Shown here: one piece after another, positions 1 through 64,000 of the stretch | Layout: each line of letters opens with the position of its first letter | How positions within the stretch are numbered: the first letter of the stretch is position 1 | Assembly (NCBI GenBank): GCA_013298955.1 | Contig: JAAFJT010000005.1 | Coordinates: 1-64,000, forward strand | Length of the DNA: 64,000 bases | DNA from: Chitinophagales bacterium | GTDB lineage: Bacteria; Bacteroidota; Bacteroidia; Chitinophagales; Saprospiraceae | Reading direction: 5' to 3' | Position numbers and translations under genes: made by a program | Notes under the pieces: generated by a model | Database searches by the model: none | Told to the model about the DNA's origin: nothing | Seen by the model: only the letters and a program-made list of their open reading frames with translations

Positions 1-65
1 AATATTTTTTTCATACTTATGATTCATTTCAAGATTTGTACTCAGCTGAATAAGGTTATTTTTAG

Positions 66-118
66 CAAAAATAGTTTTACAAAAATCAATTTTATAAATA
101 TTTGCGGGAACGTTCCCG
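66..118 (-). promoter_or_regulatory. Probable LacI-family operator with a promoter-like box
   Basis: Positions 105-118 form a perfect 14-bp palindrome, CGGGAACGTTCCCG, with the central CG typical of LacI-family operators. On the minus strand a TATTTTTG box (66-73) matches the Bacteroidota -7 consensus TAnnTTTG and lies about 31 bases further downstream. I found no good -33 box. The site would control a minus-strand gene beyond the left edge of the window. The LacI-type gene starting just to the right is the obvious candidate regulator. The palindrome is seen directly; its role is inferred. Confidence 0.6.
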
Positions 119-136
119 ATAAAGCCCTACAAAATC

Positions 137-1156
137 TCAAGAACGACCTCTTAGACTGGATTCTCGGATAATCAACTGACTCGGCATGACAACCGTTTGC
201 GGTTCCATTGCAGGATTTTTGATGTGGTCAAACAATAATTGACAACTTTTTGCCCCAATTTCATAAGCCGATTGCACCACTGTCGTCAAATTAGGCATCA
301 CCACTTCCGCAATCGGCGTATTGCCAAAACTCACTAACGCCACATGCGTCGGCACTTTGAACCCATAACGGCGCAAGGCATGCAACGCGCCAATCGCTTT
401 TCTATCGTTCACCGCGAAAATGCCATCTAATAAAGGTTTCATCCCAATCACAATAGATGTATCTCGAAAACCATCCTCTTGCGAAAAACTGGAATGTATA
501 ATGTATTGTTTCTGAGGCTTAATATCATATTTTTCAAGGGCAGAGAGATAGCCTTGAAGCCGTTGTTTGGCATTTTGCAAATGTTTGGGTCCCGCCAAAT
601 GCACAATCCGCCGACAACCTTGTTGTATTAAGTGTTCGGTCGCATTGTACGCGCCTTGATAATCATCTTGAACAATTTTTGAAGTGAAAATATCATCGGG
701 TACGCGGTCAAAAAAAACGGTTGGTAAACCTTTTTGAATTAGTTTTTGAAAATGTTCGGTACTGGTTGTTTCGATGGACAAAGAAGCCAAAAATCCATCT
801 AACATATTGATAGAGAGTCGTTTAAGAATGTTTTTTTCACGCTCCACCGACTCATCTGCAATGAAAAACATCACATTATAACCCGCCCCATAAGCCACAT
901 CTTGAATCCCCTTGACTATCATCGAAAAATACGGCGTAGCAATCTCGGGTAACAACACGCCAATAATTTTGGTCTCATGCTTCACCAAACTTACTGCAAA
1001 TGGGTTCGGATTATAGTCCAATTGTTCCGCTAATGCCATGACTTTTTGGCGGGTTTCGGGACTGACATCATACGCATCATGCAGCGCACGCGATACCGTC
1101 GAGATAGAAATCCCCAATTCTTGGGCAATATATTTTATGGTTACTTTATTTTTCAT
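137..1156 (-). CDS. LacI-family transcriptional regulator
   Basis: A 339-residue regulator. Residues 1-50 carry the LacI helix-turn-helix and hinge (TIKYIAQELGISISTVSRAL, then a YNPNPFA-like segment). The rest is a periplasmic-binding-protein-like sensor domain (IIGVLLPEI, VFFDRVP, GIFAVNDRKAIGA, TTVVQSAYEIG). I start at the ATG at 1156 because an upstream TTG adds eight residues that do not belong to the family. Regulators of this kind usually bind a sugar or nucleoside and repress a neighbouring uptake or degradation operon. The palindrome just past its 3' end suggests that it controls the gene to the left of the window. The ligand cannot be read from the sequence. Confidence 0.93.
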   Translation of the reverse strand: MKNKVTIKYIAQELGISISTVSRALHDAYDVSPETRQKVMALAEQLDYNPNPFAVSLVKHETKIIGVLLPEIATPYFSMIVKGIQDVAYGAGYNVMFFIADESVEREKNILKRLSINMLDGFLASLSIETTSTEHFQKLIQKGLPTVFFDRVPDDIFTSKIVQDDYQGAYNATEHLIQQGCRRIVHLAGPKHLQNAKQRLQGYLSALEKYDIKPQKQYIIHSSFSQEDGFRDTSIVIGMKPLLDGIFAVNDRKAIGALHALRRYGFKVPTHVALVSFGNTPIAEVVMPNLTTVVQSAYEIGAKSCQLLFDHIKNPAMEPQTVVMPSQLIIRESSLRGRS

Positions 1157-1351
1157 AGTGTAAACCCACTCTTTATGCAAATCAATCGTACTTTGATGGA
1201 TTTCACAATTGTTTTCTCTTTGAGAAAACGAGACAAAATTAAGATTTAGGCTCCAAAATAGCTTCTTTTTTGTTATCTTTTTGTCCTTTTTTCAAAAATT
1301 ATCCTTTTGTATCGAAAGACACTTCAAATATATAACTTTCTTAAAGAATAT

Positions 1352-1918
1352 TTAATTATTTTGACTCTGTTGCGAGCCGCAGATATGGCAGCTATCAAAA
1401 TAGCTTGAATGATTTAGCACGGTATGTTGTCGTTCCGCTTCATTGCCTTTTAGAATGATGTATTTTTTTTGATAAAAAATCAATTCTTTTTCGTATAATT
1501 CAAATAAAGGTTGCCTATCCATTGGATTTTCGCGCAACGGGTCTGCTTCCCAAGAAATCCCTTCTGGCGAACACAATAAATAAAAATCATAAGGACGTTG
1601 TTCGATTTGGTTTAAAATCCAAGCATCACAACGACCAAATTTGACCATTGACCAAATTTTAATGGTAATCAAATCCGTATCTAAAATAAATAATTTTGCA
1701 TTCATATTTTTTTTTAAAATTTTATTTTCCAATCGAATTTGTCCTTGCGCGATTTTTAATAAATCTTCATAAACATAAACCGTCGTCTTTTTTTTTTCAA
1801 AAAAAGCGCGGGCATATTCCGATACCATCGGACAAGCAAGTTGCGCCGACAATTGGCGCGTCAAAGTGGTTTTTCCAGAAGATTCAGCTCCTGTAATGAC
1901 GATTTTAAGCGGGTTCAT
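1352..1918 (-). CDS. NadR-like P-loop kinase (AAA_28 type)
   Basis: A 188-residue single-domain P-loop protein. Residues 10-17 form the Walker A loop (GAESSGKT). It is followed by SEYARAFF and FILDTDLITIKIW, the pattern of the ribosylnicotinamide kinase half of NadR and its stand-alone homologues. These enzymes phosphorylate nicotinamide riboside in NAD salvage. This copy lacks the adenylyltransferase domain, so the exact substrate is uncertain. The C-terminal tail has a CHIC pair and a polar end. It is transcribed alone; about 190 bases and no overlap separate it from the LacI gene. Confidence 0.75.
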   Translation of the reverse strand: MNPLKIVITGAESSGKTTLTRQLSAQLACPMVSEYARAFFEKKKTTVYVYEDLLKIAQGQIRLENKILKKNMNAKLFILDTDLITIKIWSMVKFGRCDAWILNQIEQRPYDFYLLCSPEGISWEADPLRENPMDRQPLFELYEKELIFYQKKYIILKGNEAERQHTVLNHSSYFDSCHICGSQQSQNN

Positions 1919-2328
1919 TGAATTGATATGAGTTTAAAAAGCATATAAAATAAAAAAATTAAATACTTGATAATCACTACTTTAAATTACTACATTTGTA
2001 TATGAATGCTTTTTCTTCAATTTTTTATACATTTCAATTTTTTTAAAATTGTTTTATTTTACATTGACATATTTTATATAAATTGCATGTAAAAAAAATT
2101 TTTTGAAAAAAAACAAGCATGATTCCTAAATACTACCGTATCTTTGCGGCACAAACCAAATAAGAACAGCACGATGAATGCAGTCTATGTATCGAAACGG
2201 ATAACTTTCCGACTGTATGACAATCTCGCTTTTCCATATGATAAAATCCTTGTTGAGGCAATCGCTTTGCGCATTTTGCCCTGCAAAACTATGTTTTTTT
2301 ATTACATTACAAACAAAACCCAACAGTT
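1919..2328. other. A+T-rich intergenic region with a -7 box
   Basis: About 410 bases between the divergent kinase and TonB-domain genes. It is strongly A+T-rich. A TATCTTTG box at 2139-2146 matches TAnnTTTG and would place transcription of the TonB-domain gene near 2153, leaving a long leader. No matching -33 box was found at the usual distance. Short open frames here show no coding character. Confidence 0.4.
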
Positions 2329-2772
2329 ATGAAAACCCTTGTATTGGCTTTTTACTGCTTTCTTTTTGCCGTGTCTAACGGTCAAGCGCAAGAATCATTG
2401 GCATTTGTAGCTCCGAAATCGCTTTTGACTGCCGTTTCAAACGGGGATGCAGCCTCTGAAACAAACCTTAGACCTGATAGTGAACCCGCTTTTGAAGGTG
2501 GTTATACCGCATTACGTCAATTTATTAACACGCATTTAACGTATCCTGAAATAGCCCGTATGAATGGGGCAGAAGGAAAAGCAGCAGTCCGTTTTTTAGT
2601 AAATGAAAAAGGCACTGCAACCCGCATAAAAGTATTACACTCACCCGGTTATGATTGCGATAAATCTTTAATAAAATTGATTGAACAAATGCCCACTTGG
2701 TCTCCTGCATTCCGCAATGGTCAGGTGCAGGGTGGATGGGTGTTGTTAGAAGTGGCATTCCGTTTGCAATAG
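2329..2772 (+). CDS. Secreted stand-alone TonB C-terminal domain protein
   Basis: A 147-residue protein with a signal peptide (residues 1-20, ending near GQAQ). From about residue 55 it has a TonB C-terminal fold: FEGGYTALRQFINTHLTYPEIAR, then GKAAVRFLVNEKGTATRIKVLHSPG and a final WVLLEVAF strand. TonB domains contact outer-membrane receptors. This protein has no membrane anchor and no proline-rich spacer, so it probably acts free in the periplasm rather than as a classical energy transducer. Such short TonB_C proteins are common in Bacteroidota. It is followed by the aminotransferase gene after about 130 bases. Confidence 0.82.
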   Translation: MKTLVLAFYCFLFAVSNGQAQESLAFVAPKSLLTAVSNGDAASETNLRPDSEPAFEGGYTALRQFINTHLTYPEIARMNGAEGKAAVRFLVNEKGTATRIKVLHSPGYDCDKSLIKLIEQMPTWSPAFRNGQVQGGWVLLEVAFRLQ

Positions 2773-2900
2773 GCTTATCTGAATTATAATCACATGAGGG
2801 CGCGATGTATTCTGAATGAATATTTCGCGCTTTTTTTTTATTTTTATTTACCTTTGCCGCGTACATTATTTATCAACCAATTATATATCATTTTTTTAAC

Positions 2901-4109
2901 ATGGCTGTTACCAATAAATCGCGCCTTTCTCGTTTAGCGCGCAATATGTCCGAATCGGAAACCCTCAAAATGGCGCAAATGGCACGAGACCTCCGCGCAA
3001 AAGGGCATCAAGTGATTAGTCTCGCTATCGGCGAACCCGATTTTGATACGCCAAAAGCCATCAAAGAGGTGGCTGTAAAGGCGTTGATGGATGGTTTTAC
3101 GAAATATACGCCTGTTCCGGGTATTCCCGATTTGCAACAAGCGGTATCCGACAAATTTAAAAGAGATAACGATTTGTCATACGCACCGAATCAAATTGTG
3201 GTCAGCAATGGCGCAAAACAATCGATTGCCAATGTTGCAATGGCATTGTTAGATGAAGGCGATGAGTGTATTGTGTTCGCGCCGTACTGGGTTTCGTATG
3301 CAGAAATTATCAAAATGACAGGTGCAAAACCCGTGTATGTGAGCGCGGGTGTGGAACAAGATTTCAAAGTTACGCCTGCACAAGTACGCGCTGCGATTAC
3401 AGAACGGACGAAAATGGTCTTATTTAGCTCGCCTTGTAATCCATCGGGTTCGGTTTTTAGCAAAAAAGAATTGACGGCAATTGCGAATGTATTGGCGGAA
3501 CACGATGATATTTACATTGTTTCAGATGAAATTTATGAATATATCAATTTTGGCGAAAAGCATTTTAGCATTGGTTCGTTGCCGCAGGTGAAAGACCGCA
3601 CGATTACGGTCAATGGTTTTGCGAAAGGATTTAGTATGACGGGCTGGCGATTGGGTTACATGGGTGCGCCGAAATTTATTGCGGATGCTTGTGTGAAAAT
3701 TCAAGGACAAATTACGTCTGGTGCTAATTCGTTTAGTCAAAAAGCAGCTGTTTTTGCTTTAAATTCGGATTTGACGGAATCTTTCAAAATGCGCGATGCG
3801 TTTTTAGCCCGTCGTAATATGATGATTCAACTTTTAAGTGAAATTCCGGGATTTCGGGTCAATCATCCACAAGGTGCTTTTTACATGTTTCCCAATATTA
3901 GTGCGTTTTTTGGCAAATCAGATGGCAAAATTGTTATCAAAAATGCAGATGATTTGACGGATTATATTATGATGAATGCTTATGTGGCATTGGTCAGTGG
4001 CAGTGCTTTTGGCGATGATGCGTGTATTCGCATTTCCTACGCGGCGAGCGAAGCGCAATTGCGTGAAGCGGTGCAGCGGATTAAAGACGTATGTGCTAAA
4101 CTGGTTTAA
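2901..4109 (+). CDS. aspC: Class I/II pyridoxal-phosphate aminotransferase (aspartate type)
   Basis: A 402-residue fold-type I aminotransferase. Visible hallmarks are GEPDFDTP near residue 40, SNGAKQSI, the substrate and cofactor loop SPCNPSG, SDEIYEY with the cofactor-binding Asp and Tyr, and NGFAKGFSMTGWRLGY, whose SMTGWR follows the Schiff-base lysine. A C-terminal arginine in CIRISYA binds the carboxylate. Length and motifs fit aspartate aminotransferase (aspartate + 2-oxoglutarate to oxaloacetate + glutamate). It lies about 350 bases before the egtB-like operon with a hairpin between them, so I treat it as independent. It is not of the class V type used as the EgtE C-S lyase. Confidence 0.9.
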   Translation: MAVTNKSRLSRLARNMSESETLKMAQMARDLRAKGHQVISLAIGEPDFDTPKAIKEVAVKALMDGFTKYTPVPGIPDLQQAVSDKFKRDNDLSYAPNQIVVSNGAKQSIANVAMALLDEGDECIVFAPYWVSYAEIIKMTGAKPVYVSAGVEQDFKVTPAQVRAAITERTKMVLFSSPCNPSGSVFSKKELTAIANVLAEHDDIYIVSDEIYEYINFGEKHFSIGSLPQVKDRTITVNGFAKGFSMTGWRLGYMGAPKFIADACVKIQGQITSGANSFSQKAAVFALNSDLTESFKMRDAFLARRNMMIQLLSEIPGFRVNHPQGAFYMFPNISAFFGKSDGKIVIKNADDLTDYIMMNAYVALVSGSAFGDDACIRISYAASEAQLREAVQRIKDVCAKLV

Positions 4110-4128
4110 GATTATTAATAAATTAAAT

Positions 4129-4175
4129 GCAAGTAAACTTGCGTTAAGTTTCAAACTTGACGCAAGTTCACTTGC
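4129..4175. terminator. Hairpin terminator after the aminotransferase gene
   Basis: Arms of 16 bases (GCAAGTAAACTTGCGT and its complement) pair with one mismatch, around an inner AGTTT/AAACT stem. It lies 20 bases after the aminotransferase stop codon. The right side is followed by a moderately T-rich run, so it fits transcription termination. Confidence 0.65.
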
Positions 4176-4298
4176 TCATTTTTACCCATTTATCTTTGGA
4201 TAACGCACTTCACTTTAATTACTGGTAATGGATGCTTCTCTATTTCCTTGCCGTTTTATTTCAATTAAAATTTGATTTTTTTTAAAAAAAAGGCTTTG

Positions 4299-4333
4299 TT
4301 TTTTGGTCATTCAAAAATGATTTAGGATATTTG
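4299..4333 (+). promoter_or_regulatory. Probable promoter of the egtB-egtD-like operon
   Basis: TTTTTTGG at 4299-4306 and GATATTTG at 4326-4333 resemble the Bacteroidota -33 (TTTG) and -7 (TAnnTTTG) boxes, about 20 bases apart. The -7 box has one mismatch. Transcription would start near 4340, giving a leader of about 125 bases before the preferred egtB start. Confidence 0.5.
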
Positions 4334-4464
4334 CGCTTATGTAGAACTATACAATGTCTCTACACGGTGTTTTTAATTTTAAAAAAACCAAAATCTGTTT
4401 TGAATTTAATAAAGTAATGCACTTACGGCATCACTTTAAACCAAACTTATTTAAGATTTTTTCT

Positions 4465-5724
4465 ATGTCAACATTAAATGTTTATCAGTCCGCCTACGCC
4501 AAGGTTCGGAAGGAAACAGAATCTTTATGTCAGCCTTTGACACCCGAAGATTATGTCGTGCAAGCATCGGATTTTGCGAGTCCGCCTAAGTGGAACTTAG
4601 GACATACCACTTGGTTTTTTGAAACATTTATTTTAAAACCAAATGTGGCTGATTACAAAACGTACAATGATGCGTTCAATTTTTTGTATAACAGTTATTA
4701 TGAAAGTATCGGAAAACGGACGTTGCGCCATTTGCGCGGCACGATTACGCGCCCGACGACGGACGAAGTGTATGCGTATCGCCGCTATGTGGATGCTGCT
4801 ATGAACGCTTTTTTAGCCAATCCGATGGTTTTGGAACAAAGTTCCGAGTTGAAGTATTTATTTGAATTGGGTTTGCACCATGAGCAGCAACATCAAGAGT
4901 TGTTTTTGACGGATGTTAAATATGCGTTATCTTGTAATCCATTAAACCCTGCTTATCAAACGGTTATGCCTCCTGCGGCGGCAGCTCCTGTCTTGCCATT
5001 GAACTATTTGCCTGTTGAAGAAGGCGTTTATACGATAGGGCATGAAGGCGATGCGTTTCATTTTGACAATGAAAAGGGCGTTCATAAGACGTATTTGCAT
5101 GCGTTTCAAATTGCCAATCGCCCCATTACAAATGGTGAATATATTGAATTTATTAAAGCAGGTGGTTATCAAAAATTCCAATATTGGTTGAGCGCGGGTT
5201 GGAATTGGGTTAAAACCAACCAAATTGATAGTCCCATGTATTGGCAAGAAGACGGAGGGGAATGGTATCAATTTACCTTATATGGATTGCGAAAAGTCGA
5301 TGAAAATGAAGCAGTTACGCATGTTAGTTTTTATGAAGCGGATGCTTTTGCGCATTGGTCTGGCAAGCGATTAGCGACTGAGTTTGAATGGGAAGTTGCC
5401 TGTCGGCAATACAGCCCACAAGTGCCAGAAACGGGTCATTTTACAGATTCGGGGCGGTATCATCCGATTGCGCCGACGCAGGATTTTCAATTTTTCGGCA
5501 ATGTTTGGGAGTGGACGAATAGTGCTTATTTGGCATATCCATTTTACACGCAAGCGGAGGGCGCGATTGGCGAGTACAATGGCAAATTTATGAATAATCA
5601 AATGGTTTTACGGGGTGGTTCCTGTGCGACACCGCGTTCACATATTCGTTTGACGTATCGAAATTTTTTCAATTCGCACGAAAGATGGCAATTTACAGGC
5701 ATTCGGCTTGCAAATTATAAATAA
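4465..5724 (+). CDS. egtB: EgtB-type nonheme iron sulfoxide synthase
   Basis: A 419-residue protein with an N-terminal DinB-like helical domain and a C-terminal formylglycine-enzyme (FGE-sulfatase) domain, the EgtB architecture. Likely iron ligands are His47 (GHTTWFFETF) and His139/His143 in HHEQQHQE. The C-terminal domain shows FGNVWEWTNS and VLRGGSCATPRSHIRLTYRNFF. EgtB joins a sulfur donor (cysteine or gamma-glutamylcysteine) to hercynine in ergothioneine synthesis; related enzymes make ovothiol. I start at 4465; an ATG at 4354 would add 37 unconserved basic residues. It is first gene of an operon with a methyltransferase, egtD and an oxygenase. No EgtC or EgtE gene is nearby. Confidence 0.88.
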   Translation: MSTLNVYQSAYAKVRKETESLCQPLTPEDYVVQASDFASPPKWNLGHTTWFFETFILKPNVADYKTYNDAFNFLYNSYYESIGKRTLRHLRGTITRPTTDEVYAYRRYVDAAMNAFLANPMVLEQSSELKYLFELGLHHEQQHQELFLTDVKYALSCNPLNPAYQTVMPPAAAAPVLPLNYLPVEEGVYTIGHEGDAFHFDNEKGVHKTYLHAFQIANRPITNGEYIEFIKAGGYQKFQYWLSAGWNWVKTNQIDSPMYWQEDGGEWYQFTLYGLRKVDENEAVTHVSFYEADAFAHWSGKRLATEFEWEVACRQYSPQVPETGHFTDSGRYHPIAPTQDFQFFGNVWEWTNSAYLAYPFYTQAEGAIGEYNGKFMNNQMVLRGGSCATPRSHIRLTYRNFFNSHERWQFTGIRLANYK

Positions 5725-5744
5725 GAATTTTTTAAAATATCATT

Positions 5745-6611
5745 ATGACAACCACTGAATTAACGGAGCTAACTCAATTAGCTGCTGATTATTATCAAGA
5801 AGGCATTTTGGACAAAGACGCATGGTTCCGCGTCGCAGATGCCGATTATCATGCATTATTAAATGCTTTGGATACGAAGCGATTATTTGAACAACCCAGT
5901 ATTTTATTAGACATTGGTTGTGGTACAGGGCGGTTTCCCGCATTATTGCGCCCTTATTTGAGTGCGATGCCCATTATGTATGATTATTTAGACCCTTCGC
6001 AGATGTCTTTGCAGTCCTTGCGCAAGAGTTTAAAGCCGCCGTATCAGGCGCGCCATGCGATTCAGTTGGGTGTTCAATCGTTGACCGAGTGGCAGGAGCA
6101 GACTCAACTGCAATATGATTTAATTTGGGGCATTCATGCGTTGCATTTTGTGGAACCGGAGGAGATTCCGCAAGTCCTTCAAACGATTCAGCGTTGTTTG
6201 AAACCCGATACCGGGGTTGCCTTAGGGTCTTTTATCACGGAAGATTGTTTTTACATTGGGCTACATGACTGTTATTGTCAGGCTTTGGGGAAAGAACGTC
6301 AAAATTGGTTGGGCTACAAGCCTTATACTCAATTGGGTTTCGAGCCTTTGAAAATACCTCGATTGGAACAATCGCTTGAATTTGTACACCGAGTCTCGAT
6401 AGCAGACACCTATACCTTAGAAAATTATTTACAACAATGCGTTTTTGATAAAACGTATTCGTTGCAGGAATGGTTTGATAATCCGATTTTGAACGATTAT
6501 CTGCGACAATATCAAGTGGGAGATACTTTTGAATTTCCTCAAAAAATTATAATGATTCAATTTGGCGATTTAAGTCGCCCGCTTTTGCGCAATGCAATTT
6601 TGAAAAAATAA
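5745..6611 (+). CDS. Class I SAM-dependent methyltransferase in the egt-like operon
   Basis: A 288-residue Rossmann-fold methyltransferase. The SAM-binding loop LLDIGCGTGRF lies around residues 54-64. An acidic/polar DPSQ follows near residue 85, and a QYDLIWGIHALHFV post-motif is present. The C-terminal 120 residues, rich in Tyr, Trp and Phe, probably form the substrate cap. It sits 20 bases after egtB and 6 bases before egtD, so it is almost certainly co-translated with them. It is not the EgtD fold, which is the next gene. Ergothioneine synthesis needs no second methyltransferase, so this one may modify the product or an imidazole nitrogen, as the methyltransferase part of OvoA does. That role is inferred. 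Confidence 0.8.
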   Translation: MTTTELTELTQLAADYYQEGILDKDAWFRVADADYHALLNALDTKRLFEQPSILLDIGCGTGRFPALLRPYLSAMPIMYDYLDPSQMSLQSLRKSLKPPYQARHAIQLGVQSLTEWQEQTQLQYDLIWGIHALHFVEPEEIPQVLQTIQRCLKPDTGVALGSFITEDCFYIGLHDCYCQALGKERQNWLGYKPYTQLGFEPLKIPRLEQSLEFVHRVSIADTYTLENYLQQCVFDKTYSLQEWFDNPILNDYLRQYQVGDTFEFPQKIIMIQFGDLSRPLLRNAILKK

Positions 6612-6617
6612 CGCAAT

Positions 6618-7574
6618 ATGGAACTTACAACGAACTTAACAACCTTCGCGCTGGATGTCGATAAAGGACTGTCCGCGCCTCAAAAATATTTATCGTCGAG
6701 TTTTTTCTATGATGAAGTCGGCAGTATCATATTCCAACAAATCATGGATTTGCCCGAATATTATTTGACCCGTTGCGAAGCCGAAATCTTACAATCGCAT
6801 TGTCAATCGTTGTTGGAGGTGTTCAACACGAAGGCAGGTTTTGATTTATTGGAATTAGGCGCGGGTGACGGTGCGAAAACGACGATTTTATTAGAGCATT
6901 TTTTAAAACAAGGTGCTGATTTTAGTTACGGCGCGATAGACATCTCGCCAAGTGCTGTGGCAGGTTTGGAAATGGACTTGAAAGCTAAATTTCCAACATT
7001 ATGTTTACAAATGATTGCGGATGATTACTTTTCGGGTTTGAAACAACTGCAATTGACCGCGAAACGCCGCAAAGTGGTTTTATTCATGGGTTCGACGGTC
7101 GGCAATTTTAAACCAAAAGCTGCCATCGCCTTTTTGAAACAAGTGCGCCCTTACATGAATGAAGGGGATTTATTTTGCATTGGTTTCGACTTGAAAAAGC
7201 ATCCTAAAATGATTCTCGACGCTTACAACGACAGTCAAGGCGTGACGGCGGAATTTAATTACAATCTCTTGCGCCGCATGAATGAGGAATTGAAAGCGGA
7301 TTTCAAGGTAGAACAATTTGAACACGCGCCGATTTATCATCCACAAAATGGTTGTGCGGAGAGTTATTTGGTCAGCAAAAAGAATCAAAATGTATATATT
7401 GGGGCTTTAGACAAAACATTTTCGTTTAAAGCATGGGAAGCCATTCATACCGAAGTCTCTTACAAATACTCATTGCAGGAGATGGAAGAGATTGGAAAAG
7501 CAGCTGGTTTTACGTCCCAAACCCATTTTTTGGATGCCAAACGCTATTTTTGTAATGCGATTTGGAGTGTGTAA
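6618..7574 (+). CDS. egtD: L-histidine N-alpha-methyltransferase (EgtD type)
   Basis: A 318-residue member of the EgtD/Methyltransf_33 family, which trimethylates histidine to hercynine (histidine betaine) with three SAM. The family signature is clear: PQKYLSSSFFYDEVGSIIFQQI and LPEYYLTRCEAEIL at the N-terminus, LELGAGDGAKT at about residues 78-88, then GAIDISPSAV, LFMGSTVGNF and a C-terminal EVSYKYS. Length is normal for the family. Its start lies 6 bases after the methyltransferase stop. With egtB it forms the core of the operon. Confidence 0.92.
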   Translation: MELTTNLTTFALDVDKGLSAPQKYLSSSFFYDEVGSIIFQQIMDLPEYYLTRCEAEILQSHCQSLLEVFNTKAGFDLLELGAGDGAKTTILLEHFLKQGADFSYGAIDISPSAVAGLEMDLKAKFPTLCLQMIADDYFSGLKQLQLTAKRRKVVLFMGSTVGNFKPKAAIAFLKQVRPYMNEGDLFCIGFDLKKHPKMILDAYNDSQGVTAEFNYNLLRRMNEELKADFKVEQFEHAPIYHPQNGCAESYLVSKKNQNVYIGALDKTFSFKAWEAIHTEVSYKYSLQEMEEIGKAAGFTSQTHFLDAKRYFCNAIWSV

Positions 7575-7610
7575 ATTATTATAATTTTTAACGATTTAAC
7601 AAAACCAATT

Positions 7611-8561
7611 ATGCCAGATTTCAAAAAACATTTGAGTCTTCGCGAATTATTAATTGCGAAAGACCAAATTGAGGACATTCATTATTGGCGCAAGCTCTGT
7701 CCGAATGCGTCCGTTTCTGATTTTGCCGTAGATAGGCTCAAAACAGCGAAAATTGATGCAGCACAATTAGCTGATTATCAATCTTTTATGCAGGATGAAG
7801 GTTATTTTCAAACCGTGCCTATGTTGCCTGTGGCGATGCAAACGCAAATGTTAGAATGTATTGAAACTGTTAAAATGGCAGGTTTTCCAGTCCTGTTTGC
7901 CTTGATTTACGATGTATTTTATGAAGCATTTAACTATTTTGACCCCATTATGAAGCATCTTTTGGGGGATGATTACACAATGATTCCTAACTTTTGGGTG
8001 TATTACATCGAAGCGAGCAATGATGGAAAAGGTTTTGAACCGCACCGAGATTTGGAATATTTGCATGCGATAGATGCGGATGGCAAGCCGACCGTACTCA
8101 CGTTGTGGATAACCGTGAATGATTCCACGCCGTTAAACTCTTGCATGTATGTTTTGCCAAAACACCGCGACCCAGAATATCATTTGGCAATTTCGGATTT
8201 AAAACAGGGCGCAACCAAATTTAAATTGGAAGATGTGCGGGCTGTGCCGATTGCAGGTGGTTGTTTATCTGCTTGGGATCAGTACTTGTATCATTGGGGA
8301 AGCCGCAGCAGCAAGTACGCGTCTGCGCCGCGAGCGAGTTATGCGATGTATTGTCAGCGCGGTGATATGAAACCCGTCGATGATGCGTCGATTGATTTGC
8401 GCGAAGGCGTTGATTTCAAACAACGATTGGGTTTGATTTGTCGGGGTGTTTATCGATACTCGTATGTCAAATCGGATGCAAGTCAAAAATCGCCAGAATT
8501 ATTAGCCTTTTTGGAAAATAATATGAAGGTTTTAAAAAATCATGTTCATCAGTTGGTGTAA
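7611..8561 (+). CDS. Phytanoyl-CoA-dioxygenase-like 2OG/Fe(II) oxygenase
   Basis: A 316-residue double-stranded beta-helix oxygenase. Probable iron ligands are His145 and Asp147 (FEPHRDLEY) and His228 (QYLYHWGSRSS). Arg241 is positioned to bind the 2-oxoglutarate carboxylate. TVLTLWITVND and the PKHRDPEY loop are typical of PhyH-like proteins. It is the last gene of the egtB-egtD operon (36-base gap, same strand), which suggests that it hydroxylates or otherwise oxidises a hercynine- or ergothioneine-derived compound. I know of no role for this family in standard ergothioneine synthesis. A 33-bp palindrome follows within 5 bases of the stop. Confidence 0.78.
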   Translation: MPDFKKHLSLRELLIAKDQIEDIHYWRKLCPNASVSDFAVDRLKTAKIDAAQLADYQSFMQDEGYFQTVPMLPVAMQTQMLECIETVKMAGFPVLFALIYDVFYEAFNYFDPIMKHLLGDDYTMIPNFWVYYIEASNDGKGFEPHRDLEYLHAIDADGKPTVLTLWITVNDSTPLNSCMYVLPKHRDPEYHLAISDLKQGATKFKLEDVRAVPIAGGCLSAWDQYLYHWGSRSSKYASAPRASYAMYCQRGDMKPVDDASIDLREGVDFKQRLGLICRGVYRYSYVKSDASQKSPELLAFLENNMKVLKNHVHQLV

Positions 8562-8565
8562 TGCC

Positions 8566-8632
8566 TGTACAACTTTCGCAAAGTGTCTTTTTGACAAATT
8601 TTGTCAAAAAGACACTTTGCGAAAGTTGTACA
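8566..8632. terminator. 33-bp perfect palindrome after the oxygenase gene
   Basis: Two 33-base arms (8566-8598 and 8600-8632, beginning TGTACAACTTTCGC) pair perfectly around one central T. It starts 5 bases after the stop codon and would form a nearly loop-free hairpin in RNA. The inner arm is T-rich then A-rich. It probably ends the egt-like transcript, though it is far longer than an ordinary terminator. Confidence 0.7.
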
Positions 8633-8645
8633 CGGATTTAAGTAG

Positions 8646-8884
8646 AAAATACTCAGCAATTTCCGCTTTTAAAAATGCCGATACAATTGGAACGCGGATG
8701 ACGCGGATTGGGCGGATTTGCACGGATTTTTTTCGATTCAATTGAAATTTTATTTTGAAAAAGCATAAAAAATTAAAGAAAATTTTGTATAAAAAAACAA
8801 ATCCGTGCAAATCCGCCCAATCCGCGTCATCCGCGTTCCAATTGTATCGACTTTTTCCAAAGCGGAAATTGCTGGAAAATACTT
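8646..8884. repeat. Family A inverted repeat (copy 1)
   Basis: A long inverted repeat. Its left arm runs to about 8733 and contains GGAACGCGGATGACGCGG. Its right arm, from about 8797, carries the complement ending in CCGCGTTCCAATTG. Outer flanks also pair imperfectly (AGCAATTTCCGCTTT on both sides). The spacer is A+T-rich. Similar copies occur at 12787, 43561 and 47563. Open frames through it only translate the repeat. Confidence 0.85.
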
Positions 8885-8942
8885 TTTCAGCGAAAAATTT
8901 CAGCGAAAATCAAGAACTTATGAAATAAAAAAAAACGGTTTT

Positions 8943-9608
8943 ATGATAAAAAAACAGGTAATTGAATTGCAAAATATCGCGCAACGATACGGTGAAAAAG
9001 AAGTTTTATCGAATATAAACCTTTCATTTTCAACGAATTGCATTACAGCCTTATTGGGCAAAAGTGGTAGTGGGAAATCTACTTTATTGCAATTAATCAA
9101 TGGTATGGTGAAACCATCTATTGGTAAAGTACGTGTTTTTGGGAACGATTTTGATTACACCAAAGCAGCGCAATTGCGTTTGCAAATGGGTTATGTCGTA
9201 CAACAAGTGGGTTTATTTCCGCATATGAATTTGTATGATAACATCTGTTTATTGGGCAAAATTACGAAAATGCCGTTGGAAAGCATTCAAAAACGGTTCG
9301 ATTTTTTGCTTAATATGGTGCAATTGCCTCATTCGTATATTCAAAAATATCCCTATGAACTTTCGGGTGGAGAGGCGCAAAGGGCAGGTTTATGTCGCGC
9401 TTTGTTTTTGAAACCGTCGATTTTATTGATGGATGAGCCGTTTGCAGCCTTAGATGCGGAGACGAAAAATAATATTTATCAATACTTTTTGTTGATTCAA
9501 AAAACGGAGCCTTGTACGGTTGTGCTGGTAACGCATGATTTGAAAGAAGCGGAGACGCTTGCAGGTGAATTGGTTTGGCTCGAAAATGGAAAAATCATTC
9601 AAAAATAA
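8943..9608 (+). CDS. ABC transporter ATPase, quaternary-amine type (OpuCA/EgtV-like)
   Basis: A 221-residue ABC ATPase. Walker A is GKSGSGKS (39-46), the Q-loop is near VVQQVG (85-90), the signature is LSGGE (140-144), Walker B is ILLMDEP (160-166), and the switch His is 198. It is shorter than ProV/OpuAA and lacks their CBS domains. I start at the ATG at 8943; longer frames only read through the repeat. The next gene, 7 bases on, is the matching binding-protein/permease, so this ATPase powers import of an osmoprotectant-like compound. Its place just after the egtB-egtD operon makes ergothioneine or a related betaine a reasonable cargo. Confidence 0.85.
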   Translation: MIKKQVIELQNIAQRYGEKEVLSNINLSFSTNCITALLGKSGSGKSTLLQLINGMVKPSIGKVRVFGNDFDYTKAAQLRLQMGYVVQQVGLFPHMNLYDNICLLGKITKMPLESIQKRFDFLLNMVQLPHSYIQKYPYELSGGEAQRAGLCRALFLKPSILLMDEPFAALDAETKNNIYQYFLLIQKTEPCTVVLVTHDLKEAETLAGELVWLENGKIIQK

Positions 9609-9615
9609 AAATGGT

Positions 9616-11094
9616 ATGAAAAAATATTTAATTTGTATTCTATTGATTTTCAAAATAATTTTGCCTATAATGGCGCAAACGACCTTGAAAGTAGGTACAA
9701 AACATTCTAATGAATCCTATATTTTAGGAGAAATAGTTGCGCAGATTTTGGAAGATGGCGGGTTTAAAATCGAACGAAAATTTAATTTAGGCGGTACGGC
9801 TATCAGTTTTGAGGCATTGAAAAAGGGTTCGATTGATGTTTATCCAGAATATTCTGGGACGATTGCCGCCGAAATTTTAAAACAAAAAAGTACCAACCTT
9901 GATTCATTGAACCAAAAGTTGAAAACCCAATTTCAACTTGAAATATCAGCCCCCTTTGGTTTCAACAACACGTATGCACTCGCCTTGTCACCCGATTTAG
10001 CTCGAAAATATCCGCTTAAAACGATTACCGATTTGGCGGCGCATCCCGAATGGCGGGCTGGATTGAGTTATGAATTTTTGAAACGCGAAGATGGTTGGGG
10101 CAATTTGTCAAAAGCGTATCAACTGACTTTAAAAGCGACTGGATTGGAACATGGTATTGCGTATCAAGCACTTATGAATCACGAAATTGAGTTAACGGAT
10201 GCTTATTCAACGGATGGTGAAATTGCAAAATATGGTTTTACGCTGTTGGAAGATAATTTGCATTTTTTCCCGAAATACGAAGCCTTAGCTTTGTATCGGA
10301 GCGCGTTGCCCGAAAAAGCCAAAAATTTGTTGGAAAAGTTGGGGCATACCCTCAACGATACGACGATGCAACGCCTCAATTCATTAGCGTTATTTGAAAA
10401 ACAAACGCATCAAAAAATTGCGCAAGATTTTTTAGCCGCTCAAAAAATGATTCAAAATAAACCCGTTGAATCCATTTCTACGATGCAAGATATTCTGAAT
10501 CATATTTTTACACATTTAAAATTAACGTTATTATCTTTGATAGCCGCCATTTTGGTAGCCGTTCCTTTTGGGATTTTACTGCATCGATTTCCCCGATTTT
10601 CCAAACCCCTGTTGTATTTGACGGGCATTTTGCAAACGATTCCGTCCATCGCATTGCTCGCTTTGATGATACCTTTTTTAGGCATTGGCGTTTTGCCCGC
10701 GATTGTCGCGCTGTTTTTATACGCCCTTTTGCCGATTTTGCGCAATACGGTGATTGGTTTTAGCTCCATTGACCCAACTTTGAAAAAAATTGCGACCGCG
10801 ATTGGACTCAATCCCTTACAAAAATTGTGGCATGTTGAGTTGCCTTTGGCAATGCCGATGATTTTAACGGGGATTCGCACTGCCGCCGTCATCAATGTCG
10901 GTACGGCAACCTTGGCAGCTTTTATTGGCGCGGGCGGATTGGGTGAATTTATCGTGACAGGTTTGGCATTGAATCAGACGGAGTTGATTTTACGCGGCGC
11001 AATACCGTCTGCGTTATTGGCGATTGGCATCGAATTATGTTTTGAAATCATCGATAAATTATTGATTCCTAAGCATTTAAGACAAAAAATATAA
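9616..11094 (+). CDS. Fused substrate-binding protein and permease, OpuC/EgtU-like
   Basis: A 492-residue fusion. Residues 1-20 are a signal peptide ending near IMAQ. Residues 22-290 form an OpuC-type binding domain (VGTKHSNESYILGEI, FNLGGTAISFEAL, IDVYPEYSGT, LTDAYSTDGEI). From about 300 come five or six membrane segments with the permease coupling loop AIGLNPLQKLWHVELPLAMP. It pairs with the preceding ATPase to form a complete importer for choline, betaine, carnitine or ergothioneine-like ligands. As I recall, the known ergothioneine importer EgtU is also a fusion, but with the permease first; here the binding domain comes first. Start is the ATG at 9616, which gives a clean signal peptide. 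Confidence 0.87.
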   Translation: MKKYLICILLIFKIILPIMAQTTLKVGTKHSNESYILGEIVAQILEDGGFKIERKFNLGGTAISFEALKKGSIDVYPEYSGTIAAEILKQKSTNLDSLNQKLKTQFQLEISAPFGFNNTYALALSPDLARKYPLKTITDLAAHPEWRAGLSYEFLKREDGWGNLSKAYQLTLKATGLEHGIAYQALMNHEIELTDAYSTDGEIAKYGFTLLEDNLHFFPKYEALALYRSALPEKAKNLLEKLGHTLNDTTMQRLNSLALFEKQTHQKIAQDFLAAQKMIQNKPVESISTMQDILNHIFTHLKLTLLSLIAAILVAVPFGILLHRFPRFSKPLLYLTGILQTIPSIALLALMIPFLGIGVLPAIVALFLYALLPILRNTVIGFSSIDPTLKKIATAIGLNPLQKLWHVELPLAMPMILTGIRTAAVINVGTATLAAFIGAGGLGEFIVTGLALNQTELILRGAIPSALLAIGIELCFEIIDKLLIPKHLRQKI

Positions 11095-11129
11095 AGTTAT
11101 AGCATCCCGAATGTACGGTTTGAATCTCG

Positions 11130-11251
11130 CACCTCTTCATTTTACAATCAAGAAGGAAGGAATTGTAGGAATAAGTAGTTGAAATAAAAGAATCGCCCAA
11201 TTCGAGTCATCCGCGTTCCAATTGTATCCTACCATTCCTCCCTTCTTGATT
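11130..11251. repeat. Composite inverted repeat between convergent genes
   Basis: An AATCAAGAAGGAAGGAATTG segment near 11149 pairs with a CCATTCCTCCCTTCTTGATT segment near 11231-11250. Between them lies a single half of the family A repeat (about 11191-11229, ending CCGCGTTCCAATTGTATCC). It separates the transporter gene from the convergent haloperoxidase-like gene and may end both transcripts. Confidence 0.6.
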
Positions 11252-12640
11252 CTATTTTTTAAAGGGCAACTGACTGACGCGCCGCCCAACAATATACCCT
11301 AAACGCAAGCCTTCTTCACAATCTTGCCGCGTATGCACGCCTAATGGTATCCGCGAATATGCATTTTCAACCGCCATATCATAAAAGGACTCAAAAGTAC
11401 GCGGGCGACTGCCCTCAAAATCGGTACGCCCTTCATGGCATCTATCGGTCAAGGTGTAATTGCTACCGAATACGCTGACCAAAGCTTCCGCCGCCGCCGC
11501 GCCAAACGTTGAATGTCCAGACGGATAGCCCGGAAATGGTGGCGTACTGCCCAAGAAATTATTGGTCGTCAAAGTCATAATATTCCAAGTTGGATTAATA
11601 TTTTTGGCAATATACGTAACAGGACGTTCCAAATTGTAATAAAATTTCGAGTGCCAACACGCCACAGACGCATCATTTAACGCCAAACCCACTTTTGCAG
11701 CCGCAAAAACAGCCGTTTCTAAATTGATTTTATCTTTGGACAACACTTGATTTAAAATCGCTACCCATCGAGACGGCGGTGAAAACGTAAATCCTAACAC
11801 ATCATCACTCCAAAATTCTGCAATCCACCGTCCTTCACTCGTTTGAGGTGCAGTCGTGCTATACACTTCCAACATCTGCGTATAATAAGGTGAATTTTTG
11901 TCTTCCGAATATGCCAAAGGTGGGCGCGCCGTTTTTTCGGCATCCTTCAACGCAAACATTCGCCCACCGCCCCAGTACGGAAACATCGCCGCTTGATTGC
12001 CCGGAGCCGTTACTTTCCACTTGCCCTGTCCAACAGGCGGCGTGTAATTGCTGGGTCTTGGATTTAAATATTTGTCATGCGTAACGGTATCGGTTGCCGA
12101 AAAAGCATACACCGCTTCCGCAACCCGCTTGCCATAATCTTCGGAACGAGTGGTCACCTCTGCCGAAAGTCCTACGCGTAATTGGTTGCTAAGAGAGGTT
12201 TCCAACGTCGCAATTTTGAATAAATCGGTTGGTTGCACATTGGCAAAAAACTTTTTAAACATCGTCGCATACACCGCATTGACCACCAAAGGCCAATTAT
12301 AAGTTGCGCCATTTTCCGCACTTGGCAACCGTAAGGCAGGATGCAAATTCGCAAGCGATTGATAATCAGGCATTCCTGCAACACAACTTTCATACGCCGC
12401 CCAACCCATGTAGCCCAAAGCGCGTGCCGCAGGACAAGGGCGATAGACCGTCGCATATCGTTCGACATCTAAAAAAAGATTATTCCATTGCTGCACCACT
12501 TTGGAATCGAAGCTTTTCACGACCTGAGCTGCGGGCGGGGTTGGAGTCTGGACTTCGGGTTTACACGCAGAGAATAACAAAATGAGCATCAAGCTACAAG
12601 TCGCTAATGCGGAAGCATAGGATTGTTTTTTTAACATCAT
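11252..12640 (-). CDS. Vanadium-dependent haloperoxidase-like lipoprotein (PAP2 fold)
   Basis: A 462-residue predicted lipoprotein (signal peptide with LLFSAC, so Cys26 would be lipidated). The C-terminal half has the three motifs of the vanadium haloperoxidase/acid phosphatase family: HSKFYYNLERPVTYI (Lys and Arg-Pro), YPSGHSTFGAAAAEAL and YSRIPLGVHTRQD with the active-site His. Members either oxidise halides with peroxide using vanadate or act as phosphatases. Bacteroidota have many copies of unknown specificity. It is exported and anchored at the cell envelope. It converges on the transporter gene and has no obvious operon partner. Confidence 0.85.
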   Translation of the reverse strand: MMLKKQSYASALATCSLMLILLFSACKPEVQTPTPPAAQVVKSFDSKVVQQWNNLFLDVERYATVYRPCPAARALGYMGWAAYESCVAGMPDYQSLANLHPALRLPSAENGATYNWPLVVNAVYATMFKKFFANVQPTDLFKIATLETSLSNQLRVGLSAEVTTRSEDYGKRVAEAVYAFSATDTVTHDKYLNPRPSNYTPPVGQGKWKVTAPGNQAAMFPYWGGGRMFALKDAEKTARPPLAYSEDKNSPYYTQMLEVYSTTAPQTSEGRWIAEFWSDDVLGFTFSPPSRWVAILNQVLSKDKINLETAVFAAAKVGLALNDASVACWHSKFYYNLERPVTYIAKNINPTWNIMTLTTNNFLGSTPPFPGYPSGHSTFGAAAAEALVSVFGSNYTLTDRCHEGRTDFEGSRPRTFESFYDMAVENAYSRIPLGVHTRQDCEEGLRLGYIVGRRVSQLPFKK

Positions 12641-13013
12641 GGGTTCTAATGTTTGTTGAAATATTGCCTCAACTTTAAGTTTTAAAAATCGAGTTTTGGC
12701 TCAAAATATTGTTAAATATTGCAAAAATATAGCATTTTTATATTTGCGACAATACCATATTTAAGGTGTTTTGGAAAATAAAGGATAATTGGAACGCGGA
12801 TGACGCAGATTGAGCGGATTCGCACGGATTTTTCTTTGAATATTGCTTGAATTGTGAACAAACATATAAAAAAATCCGCGCTCATCCGCCTAATCCGTGT
12901 CATCCGCGTTCCAATTGTATCGCACTGATATTTTTTAGGCATACTATTTCAAAAAAAAACGTACTATTGCAAATCTTTTTAAGTTTTTACAAACTGTATT
13001 AAAACCAATTCTA
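12641..13013. repeat. Divergent intergenic region with family A repeat (copy 2)
   Basis: Family A inverted repeat at 12787-12916: left arm from AATTGGAACGCGGATGAC, right arm ending CATCCGCGTTCCAATT, with a central A+T-rich spacer. The arms have drifted from copy 1 at several positions. This copy lies between divergent genes, unlike most others. The rest of the stretch is A+T-rich with no convincing gene. Confidence 0.8.
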
Positions 13014-14129
13014 ATGAATCGTTTGACTCCTTTTTCCCGACTTTTATTGACAGTCGGTATTGTTTTGGGTGTTTTTTTTGCTTTTAAGAAAATTGCCCCG
13101 AAGCTCGGTTTTGGCAAAAAAACAGAGCTAACGACCAAAGAAGCGGCAAGTGCTACCGCAAATGATGCCACTGCTGCCGTTCAAACGGCGAATCAAGGCG
13201 CAAATCCTGCTCCGAAAACGGGGACTAATCCTGCGCCACCCGCAGCAGCACCTGCCACAACACCTGTAACCCCCACTTCAGCCAATAAACCGGTCGCACC
13301 GCCCGCGAATACAGGGGCGCGTCCAAAATTTATTTACAACAACCCGACTCCCGAAAATGGTAAATTGAAAGGGGTCGTGGAATTGGGTGCGAGTGGTTTT
13401 AACTCCTTCATTATCAATGTGGATGCGCAAAAAAATTGGGAATTGAAAAAAGCGGATTTTGGTGCCAGTCTCGTCTATGATAAATTGACGAATGATACGG
13501 AAATCAAATCAAAGTTGGTGGAGTACATTACAGGGATGACCGATTATGGGGTGCTGCCGAAAAATGTGCATTTTGTTATCAGTTCGGGGGCGCAAAAAGT
13601 GCCAATGACCGCTAAAATCATTGAATTATTGAAACAACGCGGTTTTTACGTCAATACCGTGACCGCAGAATCGGAAGGCAAGTTGGGTGCGAAATGTGCT
13701 TTACCCAAAACTTATGAAGGCAATGGTTTTGTCGTAGATATTGGTTCGGGCAATACCAAAATTACTTGGTCGGACAAAGGTGCGGTGACGAGTTTGGAAA
13801 GTTTCGGCGCGAAATATTTTCAAGATGGTAAAACGGATACGGATGTTTACGCCGATGTGAAAACAAAAGCAGCAAAAGTGCCTGCGGGTAAACGCGAAAC
13901 TTGTTTTATCATTGGCGGTGTTCCATTTGAATTGGCGCAACAAGTCCGTCAAGGCAAAGAGCGTTACACCGTGTTGAATGCAGCAACCGCTTACAATTCG
14001 GATAAAGCGAAAACCAAAAGTGGTATCAATATTTACAAAGCCGTGAGCGATGCAACGGGCTGTAAAGAATTTGTATTTGATTGGGATGCGAATTTCACGA
14101 TAGGCTTTTTGTTAGGCTTGAATTATTAA
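13014..14129 (+). CDS. Membrane-anchored actin-fold (Ppx/GppA-like) protein
   Basis: A 371-residue protein. Residues 8-26 form one membrane segment. Residues 35-105 are a low-complexity Ala/Pro/Thr linker. From about 115 is a globular domain resembling the ASKHA/Ppx-GppA fold: GVVELGASGFNSFIINV looks like the first phosphate loop (compare DIGSNSFHLVI in exopolyphosphatases), and FVVDIGSGNTKITW looks like the second. Such folds bind ATP or polyphosphate. The first loop replaces the usual Asp with Glu, so catalysis is uncertain. It is probably an inner-membrane protein with the domain outside the cytoplasm. I recognise no specific family and it has no operon partner. Confidence 0.6.
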   Translation: MNRLTPFSRLLLTVGIVLGVFFAFKKIAPKLGFGKKTELTTKEAASATANDATAAVQTANQGANPAPKTGTNPAPPAAAPATTPVTPTSANKPVAPPANTGARPKFIYNNPTPENGKLKGVVELGASGFNSFIINVDAQKNWELKKADFGASLVYDKLTNDTEIKSKLVEYITGMTDYGVLPKNVHFVISSGAQKVPMTAKIIELLKQRGFYVNTVTAESEGKLGAKCALPKTYEGNGFVVDIGSGNTKITWSDKGAVTSLESFGAKYFQDGKTDTDVYADVKTKAAKVPAGKRETCFIIGGVPFELAQQVRQGKERYTVLNAATAYNSDKAKTKSGINIYKAVSDATGCKEFVFDWDANFTIGFLLGLNY

Positions 14130-14139
14130 ACGATACGGG

Positions 14140-14225
14140 GTTTGAATTAGGTTTTTTTGGATTTGAAGGATTATTCGGATTTCAATCCGAATAATCCTTC
14201 AAATCCAAAAAAACCTAATTCAAAC
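14140..14225. terminator. 42-bp perfect palindrome between convergent genes
   Basis: Arms 14140-14181 and 14184-14225 pair perfectly with a two-base loop. The sequence starts GTTTGAATTAGG. It fills the gap between two convergent genes, ending 1 base before the stop codon of the minus-strand gene, so it can act as a bidirectional terminator. Confidence 0.7.
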
Positions 14226-14226
14226 A

Positions 14227-17200
14227 TTATTCTTTCCCGCCATCTAACACTTGTTGCCAAGATTTCAATTCTTCCCATTTGCCATCTGCTGCCATTTGGC
14301 TTTGGCGACCCCAAGTTTTAGGGTCATGAATCGAATATCTCGGTCCTGCCGCCGTTAAAATCGCTTGGATTTTTTCGATAGGCGTGGCAGCCAATTGTTC
14401 AAAAGTGATGATACCTGCGTCATTCAACAATTGTTCAATCTTCGGACCAATCCCTTCCACTAATTTCAAATCATCGCGTTGCCATTGTTTCAACGAATCC
14501 CAATCGCCGCGCATCGCAAAATTAGCTTGTTTCACCCAAGAATCAGGGTTCAACGTTGAATAACGAACTCCGCCTTTCGTCATCAATTCGCGCAAACGCG
14601 GTACGCCTGCCTCCATCAAATGCCGATACGTATAAATACCATTCATATTCAAATAATCCGCAACCCAATACCGAATCCCGAAAATTCGACCCAAATCATC
14701 GCGTTTGATGCCATCCGCTTTGATTTCCACCTTAACACCGCCATTCGTCGTGGTGGTTGTGGTCGTCGTCGTAGTGATTTTAGATTCCGTTACAGGCATA
14801 TCGCGTCCTGCAACCACTTCTTTGCGGGTTGCTTTTTGGCGCAATTCCGCATCGCTCGTACTTTCGACCAAATTCATCACGGGTTTTTCCGTTCTTTTTT
14901 CAATGACTAATTCCACTTGTCTATCCACAAACTTCTCTACCAATACGTCTCGCACCACAGGGCGTTCGACAATGCGCTCTTGCAATACAGGCACATTTTT
15001 CTCAATATGTCGTTCTTGAATTTGCGGCACTTCCCGTGTCAACGTAATTTCGCGCACCACAGGTTTGTTGACAATATTTTGTTTCAAATCCAATACTTCA
15101 TTCTCAACATTGATTTCCTTTCTAACAGGAACCATTTTATCCACCATAATCTCCATCAAAACAGGTTTTTCAGTAATGCGTTCTTGGATATTCGCCACTT
15201 GTTTTTGAACAGCAATTATATGGTCAACCGTTTTTGTCACAACATTATGTTTAACATTAGCAACTTCGTGCATAACAGGAATGGTTTTATTCACGATTAC
15301 TTCGTTCACCACTTCCTTAATCACCGCTTTTTCACGGCGAACAGGGATTTGACGTTCTACTTTTACCTCATTCATAACTTCCTTAATCACAGGCACTTCG
15401 CGGTTAAATGACACCGTTCTATCCACTTTTACCTCATTCGCCACCTCTTTGATAACAGGCACTTCGCGGTTAAACGAAATGGTTTTATCCACTTTCACAT
15501 CATTATAAACTTCTTTAATCACAGGCACTTCGCGGCGCAACTCAATGATGCGTTCCACAGGCACATCCTTCACCACTTCTTTAATCAATTGAACAGGGCG
15601 TTCTACCATCACTTCTTTGAAAGATGGGACTAATTTTTCCACTTTCACCTCTGTCACCACCGCTTTTGGTACTTCGATTTCGACTTTGATAGGCACTTCT
15701 TTGACCTTTTCCGTCAAAACGAGTACTTCTTTTTTCAACTCAACTGTATGATTCACAGGGATTTCCTTCTCTGTTACAATCGTATAGTTCACTTTTTTAT
15801 CATTCATTTTCTGTTGAAGCACAGGCACTTGTCTTTCGACAAACTCTTCTTTAATTTTCGCCACATCGCGTTTCAACGTAATCGTGCGTTCTACAGGCAC
15901 TGTTTTTTCAACCACTGTATCATGATTGACTTTTTTCTCCACAATCGTTTGCTTCATCACAGGCACTTCCACCTCAATAATGATTTCGCGCTCGACTTTT
16001 TTCTCGACGATTTTCTCTTTGATAACCGCCACTTCTTTATAAATAATGACTTCGCGCTCGACAGGGCGTTCCACAACCTTATATTTAATGACGGGAACAT
16101 CTTTGTAAATAATCACTTCGCGCTCGACAGGGCGTTCCACGATTTTTTCCTTGATGATTTCGACGCGTTTTTCCACAATTTTCTCCACAATCACAGGCAC
16201 TTCGCGTTCAATAATCACTTCGCGGCGCACAGGGATTTCTTTTTCAACAATGACTTCATACACCACTTGTTTTTCAACCACTTTTTCGCGCACGATAGGC
16301 ACTTGCATTTCCACGATTTTCTCCGTGTAATTCGCCACTTCTCTATTCAACACAATCTCTTTATGGACAGGACGTTCCACCATTTTTTGCGTTACAAGCG
16401 GTCTATCCACAAACACCTCTTTCAGGGTTGGAACCATTCGTTCAACCGTGATTTCACGCGTTGTTGGGACGCGTTTTTCATTCAAAACCTCCACCACCAC
16501 TGGTTTTTCAATCGTTTTATGATTGATAACCGCTTTTTCGATGGTAAAAATCACTTCGCGTTGAACAGGCTTTTCAATCGCTTTTTGGGTAATCACAGGT
16601 TTTTCAACGGTAAAAGTCACCTCATGCGGCACCGATTTTTCAATCGCACGGCGCGTAATCACAGGTTTTTCCACTGTAAACACCACTTCATGTGGAACCG
16701 TTTTTTCAATCGCTTTTTCCCGAATCATCGGTTTTTCGTGCATCACAGTTACCTCATGTTGCACTTCTTTTTCGACGATTTTTTGATTGATGATGGGTTT
16801 TTCACGGGTCAATTCAATGTTGTGATGTACAGGGCGTTCCACGATTTTCTCCGTAATGACCGGTTTTTCAACCTCTAAAACGATAAGATGCGGCACTTGT
16901 TTTTCAACCACCTTTTGCTGAATCAATGGAACGCGTTTTTCAACCGTTTGCGTATTGATAACAGCCACATGTTTGGTCAAATTAAACGTGTGCGTAACGG
17001 GTTTTTCAACCACTTTTTGCACAATATCCGCCACTTCATGCACGATATTCATTTGAATCGGCATTTTTCGGGCTTCATTGACAAATTTAGTTTGAACCGC
17101 CATTTTGGATTCTTCTCCCGGAAAATAACGCTCGTCTATGACTTTGCCATCACGCCAAATGCGTCGAATCACTTCGTTCATGACGAAATTCGACCCATCT

Positions 17201-17463
17201 TTCATTTTCAAATCAAAGGTAAATTCGGAATGACTCACCTCATTGCCCATCGAATGACTGTGCAACGTGATTTTGTTAATGCGGTCAACGCCCATCATAA
17301 ACTCCCGATTGCGCCGAATTTTTTCGGCTTTGTTCAAGGTCATATCCGCCACCGTCGAGTAAGATTTGACATCATCAGCGAAAAAGCGTTCGACCGCTTC
17401 GACCAATTTCCCCTCCTGAACCAATAAGTCCAGTTCCACTAATTTTACATTGGTTTCAATCAT
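14227..17463 (-). CDS. SnoaL / charged-repeat / helix-hairpin-helix protein
   Basis: A 1078-residue protein with three parts. Residues 1-125 resemble a SnoaL/NTF2-like cone (VERFFADDVKSYSTVADM, then IRRIWRDGKVIDERYFPG). Residues of roughly 126-885 are about 60 degenerate units of 11-13 residues alternating Val/Ile with Glu/Lys/Arg and Pro (for example VEKIVEKRVEIIKEKIVERP). A run of ten threonines follows near residue 895. The last 160 residues form a helix-hairpin-helix pair (LKLVEGIGPKIEQLLNDAGI, then GPRYSIHDPKTWGRQ), a module also attached to ribosomal proteins in this phylum. There is no signal peptide. The repeats recall alveolin and articulin cytoskeletal proteins; a structural role is a guess. 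Confidence 0.75.
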   Translation of the reverse strand: MIETNVKLVELDLLVQEGKLVEAVERFFADDVKSYSTVADMTLNKAEKIRRNREFMMGVDRINKITLHSHSMGNEVSHSEFTFDLKMKDGSNFVMNEVIRRIWRDGKVIDERYFPGEESKMAVQTKFVNEARKMPIQMNIVHEVADIVQKVVEKPVTHTFNLTKHVAVINTQTVEKRVPLIQQKVVEKQVPHLIVLEVEKPVITEKIVERPVHHNIELTREKPIINQKIVEKEVQHEVTVMHEKPMIREKAIEKTVPHEVVFTVEKPVITRRAIEKSVPHEVTFTVEKPVITQKAIEKPVQREVIFTIEKAVINHKTIEKPVVVEVLNEKRVPTTREITVERMVPTLKEVFVDRPLVTQKMVERPVHKEIVLNREVANYTEKIVEMQVPIVREKVVEKQVVYEVIVEKEIPVRREVIIEREVPVIVEKIVEKRVEIIKEKIVERPVEREVIIYKDVPVIKYKVVERPVEREVIIYKEVAVIKEKIVEKKVEREIIIEVEVPVMKQTIVEKKVNHDTVVEKTVPVERTITLKRDVAKIKEEFVERQVPVLQQKMNDKKVNYTIVTEKEIPVNHTVELKKEVLVLTEKVKEVPIKVEIEVPKAVVTEVKVEKLVPSFKEVMVERPVQLIKEVVKDVPVERIIELRREVPVIKEVYNDVKVDKTISFNREVPVIKEVANEVKVDRTVSFNREVPVIKEVMNEVKVERQIPVRREKAVIKEVVNEVIVNKTIPVMHEVANVKHNVVTKTVDHIIAVQKQVANIQERITEKPVLMEIMVDKMVPVRKEINVENEVLDLKQNIVNKPVVREITLTREVPQIQERHIEKNVPVLQERIVERPVVRDVLVEKFVDRQVELVIEKRTEKPVMNLVESTSDAELRQKATRKEVVAGRDMPVTESKITTTTTTTTTTNGGVKVEIKADGIKRDDLGRIFGIRYWVADYLNMNGIYTYRHLMEAGVPRLRELMTKGGVRYSTLNPDSWVKQANFAMRGDWDSLKQWQRDDLKLVEGIGPKIEQLLNDAGIITFEQLAATPIEKIQAILTAAGPRYSIHDPKTWGRQSQMAADGKWEELKSWQQVLDGGKE

Positions 17464-17910
17464 AATGGTTTGTTTTTTAATAACAAAAAGTTTTGGTTAA
17501 AAAAGTTCACAACGGTTTTTCGCGCCCGTTAAGAATCCTTTTTGGCGGATAACGCCTTGTTTTGAAATGGTTTATATTTATAATTCGACTCTATTTTAAA
17601 TTGGATTCGTACCAATTTTGGGGCAATATAGGTTAATGCAAAGGAGAATTACTAATTTTTTTTCATAAAAAAACATACATTTTTATTGTTCATAAAAATT
17701 TTGAAAATATCAATTGTTATTTTTTGTTTTTACATACAAAAAATAAAATTCTGTTAACAATATATAGCCGTTTGAAATATAAAAGCAATGTGTTTTATTA
17801 CATTTTATAAATTTGGTTTCTAAAAATACAAAGTTTGCGCATGTTATGTTATAAAATCAAACAAAATTTGATTTTTATAATTAAAAAATTTCAAGCAAAA
17901 AACAAACCGT

Positions 17911-18074
17911 TTATAAAAAAAGTGCCACAAGTTCACCACTTGCAGCACTTGGTATCTTTCCGTACTTTGTCATTCCGTAGGAACGTTTTAATTCATGCAC
18001 ATCACCCACAAATTCCTCCTCATAATCCATCTCCAAATCATCCAACAAGCCTTTTACGTTAGCGGTTTTGGCTC
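17911..18074 (-). pseudogene. rpoC: Fragment of the rpoC 3' end
   Basis: Positions 18000-18054 match 24401-24455, the 3' end of intact rpoC, in the same orientation with one mismatch. Read on the minus strand it encodes ANVKGLLDDLEMDYEEEF followed by VGD, against [16 protein letters not shown] in RpoC. The RpoC stop is missing; the frame runs on for about 28 residues to a stop at 17911-17913. A stop codon a few codons upstream and the lack of a proper start show that it is not a gene. With the intact copy it brackets an island of about 6.4 kb. Confidence 0.85.
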
Positions 18075-18076
18075 TC

Positions 18077-18113
18077 TTTTTTGTTCAAAATGGTAAGAAT
18101 TTACATATCTTTG
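18077..18113 (+). promoter_or_regulatory. Promoter of the toxin-antitoxin pair
   Basis: A TTTTTTG run ending at 18083 and TATCTTTG at 18106-18113 match the Bacteroidota -33 and -7 boxes with a 22-base spacer. Transcription would start near 18120, about 20 bases before the antitoxin ATG at 18142. Confidence 0.6.
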
Positions 18114-18141
18114 TGTATTGTTTCATTAAAAACCTTGTAAC

Positions 18142-18474
18142 ATGTCCGAAATCCAATTAGCAATTCAAGACCAATATATGGCGGCATTTTTGGAATTTAT
18201 CAAAACGCTCCCGTATATTGAAATTCAACAGGTGCTTCCAACACCGAAGTTGCCGAAACCTAAAAAAACAAAGGTTGCTCAAATGTTGGAACAGATTCCG
18301 CAAGAGGCTCCGATTCGCAAAGTGATTCGCCCCGTTCGCAAATCCAAATCATTGGACGAAATGGCGAAAGCACAAAATTATCGCGGCACCAATATGGAAA
18401 ATTTAAAAAAGATTGCGCTTGCGATGGATTTGCAAGAACCAATTGAGGATTTATTAGCTCAATTAACCCCTTAA
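18142..18474 (+). CDS. Probable antitoxin of a PIN-toxin pair
   Basis: A 110-residue protein, strongly basic in the middle (PKLPKPKKTK, IRPVRKSKS), with a C-terminal DLQEPIEDLLAQL helix. Similar short proteins precede PIN toxins in Bacteroidota and bind both toxin and promoter. I see no clear AbrB or Phd DNA-binding domain; the middle residues 30-80 could wrap the toxin. The toxin gene follows after 22 bases on the same strand. The antitoxin role rests on gene order, size and charge. Confidence 0.62.
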   Translation: MSEIQLAIQDQYMAAFLEFIKTLPYIEIQQVLPTPKLPKPKKTKVAQMLEQIPQEAPIRKVIRPVRKSKSLDEMAKAQNYRGTNMENLKKIALAMDLQEPIEDLLAQLTP

Positions 18475-18496
18475 TTCATTTCAAAAACAAGCTACT

Positions 18497-18925
18497 ATGA
18501 AAGATATGCTCTTTGATACCAACCTTTTATTATTGTTGCTGCGAGCCAATGCTCAGTGGTACGAACTGGACCGTACCTATCATTTTGCAACAACCCGAAA
18601 TTTTATTTCAGTCGTTTCGTTGGGTGAATTATATTCTTTGGCGTTGCGCAATAAATGGGGTATCAGCCGATTACTTGCAATCGGGCAATTGCGTCAAGAA
18701 TTTATCGTCTTGGAAATTGATGATGATGATATTCTTCAACGCTATGGCGAAATAGACGCTTTTAGTCAATGTAAATTAACAAATCGCCCTGTCTCGTCGC
18801 GCAATATGGGCAAAAATGACCTCTGGATTGCGGCAACAGGTGCTGTTTTTGGGCTCACTTTGCTGACTGCTGATAAAGATTTTGCGCATTTGGATGGTGT
18901 TTATTTGGATGTTATTACAATTTAG
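18497..18925 (+). CDS. PIN-domain ribonuclease toxin (VapC-like)
   Basis: A 142-residue PIN domain. The acidic residues expected at the metal site are visible: Asp7 in MLFDTNLLLLLLR, Glu44 in VSLGELYSLAL, Asp108 in GKNDLWIAATGAVFGLTLLT and Asp126 in ADKDFAHLDGV. PIN toxins cleave tRNA or rRNA and are held by the partner antitoxin, here the gene just upstream. The pair lies inside the stretch bounded by the two rpoC 3' ends. It is followed by a terminator hairpin and converges on the protease-PIN gene. Confidence 0.85.
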   Translation: MKDMLFDTNLLLLLLRANAQWYELDRTYHFATTRNFISVVSLGELYSLALRNKWGISRLLAIGQLRQEFIVLEIDDDDILQRYGEIDAFSQCKLTNRPVSSRNMGKNDLWIAATGAVFGLTLLTADKDFAHLDGVYLDVITI

Positions 18926-18930
18926 TAAAT

Positions 18931-18963
18931 AAAGTGCGCCCCTTTTGAAAAGGAGCGCACTTT
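18931..18963 (+). terminator. Terminator after the PIN toxin gene
   Basis: Arms AAAGTGCGCCCCTTTT and AAAAGGAGCGCACTTT pair with one mismatch around a single base, and the right arm runs into TTTTAG. It begins 6 bases after the toxin stop codon. Confidence 0.8.
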
Positions 18964-18983
18964 TAGTTTGTAAAAAAATTCTC

Positions 18984-19139
18984 AGTACATGGCAAAAAAG
19001 GTTGTGATACATTTTCCCGCAGATTTCGCAGATTTTTGCGCAGATTCGCGCCAATTTTTAAACTAAAATTTGGAAAATCGGCGCGAATCTGCGCAAAAAA
19101 TCTGCGGGGGAATTATCCGCGCCTTTTTTGTCATGTACT
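18984..19139. repeat. Long inverted repeat between convergent genes
   Basis: The left arm begins AGTACATGGCAAAAAAGG and the right arm ends CCTTTTTTGTCATGTACT. The inner arms contain TGCGCAGATTCGCGCC and its complement. The left arm has a short extra CGCAGATTT unit. It is a separate sequence type from families A and B but has the same position, between convergent genes. Confidence 0.75.
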
Positions 19140-19161
19140 AAGAAAAAAATTATGAGCAATT

Positions 19162-22100
19162 CTATGAATTTTCAACACTTTGTATTGGGCTCAAAGTTTC
19201 AAATGCAATTATAAAGTCTTCCTGCACTGATTCAATCCATTCAATAGAAAATAGTATTAATTGAAGTTCGATTAATACCAATATAAGTCCAATCTGTTCG
19301 ATAGGTAAAATATCAGTTATACCCTCTAATGTAACTTTAAAAAGCCTTTGCGTTTCTTGTTTTTTAAGTTCCCAACTCGCTCCATAAGTATAAATGATTC
19401 GGACAAGTGATAGGCTTTCAACGGCTATTTCTGGCTTCATACTATTTGTTGCCACAAGATTCGGAAGACACTTCTCATAATAATTATCCTCTCCATTCAA
19501 GTACTTTCTCAATTGCTCAGATACTCTTGGTATACTTAATGTCAAACCCACATAATTAAATTTCAGCAAATGCTCCAAAATTTGAGGCTCATATATATCA
19601 GGAAAATTATGCCTCAAATATTTTTCTGAACTGATTAAGTCCCGATTTGCCAATAAATGTAGCTCGACTTGAGCAAAAGCAAGGTCATCCGAGATTAAAA
19701 CATGATTTTCTCTAATTGCAAGAAAATAAGTATCCATCAAGTAATCAAAAATATCAGCATTGGATCTAATTTTGTCTACGCTTTTTACAATTTCATTGAG
19801 CTTTTCTCTAACAAGATGTATTTCACAATTTTGTTCAATCCAGTCAAGTAATTCTTTCACATATTGCGCAGGATTTTGATTGTCAGGTGCCATAAAATAA
19901 AAATCAGAATTGGCAAGACTATGTTCTAAATTTAGTAAGATTGTTTTATATCTGGATACAACAAAATAAGAGATAATAAATTTCTTACGAAACGAAATAT
20001 TGAATCGTTTAGATAATTCAAAAAATAAAGGAATGGTGGTGAAATCCAATATAAAATGTGTCTTATCAGAAACAATCGCATTTTTATAAACAGGTAGCGG
20101 CAATATTTTTAGGCAATGTTGGCTCAATAATTCATAGTACGTTTGAAGAGGATTATGATGGCAATACTTGACCATTGCAGAAAACGACAATTCACCTGTT
20201 TTATATTTCTCAATCAAATCCAATTCTTGTTGTCTTTTATCCACTTTTTCTAAATCGTCATTAGTACCCAACTGTTCTGCTATCAATTCATCTATTGATC
20301 CCACAATATCTGTTTCTGGTATTTTAAAAGATTTAAAGGGCATACTTGGGTCCTCATTATCAGATATACTCTTATGAATTTCTTTTGCTAAACCAATAGA
20401 TTCATTATAAATATTGATTATCTTATACGATTTTGGATAAAATTTTTTATCATATTCAAATAGTTCGCCTACTTTAAACTTATTATCCAATAAATATTTG
20501 ATAAACTTATCTTTTTTAGCTGTATTCTGATTGACACGATAAAATTTGGTTGTTTTATTGTTTTCTATTTCAATAAAACAATTCATTGTTGTATTAGTCA
20601 ATGATTCAAGTGATTTGCTATCTTTTGCCGTTAACAAAAAATGTTTATAGTATAAATTTCGCGCTTCAATATTCTCTTTATCCAAAGCAAATGGATGTAA
20701 CACTTCCCCAATAAGACTATAATCCCCAGCTGTCAAAACAAATGGGATTACGTCTTGAATGTCTTCAAGACTAAAAGATTTAAAAATAGCTCGTTTGGTT
20801 TGAATAAAACTTTGAAGTTCCTTAATTTTATTCAGTTCATAAAGAGCGCGAATTTTGTTCAAAATAAAATTAGTATCATTTTCAGTTTGCGCAAGCCCAA
20901 TTTCCATAATTTCTAATATCTGAGCATAATCTGGAATTACCTTTAACAAACTCAATTCCATTCCGATAAAATCTCTATCGTAAGGTTTTACACCTTTTTT
21001 TCGCCGATTTTCCAATAATTCTAAGAGGTGACAAGCATCAGTGCGAGCATTATATAAATTAAAAATATATAAATCATACTCTTGATTATATATATTAAAA
21101 TTCACTTTGTATTTTAAAATGGTATTAGATAATAGAAATTGTTCTCTTTGACGCAAAACTGCACAAATTAGAAAACAGAATTCAGGATATGATTTTAGCT
21201 CTTCTCTTGTGGATAGTTCTTTTGCTAAATTAACAACTTGATCTGTGGTATAAATTTCAAAAAAGGCAGCGAAGGCAGCTATTTTTAAAGAGAAATCACC
21301 TTGAAATTTCCCTTGTTTGAAATACTCGTCATAATAGCTGATTTTTTTAGAACTATTTCTGACAATATCACCTAAAAAAGCTATAAAGTGTTGTAATGTT
21401 TCCCTAATACTAAACACTTCCAGATTATCAAAATATACTTTTCCTGCTTTTTCTGCTTCTTCAAAACGGTTCAATTGTGAATAAGCATATGCCTGCATAT
21501 AATAGAACCGATGGTGAACCTCTTTTTGTTGATTTATAAACGCAATAGCTTCCTTAAATTGACTGGTTTGAATAAACGCAGCAACTGTAAGATGTAGGTA
21601 GTCTTTTTTATTTTTCTTATCTAACTGCTCAAACTGAGCTACTAAGGTTGTTACATTTTGAATAGTAGGCTCTAAAAGGAACTTGCCATATGCTAATATA
21701 TAATAATACACCATAAGGCTTTTACGCTTTTCGGTCTTGTCGAAATACTCAAGTATCTTTGACAATAATTGAATCGTTTGCGATAACTTAGGATGATTTT
21801 GTATTTCCGAGCGAATATAAGCAAAAATAAAAAAAGATTGCTGATGGATTATCTTTCCTAATTGTATATTGATCAATAATAGCCAATAATTTTTGTTTTC
21901 AAATGTTACATTAGGGTTTTCCCATCTACTTATTTCATCATTAAAAAGAGATTCTAATTTCGAATAATCTTGGTTTTTGAGTAGAAAATTTCCCGCTATG
22001 CCTTTAAATTGTAGTTCATATCCTCCTTCAAGTATCAAATCAGGTATTTCCACAGCATCTTGAATGACATATTTAGCAGCCCAAGCAGTTATATTGTAAG

Positions 22101-23202
22101 GATCCTTTTTACTAATCTCGTTAATCAATTTTTCGGCTTTAGTATATTCTTTTTTCCACATACGAGCTACAAGAGCCTGTTCTTGATAACGTATATTTTT
22201 AGGTTCATACGCATAAGCATATAAAAAATCATCTATCCAGCCTTCTTGTCCGCCCTTTTCGCTTTTGCAATAACCTCTCAAATATTTAAGGCGTGCCATA
22301 AGTTTAAAATCATAATTCCCATTTTTTTCAATCGAATTAATAATATCTTCAATGTATTCTAATGCTCTTTGAGGATTATAGTTTTTCAAATCTTTTTCCA
22401 CTTTTTCAAGTATTTTGTTATACCAAATATCTGGTAAAACTTCTTTAATATCATTGATAGCGTGCGGGATATTGATAGTACTTCCTGTATTTTTTTCCTT
22501 TTCTATGGAAAATGTGTTTTCAATTCTGGGTATTGTTTGAAAATCCAATTTTATATCTATTAATTCTGCAATATGATTGATCTTCACACATGGAAAACGA
22601 TTATTCCAATCTTCAATTTCAGATACCACTCCCAATAAATAAATATCATTTTCCAATCCAACAAAAACAGCACTCCCAGAATACCCTTTTGCAAGTTCCT
22701 TTGCCCCTTCGTATTCATTTGATAAAGTATCATGTGTTCTAATATGAAAAATAGCGGATGTACTATCTTCATGAATAATAGTTAAATCTTTTATGGTTCG
22801 CGCTTGTGTATGCCCTTTTGCTTTAGGATAGCCTTTAAAAGAACATTTTTGCTCGTTAGTACTTAGATTTGCTAATTTTAGACAAGGTATTTCGCCAATA
22901 ATGATTTCAATATGTTCTTTAGGTATTCTCAAAACAGCAATGTCATAGCCTTTTGCCATGATTGTATCAGTATCTTGCAACTGATACATGCCATAATTAC
23001 CATTACCTTTTGGTAAATATTCAATCTTCACATCTGCATTTGTAGCATTGTTATCAAATTTATCACCATAAATACAGTGCTTCGCAGTAATAGCATAAAC
23101 CATTTCTGATTTTGAGTTAGGCAAAAATAAGATGCCACTACCTTGAATTCCTTTAGAGGTTATCTTGACAACGAGTTTGTTTAATTTTTCTATGTAAGTC
23201 AT
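19162..23202 (-). CDS. Trypsin-like protease / TPR / GreAB-C-like / PIN multidomain protein
   Basis: A 1346-residue protein without a signal peptide. Residues 1-220 form a trypsin-like protease with His42 (AITAKHC), Asp87 (GYDIAVLR) and Ser175 (KGYSGSAVF). From about 250 to 900 is a long helical TPR-like array (RALEYIEDIINSIEKNG, AYSQLNRFEEAEKAG). A GreA/B-C-like segment follows near 940-1000 (YKIINIYNESIGLAKEI). The C-terminal 300 residues resemble a PIN nuclease (ILDFTTIPLFFEL, REKLNEIVK, HVLISDDLAFAQ). It starts 3 bases after the MBL gene stop, so the two are translationally coupled. The layout matches effectors I associate with bacterial conflict systems. The region is more A+T-rich than its surroundings. 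Confidence 0.75.
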   Translation of the reverse strand: MTYIEKLNKLVVKITSKGIQGSGILFLPNSKSEMVYAITAKHCIYGDKFDNNATNADVKIEYLPKGNGNYGMYQLQDTDTIMAKGYDIAVLRIPKEHIEIIIGEIPCLKLANLSTNEQKCSFKGYPKAKGHTQARTIKDLTIIHEDSTSAIFHIRTHDTLSNEYEGAKELAKGYSGSAVFVGLENDIYLLGVVSEIEDWNNRFPCVKINHIAELIDIKLDFQTIPRIENTFSIEKEKNTGSTINIPHAINDIKEVLPDIWYNKILEKVEKDLKNYNPQRALEYIEDIINSIEKNGNYDFKLMARLKYLRGYCKSEKGGQEGWIDDFLYAYAYEPKNIRYQEQALVARMWKKEYTKAEKLINEISKKDPYNITAWAAKYVIQDAVEIPDLILEGGYELQFKGIAGNFLLKNQDYSKLESLFNDEISRWENPNVTFENKNYWLLLINIQLGKIIHQQSFFIFAYIRSEIQNHPKLSQTIQLLSKILEYFDKTEKRKSLMVYYYILAYGKFLLEPTIQNVTTLVAQFEQLDKKNKKDYLHLTVAAFIQTSQFKEAIAFINQQKEVHHRFYYMQAYAYSQLNRFEEAEKAGKVYFDNLEVFSIRETLQHFIAFLGDIVRNSSKKISYYDEYFKQGKFQGDFSLKIAAFAAFFEIYTTDQVVNLAKELSTREELKSYPEFCFLICAVLRQREQFLLSNTILKYKVNFNIYNQEYDLYIFNLYNARTDACHLLELLENRRKKGVKPYDRDFIGMELSLLKVIPDYAQILEIMEIGLAQTENDTNFILNKIRALYELNKIKELQSFIQTKRAIFKSFSLEDIQDVIPFVLTAGDYSLIGEVLHPFALDKENIEARNLYYKHFLLTAKDSKSLESLTNTTMNCFIEIENNKTTKFYRVNQNTAKKDKFIKYLLDNKFKVGELFEYDKKFYPKSYKIINIYNESIGLAKEIHKSISDNEDPSMPFKSFKIPETDIVGSIDELIAEQLGTNDDLEKVDKRQQELDLIEKYKTGELSFSAMVKYCHHNPLQTYYELLSQHCLKILPLPVYKNAIVSDKTHFILDFTTIPLFFELSKRFNISFRKKFIISYFVVSRYKTILLNLEHSLANSDFYFMAPDNQNPAQYVKELLDWIEQNCEIHLVREKLNEIVKSVDKIRSNADIFDYLMDTYFLAIRENHVLISDDLAFAQVELHLLANRDLISSEKYLRHNFPDIYEPQILEHLLKFNYVGLTLSIPRVSEQLRKYLNGEDNYYEKCLPNLVATNSMKPEIAVESLSLVRIIYTYGASWELKKQETQRLFKVTLEGITDILPIEQIGLILVLIELQLILFSIEWIESVQEDFIIAFETLSPIQSVENS

Positions 23203-23205
23203 TGT

Positions 23206-24255
23206 TTAACAATCTAAGTCAATAATATAAGCATTTTGCTCGGCTTCGGGATATAAACATCTGAAATTATATTTAGTCATTGCATCTTCATCTACGGCAA
23301 AGATACTCTTTAAAGTTCGATTGTCATAGTTGAAAATAAAGCTAATTTGTTTTTTTAAATTCCGTTTTGGATGACATAAAATTTTAGCTAAAACGATTTT
23401 ATTCGGTAAATTGTAAGTACCACCGCCATTCGCACTAATAATAAAATTGCTACAATCAATTATATTTAGCAATGAATGCTCATAATTCCATTTACTCCCA
23501 TGATGTGCTAATTTTACATAATCTACTTTACAAGGTTTTTCTGCTGAATATCCCAATTTCGGATTCTGAAGTGACTCTACTATAACAGAAGAATGCGCAT
23601 CACCTAAAAATAAAATTCTAACAGATTGATAATCAAATAGAAAGGCAATACTACTGTGGTTTGCAATATCTGCATTATTTTCTTTTTCGTCGGGTAATTT
23701 TGCCAAATCTTCAATGATAGCCGAGTAATCATTTTCTTTGCTTGCAGTGAAATCACTTTCCGCCTCTTCTTCAATCCAAGTTGTTTTCAGATTGTCTAAA
23801 CCAATCGCATTAGGAGACAAAACAGTTATTTTAGCTCCGCCAAGTTCATGAAACCCTCTTTCATTTGAAATATTTTCATCAACTGATATAGATAATTCTA
23901 ATAATTTATCCCTTACCTTGATGCCTTCTGCAAAACCTATTTTATCAGAGGTGGATGATATGGGAACTCCAGACGCAAGATTAAACCACATATCTTGTAA
24001 AATATCTTTATGATTAAAACTTCCGTCATTTAAAAATGCAATCGCACCATTAATATGATCTCTATCTATGTGTGTAAGTATCCATAAATGAATTTTACTT
24101 GTACTTTTTAATTCATTTATTTCTTTTTTTATCGTTTTAAGATAAGACTTTAAATAACCAGCATCAATAAAAATATTGTAATCCATGCTATCACCATAAC
24201 AAATTCTTATTGCGTCTCCACATCGAACTTGAAAAATTTTAAGTTGTAAGCCCAT
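23206..24255 (-). CDS. ComEC-like metallo-beta-lactamase-fold hydrolase
   Basis: A 349-residue metallo-beta-lactamase-fold protein. The metal motif HxDxDH is at residues 62-67 (THIDRDHINGA). IRILFLGDAHSSV and KLAHHGSKWNYE supply later metal ligands, as in the hydrolase domain of ComEC. There is no signal peptide or membrane segment, so it should act in the cytoplasm. It is the first gene of a two-gene operon with the trypsin-TPR-PIN protein (3-base gap). MBL plus trypsin-like protease pairs occur in some antiviral systems, for example, as I recall, in type I AVAST. No STAND ATPase gene is present here. Confidence 0.82.
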   Translation of the reverse strand: MGLQLKIFQVRCGDAIRICYGDSMDYNIFIDAGYLKSYLKTIKKEINELKSTSKIHLWILTHIDRDHINGAIAFLNDGSFNHKDILQDMWFNLASGVPISSTSDKIGFAEGIKVRDKLLELSISVDENISNERGFHELGGAKITVLSPNAIGLDNLKTTWIEEEAESDFTASKENDYSAIIEDLAKLPDEKENNADIANHSSIAFLFDYQSVRILFLGDAHSSVIVESLQNPKLGYSAEKPCKVDYVKLAHHGSKWNYEHSLLNIIDCSNFIISANGGGTYNLPNKIVLAKILCHPKRNLKKQISFIFNYDNRTLKSIFAVDEDAMTKYNFRCLYPEAEQNAYIIDLDC

Positions 24256-24328
24256 TTTATTAATGTTTTTTATTGAAAAAATAATTACAAATACAATTAT
24301 TTCATTATCAATACTTTATAAATAAAAA

Positions 24329-24360
24329 ACTTGCAGCAAGTCTAAAACTTACTGCAAGCT
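24329..24360 (-). terminator. Terminator of rpoC
   Basis: ACTTGCAGCAAGT (24329-24341) and ACTTACTGCAAGCT (24347-24360) pair to form a stem with one mismatch. On the minus strand the stem is followed by TTTTTTATTTA. It lies 27 bases past the rpoC stop codon and fits an intrinsic terminator for the whole block. Confidence 0.8.
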
Positions 24361-24386
24361 GTATCATCTTTTATTACACAAATTCG

Positions 24387-27300
24387 TTATAATTCATTTT
24401 CATCACCCACAAATTCCTCCTCATAATCCATATCCAAATCATCCAACAAGCCTTTCGCTTTATTGGCTTCGTAGATGGATTTGGTGGTCACGAACAAGTT
24501 TTGATATTCGCGCAAGCCTGTTCCCGCAGGGATGCGTTTGCCCACAATCACATTTTCTTTCAAGCCTGCCAAACCATCTTTTTTCGCTGCGATTGCGGCG
24601 GTACTCAATACTTTGGTCGTCTCTTGGAACGATGCGGCGGAAATCCAACTCTCTGTGCCCAAAGAAGATTTGGTAATACCGAGTAATAACGGCATCGAAG
24701 TAGCGGCTACTGCGTCTCTAAATTCGACTTGTTTTTTATCATTGCGCTTCAAAAACGAATTTTCTTCGCGCACTTGACGCAACGTGATTAATTGTCCCGC
24801 TTTCAAGCGATTGGAATCGCCCGGTTCGATGACAAACTTTTTGTCGTAAACAAAGTCATTTTGCTCATTAAATTCGTATTTTTCAACGGCTTCGCCTTCC
24901 AAAAACGTCGTATCACCCGGATCTACGATTTCCAAACGGCGCATCATTTGGCGAACAATCACCTCAATATGCTTGTCATTAATCGCAATGCCTTGAGAAC
25001 GATAGACTTCTTGAACCCCATTCACTAAGTGCGTTTGCACCGCAAAAGGTCCTTTGATTGCCAAAATATCTCTTGGCGCAGTCGCTCCATCCGATAACGG
25101 CGTACCCGCCCGAACAAAATCCCCGTCTTGTACCAAGATATACTTGCTCAAACCTATCAAATATTTGCGTTCTTGACCATCTTTCGTGCGAATCGAGATT
25201 TCCCGATTCCCGCGTTTGATTTTTCCAAGTTCGACAATACCGTCAATTTCTGCCACGACTGCTGGATTCGATGGATTCCGCGCTTCAAACAACTCGGTTA
25301 CACGCGGCAAACCACCCGTAATATCCTGAATCTTGCCCAATTTTCTTGGAATCTTCACAATCCGTTGACCCGATTTGATTTTTTGTCCATCGTTGACCGA
25401 AATGTGTGAACCCACTGGTAAGGTGTAGGAACGCATATCTTCACCCGCATCATTCACAATCTTGATGATTGGAATTTTACGGCGATTTTTAGATTCGATA
25501 ATCAACTTCTCCGCAAAACCAGTCTGGTCATCACGGTCTTCGCGATACGTCACACCTTCCTCTACGTCCACAAATAAGATTTTTCCGGGATATTCAGACA
25601 CGATAACCGCGTTAAATGGATCCCATTCACAAATCTTTTCATTCCGTTTGATGTCTTGTCCGTCCTTTACAAAAATCGTAGAACCATATTGTATATTATT
25701 GGTTGCCAATACTTTACCTGTTTTTGGTTCGACGATTCTTAATTCTCCAATCCGCGAAATAACCACATCACTGCGTTTGCCATCATCATCCGTAAATGGA
25801 ACGGTTAGGATTTCGTCAAACTCTATTTTGCCCGCTACTTTCGCTATCAATTCAGAATCTTGTTTCGAGGTAATCGCCGTACCACCCGTATGGAACGTCC
25901 GTAACGTCAACTGCGTTCCCGGCTCCCCGATAGATTGTGCCGCGATGATACCAACAGCATCACCCCGTTCTGCAATCCGTCCTGTTGCCAAGTTTTTGCC
26001 ATAACATTTCGTACAAATACCGCGTTTCGTCTCACATGTTAAAACAGAACGAACTGTAACGGCTTCAATACCAGCCTTTTCGATGCGTGCTGCTGTATCA
26101 TCATCAATGTATTCAGCCGCCGTCACCAATAGGCGTTCGGTTTCTGGATGATAGACATCATGCAAACTGTATCGTCCCCGAATCCGTCCAAATAACGGTT
26201 CAATGATTTTATCACCTTCTTTAAACGCTGTCACTTCAATACCGCGCAGTGTATCACAATCTTCTTCTCGGATGACAACATCTTGCGATACGTCCACCAA
26301 ACGACGGGTCAAATAACCTGCATCCGCCGTTTTCAAAGCCGTATCCGCCAAACCTTTCCGCGCACCATGCGTCGAGATAAAGTATTCCAATACCGACAAA
26401 CCATCTAAGAAATTTGCCAAAATCGGGTTTTCAATAATCGCACCGCCTGTATCGCCCGATTTTCTCGGTTTCGCCATCAAACCCCGAAGTCCGCACAACT
26501 GTTTGATTTGTTGTTTAGAACCCCGCGCCCCAGAATCCAACATCATAAATACGGAATTGAATCCTTGTTTATGCGTCGAAAGTTCTTTCAATAAGGCATC
26601 TGTAACCCGATTATCCGCAAATGTCCAACGGTCAATCACTTGATTATACCGTTCATTGTTGGTAATCAAACCCATATTGTAATTATCCCACACTTCATCG
26701 ACTTCAACTTGCGCCATATTCAAGGTTTCTTCCTTGATACTTGGCGTAATCAAATCGCCCAAAGTAAACGATAAACCGCCTTTGAACGACCAATAAAAGC
26801 CCATTTCCTTGATTTCATCCAAGAAATTGGCTGTATCATGGAAATTCGTGCGTTTGATAACATCGTTGATGACAATTTTCAAATTCTTCTTGGTCAACAA
26901 AATGTTGATATAAGGCACGCGCGATGGAACCGTTTCATTAAAAATGACGCGTCCAACCGTCGTATCCATCAACCGATGTACAAAACGACCTGATTTCGGG
27001 TCTTCTTGTTTCACGCGGCATTGGATACAAGCGTGCAAATCCAATTTTTGTTCGTTATACGCAATAATCACTTCTTCCGACGAGTAAAAACGACGACCTT
27101 CACCGCGCACTTTCACTTCTTCGGTAGAGCGTTTTTCTTTCGTCAAATAGTATAAACCCAAAACCATGTCCTGAGAAGGCAACGTTACAGGCGAACCATC
27201 TTGCGGATTCAAAATGTTATGTGATGCCAACATCAAAATTTGTGCTTCCAAAATCGCTGCGTGACTCAACGGAACGTGTACCGCCATTTGGTCACCATCA

Positions 27301-28736
27301 AAATCGGCATTGAACGCGCCGCAAACCAATGGATGTAATTGAATCGCCTTGCCCTCAATCAAACGCGGTTGAAACGCTTGAATGGATAAACGGTGTAACG
27401 TCGGCGCACGATTCAACATCACAGGATGCCCTTTCAAAATATTTTCGAGAATCTCCCAAATCACTTGGTCTTTTCTATCTACTAATTTCTTAGCCGATTT
27501 GACCGTTTTCACAATCCCGCGTTCAATTAACTTCCTGATAATGAACGGTTTGAATAATTCAGCCGCCATTTGTTTGGGCAAACCGCACTCGTGTAATTTC
27601 AAAGTTGGACCAACCACAATTACCGAACGACCTGAATAATCCACCCGTTTTCCTAACAAGTTTTGACGGAAACGACCTTGCTTTCCTTTCAAAATATCAC
27701 TCAATGATTTCAAAGCCCGTCCACCTTCTGCTTTCACGGCATTCGATTTGCGCGAATTGTCGAAAAGCGAATCTACGGCTTCTTGCAACATCCGTTTTTC
27801 GTTGCGCAAGATGACTTCGGGAGCCTTGATTTCTAATAATCTTTTCAAACGATTGTTGCGAATAATCACCCGGCGATATAAATCGTTCAAATCCGAACTC
27901 GCAAAACGACCGCCATCCAAAGGCACTAACGGACGCAATTCCGGCGGCACCACAGGCAAATATTGAATAACCGTCCATTCAGGGCGATTTTCTTTGACTT
28001 TCATGCCATCACGGAATGCTTCGACCACGCGCAAGCGTTTCAAAGCCTCTGATTTGCGTTGTTGCGAACCTTCTGTAGCTGCCGCAACCCGCAATTTATA
28101 ACTCAATTCGTCCAATTGCAAACGCGCTAACATATCATGTACGGCATCAGCACCCATTTTGGCAACAAATTTATCAGGATGCAAATCATCCAAACTCTGT
28201 TGTTCTTTGGGCAAACTGTCCATGATTTCCAAATAATCCTCTTCGGTCAATAAATCAAGGTTATTGGTTCCATCCGCCTGTTTGATACCCGCATTCACGA
28301 CGACATAACGCTCGTAGTAAATGATAGATTCCAATTTTTTGGAAGAAAGCCCCAACATATACCCAATTTTATTCGGCAGAGAGCGAAAAAACCAAATATG
28401 TACAATAGGTACAACCAATTTGATATGTCCCATGCGCTCGCGGCGGACTTTTTTCTCCGTCACTTCTACGCCGCAACGGTCGCAAACGATGCCTTTATAG
28501 CGAATGCGTTTGTATTTGCCGCAGTAACATTCGTAATCCTTCACAGGACCGAAAATCCTTTCACAGAAAAGACCATCTCTTTCGGGCTTGTAGGAACGGT
28601 AATTGATGGTCTCAGGCTTGAGGACTTCACCAAAGCTGCGTTCCAAGATTTCGTCAGGCGATGCCAGACTGATGGTAATGCTCTCGAAGCTATTATTCGC
28701 TCGATTGATGCTAACGGGTGCTTTTTTTAAAGACAT
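24387..28736 (-). CDS. rpoC: DNA-directed RNA polymerase subunit beta-prime
   Basis: A 1449-residue beta-prime subunit. The N-terminal zinc ribbon has Cys70, Cys72, Cys85 and Cys88. The catalytic NADFDGD, whose aspartates hold the active-site magnesium, is near residue 477 in [19 protein letters not shown]. The bridge-helix and trigger-loop region contains [13 protein letters not shown] and [21 protein letters not shown]. The C-terminus ends in an acidic tail ([14 protein letters not shown]). It follows rpoB in the rplKAJL-rpoBC block. The last 55 coding bases recur 6.4 kb away at 18000-18054, so this end of the gene borders an inserted or duplicated segment. Confidence 0.98.
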
Positions 28737-29020
28737 TTACCAACTATTTGTGCAAACACATAGGACACATAGGTTACATAGAACACATAGAGCAACTTTT
28801 TCAGTTGTTTCGCTATGTGGATGATGTAACCAATGTGTTTCTATGTTTGCAATGATGATATTCTAATTTTAAGATTAGATTTAAACGGCGCATCAACATC
28901 AGCGATATTTGAAACCTACTGACATTAATTAACATGGATACTACATTTTAAAACACTTGCCCCTATGTGACCTATGTGACCTATGTGACCTATGTATTCT
29001 ATGTAACCTATGTGTTTGCA
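28737..29020. repeat. Family B inverted repeats between rpoB and rpoC
   Basis: The rpoB-rpoC gap holds two blocks of CACATAGG-type words. Block 28753-28849 is itself an imperfect inverted repeat (CAAACACATAG at the left, CTATGTTTG at the right). Block 28962-29018 begins as four tandem copies of CCTATGTGA-like units and ends CCTATGTGTTTGCA, the complement of the start of the first block. The two blocks could therefore also pair with each other. Confidence 0.8.
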
Positions 29021-32000
29021 CTATTCAAATTTTACATCTAACGCTAAACCGCGCAACTCATGCACTAATACATTAAACGATTCTGGAATATTTGGCTCAG
29101 GCAAATTATCGCCTTTCACAATCGCCTCATACGCCTTCGCACGACCTACGATGTCATCCGATTTAATCGTCAATAATTCTTGCAAAATGTTGGACGCGCC
29201 ATAAGCCTCCAATGCCCAAACCTCCATCTCACCAAACCGTTGACCACCAAATTGCGCTTTACCACCGAGTGGTTGTTGCGTAATCAACGAGTACGGTCCG
29301 ATAGAACGCGCATGGAGTTTGTCATCCACCATGTGCGATAATTTCAACATATAAATTACGCCAACGGTTGCTTGTTGATGGAAACGGTCGCCTGTTTCCC
29401 CATCTTGCAAATACGTTTGACCCAATTCTGGAAGCCCTGCTTTTTTAACCCAGTCCGAGATTTCTTCTTTTTTAGCCCCGTCAAAAATCGGCGTTGCGAA
29501 TTTCACACCCAATTTTTCACCAGCCCAACCCAAAACGGTTTCAAAAATCTGACCCAAGTTCATCCGCGAAGGTACCCCAAGCGGGTTCAACACGATGTCC
29601 ACCGCAGACCCATCTGGTAAAAACGGCATATCTTCCACCCGCACAATCCGACTCACAATGCCTTTATTACCATGTCTTCCTGCTAATTTATCACCGACTT
29701 TCAATTTCCGCTTTTTCGCCAAATACACTTTTGCCAATTTCAATACGCCTGCTGGCAATTCATCCCCGATACTGATATTAAACTTTTCGCGTTTGTAACG
29801 ACCCACTTCTTCATTGACCTTAATCGAGTAATTGTGCAATAACCGCGAAACCAAACTATTGATATGTTTATCATTCGTCCAATTCGCATAATCTGTAATC
29901 GCATAATCCAATTCTTTCAAGTATGACAACGTATATTTCGTTCCTTTCGGAATCAAAGGATCGCCATAAATGGTTTTTACGCCATCACTTGAACGCTCTT
30001 TCAACAACGCTTGCATCTTATCCACTAAAATCGTTTTCAACTCATTCAAGGCGATTTGATGTTGACTATCTAATTTAATCAACATATCTTCTTCCTTCTG
30101 CTTCTGCAATTTATCCTTTTTCGCCCGCGCAAACAATTGTTTATCAATGATAATGCCTTGGGTTCCGGGAGGTGCTTTCAACGACGCATCTTTCACATCG
30201 CCCGCTTTGTCACCAAAGATAGCCCGCAAGAGTTTCTCTTCAGGAGTCGGGTCGGTCTCGCCTTTTGGCGTGATTTTGCCAATCAAAATATCCCCTTCAT
30301 TAATCCAAGCCCCAATGCGCACAATCCCATTTTCATCTAAATCTTTGGTTGCATCTTCACTTACGTTTGGAATATCTTGCGTAAGCTCTTCTTCACCCAA
30401 TTTTGTATCGCGGACATCTAATTCAAAATGTTCAATATGCAAAGACGTGAAAACATCTTGTTGCACAATCCGTTCTGAAATCACAATCGCATCCTCAAAG
30501 TTGTAACCTTTCCAAGGCATGAAAGCCACTTTCAGGTTTTGACCCAATGCCAATTCCCCTTTGTCCGTCGCGTAACCGTCGCATAAGATTTGACCTTTTA
30601 CCACCCGGTCGCCTTTGCGCACAATCGGTTTCAAATTGATACACGTTTCTTGGTTCGTGCGCAAAAATTTCGTCAATTTATACGTCTTCCGATTGTCCTC
30701 AAAAGACACTAATTGGTCTTCCTCCGTCCTATCGTACCGAATCACAATCTCCGTAGAATCCACATATTCGACCACCCCGCCGCCTTCGGCATTGAACAAC
30801 ATCCGCGAATCGCGCGCTACTTTTCCTTCCAAACCCGTTCCAACAATCGGCGCAGCAGGTTTCAACAACGGAACCGCTTGACGCTGCATGTTTGAACCCA
30901 TCAAGGCACGATTGGCATCATCATTTTCCAAAAACGGAATCATCGACGCAGAAACCCCTACAATTTGGTTCGGCGCAACGTCCATATATTCGACTTCATC
31001 AGGCGTTAAAACAGGGAAATCCCCATGTTCCCGACATTTAATTCTATCACTATCGAAAAAACCATCTTTATTCAAAGGCGAATTGGCTTGTGCCACCTTA
31101 ATATAATCTTCGCCTTCTGCCGACATAAATTCAATTTTCTCCATGACCTGCCCATTCGTCACCTTGCGATAAGGTGTTTCAAGGAAGCCCATTTTATTGA
31201 TTTTGGCGTGAACGCAAAGCGTCGAAATCAAACCAATATTCGGACCTTCGGGCGTTTCAATCGTACAAAGTCGTCCATAATGCGAATAATGAACGTCCCG
31301 CACCTCAAAACCCGCCCGTTCCCGACTCAAACCACCCGGTCCGAGTGCCGAAATCCGTCGTTTATGCGTAATCTCACTTAAAGGATTGGTTTGGTCAAGG
31401 AATTGTGACAACTGACTCGTCCCAAAAAACGAATTAATGACCGAACTCAACGTCCGCGCATTAATCAAATCAATCGGTGTAAAGACTTCATTATCCCGTA
31501 CATTCATCCGTTCCCGAATCGTCCGCGACATCCGCGCCAATCCAACCCCGAATTGAGCATACAATTGTTCCCCAACACTCCGTACACGTCTATTGCTCAA
31601 ATGGTCAATATCATCAATCTCCGCTTTACTGTTCATCAAACTGACCAAATATTTCACAATCGCCGTAATATCCTCTTTGGTTAAAACAAGCGTTGTCATT
31701 TCAATATCAACTTTCAACTTTCGGTTGATTTTGTAACGCCCCACTTCACCGAGATTATAACGCTTATCCGAAAAGAATAATTTGTCAATAATCCCGCGTG
31801 CTGTATCTTCATCAGGCGGCTCCGTACCGCGCAACTGTTTGTAAATGTAACTCACCGCCTCCGTTTCGGAACTCGACGGGTCTTTTTGCAACGTATTGTA
31901 AATAATTGAATAATCCTCTGCCACATCTTCCCGTTGTAAAATGACATTATCAACGCCACTTTCGAGAATCATCTCCACGTTATCGGCATCCAACACGATA

Positions 32001-32833
32001 TCGCGTTCCAAAATAATGTCATTCCGTTCAATCGTCACGACCTCACCAGTATCTTCATCGACAAAATCCTCCGTCCACGAGCGCAAAACCCGTGCGCCCA
32101 ATCGCCGACCGACCGCACCTCGAAGGCGTTCAGGCGTAGCAGCAATCTCCTCTGCCAACCCAAACAAATCCAAAATAGCCTTATCCGTATCGAAATTGAT
32201 AGCACGCAAAAGCGTTGTTACAGGGAATTTTTTCTTACGGTCAATGTACGCATACATGACATTATTAATATCTGTAGCAAACTCCATCCAAGCCCCTTTG
32301 AACGGAATCACCCTTGCGGAGTAGATTTTCGTTCCATTCGGATGGAAACTTTGACCGAAAAACACACCAGGAGACCGATGTAATTGCGAAACAATGACCC
32401 TTTCCGCCCCGTTTATAACAAACGTACCTTTGGGAGTCATGTACGGGATGTTGCCGAGAAACACATCTTGCACCATGGTTTCAAAATCAACATGCTCTTC
32501 ATCGTTGCAACTAAGCCGCAATTTCGCTTTGAGTGGAACGGAATACGTCAAGCCCCGATGCATACACTCCTCGATGGAGTAACGCGGCGGGTCCACAAAG
32601 TAATCCAAAAATTCCAATGCGAAAATGTTGCGGGCATCCGCAATTGGGAAATTCTCTTGGAAACATTTGAAAAGCCCTTCATTGGTACGGTTTTCAGGCG
32701 TAGTCTCCAATTGGAAGAACTCGTGAAACGATTTCAACTGAATTTCCAGCAAATCCGGCTGTTGGTCAGAGAGTTTAATTTTGCCGAAATTAACGCGGTC
32801 TAATTCCGGCATCAGAACGTTACCTACTGCCAT
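29021..32833 (-). CDS. rpoB: DNA-directed RNA polymerase subunit beta
   Basis: A 1270-residue beta subunit from the ATG at 32833 ([19 protein letters not shown]). An upstream TTG would add ten residues and is less likely. Conserved segments include the rifampicin region ([34 protein letters not shown]), [23 protein letters not shown], and the C-terminal KPVG-loop equivalents [12 protein letters not shown] and [26 protein letters not shown]. In the rifampicin region I see no replaced key residue. It lies between rplL and rpoC on the same strand, with unusually long repeat-filled gaps on both sides. Confidence 0.98.
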
Positions 32834-33413
32834 GTATATATGTGTGGATTGATTTGCAATCAAGTTAAGTATGAAATTTACGCTCGATTTGTCTTAGCTA
32901 CTTAAATCTCTGCTTAAAATCTTATGAGCTGCTTTTTAGCTTTTTCGTGGTTTAGCATCGGGGTTAGGATGTCTTTACGCTTGGGTATTTTTACAATCTG
33001 CATCCCCATTTGAGCTAAATGATTAGAAGTTTTTACACTATTAAAAATCAAGCCAATCTTTCACTTAAAATGGAGTATTTGAATACTTTATACATTTTTT
33101 TAAACACATAGTTCACTTAGGGAGACATAGGAAACATAGGGCTTATTTTTCTATTTTTTTGAATATAAAAATCAAAAATAGAAAGATTGAATCGAAAGCA
33201 TAAAGGTATCCATAAAAAAGAGTCCCTATGTGTCCTCTATGTGTCCTCTATGTGTTCTATGTCTTCCTTTGTGAACTATGTGTTTTAAAAACACTAAGAC
33301 AACGATAGGCTTAGGCGATTGCAAACGCAAACGCCTAAGCCTTATTGCGCGGGAAGCGATAAACGAGTCCTCGTTCAGCGACTTGATGCACAACGTTTTG
33401 TAAAACGCCAATC
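32834..33413. repeat. Gap between rplL and rpoB with a family B inverted repeat
   Basis: A 580-base gap. At about 33098-33290 is a family B inverted repeat: the left arm starts AAACACATAGTTCAC and the right arm ends GTGAACTATGTGTTTT. The arms carry several CTATGTGTCC words and the spacer is A+T-rich. A second hairpin at 33307-33342 (AGGCTTAGGCG and complement, 14-base loop) is nearer to rplL. The rest, 32834-33097, shows no gene. Confidence 0.8.
33307..33342 (-). terminator. Hairpin after rplL
   Basis: An 11-bp perfect stem, AGGCTTAGGCG with its complement, and a 14-base loop, lying 72 bases past the rplL stop codon. No T-run follows on the minus strand, so it may attenuate transcription into rpoB or process the transcript rather than end it. 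Confidence 0.4.
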
Positions 33414-33797
33414 TTATTTGACTTCTACGCTCGCGCCAACTTTCTCCAACGCCTCTTTCAACGCATTAGCATCTGCTTTGCTGATTTTAGATTTCAACTC
33501 TTTTGGTGCGCCATCGACCAAATCTTTCGCTTCTTTCAAGCCTAAGCCCAATAAGTTTTTAACTTCTTTCACAACTTGCAATTTTTGCGCGCCGCCTGAA
33601 GTCAAAATTACGTCAAATTCAGTTTGTTCAACTACGACTGGAGCTGCTCCACCGCCGTCACCACCTGCTGCTGCGGGTGCTGCTGCTGCTGCCGCAGGAA
33701 CGATACCGTACGTATCTTTCAAATAAGATGCAAGTTCGTTAACTTCTTTAACGGTTAAGTTAACCAATTGATCGCCTAAGCCTTTGATATCTGCCAT
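33414..33797 (-). CDS. rplL: 50S ribosomal protein L7/L12
   Basis: A 127-residue stalk protein that recruits translation factors. The N-terminal dimerisation helices ([20 protein letters not shown]) join through an Ala/Gly hinge (residues 33-50, [11 protein letters not shown]) to the C-terminal domain ([40 protein letters not shown]). It is normal in length. It follows rplJ with an 84-base gap and is the last ribosomal gene before rpoB. Confidence 0.98.
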
Positions 33798-33881
33798 TGT
33801 ATAGAATTTTAAAATTTGAATTAAAATTAATATTTAAAAAATTGATTATCAAATCTTTTTGATTCGATTGTTTGAAAACAA

Positions 33882-34445
33882 TTATTCCGCAGGAGTCACT
33901 GCCGCTGCGGATTCCGCAGGACGTTCTTCCAACGTTTTGAGCAAGCCTGCAATCGTTGAACCACCTGACAACAACGCTGAAATAACGTTTTTCGCAGGAG
34001 ATTGCAACAAACCGATGACTTCGCCAACGAGTTCTTCGCGGGATTTCAATTTTTTCAAAATGTCAAGCGCGCCTTCGCCCGTAAAGACAGCTGAATCAAT
34101 ATAAGCCGCTTTGAATCCCGGTTTTTCACCATTGGACTCTTTGTAGAACGCTTCCAACAATTTTGCAGGCAATTTTTGATTTTTGCAATACAAAACGGCG
34201 GTTGCCCCATGAAGCGAATCCATCAATCCGGCATAACCTTTTGCCGCAGGTGCATCGCGCATCACTTTCGCCAACAACGTATTTTTCACGACCTGCATTT
34301 CGACTCCAGCTTCGTGACACTTGCGGCGCAATTTATTCGTAGCCGAAACGGGCATTGCGGAAGGGTCAGTCAAGTAAAAGAACGGATATTCTTCCAACTT
34401 CACTTTCAAATCCTTTAATGCGTCCGCTTTTTGATCTTTAGTCAT
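33882..34445 (-). CDS. rplJ: 50S ribosomal protein L10
   Basis: A 187-residue L10, the stalk base that holds L7/L12 dimers. The N-terminus (MTKDQKADALKDLKVKLEEY) and the rRNA-binding core (ATNKLRRKCHEAGVEMQVVK, NTLLAKVMRDAP) are typical. The C-terminal helices that bind L7/L12 end in an Ala-rich tail. It lies 24 bases after rplA and before rplL, the standard order. Confidence 0.97.
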   Translation of the reverse strand: MTKDQKADALKDLKVKLEEYPFFYLTDPSAMPVSATNKLRRKCHEAGVEMQVVKNTLLAKVMRDAPAAKGYAGLMDSLHGATAVLYCKNQKLPAKLLEAFYKESNGEKPGFKAAYIDSAVFTGEGALDILKKLKSREELVGEVIGLLQSPAKNVISALLSGGSTIAGLLKTLEERPAESAAAVTPAE

Positions 34446-34469
34446 TTGTTGAATGAGTTTAAAGTTCTA

Positions 34470-35162
34470 TTACTTGATTGTTTTAGTATCAATCTTAATG
34501 CCCGGACTCATCGTACTCGCCACCGTAACGGTTTTGACATACGTTCCTTTGGCAGTAGAAGGCTTCATTTTCAAAAGCGTATTGACTAATTCGTTGGCAT
34601 TATCCAACAATTTGTCAGGCGCGAAAGAAACACGACCGATAGACGCATGTACGATACCCGTTTTATCTACGCGAAACGCAATTTTACCTTTTTTTACCTC
34701 TTTAATCGTTGCTGCTACATTCGCAGTCACGGTTCCCGTTTTTGGATTCGGCATCAAACCTCTTGGACCTAAAATCCGAGCGATTTTACCTAAATCTTTC
34801 ATGACGTTTGGAGTCGCAATCACTACATCCACATCAGTCCATCCGCCTTGAATCTTAGCGATGTACTCTTCCAAACCAACGAAATCCGCACCAGCTTCCT
34901 GCGCTTCAGCCACTTTATCAGGGGAACACAGTACTAAAACTTTTTTACTTTTACCAACACCGTGAGGTAACACAACTGTACCCCGAAGTGCTTGATCCGC
35001 TTTACGCGGGTCAACGCCCAAACGGACGTGCAAATCCACAGAAGCGTCAAATTTCGTGGTATTCACGTCTTTGACGACTGTAAGGGCTTCTAACAACGTA
35101 TGCAGTTTGTTATTATCAAACTTTTTGTTGATAGCGGCTCTTTTTTTAGGAACTTTAGCCAT
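34470..35162 (-). CDS. rplA: 50S ribosomal protein L1
   Basis: A 230-residue L1, which binds 23S rRNA at the mobile L1 stalk and often represses its own operon. Typical segments are FDASVDLHVRLGVDPRKADQ, LRGTVVLPHGVGKSKKVLVL, ILGPRGLMPNPKTGTVT and GKIAFRVDKTGIVHASIG. It lies between rplK (68-base gap) and rplJ. Confidence 0.98.
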   Translation of the reverse strand: MAKVPKKRAAINKKFDNNKLHTLLEALTVVKDVNTTKFDASVDLHVRLGVDPRKADQALRGTVVLPHGVGKSKKVLVLCSPDKVAEAQEAGADFVGLEEYIAKIQGGWTDVDVVIATPNVMKDLGKIARILGPRGLMPNPKTGTVTANVAATIKEVKKGKIAFRVDKTGIVHASIGRVSFAPDKLLDNANELVNTLLKMKPSTAKGTYVKTVTVASTMSPGIKIDTKTIK

Positions 35163-35230
35163 TGTTAATTCAATTTTTTAAATGAGGTCATAACGTTCTA
35201 ATGTTATATCAGAACTCCCTAACACGGTTT

Positions 35231-35683
35231 TTACGCCGCTTTACCTTCCCAAGGCGCAGTGCCTGAGATAGTGATGCCCATACTGCGCGCCGTCCCTGCC
35301 ACCATTTTCATAGCCGCTTCGATGGAAAAACAGTTTAAATCAGGCATTTTATTTTCTGCAATGGTTTGTACCTGCTCCCAAGTCACCGAACCAATTTTGT
35401 TCCGATTCGGTTGCGCCGAACCTTTTTTACCTTTCGCTGCTTCCAATAATTGCATGGCAGCAGGCGGGGTTTTGATAACAAAATCGAACGATTTATCAGT
35501 ATAAACAGCGATAATGACGGGTAAAACTTTATCCATCCTATCCTGCGTAGCAGCATTGAAACGCTTACAGAACTCCATGATATTGACCCCCTTAGAACCT
35601 AAGGCAGGACCAATCGGTGGCGCAGGATTTGCTTTGCCGCCTTTGACTTGGAGTTTGATGTAAATAGATACTTCTTTAGCCAT
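35231..35683 (-). CDS. rplK: 50S ribosomal protein L11
   Basis: A 150-residue L11 of the GTPase-associated centre. Diagnostic segments are [35 protein letters not shown] and [14 protein letters not shown]. It is first of the rplKAJL-rpoBC block. The usual upstream genes nusG and secE are absent; the next gene upstream is an unrelated plus-strand gene. Confidence 0.98.
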
Positions 35684-35840
35684 GCGAGATGTATTGATTC
35701 GGATTGTTTAGAAAACATTTCAATGGGCATCGATTCCAAATTTAAGGGAAGCCAATGCGGTTTGGGGTGGAGAAGCACCCGTAAAACCACGAAAATCTGG
35801 GCGATGTGCCATTTCAATGCGGTTTCCGAAAAACGAAGCG

Positions 35841-35873
35841 CAAAGGTATTCTTTTCAGTTGAATTGACCAAAA
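35841..35873 (-). promoter_or_regulatory. Promoter of the rplK-rpoC block
   Basis: On the minus strand TTTTGG (35868-35873) and TACCTTTG (35841-35848) match the -33 and -7 boxes with a 19-base spacer. Transcription would start near 35834, leaving a leader of about 150 bases before rplK in which L1 or L10 feedback could act. Confidence 0.7.
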
Positions 35874-35962
35874 AAAAAAGGTGTTTTTTGTGAAAAAAGA
35901 TTTTTTTTTGATTTACCTTTGAGTTTGCAATTCAAATTCTTGTAAAACAATCATTCAAAAAA

Positions 35963-36064
35963 TGAATCAAAAAAGTATAGATACCTTAAAAATCGGCATC
36001 ATTCAACAAATATCGCTTTTAGAAGATGCCCCTCAAAAAAGCAATCCTATCGTATCAAAATAGT
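35963..36064 (+). pseudogene. Short antitoxin-like frame, probably a remnant
   Basis: A 33-codon frame beginning MNQKSIDTLKIGIIQQISLL, followed by EDAPQKSN. The start resembles the N-termini of small Bacteroidota antitoxins that precede PIN or RelE toxins (a pattern like LDLIQQIASLED). The frame stops early, and a different frame over 36130-36237 carries Lys-rich residues that may be the rest. A TACCTTTG box lies 42 bases upstream. It may be a decayed antitoxin gene or a genuine short peptide; evidence is weak. Confidence 0.3.
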
Positions 36065-36356
36065 GGCATTCACCGTATTTGCCCAAGACCACTCACACCG
36101 TTGAAAATCTTATATTTTTTTTGTAAAAAAATGCGAAAAAAGGATTCAAATCCACTTAAAAATACGTTTCTATTAAAAAAACAAGATAAAATACCCATTT
36201 CTAAGCCGAAGTTAGAATTTATTGTCAAAGAATTATGAAAATCGTCATCTCTTATTCGTACTTTTGACGCTCCATTTTGAGATATTCGAGTTTGCCGCGA
36301 AAAAAAAAATTCGGTGAACATACATCGAATTTGAGTACAAATGTGCAATTTTGTAT

Positions 36357-37793
36357 ATGAAAAAAATTACAGCGAATTACGTACACGCTCATCCCGTGTT
36401 CGTGATTCAAAATTTGGATGCGCAACCGGTTGATAATCAATACTTGCCGGTGTTTTTGTCGTTGAAAAACCTGCTGCAAAATCGGTTTCCAGCCCCCCTT
36501 TCGCTTTTTCTGAGCGAAGCCATGGGCGATTTACATCGCCTACCCGATTTTGAACCCACAGGTGGTATGATGATGTTCTCAGATGCCGAAATTGCGGTGT
36601 GGCATCATCGGATTCGAGGGGATGAACGCTTGCAACGCTTTCCTGTAAAGCGGTTGTTGGAGGAAATCCTACCCCAACATCTGGGCGATTGGGCTTTTGT
36701 GCAACCCATGTTCCTGCCCGAAATGCAGATCAATGAGGTGACGGCGGCAGATAATATTGTCTTTCGCAATCAATCGGTGGATTTATACTTGCCCCAAGCC
36801 AATTTAATCATTGAAATCGACGGGCAAGCGCATAAACTCAATGACCGACAACGCCTTAAAGATAATATTCGAGATGAATATTTGAAAAAATTTGGAATAG
36901 ATACCGTACATTTGCAGGCGAATGACGTAGAACAATCAACAGACCGACTTCAACAAGGAATTGCCGCTATCATCGCTCAATTGAAAAGCCATGAATCCGC
37001 CTTAATTCCATATCAAAAAACGTATCAACAACTTTTAAATGGCTTCGACCACGACGATTTGCAAAACAAATTGTTACCGACGGCGGTTATGCGATTTCAA
37101 TGGTTGGTGGTCGAATTGTTGTTAGCGGGCAAGTTGTCCGTTACACAGCTTGTCTGGGAATTGCTCATCCTCGAACGCGATGTGACGGGTTTTGTGCCTT
37201 TGGCTTGTGAAGATTTGTGGATTCAGTTGCAAAAATTGTGTGAAATACACCAAGTGCCGTTTCAAAAACCAGTGCTTCGATTGTTAAGTCTGGAAGATGA
37301 GCTATCCGAAGAGACCGTAGCGGTGGATTTCAGTTTGTTCAAACGCTGGACGGATGAAGCGGATTTATATCCACAATGTATCTTTGTGCGCAATGATTAT
37401 TTCGACCTCATGGCGCGGGAGAATATGAAACCCGCTGATAAAGCGACTTTATTGAAAGGCAGTTTGATGGCAGAATTTACACGGTATCTCACAGGCAGTC
37501 ATGAGGCAGACCGTCATTTTGAAAAAGTGGTACAGGAAATCACCACGTTAAAGTCGAATGAACAACAACCGATTTTAGAAGGTTGGTTGCAAAAAGCGGC
37601 GCATGCTCCCTTATCATTGGAGCAAAAACAATATATAGCGCATACGATTTTAAAATACTATCCTGACGAAACCGTATATTTGGCTCGTCATTTAGATGCA
37701 CCTTTTTTACTCAACGATACGATAAAAAGTAAATTAAAACAACTTCAAAATTTAAATCATAGACTTTATGAGCAGCTTAAAGCAATTCGATAG
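36357..37793 (+). CDS. DUF559/Vsr-like putative nuclease
   Basis: A 478-residue protein. Residues 135-190 match the PD-(D/E)XK-type core of DUF559/Vsr endonucleases: Asp142 in NQSVDLYLPQANLIIEIDGQ, then Glu153 and Asp155, followed by QAHKLND and a GIDTVHLQANDV strand. The flanking regions (1-130 and 200-478) are helical and unfamiliar. I start at the ATG at 36357; a TTG six bases upstream is less likely. Its last 26 bases overlap the next gene, so the two are translationally coupled. DUF559-like nucleases can be repair enzymes or parts of defence systems. No helicase lies next to it. Confidence 0.6.
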   Translation: MKKITANYVHAHPVFVIQNLDAQPVDNQYLPVFLSLKNLLQNRFPAPLSLFLSEAMGDLHRLPDFEPTGGMMMFSDAEIAVWHHRIRGDERLQRFPVKRLLEEILPQHLGDWAFVQPMFLPEMQINEVTAADNIVFRNQSVDLYLPQANLIIEIDGQAHKLNDRQRLKDNIRDEYLKKFGIDTVHLQANDVEQSTDRLQQGIAAIIAQLKSHESALIPYQKTYQQLLNGFDHDDLQNKLLPTAVMRFQWLVVELLLAGKLSVTQLVWELLILERDVTGFVPLACEDLWIQLQKLCEIHQVPFQKPVLRLLSLEDELSEETVAVDFSLFKRWTDEADLYPQCIFVRNDYFDLMARENMKPADKATLLKGSLMAEFTRYLTGSHEADRHFEKVVQEITTLKSNEQQPILEGWLQKAAHAPLSLEQKQYIAHTILKYYPDETVYLARHLDAPFLLNDTIKSKLKQLQNLNHRLYEQLKAIR

Positions 37794-38595
37794 CGTGATG
37801 GAGACTTTCGAGAAAGAAATAGATAAGTTGAAGAAAATCGGGGAAGTGTACGCCGGGGTTCAGACTGCAAACAAAGAGCAGCGCAACGCTTTACAAAAGT
37901 TGCATGATAATAATGCAGCGTTGCAAGGTGCTTTAAAGGAAGCCCGTGTTTTTCAAGATGAAATCAAAGGTATCACGAGTTTGTTGCCTGAAAAAACGGA
38001 GGCTTTGAAAGGGGAAATGACTCAATTGGGCGAGACGCTTCAAGAGACGATTAAAACCACTTGTTCCGAGCAGTTTAAGGAACATTTCGAGGCGCATGTT
38101 GGCAAAATGGAGACCACTACCGCAGAGACGCTACACAAATTTCAAGAAAACAACACGGTGTTGGAAGGGATTTTGAAACATTATCAATCCTTTCAAGTGG
38201 AAACGCGGCGTTTACTCGCGGAGTTGGACGAAAAACATGCCCAAGCGAAATCCGATTTGGTGCAATCTGTGGATACACAACTCGAAGGCATCCGTTCTGA
38301 ACAAGGCAAATTCAAACAGGCTTTTGCGGAAAATTTGGAAACCTTGCGCGGTGATAATCGGGATTTTCATCAGCAAACGCAGTCTTCGGTTCACACTAAA
38401 AATGAGGCACATTCTGCCGAAATCGTACAAATTGTTGATAAACAACGGAGTACGTTTAAATCTATTATTGAATCCGAATTAACAGACCGCATCGCATCGT
38501 TAGAAACCAATCAATCGAAACAACTGCGCACGTTGACGATTTTGAATGGAGTCGTGTTGGTCGGCGTAATCATCTTGTTGTTTTTGAAAAGATAA
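37768..38595 (+). CDS. Tail-anchored coiled-coil protein paired with the nuclease-like gene
   Basis: A 275-residue protein made almost entirely of heptad-like helices rich in Glu, Lys, Gln and Leu (KEIDKLKKIGEVYAGVQ, LGETLQETIKTTCSEQF, ASLETNQSKQLRTL). It ends in one membrane segment at about 252-271 (LTILNGVVLVGVIILLFLKR). There is no signal peptide, so the coiled coil lies in the cytoplasm and is held by its C-terminus. The start codon is 26 bases inside the nuclease-like gene. It may be a membrane sensor or scaffold for its partner. I recognise no named family. Confidence 0.7.
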   Translation: MSSLKQFDSVMETFEKEIDKLKKIGEVYAGVQTANKEQRNALQKLHDNNAALQGALKEARVFQDEIKGITSLLPEKTEALKGEMTQLGETLQETIKTTCSEQFKEHFEAHVGKMETTTAETLHKFQENNTVLEGILKHYQSFQVETRRLLAELDEKHAQAKSDLVQSVDTQLEGIRSEQGKFKQAFAENLETLRGDNRDFHQQTQSSVHTKNEAHSAEIVQIVDKQRSTFKSIIESELTDRIASLETNQSKQLRTLTILNGVVLVGVIILLFLKR

Positions 38596-38661
38596 AATCG
38601 GGTTTGCTCGTTTTTGTCCCATCTTTTTTATTCTTTTGCAGAAAGAATTTAAAATAACTTT

Positions 38662-40062
38662 ATGGAACAAAAACAAGGGAGCTTAGTGCGTTCGCTCACG
38701 CTCACGACCGCTATTACATTGGTCATCAGCAGTGTAATCGGGTCAGGCGTTTACAAAAAAATCGCACCTATGTCGGCAGAGTTACAATCGCCGTCATTGG
38801 TGCTTTGGTGTTGGCTTGCTGCGGGCATTATCAGCCTTTGCGGTGCTTTAAGCAATGCCGAAATCGCAGGTATGTTGGCGGATTCGGGCGGTGAATACGT
38901 CTATTTCCGCCGCATCTATGGTAAATTTACGGCTTTTTTATGGGGATGGGCTACTTTTGCAGTCATCAAGACAGCAGCTATCTCTTCGTTGGCATACGTG
39001 TTTGCACAATCCGTCAATTCGTTGATGCCCTTACCACAACTCTCCGAAGGCGTTGCTAAAATGGAATTTTTAGGATTAGCACCATTCGATAATTTCGGCG
39101 TGAAAGCGTTGGCGATTGGATTGGTGCTATTCTTGACTTGGGTAAATACACGCGGTTTGAAAGGGGCAGCCTTTTTGAGTGGTTCGATTACTCAATTGGT
39201 GATTATTGGTTTGACGATTATTGTGTTAGCGAGTTGGATTTTTGGGAGTGGCAAATGGACGCATGTGGCAACGCCTGCCACCACACAGACTTTACACAGC
39301 ACAGGCGCGTATGTGAGTGCTTTTTTTTCAGCTTGTTTAGCGGCATTTTGGGCGTATGAAGGTTGGAATACGGTCGGCTTCATTGGTGGTGAAATCCAAA
39401 ATCCGAATAAAAACTTACCTTTGGCATTGTTGGGTGGGATGACCGCAATTATGATTACGTATTTATTGGTCAATTTTACGTATATGTATATCCTTCCAAT
39501 TGATGATTTTATAACGATTTACAAAACGAAAAATGATATTGCAGCCGTAGCAGTGATGCGTACAGTGGGCGGCAATTGGGGCGCGATGTTATTGTCCGTT
39601 TTAATTTGTATTACGACTTTGGGTTGTACGAATAGTACGGTTTTGATGCCGCCGCGTATTTATTACGCAATGGCGAAAGATGGATTGTTTTTCAAAAGCG
39701 CAGCAGACATTGACCCCGATTCGCATACGCCGAACAATGCGTTGTGGATGCAAGGGGTGTGGGCATGTGTGTTGATTATGTCGGGCAGTTTTGACCAATT
39801 GACGGATATGTTGATTTTTGCAGCTTTCTTTTTTTATGGTGCGACAGCTTTGGGCGTGTTCATCCTGCGCGTGCGCGAACCGAATGCGGTGAGACCGTAT
39901 AAAGTGATTGGTTATCCTGTGGTGCCAGCCTTATTTGTCCTTTTTTGCTTTGGTTTGGTGGTCAATACGATTCTGACGAAACCACATGAAGCCGCTTTTG
40001 GCATTTTATTGATGTTGACAGGGATTCCTTTTTACTTTTATTGGACGAAAAATGAAAAATAA
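38662..40062 (+). CDS. APC-superfamily amino acid permease
   Basis: A 466-residue membrane transporter with about 12 hydrophobic segments. The first helix has the broken-helix substrate motif VISSVIGSGVYKKI, typical of the APC fold. Further features are ALSNAEIAGMLADSGGEYVY with FRRIYG and FWAYEGWNTVGFIGGEI, close to the LAT-type exchangers and YfnA-like permeases. It imports or exchanges amino acids; the substrate is unknown. It lies 66 bases after the coiled-coil gene on the same strand but is probably independent. Confidence 0.85.
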   Translation: MEQKQGSLVRSLTLTTAITLVISSVIGSGVYKKIAPMSAELQSPSLVLWCWLAAGIISLCGALSNAEIAGMLADSGGEYVYFRRIYGKFTAFLWGWATFAVIKTAAISSLAYVFAQSVNSLMPLPQLSEGVAKMEFLGLAPFDNFGVKALAIGLVLFLTWVNTRGLKGAAFLSGSITQLVIIGLTIIVLASWIFGSGKWTHVATPATTQTLHSTGAYVSAFFSACLAAFWAYEGWNTVGFIGGEIQNPNKNLPLALLGGMTAIMITYLLVNFTYMYILPIDDFITIYKTKNDIAAVAVMRTVGGNWGAMLLSVLICITTLGCTNSTVLMPPRIYYAMAKDGLFFKSAADIDPDSHTPNNALWMQGVWACVLIMSGSFDQLTDMLIFAAFFFYGATALGVFILRVREPNAVRPYKVIGYPVVPALFVLFCFGLVVNTILTKPHEAAFGILLMLTGIPFYFYWTKNEK

Positions 40063-40137
40063 ATAAGTGGGGCTGATAGCACATGCATCCGCCTCAACTT
40101 CCTTTTTGTCATTTACGCCGTAAATAACTTTGAGTCG

Positions 40138-40268
40138 CTGACAATTTTTGTGGAAAGGCGCGTTTCGGAAAACTTTCAACTTTACTAAATGTATTTTGTA
40201 TTGATAATCAATGGTTTATTTTGCCACATAGGTTTCCGAAACTTACTCTTTTCCACAAAATTTGTCAG
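40138..40268. repeat. Inverted repeat between convergent genes
   Basis: The left arm begins CTGACAATTTTTGTGGAAAG and includes TTTCGGAAAAC. The right arm has GGTTTCCGAAAC and ends TTTGTCAG. It separates the permease gene from a convergent membrane-protein gene. The TTTCGGAAA word also occurs in the palindromes near 45.7 kb. Confidence 0.7.
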
Positions 40269-40282
40269 AGAGCCATAATTTT

Positions 40283-40972
40283 TTATTCTTTTTTGAAAAT
40301 TAATTGTTTCAAGGCTGCCAAATGTGCAAATAAAACAATCGGCACAATAAATCCGGGCAATAGTAAAAAAGGAAACCGCAATACAGCAAGATTCGGCTGG
40401 TCAAAAGCCAACTGTTGAAAAGGCGTTGGCAACGATAAAGCAGCAGTCCCGACAATGATGCCCAATAAACACAAGCCCAAAATATTCCATATAATTAGAA
40501 TGCTTTTAGATTGCATTTGCCCGTTAAAGGCAAAAAAGCCAATCAACAATGCCGTAATGCCTGACAAAATGTCAAAATTATGTCCTTCAAAAGTCATCAT
40601 TTGCGGTATTTTTTTCAAATGATAGAGTTGCCACAAGGCGATTTCGACTGGAATCCGCACGATGTGTAAATACGTAAGTCGTTTTAAATCAATGTTTTGA
40701 ATCCAACTGCTTGCTTTTTTGCGATTCAAAAGATAGGCAATAAGTAACACAGGTGGCACAACGATTGCTGTAAAGCGCGGCGGCAAGCCTGTTGTGTCCA
40801 AATACCAACCCGAAAGCCCGATGATGGTTTGCAAGACGCACCAAACACAGGCGATAAAAGCAAAATGATGTTTCAAGGTTTCGGTCGGCAAGGCGCGATA
40901 GAGCAGCCAACCTGTCAAAAGGATAATCCCGCCAAAAAAAAGCGGTACGGATAACGCGATGTCTGTAAACAT
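40283..40972 (-). CDS. Integral membrane protein of unknown function
   Basis: A 229-residue protein with about seven hydrophobic segments (IALSVPLFFGGIILLTGWLL, PRFTAIVVPPVLLIAYLL, LSGITALLIGFFAF, LLLPGFIVPIVLFAHLAAL). A polar loop reads KKASSWIQNIDLKRLTYLHI then VRIPVEIALW. I recall similar proteins as common uncharacterised Bacteroidota membrane proteins. A possible promoter lies upstream at 41000-41033. I start at the ATG at 40972 because the longer frame begins with TTG inside the promoter region. No function can be given. Confidence 0.7.
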   Translation of the reverse strand: MFTDIALSVPLFFGGIILLTGWLLYRALPTETLKHHFAFIACVWCVLQTIIGLSGWYLDTTGLPPRFTAIVVPPVLLIAYLLNRKKASSWIQNIDLKRLTYLHIVRIPVEIALWQLYHLKKIPQMMTFEGHNFDILSGITALLIGFFAFNGQMQSKSILIIWNILGLCLLGIIVGTAALSLPTPFQQLAFDQPNLAVLRFPFLLLPGFIVPIVLFAHLAALKQLIFKKE

Positions 40973-40999
40973 AGGTTCTATTTTGCTGTGATTTTGCGG

Positions 41000-41033
41000 C
41001 AAATGTAAGCGTTTACCTGTTAAAATGAGCCAA
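41000..41033 (-). promoter_or_regulatory. Promoter-like boxes before the membrane-protein gene
   Basis: On the minus strand TTGG (41030-41033) and TACATTTG (41000-41007) fit the -33 and -7 boxes with a 22-base spacer, about 28 bases before the ATG at 40972. Confidence 0.5.
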
Positions 41034-41132
41034 TTCGTCGAATGATGCGCTTTTTTTAATCGGTTTTATAAAACTTTGTTGAAAAAGGATTGTCTATTGA
41101 TTGTTTTGAAAAAATTAAAATGAGCAATATCA

Positions 41133-43550
41133 ATGAAAAATGTATTTACACTTTTACTCATCTCTGTAACGACAACGGCGGTTTTTGCGCAACCACCAAG
41201 CGGTGCGCCGCGCGGCAATATGCGCATGGGTTCCATCGGGCGGGTCTATGGAAAACTCGTTGAAGCCCAATCCAAAGAGCCTGTTGCCTATGCTTCTGTG
41301 GCGATTTATTCGATGGCGACCAAAAAAGATAGCCTTATTGGGGGTGCCTTGACCCAAGAAAATGGCGATTTTAGCATTGAAGGGTTGCCTTTGGCGCGGG
41401 TGAAAGTCCGATTTAGCTTCATGGGTTTCAAACAAAAAGACCAATTGGTGATTTTGATGCCGCCTGATAATGTCGAATTGGATATGGGCAATGTGGCAAT
41501 GGAAAGTACTGCGCAAAGCCTTAAAGAAGTGACTGTCAAGGCAGAAAAAAGCACTATGCAGATGAATATTGACCGAAAAGTGGTCAATGTGGATAAAAAT
41601 CTCATGGCTGCGGGTGGAACTGCCGAAGATGTATTGAAAAATGTGCCATCTGTAACGGTCGATATGGAGGGCAAACCGAGCTTGCGCAATGCCGAAACCA
41701 CCGTTTATATGGACGGGCGACCGACAGCGATGACGCTCAACCAAATCCCTGCCGACCAAATCGACCAAGTGGAGATTATCACCAATCCATCTGCCAAATT
41801 TGATGCGAATTTGACGGGTGGTATCCTCAATTTGGTGATGAAAAAAAATAAAAAACCGGGTTATAACGGGATGGTCAATGTTGGCGTTGGCACGAGTGGA
41901 CAGCGCAATGCGATGGTGAATTTAAATATTAAACAAAATCCAATTGGTATTTCGTTGATGTACAATGCAAATCGGCGCGGTAGTATGAATAAAGGTTATA
42001 ATAATTTTCAATACGCGAATCCGAATCCCGAAAAATATTTTTTACAACAAAATGCAAATGATTTTAGCAATACCCATCAAATGGGGCGCATTGGGTTGGA
42101 TTATTCTCTGAATAATCGCAATACGTTTTCCATTGCGCAGATGGCGGGCGGCGGTAATTTCAATGTGATTGGGGAACGGGTTGTACAAAAATTGGATGCC
42201 AATCAAAATGTTTTGAATAAAGCACTGCATAAAGTCGAGGCTGAAAATCAATTTCGGCATTACACCACCAGCCTTACTTGGAAACGCACTTATCCGAAAA
42301 AGGGGCAAGAATTGGTCGTGGATGGGCAATATCAATATTCCAAAAATGACAATAAAAATTATGTATTGAATGCTGACAATAACGATACCCTCCAAAAAAA
42401 TCAAGGCGGCGGCGCAGGACGACATGGGCAAATTCAATTGGATTACACCAATCCGTTGAGCGATAGTTCCAAATTGGAGTTTGGGGCGAAATCTTTTGTG
42501 CGCGAAGCGGATAATACCATTGATAGATTCCCAAGCGATGCCAATTGGAGTCGGGATTTTAAGATGTATGACATGATTAATGCTTTGTATATCAATTATT
42601 CAAGTCGGTATCATGGGATTGGGTATCAAGGCGGTTTGCGGTTTGAACACTCGTTTTTTGAAAGCAAATCGGCGCAATATGATACGATGTACAGTTATCC
42701 AAACGCGAGTGGCAAATATTTCTTGAAATCCTTGTTTCCAAGTTTATATTTGAACCATAAATTGAATGACCAAGATGAAATTCAATTGAATTTTTCGCGC
42801 AAAATCCGTCGGGCGCAACACATGGAAGTCATGCGTATCCCGATGATGGCAGACCAGAAAAGTTATCGGATTGGCAATCCCAATTTGAGACCCGAGTTGA
42901 TTAGTTTGACGGAATTGAATTATAACCATCCATTCGGAGAAGGCAGCAATTGGTTGGCATCGCTTTACGGGCGTTTTGTGGAAGACCCTATCATCCCGTA
43001 TGCGACACAAACGGGTGGTTTTATCGTCAATTCGTTTAAAAATGCAGATTTAAGGACGGAATTTGGGTTGGATAATTCGTTGCGTTATATCATTCATAAA
43101 AATTTTGATGTGTCTTTGAGCCTCAATGTTTTTAAATTGAAATTAGTGACCGATACCAAATCCGTGGATGGTTGGGCGCACAATTCCAAAGCGAATTTCA
43201 ATTGGAAATTGCCCAAAGATATTACCGTTCAATTGTCAGGCAATTATGAATCCGAGCGCGTTTTGTTGCAAGGGCTGATGTTGCCCAATTATTTTGCCGA
43301 TTTTGCCATCAAGAAAACGTTTTTCAAAGTGGCGAGTTTGACGTTTAGCGTCAGCGATATTTTTGATACGCGTCGTATGATTCAACATTTGAATATTGAC
43401 GATAGATACTTGCAAATGAGCCTGAATCGCCGCGATGTGCGCTTTTTCAAAGTCAATTTCTCCATGCCTTTCGGCAAACCTGATGCATCGATTTTCAAAA
43501 ATAGAAAAAGACCACAACAGGGGCAACAAGGACAAGAAATGGATTTTTAA
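41133..43550 (+). CDS. Outer-membrane beta-barrel protein, TonB-receptor-like
   Basis: An 805-residue outer-membrane protein. The signal peptide ends near VFAQ (residue 20). A CarboxypepD-regulatory-like domain covers about 35-115 (GKLVEAQSKEPVAYASVAIY, TQENGDFSIEGLP). A plug-like region covers about 135-225 (GGTAEDVLKNVPSVTVDMEG, QVEIITNPSAKFDA). The remainder is beta-barrel of the OMP_b-brl_3 type. Such proteins often lack a conventional TonB box and their cargo is unknown. The C-terminus is basic and Gln-rich rather than ending in Phe strand residues alone. It is not next to a SusD-like gene, so it is not a standard polysaccharide locus. Confidence 0.87.
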   Translation: MKNVFTLLLISVTTTAVFAQPPSGAPRGNMRMGSIGRVYGKLVEAQSKEPVAYASVAIYSMATKKDSLIGGALTQENGDFSIEGLPLARVKVRFSFMGFKQKDQLVILMPPDNVELDMGNVAMESTAQSLKEVTVKAEKSTMQMNIDRKVVNVDKNLMAAGGTAEDVLKNVPSVTVDMEGKPSLRNAETTVYMDGRPTAMTLNQIPADQIDQVEIITNPSAKFDANLTGGILNLVMKKNKKPGYNGMVNVGVGTSGQRNAMVNLNIKQNPIGISLMYNANRRGSMNKGYNNFQYANPNPEKYFLQQNANDFSNTHQMGRIGLDYSLNNRNTFSIAQMAGGGNFNVIGERVVQKLDANQNVLNKALHKVEAENQFRHYTTSLTWKRTYPKKGQELVVDGQYQYSKNDNKNYVLNADNNDTLQKNQGGGAGRHGQIQLDYTNPLSDSSKLEFGAKSFVREADNTIDRFPSDANWSRDFKMYDMINALYINYSSRYHGIGYQGGLRFEHSFFESKSAQYDTMYSYPNASGKYFLKSLFPSLYLNHKLNDQDEIQLNFSRKIRRAQHMEVMRIPMMADQKSYRIGNPNLRPELISLTELNYNHPFGEGSNWLASLYGRFVEDPIIPYATQTGGFIVNSFKNADLRTEFGLDNSLRYIIHKNFDVSLSLNVFKLKLVTDTKSVDGWAHNSKANFNWKLPKDITVQLSGNYESERVLLQGLMLPNYFADFAIKKTFFKVASLTFSVSDIFDTRRMIQHLNIDDRYLQMSLNRRDVRFFKVNFSMPFGKPDASIFKNRKRPQQGQQGQEMDF

Positions 43551-43560
43551 GCATTGTGTG

Positions 43561-43698
43561 AAGGTGGATAAATGGGAACGCGGATGACACGGATAAAGCT
43601 GATTTTCGCGGATTTTTCTTTTTTTTTAATTATAAAAAAAGAAAAATCCGCGAAGATTCGCCCAATCCGTGTCATCCGTGTTCCCATTTATCCGCCTT
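43561..43698. repeat. Family A inverted repeat (copy 3)
   Basis: The left arm begins AAGGTGGATAAATGGGAACG and continues CGGATGACACGG. The right arm ends CCGTGTTCCCATTTATCC and CGCCTT. It lies between the convergent receptor and racemase genes and starts 10 bases after the receptor stop codon. Confidence 0.85.
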
Positions 43699-43751
43699 CC
43701 CATTTGGTTGCACTATTCTATCAACCATTTTTCAGCCCCGATTTGCCCATC

Positions 43752-44477
43752 TTAAACCGCAAAAAGCCGAGCGCGTTCCATAACAGGTTGCGTAAGGGAT
43801 TGAACCGAAACTTGTCGCAAAGCAACTAAACTATTAATAATCGCCTCATGACTTTCAACAATCAACGGCAGTTCGGTACAACCCAAAATAATGGCATCAC
43901 ACCCCTTTTTTATCAAATTTTGAATGATTTTTTGAACAAAATGAATATCAGCAGTGGTATGCACATTTTCTACGACTTTTAAAACGATTTCAGCTAATTG
44001 CGTTTGGGTCGCATCATCTACCAAAATCGGAATCATATTGTTTTTCAAAAGCGATTTTTGATACATTTCGGTTTGTATCGTTGTGCGTGTGGCTAAAATC
44101 GCTACTTTTTTGGCGGTTTTACGAATCGCCGCTTGTGTCGCATCAATAATACTTATAATGGGAATGTTACAATCCATCCTCAATTCATCAATGAATAAAT
44201 GTACCGAATTGCAAGGAATGGTAATATAATCGGCTCCTGCTGCTTCCAATGCTTGACATGCATCCCGCAAAAGTTCATAAACGGCTGCTTTATCCGCCCT
44301 TGACCAATGATTATGAATAATTTGTTCACAAAGGTAGAGCGAAATCGGTACACTTTGAATCATAATGGATGGCATGGATCCATGCCGTTTCAACATCGCG
44401 TTGACTACATCTACATAAAAAGAGGCAGTGGCATCAGGACCTAAGCCGCCAACAATGCCTAAAGTTTGGATTTTCAT
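43752..44477 (-). CDS. Aspartate/glutamate racemase family protein
   Basis: A 241-residue racemase of the two-cysteine, cofactor-free family. Cys89 (ITIPCNSVH) and Cys200 (IILGCTELPL) are the expected catalytic pair. The N-terminus MKIQTLGIVGGLGPDATASF is typical of the aspartate racemase branch. It interconverts L- and D-aspartate or glutamate. I start at the ATG at 44477; a longer TTG-started frame is unlikely. It follows a D-Ala-D-Ala ligase-like gene after 74 bases on the same strand, so the D-amino acid may feed that ligase. Confidence 0.88.
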   Translation of the reverse strand: MKIQTLGIVGGLGPDATASFYVDVVNAMLKRHGSMPSIMIQSVPISLYLCEQIIHNHWSRADKAAVYELLRDACQALEAAGADYITIPCNSVHLFIDELRMDCNIPIISIIDATQAAIRKTAKKVAILATRTTIQTEMYQKSLLKNNMIPILVDDATQTQLAEIVLKVVENVHTTADIHFVQKIIQNLIKKGCDAIILGCTELPLIVESHEAIINSLVALRQVSVQSLTQPVMERARLFAV

Positions 44478-44551
44478 AAAAAAATGATGCACAATGAATG
44501 ATGCTTTTTTAATTGTAAAATGGGTCAATAATCTTTTTGAAGCTCAATTCC

Positions 44552-45529
44552 TTAACTTGCCATTTCGATTAACTGTGTAAAAAAGTATTCCATCGTCCAG
44601 CCTAATACTTTGATGGTTTCTGGAATAATGCTGGATGCCGCCATGCCCGGTACGGAATTGATTTCCAATAAAACAGGCACTCCATTTTCAGTTACAATAA
44701 AATCTACCCGTATAATTCCTTTGCATTCAAGCTGTTGATACATTTTTGCAGCAATGCTTTCAACAGCCTGTCTTTCCGAAACGGAGAGCAATGCAGGAAT
44801 CGTTTTTGTAATTCGATTCGGAGAAGACTTGTCTTGATGACTCAAAAAACCACTGACAGACCGCACTTCACAACATGGCAGCGTTTGAATGCCTTCCGAT
44901 GTCCGCAACACACCGACCGCGATTTCACGACCTGTGATGAACGATTCAATCAAAACTTGATGGTCTTCTTTGAAAGCCAATGCTAAGGCGGGTTGCAATT
45001 CGCCATAATGCAGAATGCGGCTCACGCCTAAACTTAATCCGCCATTCACAGGTTTCACGATAGCGGGATAACCAATGGTTTCCAACATTTCCACTGTTGG
45101 AATGGCATCGCCTTGTTGTATCCACAATGATTTGGGTACTTTTACGCCGAGCGCACCTGCCATCAAATTCGTAAATCTTTTATTGAATAAAAGACTGGCT
45201 GTCAATGATTTATTACAACTAAATGGGATTTTCAATAATTCAAAATACCCCAATAATGCACCACTGGAACCGGGCTCTCCATGAATGAGCATTAAAATGA
45301 CATCAGGTCGAATGCGATTTCCATCGGCATCGGAAAAGGTAAAATCGCTTCGATCCACAGGATAAGAACCATTTGGAGTTTCATAATGGAATGAAAACGC
45401 ATCATTGGAAAGTACCATTCGATACGTTTTGAACCCGTTTGCTAACGCCTGTTCTGCATGGTCTGCCGAGTAGAAGGATAGTACCCGTTCCTCGTCATAT
45501 CCGCCACAAACAATTGCAACTTTTTTCAT
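44552..45529 (-). CDS. D-alanine-D-alanine ligase-like ATP-grasp enzyme
   Basis: A 325-residue ATP-grasp ligase. Visible features are MKKVAIVCGGYDEERVLSFY at the N-terminus, LMLIHGEPGSSGALLGYFEL in place of the usual HGxxGEDG loop, AIVKPVNGGLSLGVSRI for ATP binding, and GIIRVDFIVTENGVPVLLEI with NSVPGM for metal binding. The HGEPGSSG loop differs from canonical Ddl, which suggests another D-amino acid or amino-acid substrate. It lies upstream of and probably with the racemase gene. Start is the ATG at 45529; the longer frame begins in non-coding sequence. Confidence 0.78.
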   Translation of the reverse strand: MKKVAIVCGGYDEERVLSFYSADHAEQALANGFKTYRMVLSNDAFSFHYETPNGSYPVDRSDFTFSDADGNRIRPDVILMLIHGEPGSSGALLGYFELLKIPFSCNKSLTASLLFNKRFTNLMAGALGVKVPKSLWIQQGDAIPTVEMLETIGYPAIVKPVNGGLSLGVSRILHYGELQPALALAFKEDHQVLIESFITGREIAVGVLRTSEGIQTLPCCEVRSVSGFLSHQDKSSPNRITKTIPALLSVSERQAVESIAAKMYQQLECKGIIRVDFIVTENGVPVLLEINSVPGMAASSIIPETIKVLGWTMEYFFTQLIEMAS

Positions 45530-46205
45530 CGTTTTATGATTTTTAATTTTTAGAACCCAAGAAGCGTAGCAGCCTCTAAGGAATGTTCTCATTTTCTTGA
45601 AGTATGGGATGCTTGTCCCAAATTCCAAATTAGATTGATTTAAAACAATTGACTCATGTTACGTAGGTCGCTTTAAATAGAAAAATATTATTTGGTAAAG
45701 AAGGTATGATTCGGAAACCTTCAAGGTTTCCGAATCATATGCTCTCGAAAAACGAAATTATATTTGCCTTCAAAAAAGACTAAAAAGCGTATGTTTCGGA
45801 AACCTTCAAGGTTTCCGAAACATATACTCTGTGGTTCACTAAGGTAAGCGGAGCAAAAGTAGATGAATGGACGGACTTGACTTATAGCCAAGTTGACTAT
45901 TTTTAAGTGATTTGCTCAAATAGTTTTTAAAAATGGAACCTCGGGACATGACAAAAATAATGGATGTACGGATTTCACAGATTTTCACCCGATTTTCACG
46001 GATTTTTTTTGCGCCCCAAAAGCAATAATCTGTAAAAATCCCGTTCCAATCCTTTCAAAAAGGGTCGAAAGTGCCAAAAAAAGCTAATTTTTTAATCGTT
46101 TTCACGAAAAGTAGGCAAAAAGACGAATGCAAATTGTAATTTTGTGCCGCTTTAAAAAGCGTGTAAAATATTTAAAAAATAATCATTCAACCCATTGGAT
46201 TAAAA
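45530..46205. other. Intergenic region with paired palindromes and an icd promoter box
   Basis: About 680 bases between divergent genes. Two 17-bp perfect palindromes lie at 45705-45739 and 45790-45824, both centred on GGAAACCTTCAAGGTTTCC. A degraded family A-like stretch (CGGATTTCACAGATTTTCAC and a weak complement) is at about 45958-46060. TAATTTTG at 46137-46144 matches the -7 box for icd. No gene is apparent. Confidence 0.65.
45705..45824. repeat. Two GGAAACCTTCAAGGTTTCC palindromes
   Basis: Arms 45705-45721/45723-45739 and 45790-45806/45808-45824 are perfect, each with one central base. The cores are identical (TTCGGAAACCTTCAAGG); only the outermost bases differ. The two copies are 85 bases apart. 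They lie upstream of both flanking genes, which is unlike most other palindromes here. Confidence 0.75.
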
Positions 46206-47537
46206 ATGACAGGTTCAAAAGTTACGATTAAAAACGGCAAACTCAAAGTACCGAATGACCCCATCATACCGTTCATCGAAGGCGATGGCACTGGACGTGA
46301 CATTTGGAAAGCATCCGTGCGCGTGTTCGACGCTGCGGTGGAAAAAGCATTTAAAGGCAAGAAGCAAATCGTTTGGAAAGAAGTCTTAGCTGGCGAAAAA
46401 GCGTTTAAACAAACAGGTAATTGGCTGCCTGATGAAACGATTACGGACATTAATGAGTATTTGGTAGCTATCAAAGGTCCGTTGACGACTCCAGTGGGCG
46501 GCGGCATCACGTCGTTGAATGTAGCTTTGCGTCAGAAATTGGATTTATACGTGTGTTTGCGCCCCGTCCGGTATTTCACAGGCGTTCCTTCGCCTGTCAA
46601 ACAACCCGAATTGGTGGATATGGTCATTTTCCGCGAAAATACGGAAGATATTTATGCAGGGATTGAGATGAAAGCAGGTTCGGAAGATGCGGATACGGTC
46701 TTGAAATTTTTGAAAAAGAATTTCCCCAAAGCATTTGATAAAATCCGTTTCGGCACCGCGCAAAAAGTGAAAGATTATGCCAAAGATGCCCGTTTGAAAG
46801 ATACAGACAAGGATGTAATGGTGGGTATTGGCATCAAGCCCGTTTCTAAAATGGGAACGGAACGGTTGGTGCGCTCGGCGATTGAATACGCGTTGACGCA
46901 TAAACGCAAATCGTTGACCATTGTGCATAAAGGCAATATTATGAAATTTACCGAAGGTGGTTTCCGCGATTGGGGTTACGCTTTGGCGGAAGCAGAATTT
47001 GGTGACCAAGTGTTTACTTGGACGGAATACGACCGTATCAAGGCGGAAAGTGGTGGTAAAGCAGCAGATGCGGCGCAAAAAGCAGCTTTGGCAGCCGGCA
47101 AATTGTTGGTCAAAGACGCGATTGCAGACATTGCATTGCAACAAGTCTTGACGCGTCCAACGGATTTTGATGTGATTGCTACCTTGAATTTGAATGGTGA
47201 TTACTTGTCAGATGCGCTTGCGGCACAAGTCGGCGGTATCGGTATTGCACCGGGCGCGAATATCAACTACGTAACGGGTCATGCGTTGTTTGAAGCAACA
47301 CACGGAACGGCTCCCAAATATGCAGATTTGGATATGGTGAATCCAAGTTCGCTGCTTTTGTCAGGCGTGATGATGTTTGAATACATGGGTTGGGGCAAAG
47401 TGGCAGAGTTAATCGTTGCAGGCATCGAAAAATCGATTGCAGGCAAACGCGTCACCTACGATTTTGAACGATTGATGGAAGGCGCGACGAAATTGAAATG
47501 CAGCGAATTTGCGGATGAGATTATCAAAAATATGTAA
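46206..47537 (+). CDS. icd: NADP-dependent isocitrate dehydrogenase
   Basis: A 443-residue enzyme that converts isocitrate to 2-oxoglutarate and CO2 in the TCA cycle. Diagnostic segments are [40 protein letters not shown] with the phosphorylatable-type Ser, [32 protein letters not shown] and the cofactor region [20 protein letters not shown]. It is the bacterial homodimeric form. An insertion near [20 protein letters not shown] is common in this family. It has its own promoter and converges on gmhB. Confidence 0.96.
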
Positions 47538-47562
47538 TTTTTAGATAAAGTAGGATAAAGTA

Positions 47563-47672
47563 GGATAAATTGGAACGCGGATGACGCGGATTGGGCAGAT
47601 TTTCACGGATTTTTCTTTAAAAAAATCTGTGAAAATTCGCCCAATCCGCGTCATCCGCGTTCCAATTTATCC
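47563..47672. repeat. Family A inverted repeat (copy 4)
   Basis: The left arm begins GGATAAATTGGAACGCGG and continues ATGACGCGGATTGGGC. The right arm ends CCGCGTTCCAATTTATCC. It starts 25 bases after the icd stop codon, and its right end contains the stop codon of the convergent gmhB gene (47667-47669). The loop is short. Confidence 0.9.
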
Positions 47673-48191
47673 AAAAGTGTAACCCACCATAAATTGCGCC
47701 GCCGCCAACAAATTTGGAAAGCTAAAATGCGCATTTTCAACCCATTCTTTCCCATTATTGATATGAATGGTCGTTACGCCCGAATGAATGCCTGCGGTAA
47801 TATCGCGTTGCGCGTCGCCAATCATGTACGATTGGGACGGATCAATATCGTATTTCAACATCGCGTCTAAAATCATTTGATTCCCCGGTTTTCGACACTT
47901 GCAAACTTGGTCGAATTTCGGATGATGTGGACAAAAATACATTTCATCAATCAGATGTCCTGTTTCTGCTTGCAGATAATTGAAACAAGCATATACATCT
48001 TTTGGCTCATAAATTCCTTTGGCAATACCCGATTGATTGGTAATAACAATGAGTTTAAAACCTTCCTTTTTGAATAACATCAAGGCTTCTTTCACGCCTT
48101 CAAAGATTTTAAATTCGGCAATGGTATAGACATAATCCACTTTATCATGGTTTAAAACGCCATCGCGGTCTAAAAAAACAGCTTTATTCAT
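47667..48191 (-). CDS. gmhB: D-glycero-D-manno-heptose-1,7-bisphosphate 7-phosphatase (HAD IIIA)
   Basis: A 174-residue HAD phosphatase. The nucleophile motif is FLDRDGVLN (Asp8 and Asp10). VITNQSGIAKG follows, and MIGDAQRDITAG supplies the metal-binding acids. The zinc loop CPHHP...CKCRKPG identifies the GmhB branch, which removes a phosphate in ADP-heptose synthesis for lipopolysaccharide or S-layer glycans. Related histidinol-phosphatase domains are an alternative. The stop codon lies inside a family A repeat. A small frameshifted frame lies 12 bases upstream on the same strand. Confidence 0.88.
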   Translation of the reverse strand: MNKAVFLDRDGVLNHDKVDYVYTIAEFKIFEGVKEALMLFKKEGFKLIVITNQSGIAKGIYEPKDVYACFNYLQAETGHLIDEMYFCPHHPKFDQVCKCRKPGNQMILDAMLKYDIDPSQSYMIGDAQRDITAGIHSGVTTIHINNGKEWVENAHFSFPNLLAAAQFMVGYTFG

Positions 48192-48203
48192 ATTTTATTT
48201 TTT

Positions 48204-48444
48204 TTAATAAAATTTTATTTTACTCCATACAAACCCAAATAACGTGTGGAACTCGATAGGATATTGGGTCTCTCGATTGGGTTTAAAAATTAGTTTTTGA
48301 TTTCCCAAGTCAAAACCAAATTTTCGATTGCTTTTTTGAGGGGCTTCTCCCACACTATAAATCGGCAAAACGCGCTGTTCTTGATATTTTTTTTGGAGTT
48401 CTTGCTTGTTGCGTTTTTTCTTGGGCTAATTTGAGGGTTAACAT
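48204..48444 (-). pseudogene. Small upstream gene with an apparent one-base frameshift
   Basis: An ATG at 48444 opens MLTLKLAQEK, then a run of six A bases. Removing one A from this run would join it to a frame that continues RNKQELQKKYQEQRVLPIYS and ends FHTLFGFVWSKIKFY at 48204-48206, giving a 79-residue basic protein. The downstream frame has no start of its own. A TACCTTTG promoter-like box lies 19 bases upstream (48463-48470), and gmhB begins 12 bases after the stop. It may be a sequencing error, a pseudogene or a programmed frameshift. I do not recognise the family. Confidence 0.45.
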
Positions 48445-48754
48445 AGCATGATGAACTTTTTGCAAAGGTAATTCTATTTTTGTATAAAAATAGCAGCTAT
48501 CGCCATAACAAAGAGCATACCTGAAAGTTCTATCCCAAGCGGGATACCTACCTCTTTTAACACAATACAACTTAACAAATATTTTAATTAATAAATCAAA
48601 ATTGATGCTTAGAAGTAGCCTTGAAAACAGACTATAAGTACCATTTTAATAATTATCCATTCAATAATACATTTTAACACAAATAATGATGGTGTACTAT
48701 TCGTACCTTACACCGTTTTTAATGCATCTTGATTTATTTTTCAGAAAAGTACTC
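48445..48754. other. Divergent intergenic region
   Basis: About 310 bases between the small minus-strand frame and the hydrolase-NIPSNAP gene. It holds the minus-strand TACCTTTG box at 48463-48470. A minus-strand hydrophobic stretch near 48480-48550 (IELSGMLFVMAIAAIFIQ) has no proper start codon upstream, so I do not call it a gene. The remainder is A+T-rich. Confidence 0.4.
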
Positions 48755-50569
48755 ATGAAAAAATTCTTTTTTTCCCTTTTTGGCTGGACAATCGTCAATA
48801 GCCTTTCCGCACAAACCGCGCAACGCGATACAGGTATCATCAATGGCGCGGCTTACGAAATTCAAATTCCTGCAAATTGGAATAAAAAACTCCTTTTGTA
48901 TGCACACGGCTATGATTCGCCATCGAATCCGCCCAATTTTCAGAATCCATTAGGCATTGCGCCTGTGTTTTTGGAGCGCGGTTTTGCAGTAGCGCGGTCT
49001 TCGTATCGGCTTCGCGGTTGGGCATTTCAAGAAGGAATCGATGATACAGAGGCGTTACGCCAACATTTTGTTAAAAAATTTGGCAAAACGGATAGTACTT
49101 TTATCACAGGTCACTCCATGGGCGGCGGTATCACGATTGCAACTTTGGAGAAAAATCCGCAAATTTACAATGGTGCTATGGCACTTTGTCCGCTTTCGAC
49201 TCCGCCTTACGAACAAACCAAAGGTGCTTTTGACGCATATGTGATTTTTAATGCCTTGTTTCCTGATTTGCTACCCAAAGCTGCCGATGTTATGAATCCC
49301 AAATTGCCTGCAACTTTTAGGGGCAATTTTCCAGAAAACATGAAAAAAGCGCAGGAAATTGTTTCAAAAACAAAAGATAAACCCGAATTAATAACGGCTT
49401 TTTTAAATTTTAGACAACTAAAAGCAAGTGATTTGGCATTTAGTTTAGTGTTTTCGGAAGGTATTTTGCGCGATTTGTCGGCGCAAATTGGCGGCAATCC
49501 GTTTGATAATACGAATACTTTATATTCGGGTTTTCCCAATGATTGGGATTTGAATGCGAAAGTAGAGCGTTTGGCGGCAACGGTTTCTAATCAACGATTG
49601 ATTCAAAATGACCGTACAGGCTTGATTGAAAAACCGCTTTTGATGATGCACACGACGTATGACCAATTAATTCCGCCTGCTTATGGCATTGAAAAGTATG
49701 ATAATTTAGTGCATGAAAAACACAAAGAATTGAACCTCAAAGTGTTATACACAAATGGTCAAGGACATTGCGCGTTCTCGCCGCAACAAACGGCAGTCGC
49801 TTTCGACGCATTGAGACAATGGGTTACAACAGGTAAAAAGCCCTCTATCATGGCGGTCGAATCGCCTGCAATGCCCGTTCCACCTGACACGATTTGTTAT
49901 GAAATGCGGATTTACACGGCTCAAAAAGGCAAATTGAATGACCTTTTGAAGCGTTTTCGCAACCATACGACTCAACTTTTTGAAAAACATGGCATGACCA
50001 ATGTGGGTTATTGGACTCCGTTGGACAATCCTGATGAAAAATTATATTACATTTTAAGCTATCCGAATCGGGCAGCGCGAGAAGCCGCTTGGAAATCTTT
50101 TTCGGCAGATACGGCTTGGCAATCTGTTGTGAAAGCAAGTGAGGCGAATGGCGGATTGGTTGCGAAAGCCGAAAATATCTTTTTAAAAACCACTGATTTT
50201 TCTCCAAAACATTGGAAACCAAGTAATAACGGTGTATGGCAGTTTCGTATCTATAAAACGACTCCGAATAATTTGCCATTATTATTGCAACGCTTTCGAG
50301 ATTTCACCTATAAGCGTTTTGAACATTTTGGAATGACGAATCAACTTTATTGGACGGTAACAGATGCGGCACAAGGTGCGGATAATATGTTTTATTATTT
50401 TTTAACGCAGCCTTCCGAACCTGCTGCTAACGCTGCTTTTGCAAAATTTGTTCAAGATCCAGCTTGGATTGCAACGCGAAATGCTTCTGAGGTGAAAGGG
50501 GGCGGTTCATTGACAGAAAAAGTAGAATCTGTTTTTATGTTTCCGACCGATTTTTCGCCGATTCGGTAG
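48755..50569 (+). CDS. Secreted alpha/beta hydrolase fused to two NIPSNAP domains
   Basis: A 604-residue fusion. Residues 1-20 form a signal peptide (start at the ATG at 48755 for this reason). Residues 25-360 are an alpha/beta hydrolase: HGYDSPSNPPN, the nucleophile elbow GHSMGGG, a YDQLIPPAYGIEKYDN segment with the probable acid, and a terminal GHCAF with the probable catalytic His. After about 395 come two NIPSNAP units (MRIYTAQKGKLNDLLKRFRN and FRIYKTTPNNLPLLLQRFRD, each followed by a THTDF-like or TTDFSP end). NIPSNAP domains are ferredoxin-like dimer folds of unclear role. The substrate of the exported enzyme is unknown. Confidence 0.82.
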   Translation: MKKFFFSLFGWTIVNSLSAQTAQRDTGIINGAAYEIQIPANWNKKLLLYAHGYDSPSNPPNFQNPLGIAPVFLERGFAVARSSYRLRGWAFQEGIDDTEALRQHFVKKFGKTDSTFITGHSMGGGITIATLEKNPQIYNGAMALCPLSTPPYEQTKGAFDAYVIFNALFPDLLPKAADVMNPKLPATFRGNFPENMKKAQEIVSKTKDKPELITAFLNFRQLKASDLAFSLVFSEGILRDLSAQIGGNPFDNTNTLYSGFPNDWDLNAKVERLAATVSNQRLIQNDRTGLIEKPLLMMHTTYDQLIPPAYGIEKYDNLVHEKHKELNLKVLYTNGQGHCAFSPQQTAVAFDALRQWVTTGKKPSIMAVESPAMPVPPDTICYEMRIYTAQKGKLNDLLKRFRNHTTQLFEKHGMTNVGYWTPLDNPDEKLYYILSYPNRAAREAAWKSFSADTAWQSVVKASEANGGLVAKAENIFLKTTDFSPKHWKPSNNGVWQFRIYKTTPNNLPLLLQRFRDFTYKRFEHFGMTNQLYWTVTDAAQGADNMFYYFLTQPSEPAANAAFAKFVQDPAWIATRNASEVKGGGSLTEKVESVFMFPTDFSPIR

Positions 50570-50615
50570 GAGATGCTGCTTGATTTTCGTTTTCAATGCA
50601 ATCAATTGGTGGAAA

Positions 50616-50647
50616 AACGTGCGGCAAGTTACAACTTGCCGCACGTT
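50616..50647 (+). terminator. Terminator-like perfect hairpin
   Basis: AACGTGCGGCAAGTT and its complement pair perfectly over 15 bases with a two-base loop, 46 bases after the hydrolase-NIPSNAP stop codon. The following bases are only moderately T-rich. It separates this gene from folE. Confidence 0.65.
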
Positions 50648-50838
50648 GTGTAATATTTTTGGTTTTCAAGTTAAAAGATAACTCGTACAACTATCATATG
50701 AATAGATTATTGATACAAAAAATTATAAAGAACAAAACGCAAAATTATGTGTTTTGGCTTTGTACGATGCTACAAAGTTGAAAAAATGCGTCAAAAGCCA
50801 TGAAGCATTAGTCGCCTTTAATTAAAATATTTAATTAC

Positions 50839-51534
50839 ATGAAACAAAATGGAGTTTCGTCTAAGACGCTCTCAGCAAAAGAATTGACGCTGCATCACGA
50901 TACTATTGGAGAAAATCATATTGGTTTTTCCCTCGAAACGCCCTTACGTGCGGATGCTTTTGAGTTAAGTGATGCTGCTAAAATCGAACAAATTGCGTAT
51001 CATTTCCAACAAATTATGCAAACATTGGGTTTGGATTTGACGGATGATAGTCTGAAAGGCACGCCGAGAAGGGTGGCGAAAATGTATGTGAAAGAGATTT
51101 TTAGTGGTTTAGACCCCAAAAATAAGCCTTCAATTACGTTATTTGAAAACAAATACCAATATAATCAAATATTGGTGGAAAAAGATATTACGTTTTATGC
51201 ACATTGCGAACACCATTTTGTGCCAATTGTCGGGCGCGCTCATGTCGCGTATATTGCCCAAGGGAAAGTAGTGGGTTTGTCGAAATTGAACCGAGTGGTG
51301 CAACATTACGCTCGTCGCCCGCAAGTGCAGGAGCGTATGACCATGCAAATCGGACAGGCTTTGAAAGAAATGTTGGGTACAGAGGATGTTGCCGTGCTGA
51401 TTGACGCACACCACATGTGCGTTTCGTCAAGGGGCGTACAGGATGTGAATAGCAAAACAGTTACTGCCTCATACAGTGGCGCGTTTCAAAATCAAAGCAC
51501 CAAAGATGAATTTTTAAAATATTTAAAATTATAG
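50839..51534 (+). CDS. folE: GTP cyclohydrolase I
   Basis: A 231-residue enzyme that converts GTP to dihydroneopterin triphosphate, the first step of folate and tetrahydrobiopterin synthesis. The zinc ligands are Cys123 and His126 (FYAHCEHHFVPIVG) and Cys194 (HHMCVSSRGVQD). GTPRRVAKMY (74-83) and LSKLNRVVQHYARRPQVQER complete the family signature. The N-terminal 45 residues are variable. It is a single gene that converges on tatA. Confidence 0.96.
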   Translation: MKQNGVSSKTLSAKELTLHHDTIGENHIGFSLETPLRADAFELSDAAKIEQIAYHFQQIMQTLGLDLTDDSLKGTPRRVAKMYVKEIFSGLDPKNKPSITLFENKYQYNQILVEKDITFYAHCEHHFVPIVGRAHVAYIAQGKVVGLSKLNRVVQHYARRPQVQERMTMQIGQALKEMLGTEDVAVLIDAHHMCVSSRGVQDVNSKTVTASYSGAFQNQSTKDEFLKYLKL

Positions 51535-51538
51535 TTTT

Positions 51539-51637
51539 TTGAATTAGGAATTGTTAGGAATTAAGGACGGCTTTGTTGGATTTTTTTACAAAAAATCCAA
51601 CAAAGCCGTCCCTAATTCCTAACAATTCCTAATTCAA
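51539..51637. terminator. 47-bp inverted repeat between folE and tatA
   Basis: Arms 51539-51585 and 51591-51637 pair with one mismatch around a five-base loop. The outer bases read TTGAATTAGGAATTG. It starts 4 bases after the folE stop codon and ends 3 bases before the tatA stop codon, so it can terminate both transcripts. Confidence 0.75.
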
Positions 51638-51640
51638 ACC

Positions 51641-51841
51641 TTATTTTTTTTCGGTTTCCGTCATGCCTTTTTTGAGTTCGTCCTCGACATTTGCCCGCGC
51701 ACTGTTAAATTCGCGGATGCCGCGCCCCAAGCCGCGCATTAATTCTGGAATCTTATTGCCGCCAAACAATAATAGCATCGCCAAAAAGATGATAAAAATT
51801 TCGGAATTGCCTAATCCGAAAAAAAGAAATGGATTCATCAT
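51641..51841 (-). CDS. tatA: Twin-arginine translocase subunit TatA
   Basis: A 66-residue protein with a short N-terminal membrane segment ([20 protein letters not shown]), a hinge (GGNKIPEL), an amphipathic helix ([17 protein letters not shown]) and a charged tail ending in ETEKK. That is the TatA/TatB plan; [12 protein letters not shown] favours TatA. TatA lines the pore that exports folded proteins. I start at 51841 (two adjacent ATGs; 51838 is also possible). A TACCTTTG box at 51927-51934 may be its promoter. tatC is not nearby. Confidence 0.92.
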
Positions 51842-52086
51842 TTTACATAAAATTTTGATTGTAAACGATTTAGATATTTTTAATTTTAAATGATTGAAAT
51901 TAAAAACACTGAGTACAAATTCGACCCAAAGGTACATTTTATTTGGGAGATTTGATGAAAAGAATAGTGTCCTTTTTTTTAGGACGCAGACATAGACTCA
52001 AAGCTCGCTTTTTTATTCAAATAAAATTACATAAGTTTATCATATAATAAACGCAATGTAGTCGGAAAATTTTACGCTTTCCTCGT

Positions 52087-53130
52087 TTACCAAGTACTTC
52101 CGTACAATTGCCGATATTCGCGGAAGGTAATCATCCGTTCTTGGCGTTCATCCCACAATTTGTTTAAAAAATATTGTAAACTGCCTGTGAAAGATACGGT
52201 TGTAACGTATTCTTGCAAAATCGGATTTTCATCTTTGCATTTTTGCAAATTATAATTCGGTATCAACGAACTCAAATGATGAATATGATGAATCCCAATA
52301 TTGCCCGTCAACCATTGAAAGATTTTGGGCAATTTCCAATAGGTGCTGCCTTTGAGCGCGGCAAGGACGTAATCCCAATCGCCTTTCCATTTTTTATAGG
52401 CTTGTTCGTGTTGATGTTGGATGTAAAACGCGAAAAATGCCATCACCGAGAAAATCAAAACAATGGGTAAATGGATTTTCAAAAAAGTGCCTATGCCAAA
52501 AACCAAAAAACCCGCTACATACAAACCAATCATAAACAAATTGCTCCATAATAACGAGCGTTTTGCAAATTCAAACCCGCGTTGTTGAATCGATGAAAAG
52601 CGATTATGGATGAAAATGTAGTAAACCGACCCCAAACTCAACAAAATCAAGGGCATCCGAAACAACCGATACGCCAATTTGTGTAATTTGGGCAAATTTT
52701 GGTATTCGGTCACCGTCAATAATGGCATATCACCAATATCTCTAATATCCGGTTCGAGCCGTCCGCAATGTCCGTGATGGAAATTGTGCGCTTTCGCCCA
52801 ATATTTGTATGGAATGAGGCTGAATCCACTGCATACAAAGCCAATAATGTCATTGAGACGGCGCGATTTTGTAAACGATTGATGTCCGCAATCGTGTTGA
52901 ATGATGAAAATGCGTACTAAGAAAAACGCATTCAACAATGCCAAACCCAAGGTCAGCCAGTACGAAACCGACAGGCTGTAATACATCAAAACCCATAACA
53001 CAATGAAAGGCAAAAAAGACGTAATAATTTGCCACACAGCCTTTTGTGTATTAGGGATTTGATACTTTTTGACCATTTCCTGCCAATGTTCTCGAACATA
53101 TTGGAGCGAGTCATTAAAATTTTTTTTCAT
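52087..53130 (-). CDS. Membrane fatty acid desaturase
   Basis: A 347-residue membrane enzyme with three histidine boxes that hold the di-iron centre: HDCGH (79-83), HNFHH (115-119) and HIHHL near residue 275. It has four or more membrane segments (LPFIVLWVLMYYSLS, LTLGLALLNAFFLV, LFMIGLYVAGFLVFGI, VLIFSVMAFFAFYI). It introduces a double bond into membrane acyl chains, probably at the delta-9 or omega-6 type position; the regiospecificity is not readable. It diverges from the SdiA-regulated-like gene. Confidence 0.88.
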   Translation of the reverse strand: MKKNFNDSLQYVREHWQEMVKKYQIPNTQKAVWQIITSFLPFIVLWVLMYYSLSVSYWLTLGLALLNAFFLVRIFIIQHDCGHQSFTKSRRLNDIIGFVCSGFSLIPYKYWAKAHNFHHGHCGRLEPDIRDIGDMPLLTVTEYQNLPKLHKLAYRLFRMPLILLSLGSVYYIFIHNRFSSIQQRGFEFAKRSLLWSNLFMIGLYVAGFLVFGIGTFLKIHLPIVLIFSVMAFFAFYIQHQHEQAYKKWKGDWDYVLAALKGSTYWKLPKIFQWLTGNIGIHHIHHLSSLIPNYNLQKCKDENPILQEYVTTVSFTGSLQYFLNKLWDERQERMITFREYRQLYGSTW

Positions 53131-53540
53131 CGTCGGATTGATTAAATAATACGAATTGCTTTTGATAGTGCAAATAAAATTGATAAATCTGAAATATTTT
53201 GTAAAATGTGTTTTTTTTTTTAAAATGATTTAAATTGGTAGCTAAATAATATGAATTGGGCGAATTTTCGCAGATTTTTTTTAGTTTTGCCGTATTTTTA
53301 GCTTATTTTTAACACATAGGGCACATAGATTTCATAGGACACATAGATTTCATAGGATACATAGATTTCATAGGACACATAGAGGCATTTTTATTGGATT
53401 CGTTTTTTGGGAGATGCAAAACCTTTTAAAAACAATAAATTGAATCGCCAAAGCAGCGTTCCATAAAAAATTGCCTCTATGTGTTCTATAAAACCGATGT
53501 GTCCTATGTGTTGCCAATCGTATCTTTAAAAAACAGCGTA
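53131..53540. repeat. Divergent region with a family B repeat
   Basis: Family B inverted repeat at about 53311-53512. The left arm contains three tandem copies of an 18-base unit (ACATAGATTTCATAGGAC type, 53323-53376). The right arm reads CTCTATGTGTTCTAT and ends GTCCTATGTGTT. It sits between divergent genes. A remnant of family A-like sequence (GAATTGGGCGAATTTTCG) is at about 53252. Confidence 0.8.
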
Positions 53541-54446
53541 ATGATAACCAAATTAATCCTTTTATTAGCCGTAATCGCTTTGTTAGCATGGTTCTGGCAA
53601 TGCAGAACAGCGCAAAAAGTTCAAACAGGCGATTTTCTATACCAAATTAATACGCCTACTAAAACCTTCAACCTCCCGCCTGATTTAGAGGAGATTTCAG
53701 GGATTTGCTTCACCTCAGACGGGCGCAAATTAGCCGCCATTCAAGATGAAACGGGTTATATGTATCTCATTGATAAACAATCAGGTATCGTCGAAAAAGA
53801 CCCTATTTTCTTTGCTGAAAAAGGCGATTTTGAAGACATTGCTGTTGTTGGCGATGTGGCGTATATCGTCAAAAGCAAAGGTACGGTTACGATTTTGAAT
53901 GGGATTGCTTCGGGCAAACCGACTATCGAACAAGCCGATACGTTTTTGACTAAAAAAGATAATATTGAAGGTTTGTGTTATGATAAAAAAACAAATTGTT
54001 TATGGTTTGCCTCCAAAGGACAAAAAGAAGGCGATGAAATGTTTAAAAACGTTTATTCGTTTGATTTGAATACCAAACAATTGAATCCAAAACCGATTTT
54101 GGTCATAACCTTAGCATTATTACAAACCTTTTTGAAAAAACAAACATCGGAACGTTTCGATGCGTTGAAAAATGATTTTTTAAAGGAAACGTTTTTAAAA
54201 TTGGGTCCTTCTGGGATTGCGATTCATCCAAAAACGGGTGAAATTTACATTATTTCGAGTATCAACAAGGTTTTAATGGTTTTCAATCGCCAAAATGAGT
54301 TACTCACAATGGTCAAAATGGATAAAACCATTCATCGGCAACCCGAAGGCATTTGTTTCGATACCGATGGAACGCTTTACATTAGCAATGAAGCCAAAGG
54401 CGAAGTAGCACAATTGCATGTTTTTATGGTAAAAAACGCACAATAA
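53541..54446 (+). CDS. SdiA-regulated-like beta-propeller protein
   Basis: A 301-residue protein with an N-terminal membrane or signal segment (ITKLILLLAVIALLAWFW). From about 35 come repeated beta strands of the SdiA-regulated/NHL-like type: LEEISGICFTSDGRKLAAIQ, EDIAVVGDVAYIVKSKGTVT, NIEGLCYDKKTNCLWFASKG, GPSGIAIHPKTGEIYIISS and PEGICFDTDGTLYISNEA. It is probably anchored in the envelope. I start at the ATG at 53541; the longer frame runs through the family B repeat. The family has no firm function. Confidence 0.78.
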   Translation: MITKLILLLAVIALLAWFWQCRTAQKVQTGDFLYQINTPTKTFNLPPDLEEISGICFTSDGRKLAAIQDETGYMYLIDKQSGIVEKDPIFFAEKGDFEDIAVVGDVAYIVKSKGTVTILNGIASGKPTIEQADTFLTKKDNIEGLCYDKKTNCLWFASKGQKEGDEMFKNVYSFDLNTKQLNPKPILVITLALLQTFLKKQTSERFDALKNDFLKETFLKLGPSGIAIHPKTGEIYIISSINKVLMVFNRQNELLTMVKMDKTIHRQPEGICFDTDGTLYISNEAKGEVAQLHVFMVKNAQ

Positions 54447-54558
54447 TTTGCAGGTATGCCAACATATATAGACTTTTGTATGTTTTTTCAACGACCGAAT
54501 TTTTCACAAGGTACGGATTTAAAAAAATAATTTAATTGTAATTTATAAATCACTGATT

Positions 54559-55821
54559 ATGAGTATTGTATCCATAAAAGTTCCAGTTATCGCGGAATCC
54601 GTTACGGAAGTAACGCTTTCGCAATGGCTCAAAGGCAATGGCGAAATGGTCAAAATTGACGAACCCATTTGCGAATTTGAATCAGATAAAGCCACTTTGG
54701 AGTTGCCTGCTGAAGTTGCGGGACGCTTAATTTGGGTCGCTTCTGAAAAACAGGATTTGAAAATCGGCGCAATTGTCGCTCAAATTGATACTTCGGCGAG
54801 TGCTGCGGGTGCGCCCGCGCCTGCAAAAGCGGTTACGCCGCCTGCGGCTCCTGCTTCAACGCCTGCTGCGGACAAATCGACTTATGCTACGGGGCATCCG
54901 TCTCCTGCTGCTGCGAAAATTCTAACTGAAAATGGTGTAAATCCTGCTGATGTGGCGGGAACGGGCAGAGATGGGCGCATCACGAAGGAAGATGCGGAAA
55001 AAAGTGTAAGCAATAAAGTTACATCGGCTCCTGCGCCCGCAGTTGCGCCTGTGGAACCTGCAAAACCTGCTGCACCAAAACCTGCAACTCCTTCTGTATC
55101 AACAAGTTCTAAAAATTTTAGCAGAGGAGAACGCCGCGAAAAGATGAGCAGAATGCGCAAAACGATTGCAAAACGATTGGTTTCCGCAAAAAATACGACG
55201 GCGATGTTGACCACTTTCAATGAAGTGGATATGACAGAATTGTTGGCATTACGCGAAAAATATCAAGATAGATTTGTCAAAAAGTACGGCGTGAAACTCG
55301 GATTCATGTCTTTATTTGCGAAAGCGTGTGCAAAAGTATTGTTAGAAATGCCAGATGTGAACGCTTCCATTGATGGGGAAGAAATTGTTTATCACGATTA
55401 TGTCGATATTTCCATTGCGATTTCAACGCCGACAGGTTTAGTAGTGCCGCCGATTCGGAATTGTGAATCGCTTGGTTTCCATGATATTGAATTGAAAATC
55501 AAACAGTTAGCTGGCAAGGCGCGAGATGGCAAATTGACGATGGACGAAATGTCAGGCGGTACGTTTACGATAACGAATGGGGGTGTTTTTGGTTCGTTGT
55601 TGAGTACGCCGATTATCAATGAGCCGCAATCGGCGATTTTAGGCATGCACGCGATGCAGCCAAGACCTGTCGTTTTGAATGGCGAAATCAAGATTCGCAC
55701 GATGATGTATGTGGCATTGAGTTATGACCACCGTGTGATTGATGGCAGCACTTCTGTCACTTTTTTGGTGAAAGTCAAACAATTGTTGGAAGACCCAACT
55801 GCTTTATTATTAGATTTATAA
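54559..55821 (+). CDS. sucB: 2-oxoglutarate dehydrogenase E2, dihydrolipoyl succinyltransferase
   Basis: A 420-residue E2 enzyme. The lipoyl domain is at residues 1-76; the lipoylated Lys is in [10 protein letters not shown]. An Ala/Pro linker follows. The peripheral-subunit-binding domain ([20 protein letters not shown], with [14 protein letters not shown]) is at about 112-150. The catalytic domain starts near 195 and ends with the SYDHRVIDG active site and LLLDL. It transfers succinyl from lipoate to CoA. sucA is not adjacent. meaB follows after 57 bases and a palindrome. Confidence 0.95.
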
Positions 55822-55828
55822 TCAATGC

Positions 55829-55861
55829 AGCGTTTGGAGGGTTTCAAACCCTCCAAACGCT
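55829..55861 (+). terminator. Hairpin after sucB
   Basis: AGCGTTTGGAGGGTTT and its complement pair perfectly over 16 bases around one base, 7 bases after the sucB stop codon, followed by TTCGCCCTTTTTG. A terminator is likely, though it lies only 18 bases before the meaB start. Confidence 0.7.
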
Positions 55862-55878
55862 TTCGCCCTTTTTGATAT

Positions 55879-56898
55879 ATGAATGGTATTAATCCGAATC
55901 GCTCCTTTCGCCGCCCTTTGCGCCCGCTTACACCCGAAGATTATATTGCGGGCATCCTCCAAAGAGACCGTATGATTTTGAGTCGCGCCATCACTTTGAT
56001 AGAAAGTACGTTGCCCGAACACCGCGCTCTTGCCGAAATCGTATTAGAAAAATGTCTTCCACATGCGGGCAAAAGCCTCCGAATCGGCATTACAGGTACG
56101 CCCGGAGTAGGCAAAAGTACTTTCATCGAAACCTTTGGAGCGCGCTGTGCAATGGGTGAAAATCGGTTGGCAGTATTGGCAATTGACCCTTCGAGTCGGG
56201 TTTCGGGCGGCAGCATTCTCGGTGATAAGACGCGGATGCCCCATCTTTCGGTGCATCCGAATGTGTTTATTCGACCTTCGCCTGCGGGCGATTCGTTGGG
56301 CGGAGTGGCACGTAAAACGCGGGAAACCATTGTATTATGTGAGGCAGCCGGTTTTAATAGGATATTGGTAGAGACGGTTGGTGTTGGACAATCGGAAACG
56401 GCTGTCCGCGAAATGACCGATTTTTTCTTACTTTTATTATTGCCGGGTGCGGGCGATGATTTGCAAGGCATCAAGCGCGGGATTGTGGAAGCTGCCGATT
56501 TGGTTGCGGTCAACAAAGCCGATGGCGACCGCGAAAAAGCAGCGCGTCAGGCGCAACAATTTTACAAAACGGCACTCCATTATTTTCCACCCAAAAACAG
56601 TGGTTGGATTCCACAAGTGACCACTTGTTCGGCACTAAGTGGAATGGGGTTGGATACAATATTAGAATTTATTTTAAATTATAAAACCATGACTGAAAGC
56701 AATGGTTTTTTTGAAAAACAGCGCGGTGAGCAATCCGCTTATTGGTTTAAAGAAACGATTATAGAAACCTTGCATCAACGTTTTTATAATCATCCTTCAA
56801 TTCAAAATCATTATCAACAGATTGAAAATCAAATTGTTATGGGAAAAGTATCGCCCTTTGCAGGCGCGGAAGATTTGTTAAAAGCGTTTTTTAAATGA
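55879..56898 (+). CDS. meaB: Methylmalonyl-CoA mutase-associated GTPase MeaB
   Basis: A 339-residue G3E-family GTPase. Walker A is GTPGVGKS (73-80). LAIDPSSRVSGGSILGDKTR and FIRPSPAGDSLGGVARKTRE are the MeaB signatures. VETVGVGQSE is the Walker B region and AVNKADGDRE is the NKxD base-recognition motif. MeaB protects and loads cobalamin on methylmalonyl-CoA mutase, so the organism probably has that mutase elsewhere. The neighbouring sucB supplies succinyl-CoA, a metabolic link that may be chance. Confidence 0.95.
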   Translation: MNGINPNRSFRRPLRPLTPEDYIAGILQRDRMILSRAITLIESTLPEHRALAEIVLEKCLPHAGKSLRIGITGTPGVGKSTFIETFGARCAMGENRLAVLAIDPSSRVSGGSILGDKTRMPHLSVHPNVFIRPSPAGDSLGGVARKTRETIVLCEAAGFNRILVETVGVGQSETAVREMTDFFLLLLLPGAGDDLQGIKRGIVEAADLVAVNKADGDREKAARQAQQFYKTALHYFPPKNSGWIPQVTTCSALSGMGLDTILEFILNYKTMTESNGFFEKQRGEQSAYWFKETIIETLHQRFYNHPSIQNHYQQIENQIVMGKVSPFAGAEDLLKAFFK

Positions 56899-57270
56899 TT
56901 GGTTTCAAAAAAAATATATACTATTTTTATTTTTAATAAATTTTGTTAATGGAAATGCAAACCTTGTTAATGCAAGCCTAATCTAACAGGATAAATTTGC
57001 ATACTTGCGTCAAGCAGCGTAATATTGTTCCATGATTAAAGCAGCACCTTGTGCGCTTTTTACCAAAAACAACCTTTCGTAACAAATATATTCCCTTGAT
57101 TTACAAAGAGTTAAGCATTGCAATAACGGTCGCCTGCCAGCGTCTGAAAGCACTTCTATTGGGTTCTGGCAAGGCGATTTTTAGAAAGACTTTACAAGAA
57201 TGGATTGAATAAAATTGTTTTTTCAGGCAAATTTGAATAAAAAAGGTTGCGCTTTTGCGCAACCTTTTTT
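56899..57270. other. Intergenic region with hairpins
   Basis: About 370 bases between convergent genes. A hairpin near 57130-57176 pairs CGCCTGCCAG with CTGGCAAGGCG. A strong terminator lies at 57239-57272. The stretch 56940-57120 shows no gene; it contains a short repeated motif AACCTTGTTAATGCAA/AAACCTTG but nothing further. Confidence 0.45.
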
Positions 57271-57272
57271 TT
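57239..57272. terminator. Bidirectional terminator between meaB and the TlpA-like gene
   Basis: AAAAAAGGTTGCGC and GCGCAACCTTTTTTTT form a perfect 14-bp stem around a TTTT loop, with A and T tracts on the two sides. It overlaps the end of the minus-strand redoxin gene by two bases. Confidence 0.85.
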
Positions 57273-57777
57273 ATTTACCTGCAAGTTCTGTCAATTGTTT
57301 TTCCAATTCTTTTTCATCGCCTGCGATATAGCCATTATGTTGATAGACGACATTGCCTTTTTTGTCCAACAAAATCGTGTAAGGCACATTGCCGATATTG
57401 CACGCTTCTTGCAATTCTTTATTCATATCGCTCAAAATCGTGTATTTCCAACCTTTTTGCGCCACCATCGGTTTCACTTTCGGCAAACCGCGTGCATCAT
57501 CCACCGTTACGGCTACAATTTCCACTTGATACTTTTTTTGCCACGCCCCATAGGTTTTATGGAGTTCGTCCAATTCTTTTTTGCAGGGACCACACCAAGT
57601 TGCCCAAAAACTTAACACAACGGGTTTGTTTTTTCTGCCATATTCTTGGATATTGACACTTTTGCCTTCCAAGGTTTTGACGACGACATTCGGCAAGCGT
57701 TTTATTTTGTCTTGCGCCAGTGCTTGTGTACCGAAAAAGAGTACTAAACTCATCAAACTGAACCACTGCTTCATCAT
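57271..57777 (-). CDS. TlpA-like thioredoxin-fold protein
   Basis: A 168-residue exported redoxin. The signal peptide is residues 1-22 (ending ALAQ). The redox motif WCGPC lies in VVLSFWATWCGPCKKELDEL at about 61-65, and the cis-proline is in NVPYTILLDKKG. The N-terminal extension KIKRLPNVVVKTLEGKSVNI is typical of TlpA/ResA-like proteins. In the periplasm it would reduce or oxidise disulfides, for example for cytochrome c assembly. The partner is not seen. Confidence 0.9.
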   Translation of the reverse strand: MMKQWFSLMSLVLFFGTQALAQDKIKRLPNVVVKTLEGKSVNIQEYGRKNKPVVLSFWATWCGPCKKELDELHKTYGAWQKKYQVEIVAVTVDDARGLPKVKPMVAQKGWKYTILSDMNKELQEACNIGNVPYTILLDKKGNVVYQHNGYIAGDEKELEKQLTELAGK

Positions 57778-58000
57778 AGCTTTGATTTTTTTTTAATTTT
57801 TTTTTAGATTGAAATAAAAACGTATCCCTACTCCAATAAACGTGCAGAGGGATTTTTTATTTTGAACTTTTTTAAATATTTTGAAAATTCGTATGTTTTA
57901 AAAATATTTGTTTAAAAATTTGTTTTTAAACAAATTATCTTTGGGACGCATGGGTGAAAGCATTGACACAAACATTTGATTTTCATTAACAATTGGAGCA

Positions 58001-59500
58001 TTATTCCAACTCTTTCAACTTTTCTAAAATCCAATCTCTGGAAGTTGTCATATTTGTTTCTAAAACTTCTTGTTTTAATTGTTCTACTGCTTTTTTATCG
58101 CCAGGCATAATTTTGGTCATGCGCTTCACGAATTTAATCATATACAAATACGCCAAACGTCGATTTTCAGCAATATCTTTATGCCGATTCAGATAGGCTT
58201 GAAAACTTTTCAAAATCGAATCCAAGGCTTCAAATTCATCTTTTTCATAAAAAATAATGGTCAACATGGTTTTGGCTCCTAATGAATACGTTAAATCTTG
58301 GTATTCAACGGATTGTAATAGATCCTGAACTTTATCATATTGTTTTCGATTGAAATAAACATTGGCTAAATTGTAAGAAACAGCACTTTCGCGCAATTCT
58401 TTAGGCAATTTATGTTGATATTCTTTAATGAAATTTTCAGTCCACTGATACTCACCCAACCGATTTGCAATCAAAACCACATTTTTAAAATGCCAAGGCG
58501 ATAGTTCCATAGTTGGTGTGCTATAAAACAAAATTTCTTTTTTAAGCAAAATTTTATATAAATCATGGAAAACTTTTAAAAACAATTTATCATTTTGATT
58601 TACTTTTTTCGTGCAGTAATTAAGCGCGGAAATATACATTTTATATAATTCATTGGGTGAAAATCGAGCATGATGTTTATCCAATAATTCAAGGAGTTTG
58701 AAATAATGGGTTGTATTCTCACCATCAATTTGGGTCAATAAAATGTGATAATAAATCGCAATCACAGGTATTTCTTCATACTGAGATTTATATTTATGAA
58801 TATGTGCAATAATTTCATCAATAAATAATAATTTATAATCATGTGAAACTAAGCGTTTATGACTCAATACGGTACAATACAAGCGTAATTTCTCGGTTAA
58901 ATAAAAATGATCTAAATGATTAATCATTTCTCCAAAATTTTTCTTATCACCCCGATTCAGTTCCGATTCGTGCATATCATAGTAATTTTTTTCCAATAAA
59001 AATTTTCCATAATAATACTCCGCATTTTTGTAAGGCTGTTGTCGCGTTGCCATATTTGCTTGGCGCACACAGGTCAAATATAATTTATCTAACCTTTTTT
59101 TGCCTACAGCTTCCAAAAGATAGGCTGCTTGTTGGACTTCTGATTTGTCATAAATTTGTTGTGCCAAAAAATTTTCTACCAATTCCAATAAATCGGAACA
59201 TAATTTTCGGAAACGGGTGTCATTATACGGTTCATTTTCAAATAAAATATCCCAAACTTCATATTTATCCAAATCTTGTTTGTCCTGACAACTACCATTG
59301 CGCTGCCCCACAGCAGTCGTCACCACAAGACTATGTACAGGTAGATTGGCTTGCGTATTAATATGTTTGGTCAAATATTCAAAAAAAGTCGTCAAGGATT
59401 CATTGACATTGAAATAAGGGGATTGCACATACTTGCGCAATCGATTTTGCTCAATTTTATCAAATTTGGACAAAATCGTATATAGTTTTCCAGTTATCAT
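58001..59500 (-). CDS. Helical TPR-like protein of unknown function
   Basis: A 499-residue, Tyr- and Leu-rich all-helical protein without a signal peptide. It starts MITGKLYTILSKFDKIEQNR and contains a SPYFN motif near residue 28. Later it shows TPR-like helix pairs such as LANVYFNRKQYDKVQDLLQS and YEKDEFEALDSILKSFQAYL. Similar proteins with an N-terminal KLRKYLQSPYFN-like motif are, as I recall, frequent in Saprospiria and related Bacteroidota and have no assigned role. A protein-interaction function is likely. It stands alone. Confidence 0.65.
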   Translation of the reverse strand: MITGKLYTILSKFDKIEQNRLRKYVQSPYFNVNESLTTFFEYLTKHINTQANLPVHSLVVTTAVGQRNGSCQDKQDLDKYEVWDILFENEPYNDTRFRKLCSDLLELVENFLAQQIYDKSEVQQAAYLLEAVGKKRLDKLYLTCVRQANMATRQQPYKNAEYYYGKFLLEKNYYDMHESELNRGDKKNFGEMINHLDHFYLTEKLRLYCTVLSHKRLVSHDYKLLFIDEIIAHIHKYKSQYEEIPVIAIYYHILLTQIDGENTTHYFKLLELLDKHHARFSPNELYKMYISALNYCTKKVNQNDKLFLKVFHDLYKILLKKEILFYSTPTMELSPWHFKNVVLIANRLGEYQWTENFIKEYQHKLPKELRESAVSYNLANVYFNRKQYDKVQDLLQSVEYQDLTYSLGAKTMLTIIFYEKDEFEALDSILKSFQAYLNRHKDIAENRRLAYLYMIKFVKRMTKIMPGDKKAVEQLKQEVLETNMTTSRDWILEKLKELE

Positions 59501-59786
59501 AGTGGATATTAATAATGTTTGTTTTTGAACTATTTTTCCTAACCTAAACGCGTTATTTTCATAAAGGCGCGGTTCAAAATTACTTTTCTTTTATGATATT
59601 TTTTAAAAATTCACATTGAATAAACACATTTAATTATTCAGTTTTTTAAAAAACTAACAATCATTTGATTACATGCTTAAAAAAAACGTATCCGATAATT
59701 AAAAATATTTCAAAATTAATCTAACAATATATTTTTTAAATATAGTAAAATAAAACATCCGTTATTTGTATCAAAATTACTGCATT

Positions 59787-62195
59787 ATGAATATCACTAC
59801 TCATTTAAAAAAATATTTATGGATTCCAGTGTGTGTGGGTGCGGCGTTTCGTGTGCAGGCTCAAATAGCTAATCCCTACAACAAGAACCTTTTAGTCAAC
59901 ACTCGTTTGGATTACACGCAGCCTGCGTCCAGCGTACAAACCTTGGCACAGCCTTTACACGGGCTACTCCAAGCCCAAGTGAATTTAAATCAACTTGCTT
60001 TGATTTATACGCCCAATCTTGATTTTATCGGGCAGGATGCGTTTAAAATCGTAGTCGAGAATGGAAGTAACGATACTTTGAATTTTAATGTTAATGTGAC
60101 CCAAGGCACAATTATTACAAAGGATGATTATGTATTAATTAATGAAAATCAGGTTATTACATTAGATGTTTTGCAAAATGATGTTTCCTTAGCCAATCGT
60201 CCCCAATTGCATGCCTTGCCTTTGGTGAATTTTGGAACGGCTTCTATTGAAAATAACCAAATTCGATTCGTCCCACAAGCAGGTTTTACAGGCATGGCGC
60301 ATGTGCAATATGCCGCTTGTAATGAGTTGAATCAATGTGCCACAGGGCAAGTCCATGTGCGCATTGCGCCTTCGACGCTGCCTACCACCAGCACGGCTAC
60401 GGTTTTTGCAGCCAACGGACGCAAAACCATCATTGCCTTGCCCGCAACAGATTTTGTTTTGCAAACGCCCCCGATAGGTGGCACGTTGCAAGCGATCCAA
60501 GCAGGCGTTTTTGAATACACTCCGACGGCGCAGTTCACGGGCAGTGACCCTATGACTTTCGTACAGTCGGCAAACGGCGCAACCAAAATACATATTGTCC
60601 AAGCGGAGGTTTTAACGGCGCATACCCCCCGCGCCCTCCGTGATGATTATGCTTATACGTCAGGAAGTCGCCCCGTCACCATCCCCGTTTTACAAAACGA
60701 TGCGGGCGGTGCGACCGCACTGACCCATATTTCCGCCGTAACAGGCGGTACAGCAACGATTAACGCAGCACAAAATGCTGTAATATTTACACCTGACCCT
60801 ACTTTTACAGGTCTATCAGGGTTTCAATATACCGTGCAAGGCAGCAGTGAAATCGGTACAGCGCGGGTTTTAATCAGTGATTTTGCCCCGATTGCGCCTT
60901 CGTTTCGATTGAAAGCGGCAGCAGGAGTACCCTTAGTTTTGAATTATAAAGTGCCAATTAACAATTATTCGTTTAGCATCTTAAACACTGCTTCACAAGG
61001 AACGGTTCAATATTTTGAAACTTTTAATGGACAATTGGCAGGTCAAACCGTGCAAGGAAACCGTTTATTGATTTATACGCCTAATTTAAATGCGCAATTA
61101 GATAATTTTTCGGTAGAATATTGCGCCAGTGGGTTTTGTCGGACGGTTCAAATTGATATGGATATTGATGCTCATAATGCTACTAATTGTGTTGGAGACT
61201 GTGTTTGGACAGGCGATGCGAATGCAGATGGCATGGTCGATATGGGAGATATTTTAACCATTGCGCAAGCCATGGGTGAAAAAGGAACGGCTCGAAACAA
61301 TCCTTCCTTGCTTTTTTTGCCACAAACCGCAACCGATTGGAAACAATCGGGACTCAATGGCAACAACCTTAAACATGCGGATACCGATGGAGATGGCATG
61401 GTTACAGCAGCAGATACAGTGGCAGTGAGTCATTTTTGGGGCAAAAAAAGAGCAATTGTTGCGCAAAATGAAGGTTTTTCCGTTGAAAATTTGGAATTAA
61501 CCGCTATTCCTGCACAACGCACCTTGCATCCGGGAGATACTTTATTGTTATATTTGACCATTCCGAATACGGCTTTGAATGTTTCGGGTTATCAATTTAC
61601 TTTGGGTTTCAATGCAAGTTGGGTGAATACACCTTCTTTGCGGGTCGATTTTGCGAATCAATGGATGGGCGAGACCGATGCTACATTAGGTTTTGTGCGC
61701 ACTTCCAACCAACAAATTGAAGTGGGTTTAGGAGTCGCAGCAGCACGAGCAACAAGTGGTTATGGAACAGTAGGTATTTTGAGAGGGATTATTGAAGATG
61801 ATGTAAATTGTTGTGCTAAAACGAGCCGTTATCAAGTGCGTTTAAATTTTAAAAACGCATGGGTGCAAACGGAGTCAGGGGTGCGCCTGAAACTCAAAAC
61901 GAATGATATAAATATTCCTATTGAAGAAAAGCCAAAATCATATTTCATTGACAATCAATTAGCTGTATTCCCGAATCCTGCAACCGAAGATTTACATGTG
62001 TATTTGGATGATGAAACGACTTTTATAACGGAAATGAATCTTTTCAATTTGACAGGGCAAATCGTCGCGCAACAGCAAGATTTGAAAACACGTCATCTTG
62101 ATTTGAAAACCAATGCGTTGCAAACGGGCATGTATCTGTTGCGGGCGAAAACCAGCAAAGGTTACTTGACGAAAAAAATTCAAATAGCGCAGTAA
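59787..62195 (+). CDS. Secreted T9SS surface protein with Ig-like and dockerin-like modules
   Basis: An 802-residue exported protein. The signal peptide ends near VQAQ (residue 24). Residues of about 30-440 hold repeated cadherin/Ig-like (Big_9-type) modules: IYTPNLDFIGQDAFKIVV, RFVPQAGFTGMAHVQYAA, YTPTAQFTGSDPMTFVQ and FTPDPTFTGLSGFQYTVQ. Near 475-560 is a dockerin-like pair of calcium loops (GDANADGMVDMGDILTIAQ and DTDGDGMVTAADTVAVSHF). A cohesin-like beta region follows. The last 75 residues are a type IX sorting domain (FPNPATEDLHVYL ... GMYLLRAKTSKG). It is probably attached outside the cell. The start at 59787 gives a clean signal peptide. Confidence 0.87.
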   Translation: MNITTHLKKYLWIPVCVGAAFRVQAQIANPYNKNLLVNTRLDYTQPASSVQTLAQPLHGLLQAQVNLNQLALIYTPNLDFIGQDAFKIVVENGSNDTLNFNVNVTQGTIITKDDYVLINENQVITLDVLQNDVSLANRPQLHALPLVNFGTASIENNQIRFVPQAGFTGMAHVQYAACNELNQCATGQVHVRIAPSTLPTTSTATVFAANGRKTIIALPATDFVLQTPPIGGTLQAIQAGVFEYTPTAQFTGSDPMTFVQSANGATKIHIVQAEVLTAHTPRALRDDYAYTSGSRPVTIPVLQNDAGGATALTHISAVTGGTATINAAQNAVIFTPDPTFTGLSGFQYTVQGSSEIGTARVLISDFAPIAPSFRLKAAAGVPLVLNYKVPINNYSFSILNTASQGTVQYFETFNGQLAGQTVQGNRLLIYTPNLNAQLDNFSVEYCASGFCRTVQIDMDIDAHNATNCVGDCVWTGDANADGMVDMGDILTIAQAMGEKGTARNNPSLLFLPQTATDWKQSGLNGNNLKHADTDGDGMVTAADTVAVSHFWGKKRAIVAQNEGFSVENLELTAIPAQRTLHPGDTLLLYLTIPNTALNVSGYQFTLGFNASWVNTPSLRVDFANQWMGETDATLGFVRTSNQQIEVGLGVAAARATSGYGTVGILRGIIEDDVNCCAKTSRYQVRLNFKNAWVQTESGVRLKLKTNDINIPIEEKPKSYFIDNQLAVFPNPATEDLHVYLDDETTFITEMNLFNLTGQIVAQQQDLKTRHLDLKTNALQTGMYLLRAKTSKGYLTKKIQIAQ

Positions 62196-62258
62196 AAACG
62201 CGCAAAAAGTAGATTTCCCTTAACCAGTTTCCCCAGAGGCTGGCGAATTATAATCCCC

Positions 62259-62282
62259 AAGCCCAATCGAAAGATTGGGCTT
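62259..62282 (+). terminator. Terminator after the T9SS protein gene
   Basis: AAGCCCAATC, a GAAA tetraloop and GATTGGGCTT, followed by ATTTTTTTGG. It is a classical intrinsic terminator 63 bases after the stop codon and immediately before the end of the convergent sbcD gene. Confidence 0.9.
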
Positions 62283-62294
62283 ATTTTTTTGGAA

Positions 62295-63551
62295 TCAACT
62301 TTCTTCTATTGACTCCCCAAGCACTTCCTCAAACAAATCCAATATCGCTTGTGAAGGCAACACGGCATGCCGTTTTACAAAATAATCGGAAAACATGGTT
62401 TGAATGGTTTTCGGTGTACCTTTTTCGACATCGTTGAAAGACAAATCTTGCTCGCCGCGCAATAATGGAATAATCGGCATCAACCCATCATGTGCATCAT
62501 ATAATCTTTTTTTGATAGGTGCGTCCAAATAAGTATCGGTTTCAAGCCTCAAAAGCACCCAAATATTTGGATTCGCTTGGAGCCATGCCACTGCGGTATC
62601 AACATCTGCAAATTGTTTAGAGACCATGCGCCGACCTGATTGCAAAGGGATTTTTCGATGAATTACTTTCTGATTCGGTTCAATATCAATGAGTTGTACA
62701 TATTTTTGTTGGTCATCTTCTTGAAAACTATACGCCAAAGGACTGCCCGAATACACAATTGGACAATAGGTTGTGCCAACCGTATTGGAAACCGTATGCG
62801 CCCGATGCAAATGCCCTAATGCCACATATTGAACGCCTATCGGAAGGTGTTCGGGATACATCACGGATGCTCCGCCAATGTGCAAAATCGGCTTTTCATC
62901 CTCTGGCTCGACCAAAATCGGTTTATTCGGGTCTGTGAAAAAAAGGTGTGTCATCAAAAGACAAACCCTTTCGGTATCGAAATATTTATCAACGGTTGTT
63001 TGCCAATGTGTTTTTAAAAGTTGTTGCAGATTGTTTAACTCATCTGCTTCGGTCTCCGTTTCGGAGCGCAAACACTTGCGCAATCGATACTCATTTGCAT
63101 ACGGAGTTAATAATAATTGCAAGGGATAACCAAAATGAGGCAACTGCAATTCCACAAAACCTTTATCAGAGCGCGTCAATTTGATGCCACTTTCTGTTTC
63201 AAAAGGGCGGATAATGGTGTCAGGATACCCCGAATAAATAATGCCTAAGGCTCGCGCAAATGCATCTGACATTTCAACGCGTTGAGGCGAATCATGGTTG
63301 CCTGCAATGGCGATAACAGGGCGTTTTCCATTATCAGTCAATTGTTTACAAATAGTGTAAAGTAATTCGATGCTCTCGACAGGTGGATTGAAATTATCAA
63401 AAAGATCGCCTGCAATGAGGACGACATCCACTTTTTCTTGGTCTGCAATCGACACAATTTCTTTTAAAACTTCGATTTGTTCGAGATGACGAGAGGTATG
63501 ATTTTCTAATCGTTTTCCCAAATGCCAATCAGCAGTATGTAAGATTTTCAT
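62295..63551 (-). CDS. sbcD: Exonuclease SbcD (Mre11-type nuclease subunit)
   Basis: A 418-residue metallophosphoesterase from the ATG at 63551 (MKILHTADWHLGKRLENH). Metal motifs visible are DWH, LIAGDLFDN, IAGNHDSPQR, LLMTHLFF and ALGHLHRAHTV, the Mre11/SbcD pattern. It acts with the SbcC ATPase to cleave DNA ends and hairpins. sbcC is not downstream here, where the convergent T9SS gene lies. A genome so rich in long palindromes would need hairpin cleavage by SbcCD; that connection is inference. Confidence 0.93.
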   Translation of the reverse strand: MKILHTADWHLGKRLENHTSRHLEQIEVLKEIVSIADQEKVDVVLIAGDLFDNFNPPVESIELLYTICKQLTDNGKRPVIAIAGNHDSPQRVEMSDAFARALGIIYSGYPDTIIRPFETESGIKLTRSDKGFVELQLPHFGYPLQLLLTPYANEYRLRKCLRSETETEADELNNLQQLLKTHWQTTVDKYFDTERVCLLMTHLFFTDPNKPILVEPEDEKPILHIGGASVMYPEHLPIGVQYVALGHLHRAHTVSNTVGTTYCPIVYSGSPLAYSFQEDDQQKYVQLIDIEPNQKVIHRKIPLQSGRRMVSKQFADVDTAVAWLQANPNIWVLLRLETDTYLDAPIKKRLYDAHDGLMPIIPLLRGEQDLSFNDVEKGTPKTIQTMFSDYFVKRHAVLPSQAILDLFEEVLGESIEES

Positions 63552-63806
63552 ATTTAAAAAGGATGTTGAATTAGGATTTGTTGAAACACATAGTTCACAT
63601 AGGAGGACATAGGACACATAGTTCACATAGTAGGACATAGGACACATAGGGATTTTCCTTGTAGGGTGTATTTCAAATGAAAGCCCCTATGTGTCCTATG
63701 TGTCCTATGTCCTCCTATGTGAACTATGTGTTTTAAAGGGTACATTTTAACATACACATAGGGATTTTCCTTGTAGGGTGCATTTTAAATGAAAGCCCCT
63801 ATGTGT
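63552..63806. repeat. Family B repeats between a partial gene and sbcD
   Basis: Two inverted repeats. The first (about 63584-63735) starts ACACATAGTTCACATAGG and ends CCTATGTGAACTATGTGT; its left arm has a duplicated unit. The second (about 63754-63808) starts ACACATAGGGATTTTCC and ends GCCCCTATGTGT; its inner segment, with GATTTTCCTTGTAGGGTG, repeats that of the first. The second reaches into the stop codon of the adjacent minus-strand gene. Confidence 0.85.
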
Positions 63807-64000
63807 TTACTTACCAATGGATAACATATTTGCAAAAATTCGATATGCGCCTGATACGCCCGCAGGCAATTGTCTAAACCAAGCGTATCCCGTATAAACA
63901 TAATATCCTTTTCCATACTTTGTTACCAATAAACCACCATCTCGGGCAGGTTCATTTGGGTCATTGCTACTCAAAATGGAGTCATAACGCTTGTCCCAAG
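63807..64000 (-). CDS. C-terminal end of a possible PIG-L-type deacetylase (partial)
   Basis: The last 64 residues of a minus-strand gene that begins beyond the window. It reads WDKRYDSILSSNDPNEPARD, then GGLLVTKYGKGYYVYTGYAW and FRQLPAGVSGAYRIFANMLS. I associate this ending with the glutamine-amidotransferase-like tail of secreted PIG-L (LmbE) deacetylases in Bacteroidota, but the catalytic part is outside the window. The reading frame is open to the right edge. The stop codon touches a family B repeat. Confidence 0.6.
   Translation of the reverse strand, partial: WDKRYDSILSSNDPNEPARDGGLLVTKYGKGYYVYTGYAWFRQLPAGVSGAYRIFANMLSIGK

Follow-up and report, generated by a model that had tools for sequence, protein, structure and literature searches.

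The best known thio- and seleno-histidines are ergothioneine, ovothiol and selenoneine. Among the described pathways, the type II EgtB/EgtD pathway of Chloracidobacterium and Methylobacterium, for which a type II EgtB was reported to use cysteine rather than gamma-glutamylcysteine (according to the available part of PMC11993508), resembles the locus described here. This locus lies in the window, by which we mean the whole analysed stretch of 64,000 nucleotides from a Chitinophagales bacterium. Its EgtB and EgtD both score above the curated NCBIfam cut-offs (546.6 bits against TIGR03440, cut-off 360, and, slightly above the threshold, 304.5 bits against TIGR03438, cut-off 290.9), the EgtB can be aligned with that of Chloracidobacterium across 412 residues, and the locus likewise has no EgtC. 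An EgtD gene near egtB is also found at 32 of the 36 EgtB loci taken from the family and order of the window. What differs is a second methyltransferase gene (MT) in the egtB/egtD interval and a PhyH-family oxygenase gene at the 3' side, which do not appear in the available parts of PMC11993508 and PMC10903977. With the ovothiol pathway (OvoA/OvoB; for OvoA see the available part of PMC10903977) the locus shares a sulfoxide synthase and a methyltransferase whose expected target is the imidazole ring; it differs in having EgtD, in an EgtB that reaches only 102.7 bits on the OvoA model TIGR04344 (cut-off 400), and in an MT that forms a protein of its own and had no match to the ovothiol families of NCBIfam.

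The open reading frame listing places the four genes on the + strand where the initial annotation had put them, with the same spacing of 20, 6 and 36 bases (Table 1). For EgtB, the start matching its relatives was adopted, while the first ATG, at 4354, is also possible. A strong hairpin closes the four-gene unit at its 3' side. The single promoter that had been proposed for the unit was not recovered, as a sigma-70-type scan of 4050-9000 gave no promoter-like site on the + strand before 4906; such a pattern may, however, not fit Bacteroidota promoters. An upstream aminotransferase gene (2901-4109) was left out of the operon because 355 bases and a hairpin separate the two. Its product was rejected as a C-S lyase, being a class I enzyme with aspartate transaminase as its best model and a score below the cut-off of that model. 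Related class I aminotransferases come after EgtD in Pontibacter and Hymenobacter. Among the genomes examined, the exact set of four genes was found only in that of the window, an assembly of 204 contigs.

Table 1. Features of the four-gene unit and its flanks (positions in the window)
Feature	Position	Strand	Basis
Hairpin, upstream aminotransferase/egtB interval	4129..4175	+	23-nt arms, 91% complementary; -28.7 kcal/mol, z -8.35
EgtB, type II-like sulfoxide synthase	4465..5724	+	TIGR03440, PDB matches, aligned residues
MT, HNMT-fold SAM methyltransferase, rare Egt-linked family	5745..6611	+	homologues, AlphaFold2 model, fold match
EgtD, histidine N-alpha-methyltransferase	6618..7574	+	TIGR03438, PDB EgtD, TEVS motif
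PhyH-family Fe(II)/2-oxoglutarate oxygenase	7611..8561	+	PF05721, motifs
Long hairpin over PhyH stop codon	8560..8638	+	39-nt arms, 95% complementary; -53.9 kcal/mol, z -14.56
ATPase, OpuC/EgtU-type ABC transporter	8943..9608	+	42% identical to ATPase of the Candidatus Methylumidiphilus Egt cluster
SBP-permease fusion (SBP first), EgtU-like	9559..11094	+	OpuAC, BPD_transp_1; PDB 8dp6, EgtUC

The best PDB matches of EgtB (E 4.5e-137 to 4.9e-137) include a chain labelled EgtB (Cabther), and the protein is closest to the type II enzyme of Chloracidobacterium. Residues H47, H139 and H143 align with H62, H153 and H157 of chain 8qf6, and Y78/Y79 with its Y93/Y94; we take these to be the three iron-binding histidines and the type II tyrosine pair. 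EgtD matched PDB EgtD with E 5e-45 and an aligned TEVS motif. Whether the sulfoxide synthase groups with EgtB, OvoA or SenA had been left to a phylogeny: it passes the EgtB cut-off only, falling below that of OvoA and, with 331.9 bits against NF041186 (cut-off 420), of SenA, and it falls among Bacteroidota EgtB, in a clade of 69 rows with support 96 (37 Bacteroidota, 30 of the window's family or order, one Planctomycetota and the window itself). The absence of EgtC and EgtE noted earlier holds at the locus; for EgtE it does not hold genome-wide, as a candidate class V PLP lyase is encoded elsewhere. This protein gave the best score in the genome against the EgtE model TIGR04343 (125.4 bits, below the cut-off of 400), stays below the SufS cut-off as well (145.5 bits), and is 45.6% identical to a gene product adjoining EgtBD in Chitinophaga. 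Of the further matches to the EgtE model in this genome, L003 was rejected for lying above the SufS cut-off and L004 and L005 for being IscS/NifS-like by eye. On the strength of the lyase candidate, the organism probably makes ordinary ergothioneine. The combination of a plain EgtB with a distant EgtE, which the initial annotation had named as speaking against an unusual product, is thus found in part, in the EgtB score and the EgtE-like lyase candidate.

The MT family was found in four genomes, spanning two phyla and three gene orders, and in all four it resides in an operon with EgtD. In Candidatus Methylumidiphilus (L149) the order is MT-EgtB-EgtD-ABC transporter and in a close relative (L161) MT-EgtB-EgtD-transporter, both without PhyH, whereas Thiohalocapsa (L160) has EgtD-PhyH-MT-MFS-second methyltransferase, without EgtB there. 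The MT of L149 and L160 are 37% and 29% identical to that of the window, respectively. Two of the matches (G544, picked for having EgtB, and G733) came from whole-genome searches blind to position, and both lie in EgtD operons. The family is rare: counting the own or centre genome, and in sets that overlap, MT was present in 1 of 148 relatives, 1 of 296 Bacteroidota, 2 of 20 chosen genomes, and 1/99, 2/121 and 1/249 of further sets; in the phyla to which G540 and G541 belong, searched without a positive control inside, it was found in 0/175 and 0/184. No plasmid match was obtained with the MT of the window, L160 or L161. Since the window EgtB groups with Bacteroidota EgtB, apart from the other MT genomes, and L149, L161 and L133 fall outside its clade, the association of MT with EgtD is not one inherited block; it recurs in distant lineages. 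The proposed neighbourhood search thus recovered MT with EgtD elsewhere, but not the same four genes in another genome.

The EgtB loci compared within the family and order of the window came from 37 other relatives (leaving out G009, with two fragments, and a second partial match in G050). No homologue of MT or PhyH was found at any of these 36, and of 80 other loci one had MT. Therefore, ergothioneine synthesis itself needs neither. It might be argued from these counts, from the ordinary EgtB and EgtD and from the presence of a lyase candidate that the operon serves ordinary ergothioneine and that MT and PhyH share only its transcript, acting on unrelated substrates. We consider this quite improbable, as so rare an MT is unlikely to have come by chance into an EgtD operon in each of four genomes from two phyla, in three orders.

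The MT itself scored 50.5 bits against Methyltransf_12 (Pfam cut-off 30), which marks it as a generic class I SAM methyltransferase. Its AlphaFold2 model (pLDDT 77.5) has the fold of human histamine N-methyltransferase (HNMT), the best match, with Z 18.8 and rmsd 4.0 over 249 residues; a Foldseek match had E 5.4e-11. Identity is 13% without a significant sequence match, and HNMT was absent among the 53 PDB sequences retrieved at E <= 10 with a profile of four MT sequences. The invariant Q266 of MT would fall at N283 of HNMT, provided that the alignment runs without a gap to its end points (275 to 292). By contrast to HNMT, MT sits in a bacterial histidine-betaine operon. The top four entries of the fold search are all HNMT (Z 17.0-18.8), but SABATH and S-methyltransferases reach Z of about 14 (TmtA 14.1, GtmA 13.6, salicylate SAMT 14.6), and JHAMT, an O-methyltransferase, follows with up to 16.9, only 2 under the best and level with the fourth. 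A match in fold does not by itself name a substrate. MT could be an S- or carboxyl-O-methyltransferase that yields S-methylergothioneine, a known metabolite (available part of PMC8471778), or an ester, with PhyH acting elsewhere. That TmtA, GtmA, JHAMT and salicylate SAMT have the same fold speaks for this reading; we nevertheless hold it to be improbable, given that HNMT occupies the first four places and that the Thiohalocapsa MT cluster lacks EgtB, so that the substrate need not be a thiol. The earlier claim that the extra methyltransferase goes with the ergothioneine genes is supported, both by the EgtD operons in all four genomes and by a best fold that is that of an imidazole N-methyltransferase.

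The PhyH-family protein matched PF05721 with 33.1 bits (Pfam gathering score 22) and has an HRD motif at 145-147, H228 and R241, presumably the metal and 2-oxoglutarate ligands. As a structure model from the single sequence without an alignment was too poor (pLDDT 37.3), its assignment rests on the Pfam match of 33 bits and these motifs. As a conserved partner of MT it did not hold up: a PhyH gene occurs in two of the three MT lineages and is lacking in L149 and L161, and BLAST shows no similarity between the proteins of the window and Thiohalocapsa (E 0.55). Still, one other MT cluster, that of Thiohalocapsa, also carries a gene of this family. The window PhyH was found in its own genome only among 148 relatives and 395 Bacteroidota genomes and had no match among plasmids; single-protein scans of viral_contigs and genome_contigs gave no relative, which, with exact 8-residue patterns, excludes close relatives only. 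For the Thiohalocapsa PhyH, relatives on plasmids came up in six records; in the two of these that were examined, the stretch contains neither EgtD nor EgtB. A profile of L160/L163/L164 PhyH run over the fetched loci returned L160 itself and L120:1764-2576 (E 1.9e-10). The latter lies about 7 kb from the L120 EgtB and does not match the window PhyH.

Downstream of the unit, an EgtU-like betaine transporter had been overlooked. Its SBP-permease fusion is 41% identical to that of L149 and 45% to that of L115, both at Egt loci, and such a transporter adjoins EgtB or EgtD at 11 of the 80 loci. It is probably linked to the operon in function and probably forms a separate transcription unit. Similar to EgtU of Streptococcus and Helicobacter, the window protein is an OpuC-type SBP fused to a permease and keeps equivalents of K242, T296, N339, Y341, E375, R379, Y419 and Y443 (PMC9732360), including the glutamate (E375) and arginine (R379) that hold imidazole and carboxylate; L149 and L161 have Ala at E375. 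It differs from EgtU in that the SBP is N-terminal to the permease, that the transporter adjoins biosynthesis genes, and that Ser, Tyr and Phe occupy G244, F293 and Y337. Ser and Tyr at the ergothioneine-specific places G244 and F293 are also seen in the 8dp6 chain.

Taken together, the unit might be read, with a probability that we place just short of even, as ergothioneine synthesis to which two tailoring enzymes, MT and PhyH, have been added. Judged by family cut-offs, EgtD would trimethylate histidine to hercynine and EgtB would add the cysteine sulfur at C2, and a PLP lyase encoded elsewhere would probably release ergothioneine. Most likely, we infer, a histidine betaine (hercynine, ergothioneine or the sulfoxide that leads to it) receives a methyl group from MT on its imidazole ring, likeliest on nitrogen, and PhyH hydroxylates the same molecule, perhaps, and more tentatively, at the side-chain beta carbon; the adjacent EgtU-like importer may recover the betaine. 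Of the earlier proposal, the tie of the extra methyltransferase to the ergothioneine genes persists, with MT in EgtD operons in four of four genomes, while plain ergothioneine is likely made as well and PhyH is not conserved. These data suggest a modified relative of ergothioneine; the ergothioneine/ovothiol hybrid put forward in the initial annotation is one possible form.

A serious rival to that hybrid is methylated hercynine. As the Thiohalocapsa MT cluster lacks EgtB, the substrate of MT may be hercynine and not a thiol, and a sulfur-free branch can be envisaged in which MT and PhyH turn hercynine into a methylated, possibly hydroxylated betaine while EgtB separately makes ergothioneine. 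The EgtD heading the Thiohalocapsa PhyH-MT cluster is indeed a second copy that shares 72% identity with the EgtD beside its EgtB, which lies on another contig, and a natural ring-methylated hercynine is known from sponge, namely 6-methylhercynine (available part of PMC8779493), with its methyl on carbon, though. In the other three MT genomes, however, EgtB adjoins MT in the same operon, and we judge such a branch unlikely. Returning to the tailored pathway, its broadest form would be a new thiol/betaine class, of ergothioneine or hercynine N-methylated at the imidazole by the HNMT-fold enzyme and hydroxylated at the side chain by PhyH, assembled separately round the native egtD of Bacteroidota and of Gammaproteobacteria. 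Its partners would vary, being either PhyH or a DddP-like M24 enzyme together with a B12-type radical SAM protein; this form we regard as rather doubtful.

In titles and abstract openings, with bioRxiv and most subscription journals outside that scope, no EgtB/EgtD operon was found that carries a methyltransferase resembling HNMT or a PhyH enzyme, and 'phytanoyl-CoA dioxygenase' was absent from the topic literature among the matches listed. beta-Hydroxyergothioneine is known from mushroom (cited in the available part of PMC11993508). The gene set is small and directly testable in E. coli. If true, a ring methyltransferase that keeps recurring with EgtD would imply further decoration of histidine betaines by bacteria. 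For orphan compounds such as beta-hydroxyergothioneine and 6-methylhercynine, it would also suggest genes.

The initial annotation had described an operon of four genes, and their coordinates and the gaps of 20, 6 and 36 bases between them were reproduced from the open reading frames, all of which lie on one strand and have GC contents of 0.411-0.425. The motif ATCCGCGTTCC, located within the 80-nt inverted repeat that follows the unit, is also present near 11209, 12791-12902, 43575 and 47572-47653, with copies on both strands.

Features of the window and of the compared loci
Feature	Locus	Position	Remarks
Hairpin	window	4129-4175	between the four-gene unit and the upstream aspartate-transaminase-like gene
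EgtB	window	4465-5724 (+)	
Second SAM methyltransferase (MT)	window	5745-6611 (+)	
EgtD	window	6618-7574 (+)	
PhyH-like oxygenase (PhyH)	window	7611-8561 (+)	
Hairpin, 39-nt arms	window	8560-8638	overlaps the PhyH stop codon; -53.9 kcal/mol, z -14.56
Inverted repeat, 80-nt arms	window	8654-8874	precedes the next genes downstream
ABC ATPase and SBP-permease fusion	window	8943-11094	
1078-residue ORF	window	14227-17463	long stretch of 'VEKxV'-type repeats (by eye)
Radical SAM and DddP-like M24 genes	L149 (Candidatus Methylumidiphilus)	258-3055	upstream of MT-EgtB-EgtD
Radical SAM and DddP-like M24 genes	L161 (close relative of L149)	5785-8612	upstream of MT-EgtB-EgtD
Second EgtD, PhyH, MT, MFS transporter, another methyltransferase	L160 (Thiohalocapsa, G544)	6771-11920	

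With regard to the proposed comparison of EgtB with OvoA and SenA, the window protein passes the cut-off of the EgtB equivalog (546.6 bits, cut-off 360) but fails those of the SenA (331.9 bits, cut-off 420) and OvoA models (102.7 bits, cut-off 400), and a chain labelled EgtB (Cabther) is among its best matches of solved structure. The window EgtD, at 304.5 bits, only just exceeds its cut-off of 290.9. EgtE had been noted as absent; the genome holds a lyase candidate, the 400-residue class V PLP enzyme G000:C183, which is the top match to the EgtE model at 125.4 bits and thus below the cut-off of 400. This match alone is weak, because the model also finds matches in 14/14 control genomes (0/14 above its cut-off) and because the protein scores slightly higher, 145.5 bits, against the SufS model (cut-off 475.1). 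G000:C183 shares 45.6% identity over 388 residues with the gene adjoining EgtB-EgtD in Chitinophaga silvisoli (L119), and its PDB matches include 8irk, 'probable hercynylcysteine sulfoxide lyase' (E 1.3e-15), with many cysteine desulfurases ranking ahead. Due to these two resemblances it is plausible, judging from sequence, that the organism makes ergothioneine. In Pontibacter and Hymenobacter (L081, L083, L091, L096, L098 and L110), EgtD is followed by a class I PLP aminotransferase-like gene, a possible alternative C-S lyase.

Of the 148 relatives, counting the window genome itself, 38 carry EgtB; the sole other genome of the same genus in this set has none at E 1e-40. The surroundings of EgtB were taken from 36 of the 37 other EgtB-bearing relatives (7.7 to 17.2 kb, some shortened by contig ends); EgtD is close by in 32, and two of the remaining loci (L041 and L043, of four) are cut off there by the contig end. 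A family without Pfam match (one member scanned) occurs near EgtB in five of the 36 loci (L039, L040, L043, L048 and L062), in L062 between EgtB and EgtD, and a cluster including a DUF427 protein (one member scanned) in 11. The gene-neighbourhood search suggested by the initial annotation found MT and PhyH homologues at none of the 36 loci (blastp, E 1e-5; the best match up to E 5, at 0.073, was an alignment to an EgtB), but found MT homologues in distant EgtD operons. An EgtB-alignment scan matched at least 590 stretches, 570 of which were confirmed; the best 80 loci of at least 570 confirmed contained a single MT homologue, in Candidatus Methylumidiphilus alinenensis (L149; phmmer E 1.1e-59, 37% identity over 267 residues), and no PhyH match (phmmer to E 5).

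A two-row MT profile, run on 20 chosen genomes, recovered that of L149 and Thiohalocapsa G544 (E 4.3e-31); over the orders of these two it detected 2/121 genomes, G535 (carrying L149) and G733, and 1/99, G544 alone. A four-row profile picked out the window genome alone in the set of 148 relatives and G544 alone in 249 genomes from its phylum; in the phyla of G540 and G541 (175 and 184 genomes) it had no match. The MT protein as query retrieved the window genome alone from 296 Bacteroidota genomes. The family was thus detected in four genomes, and in 4/4 it resides in an EgtD operon; that MT and PhyH merely hitchhike there is a less likely reading. L149 was located via EgtB and is a biased instance of this linkage, G544 was picked for its EgtB but the position of its MT is independent of that choice, and the MT of G733 came from a genome-wide search, but G733 is close to L149.

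L149 has the order radical SAM, DddP-like M24, MT, EgtB, EgtD, ABC ATPase and SBP/permease, and L161 (G733) the same. Of the L161 proteins, the radical SAM product matches the B12/radical SAM model TIGR04013 weakly (24.1 bits, cut-off 251) and the DddP-like protein scores 358.5 bits, below its cut-off of 600; the window locus showed no B12/radical SAM-type gene. L160 reads EgtD, PhyH, MT, MFS and a second methyltransferase, all in the same orientation and either closely spaced or slightly overlapping. The 12.6 kb covered contains no EgtB, the contig ending 2.7 kb upstream of the end of the EgtD stretch; the L160 EgtD shares 72% identity with the EgtB-adjoining EgtD on another Thiohalocapsa contig (L133). 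In FastTree phylogenies (118 rows for EgtB, 100 for EgtD), the window EgtB falls within a 69-row clade with support 96 that comprises 37 Bacteroidota rows, 30 from the window family or order, one Planctomycetota row and the window itself, and excludes L149, L161 and L133. The window EgtD belongs to a 74-row clade (support 98) that lacks these three as well as L160, its position inside being poorly supported (20). On the EgtD tree the nearest Bacteroidota row is 1.6 away from the window, and L160, L161 and L149 are 3.2-3.4 away. This separation, together with the three gene orders, argues for a repeated association of MT and EgtD rather than a single inherited block.

The window PhyH matches the Pfam model modestly (33.1 bits) and carries HRD followed by a later His and Arg, as is typical of the PhyH superfamily. 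The Thiohalocapsa PhyH scores 56.7 bits, and BLAST detected no similarity between the two proteins; hence, the two genes were probably acquired independently, or else divergence has erased their resemblance.

The best of five AlphaFold2 models of MT (four-row alignment; pLDDT 77.5 to 40.4 across the five) was used, with pLDDT 77.5 and pTM 0.76. Human histamine N-methyltransferase (HNMT) ranks first in Foldseek (E 5.4e-11), and HNMT entries occupy the top four places in VIA-align (Z 18.8, 18.4, 17.9 and 17.0; the first with rmsd 4.0 over 249 residues), followed by JHAMT (16.9) and, at about 14, by plant SABATH and xanthine N-methyltransferases. The likeness lies in the predicted fold, whereas sequence comparison fails to place MT there, so we call it HNMT-like: it may work like HNMT rather than be HNMT. 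HNMT Q143 would presumably map to MT H131, invariant among the four MTs; N283 falls on Q266, likewise invariant (4/4), when positions are extrapolated from where the alignment ends (model 275 = chain 292). The HNMT pocket residues are given as Glu28, Gln143 and Asn283 in PMC9867436. An S- or O-methylating role for MT is considered less likely.

Homologues of both transporter proteins adjoin EgtB/EgtD in 11 of the best 80 loci of at least 570 confirmed (L089, L099, L101, L102, L108, L111, L115, L119, L125, L139 and L149); among the 36 nearer relatives' loci the permease has no homologue and the ATPase one weak match (L050, 23%). The window SBP matches EgtUC and PDB 8dp6, labelled 'Osmoprotection protein', which we take to be Helicobacter EgtU. 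Of the ligand contacts that PMC9732360 lists for EgtU, the window protein retains those to the carboxylate and the imidazole and most of those forming the cage, whereas G244 and F293 are replaced. From these residues, the window transporter is likely to import a histidine betaine; since the 381-base gap contains the hairpin and the inverted repeat, its genes probably form a transcription unit of their own. The window fusion is SBP-first; in Bacteroidota fusions (L089, L099, L101, L102, L108, L111, L119, L125 and L139) the SBP lobes follow the permease and are seemingly swapped, five proteins having their best local match to one lobe at about 219-384 and four to the other lobe at about 378-516. 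With the lobes placed from different proteins, these fusions look circularly permuted at the sequence level.

In the proposed pathway, hercynine would form first, followed by C2 thiolation and release by a lyase, whereupon MT would methylate the ring and PhyH would hydroxylate. The main rival, in which MT and PhyH act on hercynine without sulfur, is raised by the Thiohalocapsa cluster, a candidate for a hercynine-derived metabolite. Related compounds are known: beta-hydroxyergothioneine is cited in PMC11993508, and PMC8779493 describes sponge 6-methylhercynine, a C2-methylated hercynine, its authors discussing class B (cobalamin) radical SAM methylation, while the ovothiol ring is methylated by the C-terminal domain of OvoA according to PMC10903977. 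What is new here is the joining of a known ergothioneine core to a rare, recurrent and uncharacterised tailoring methyltransferase.
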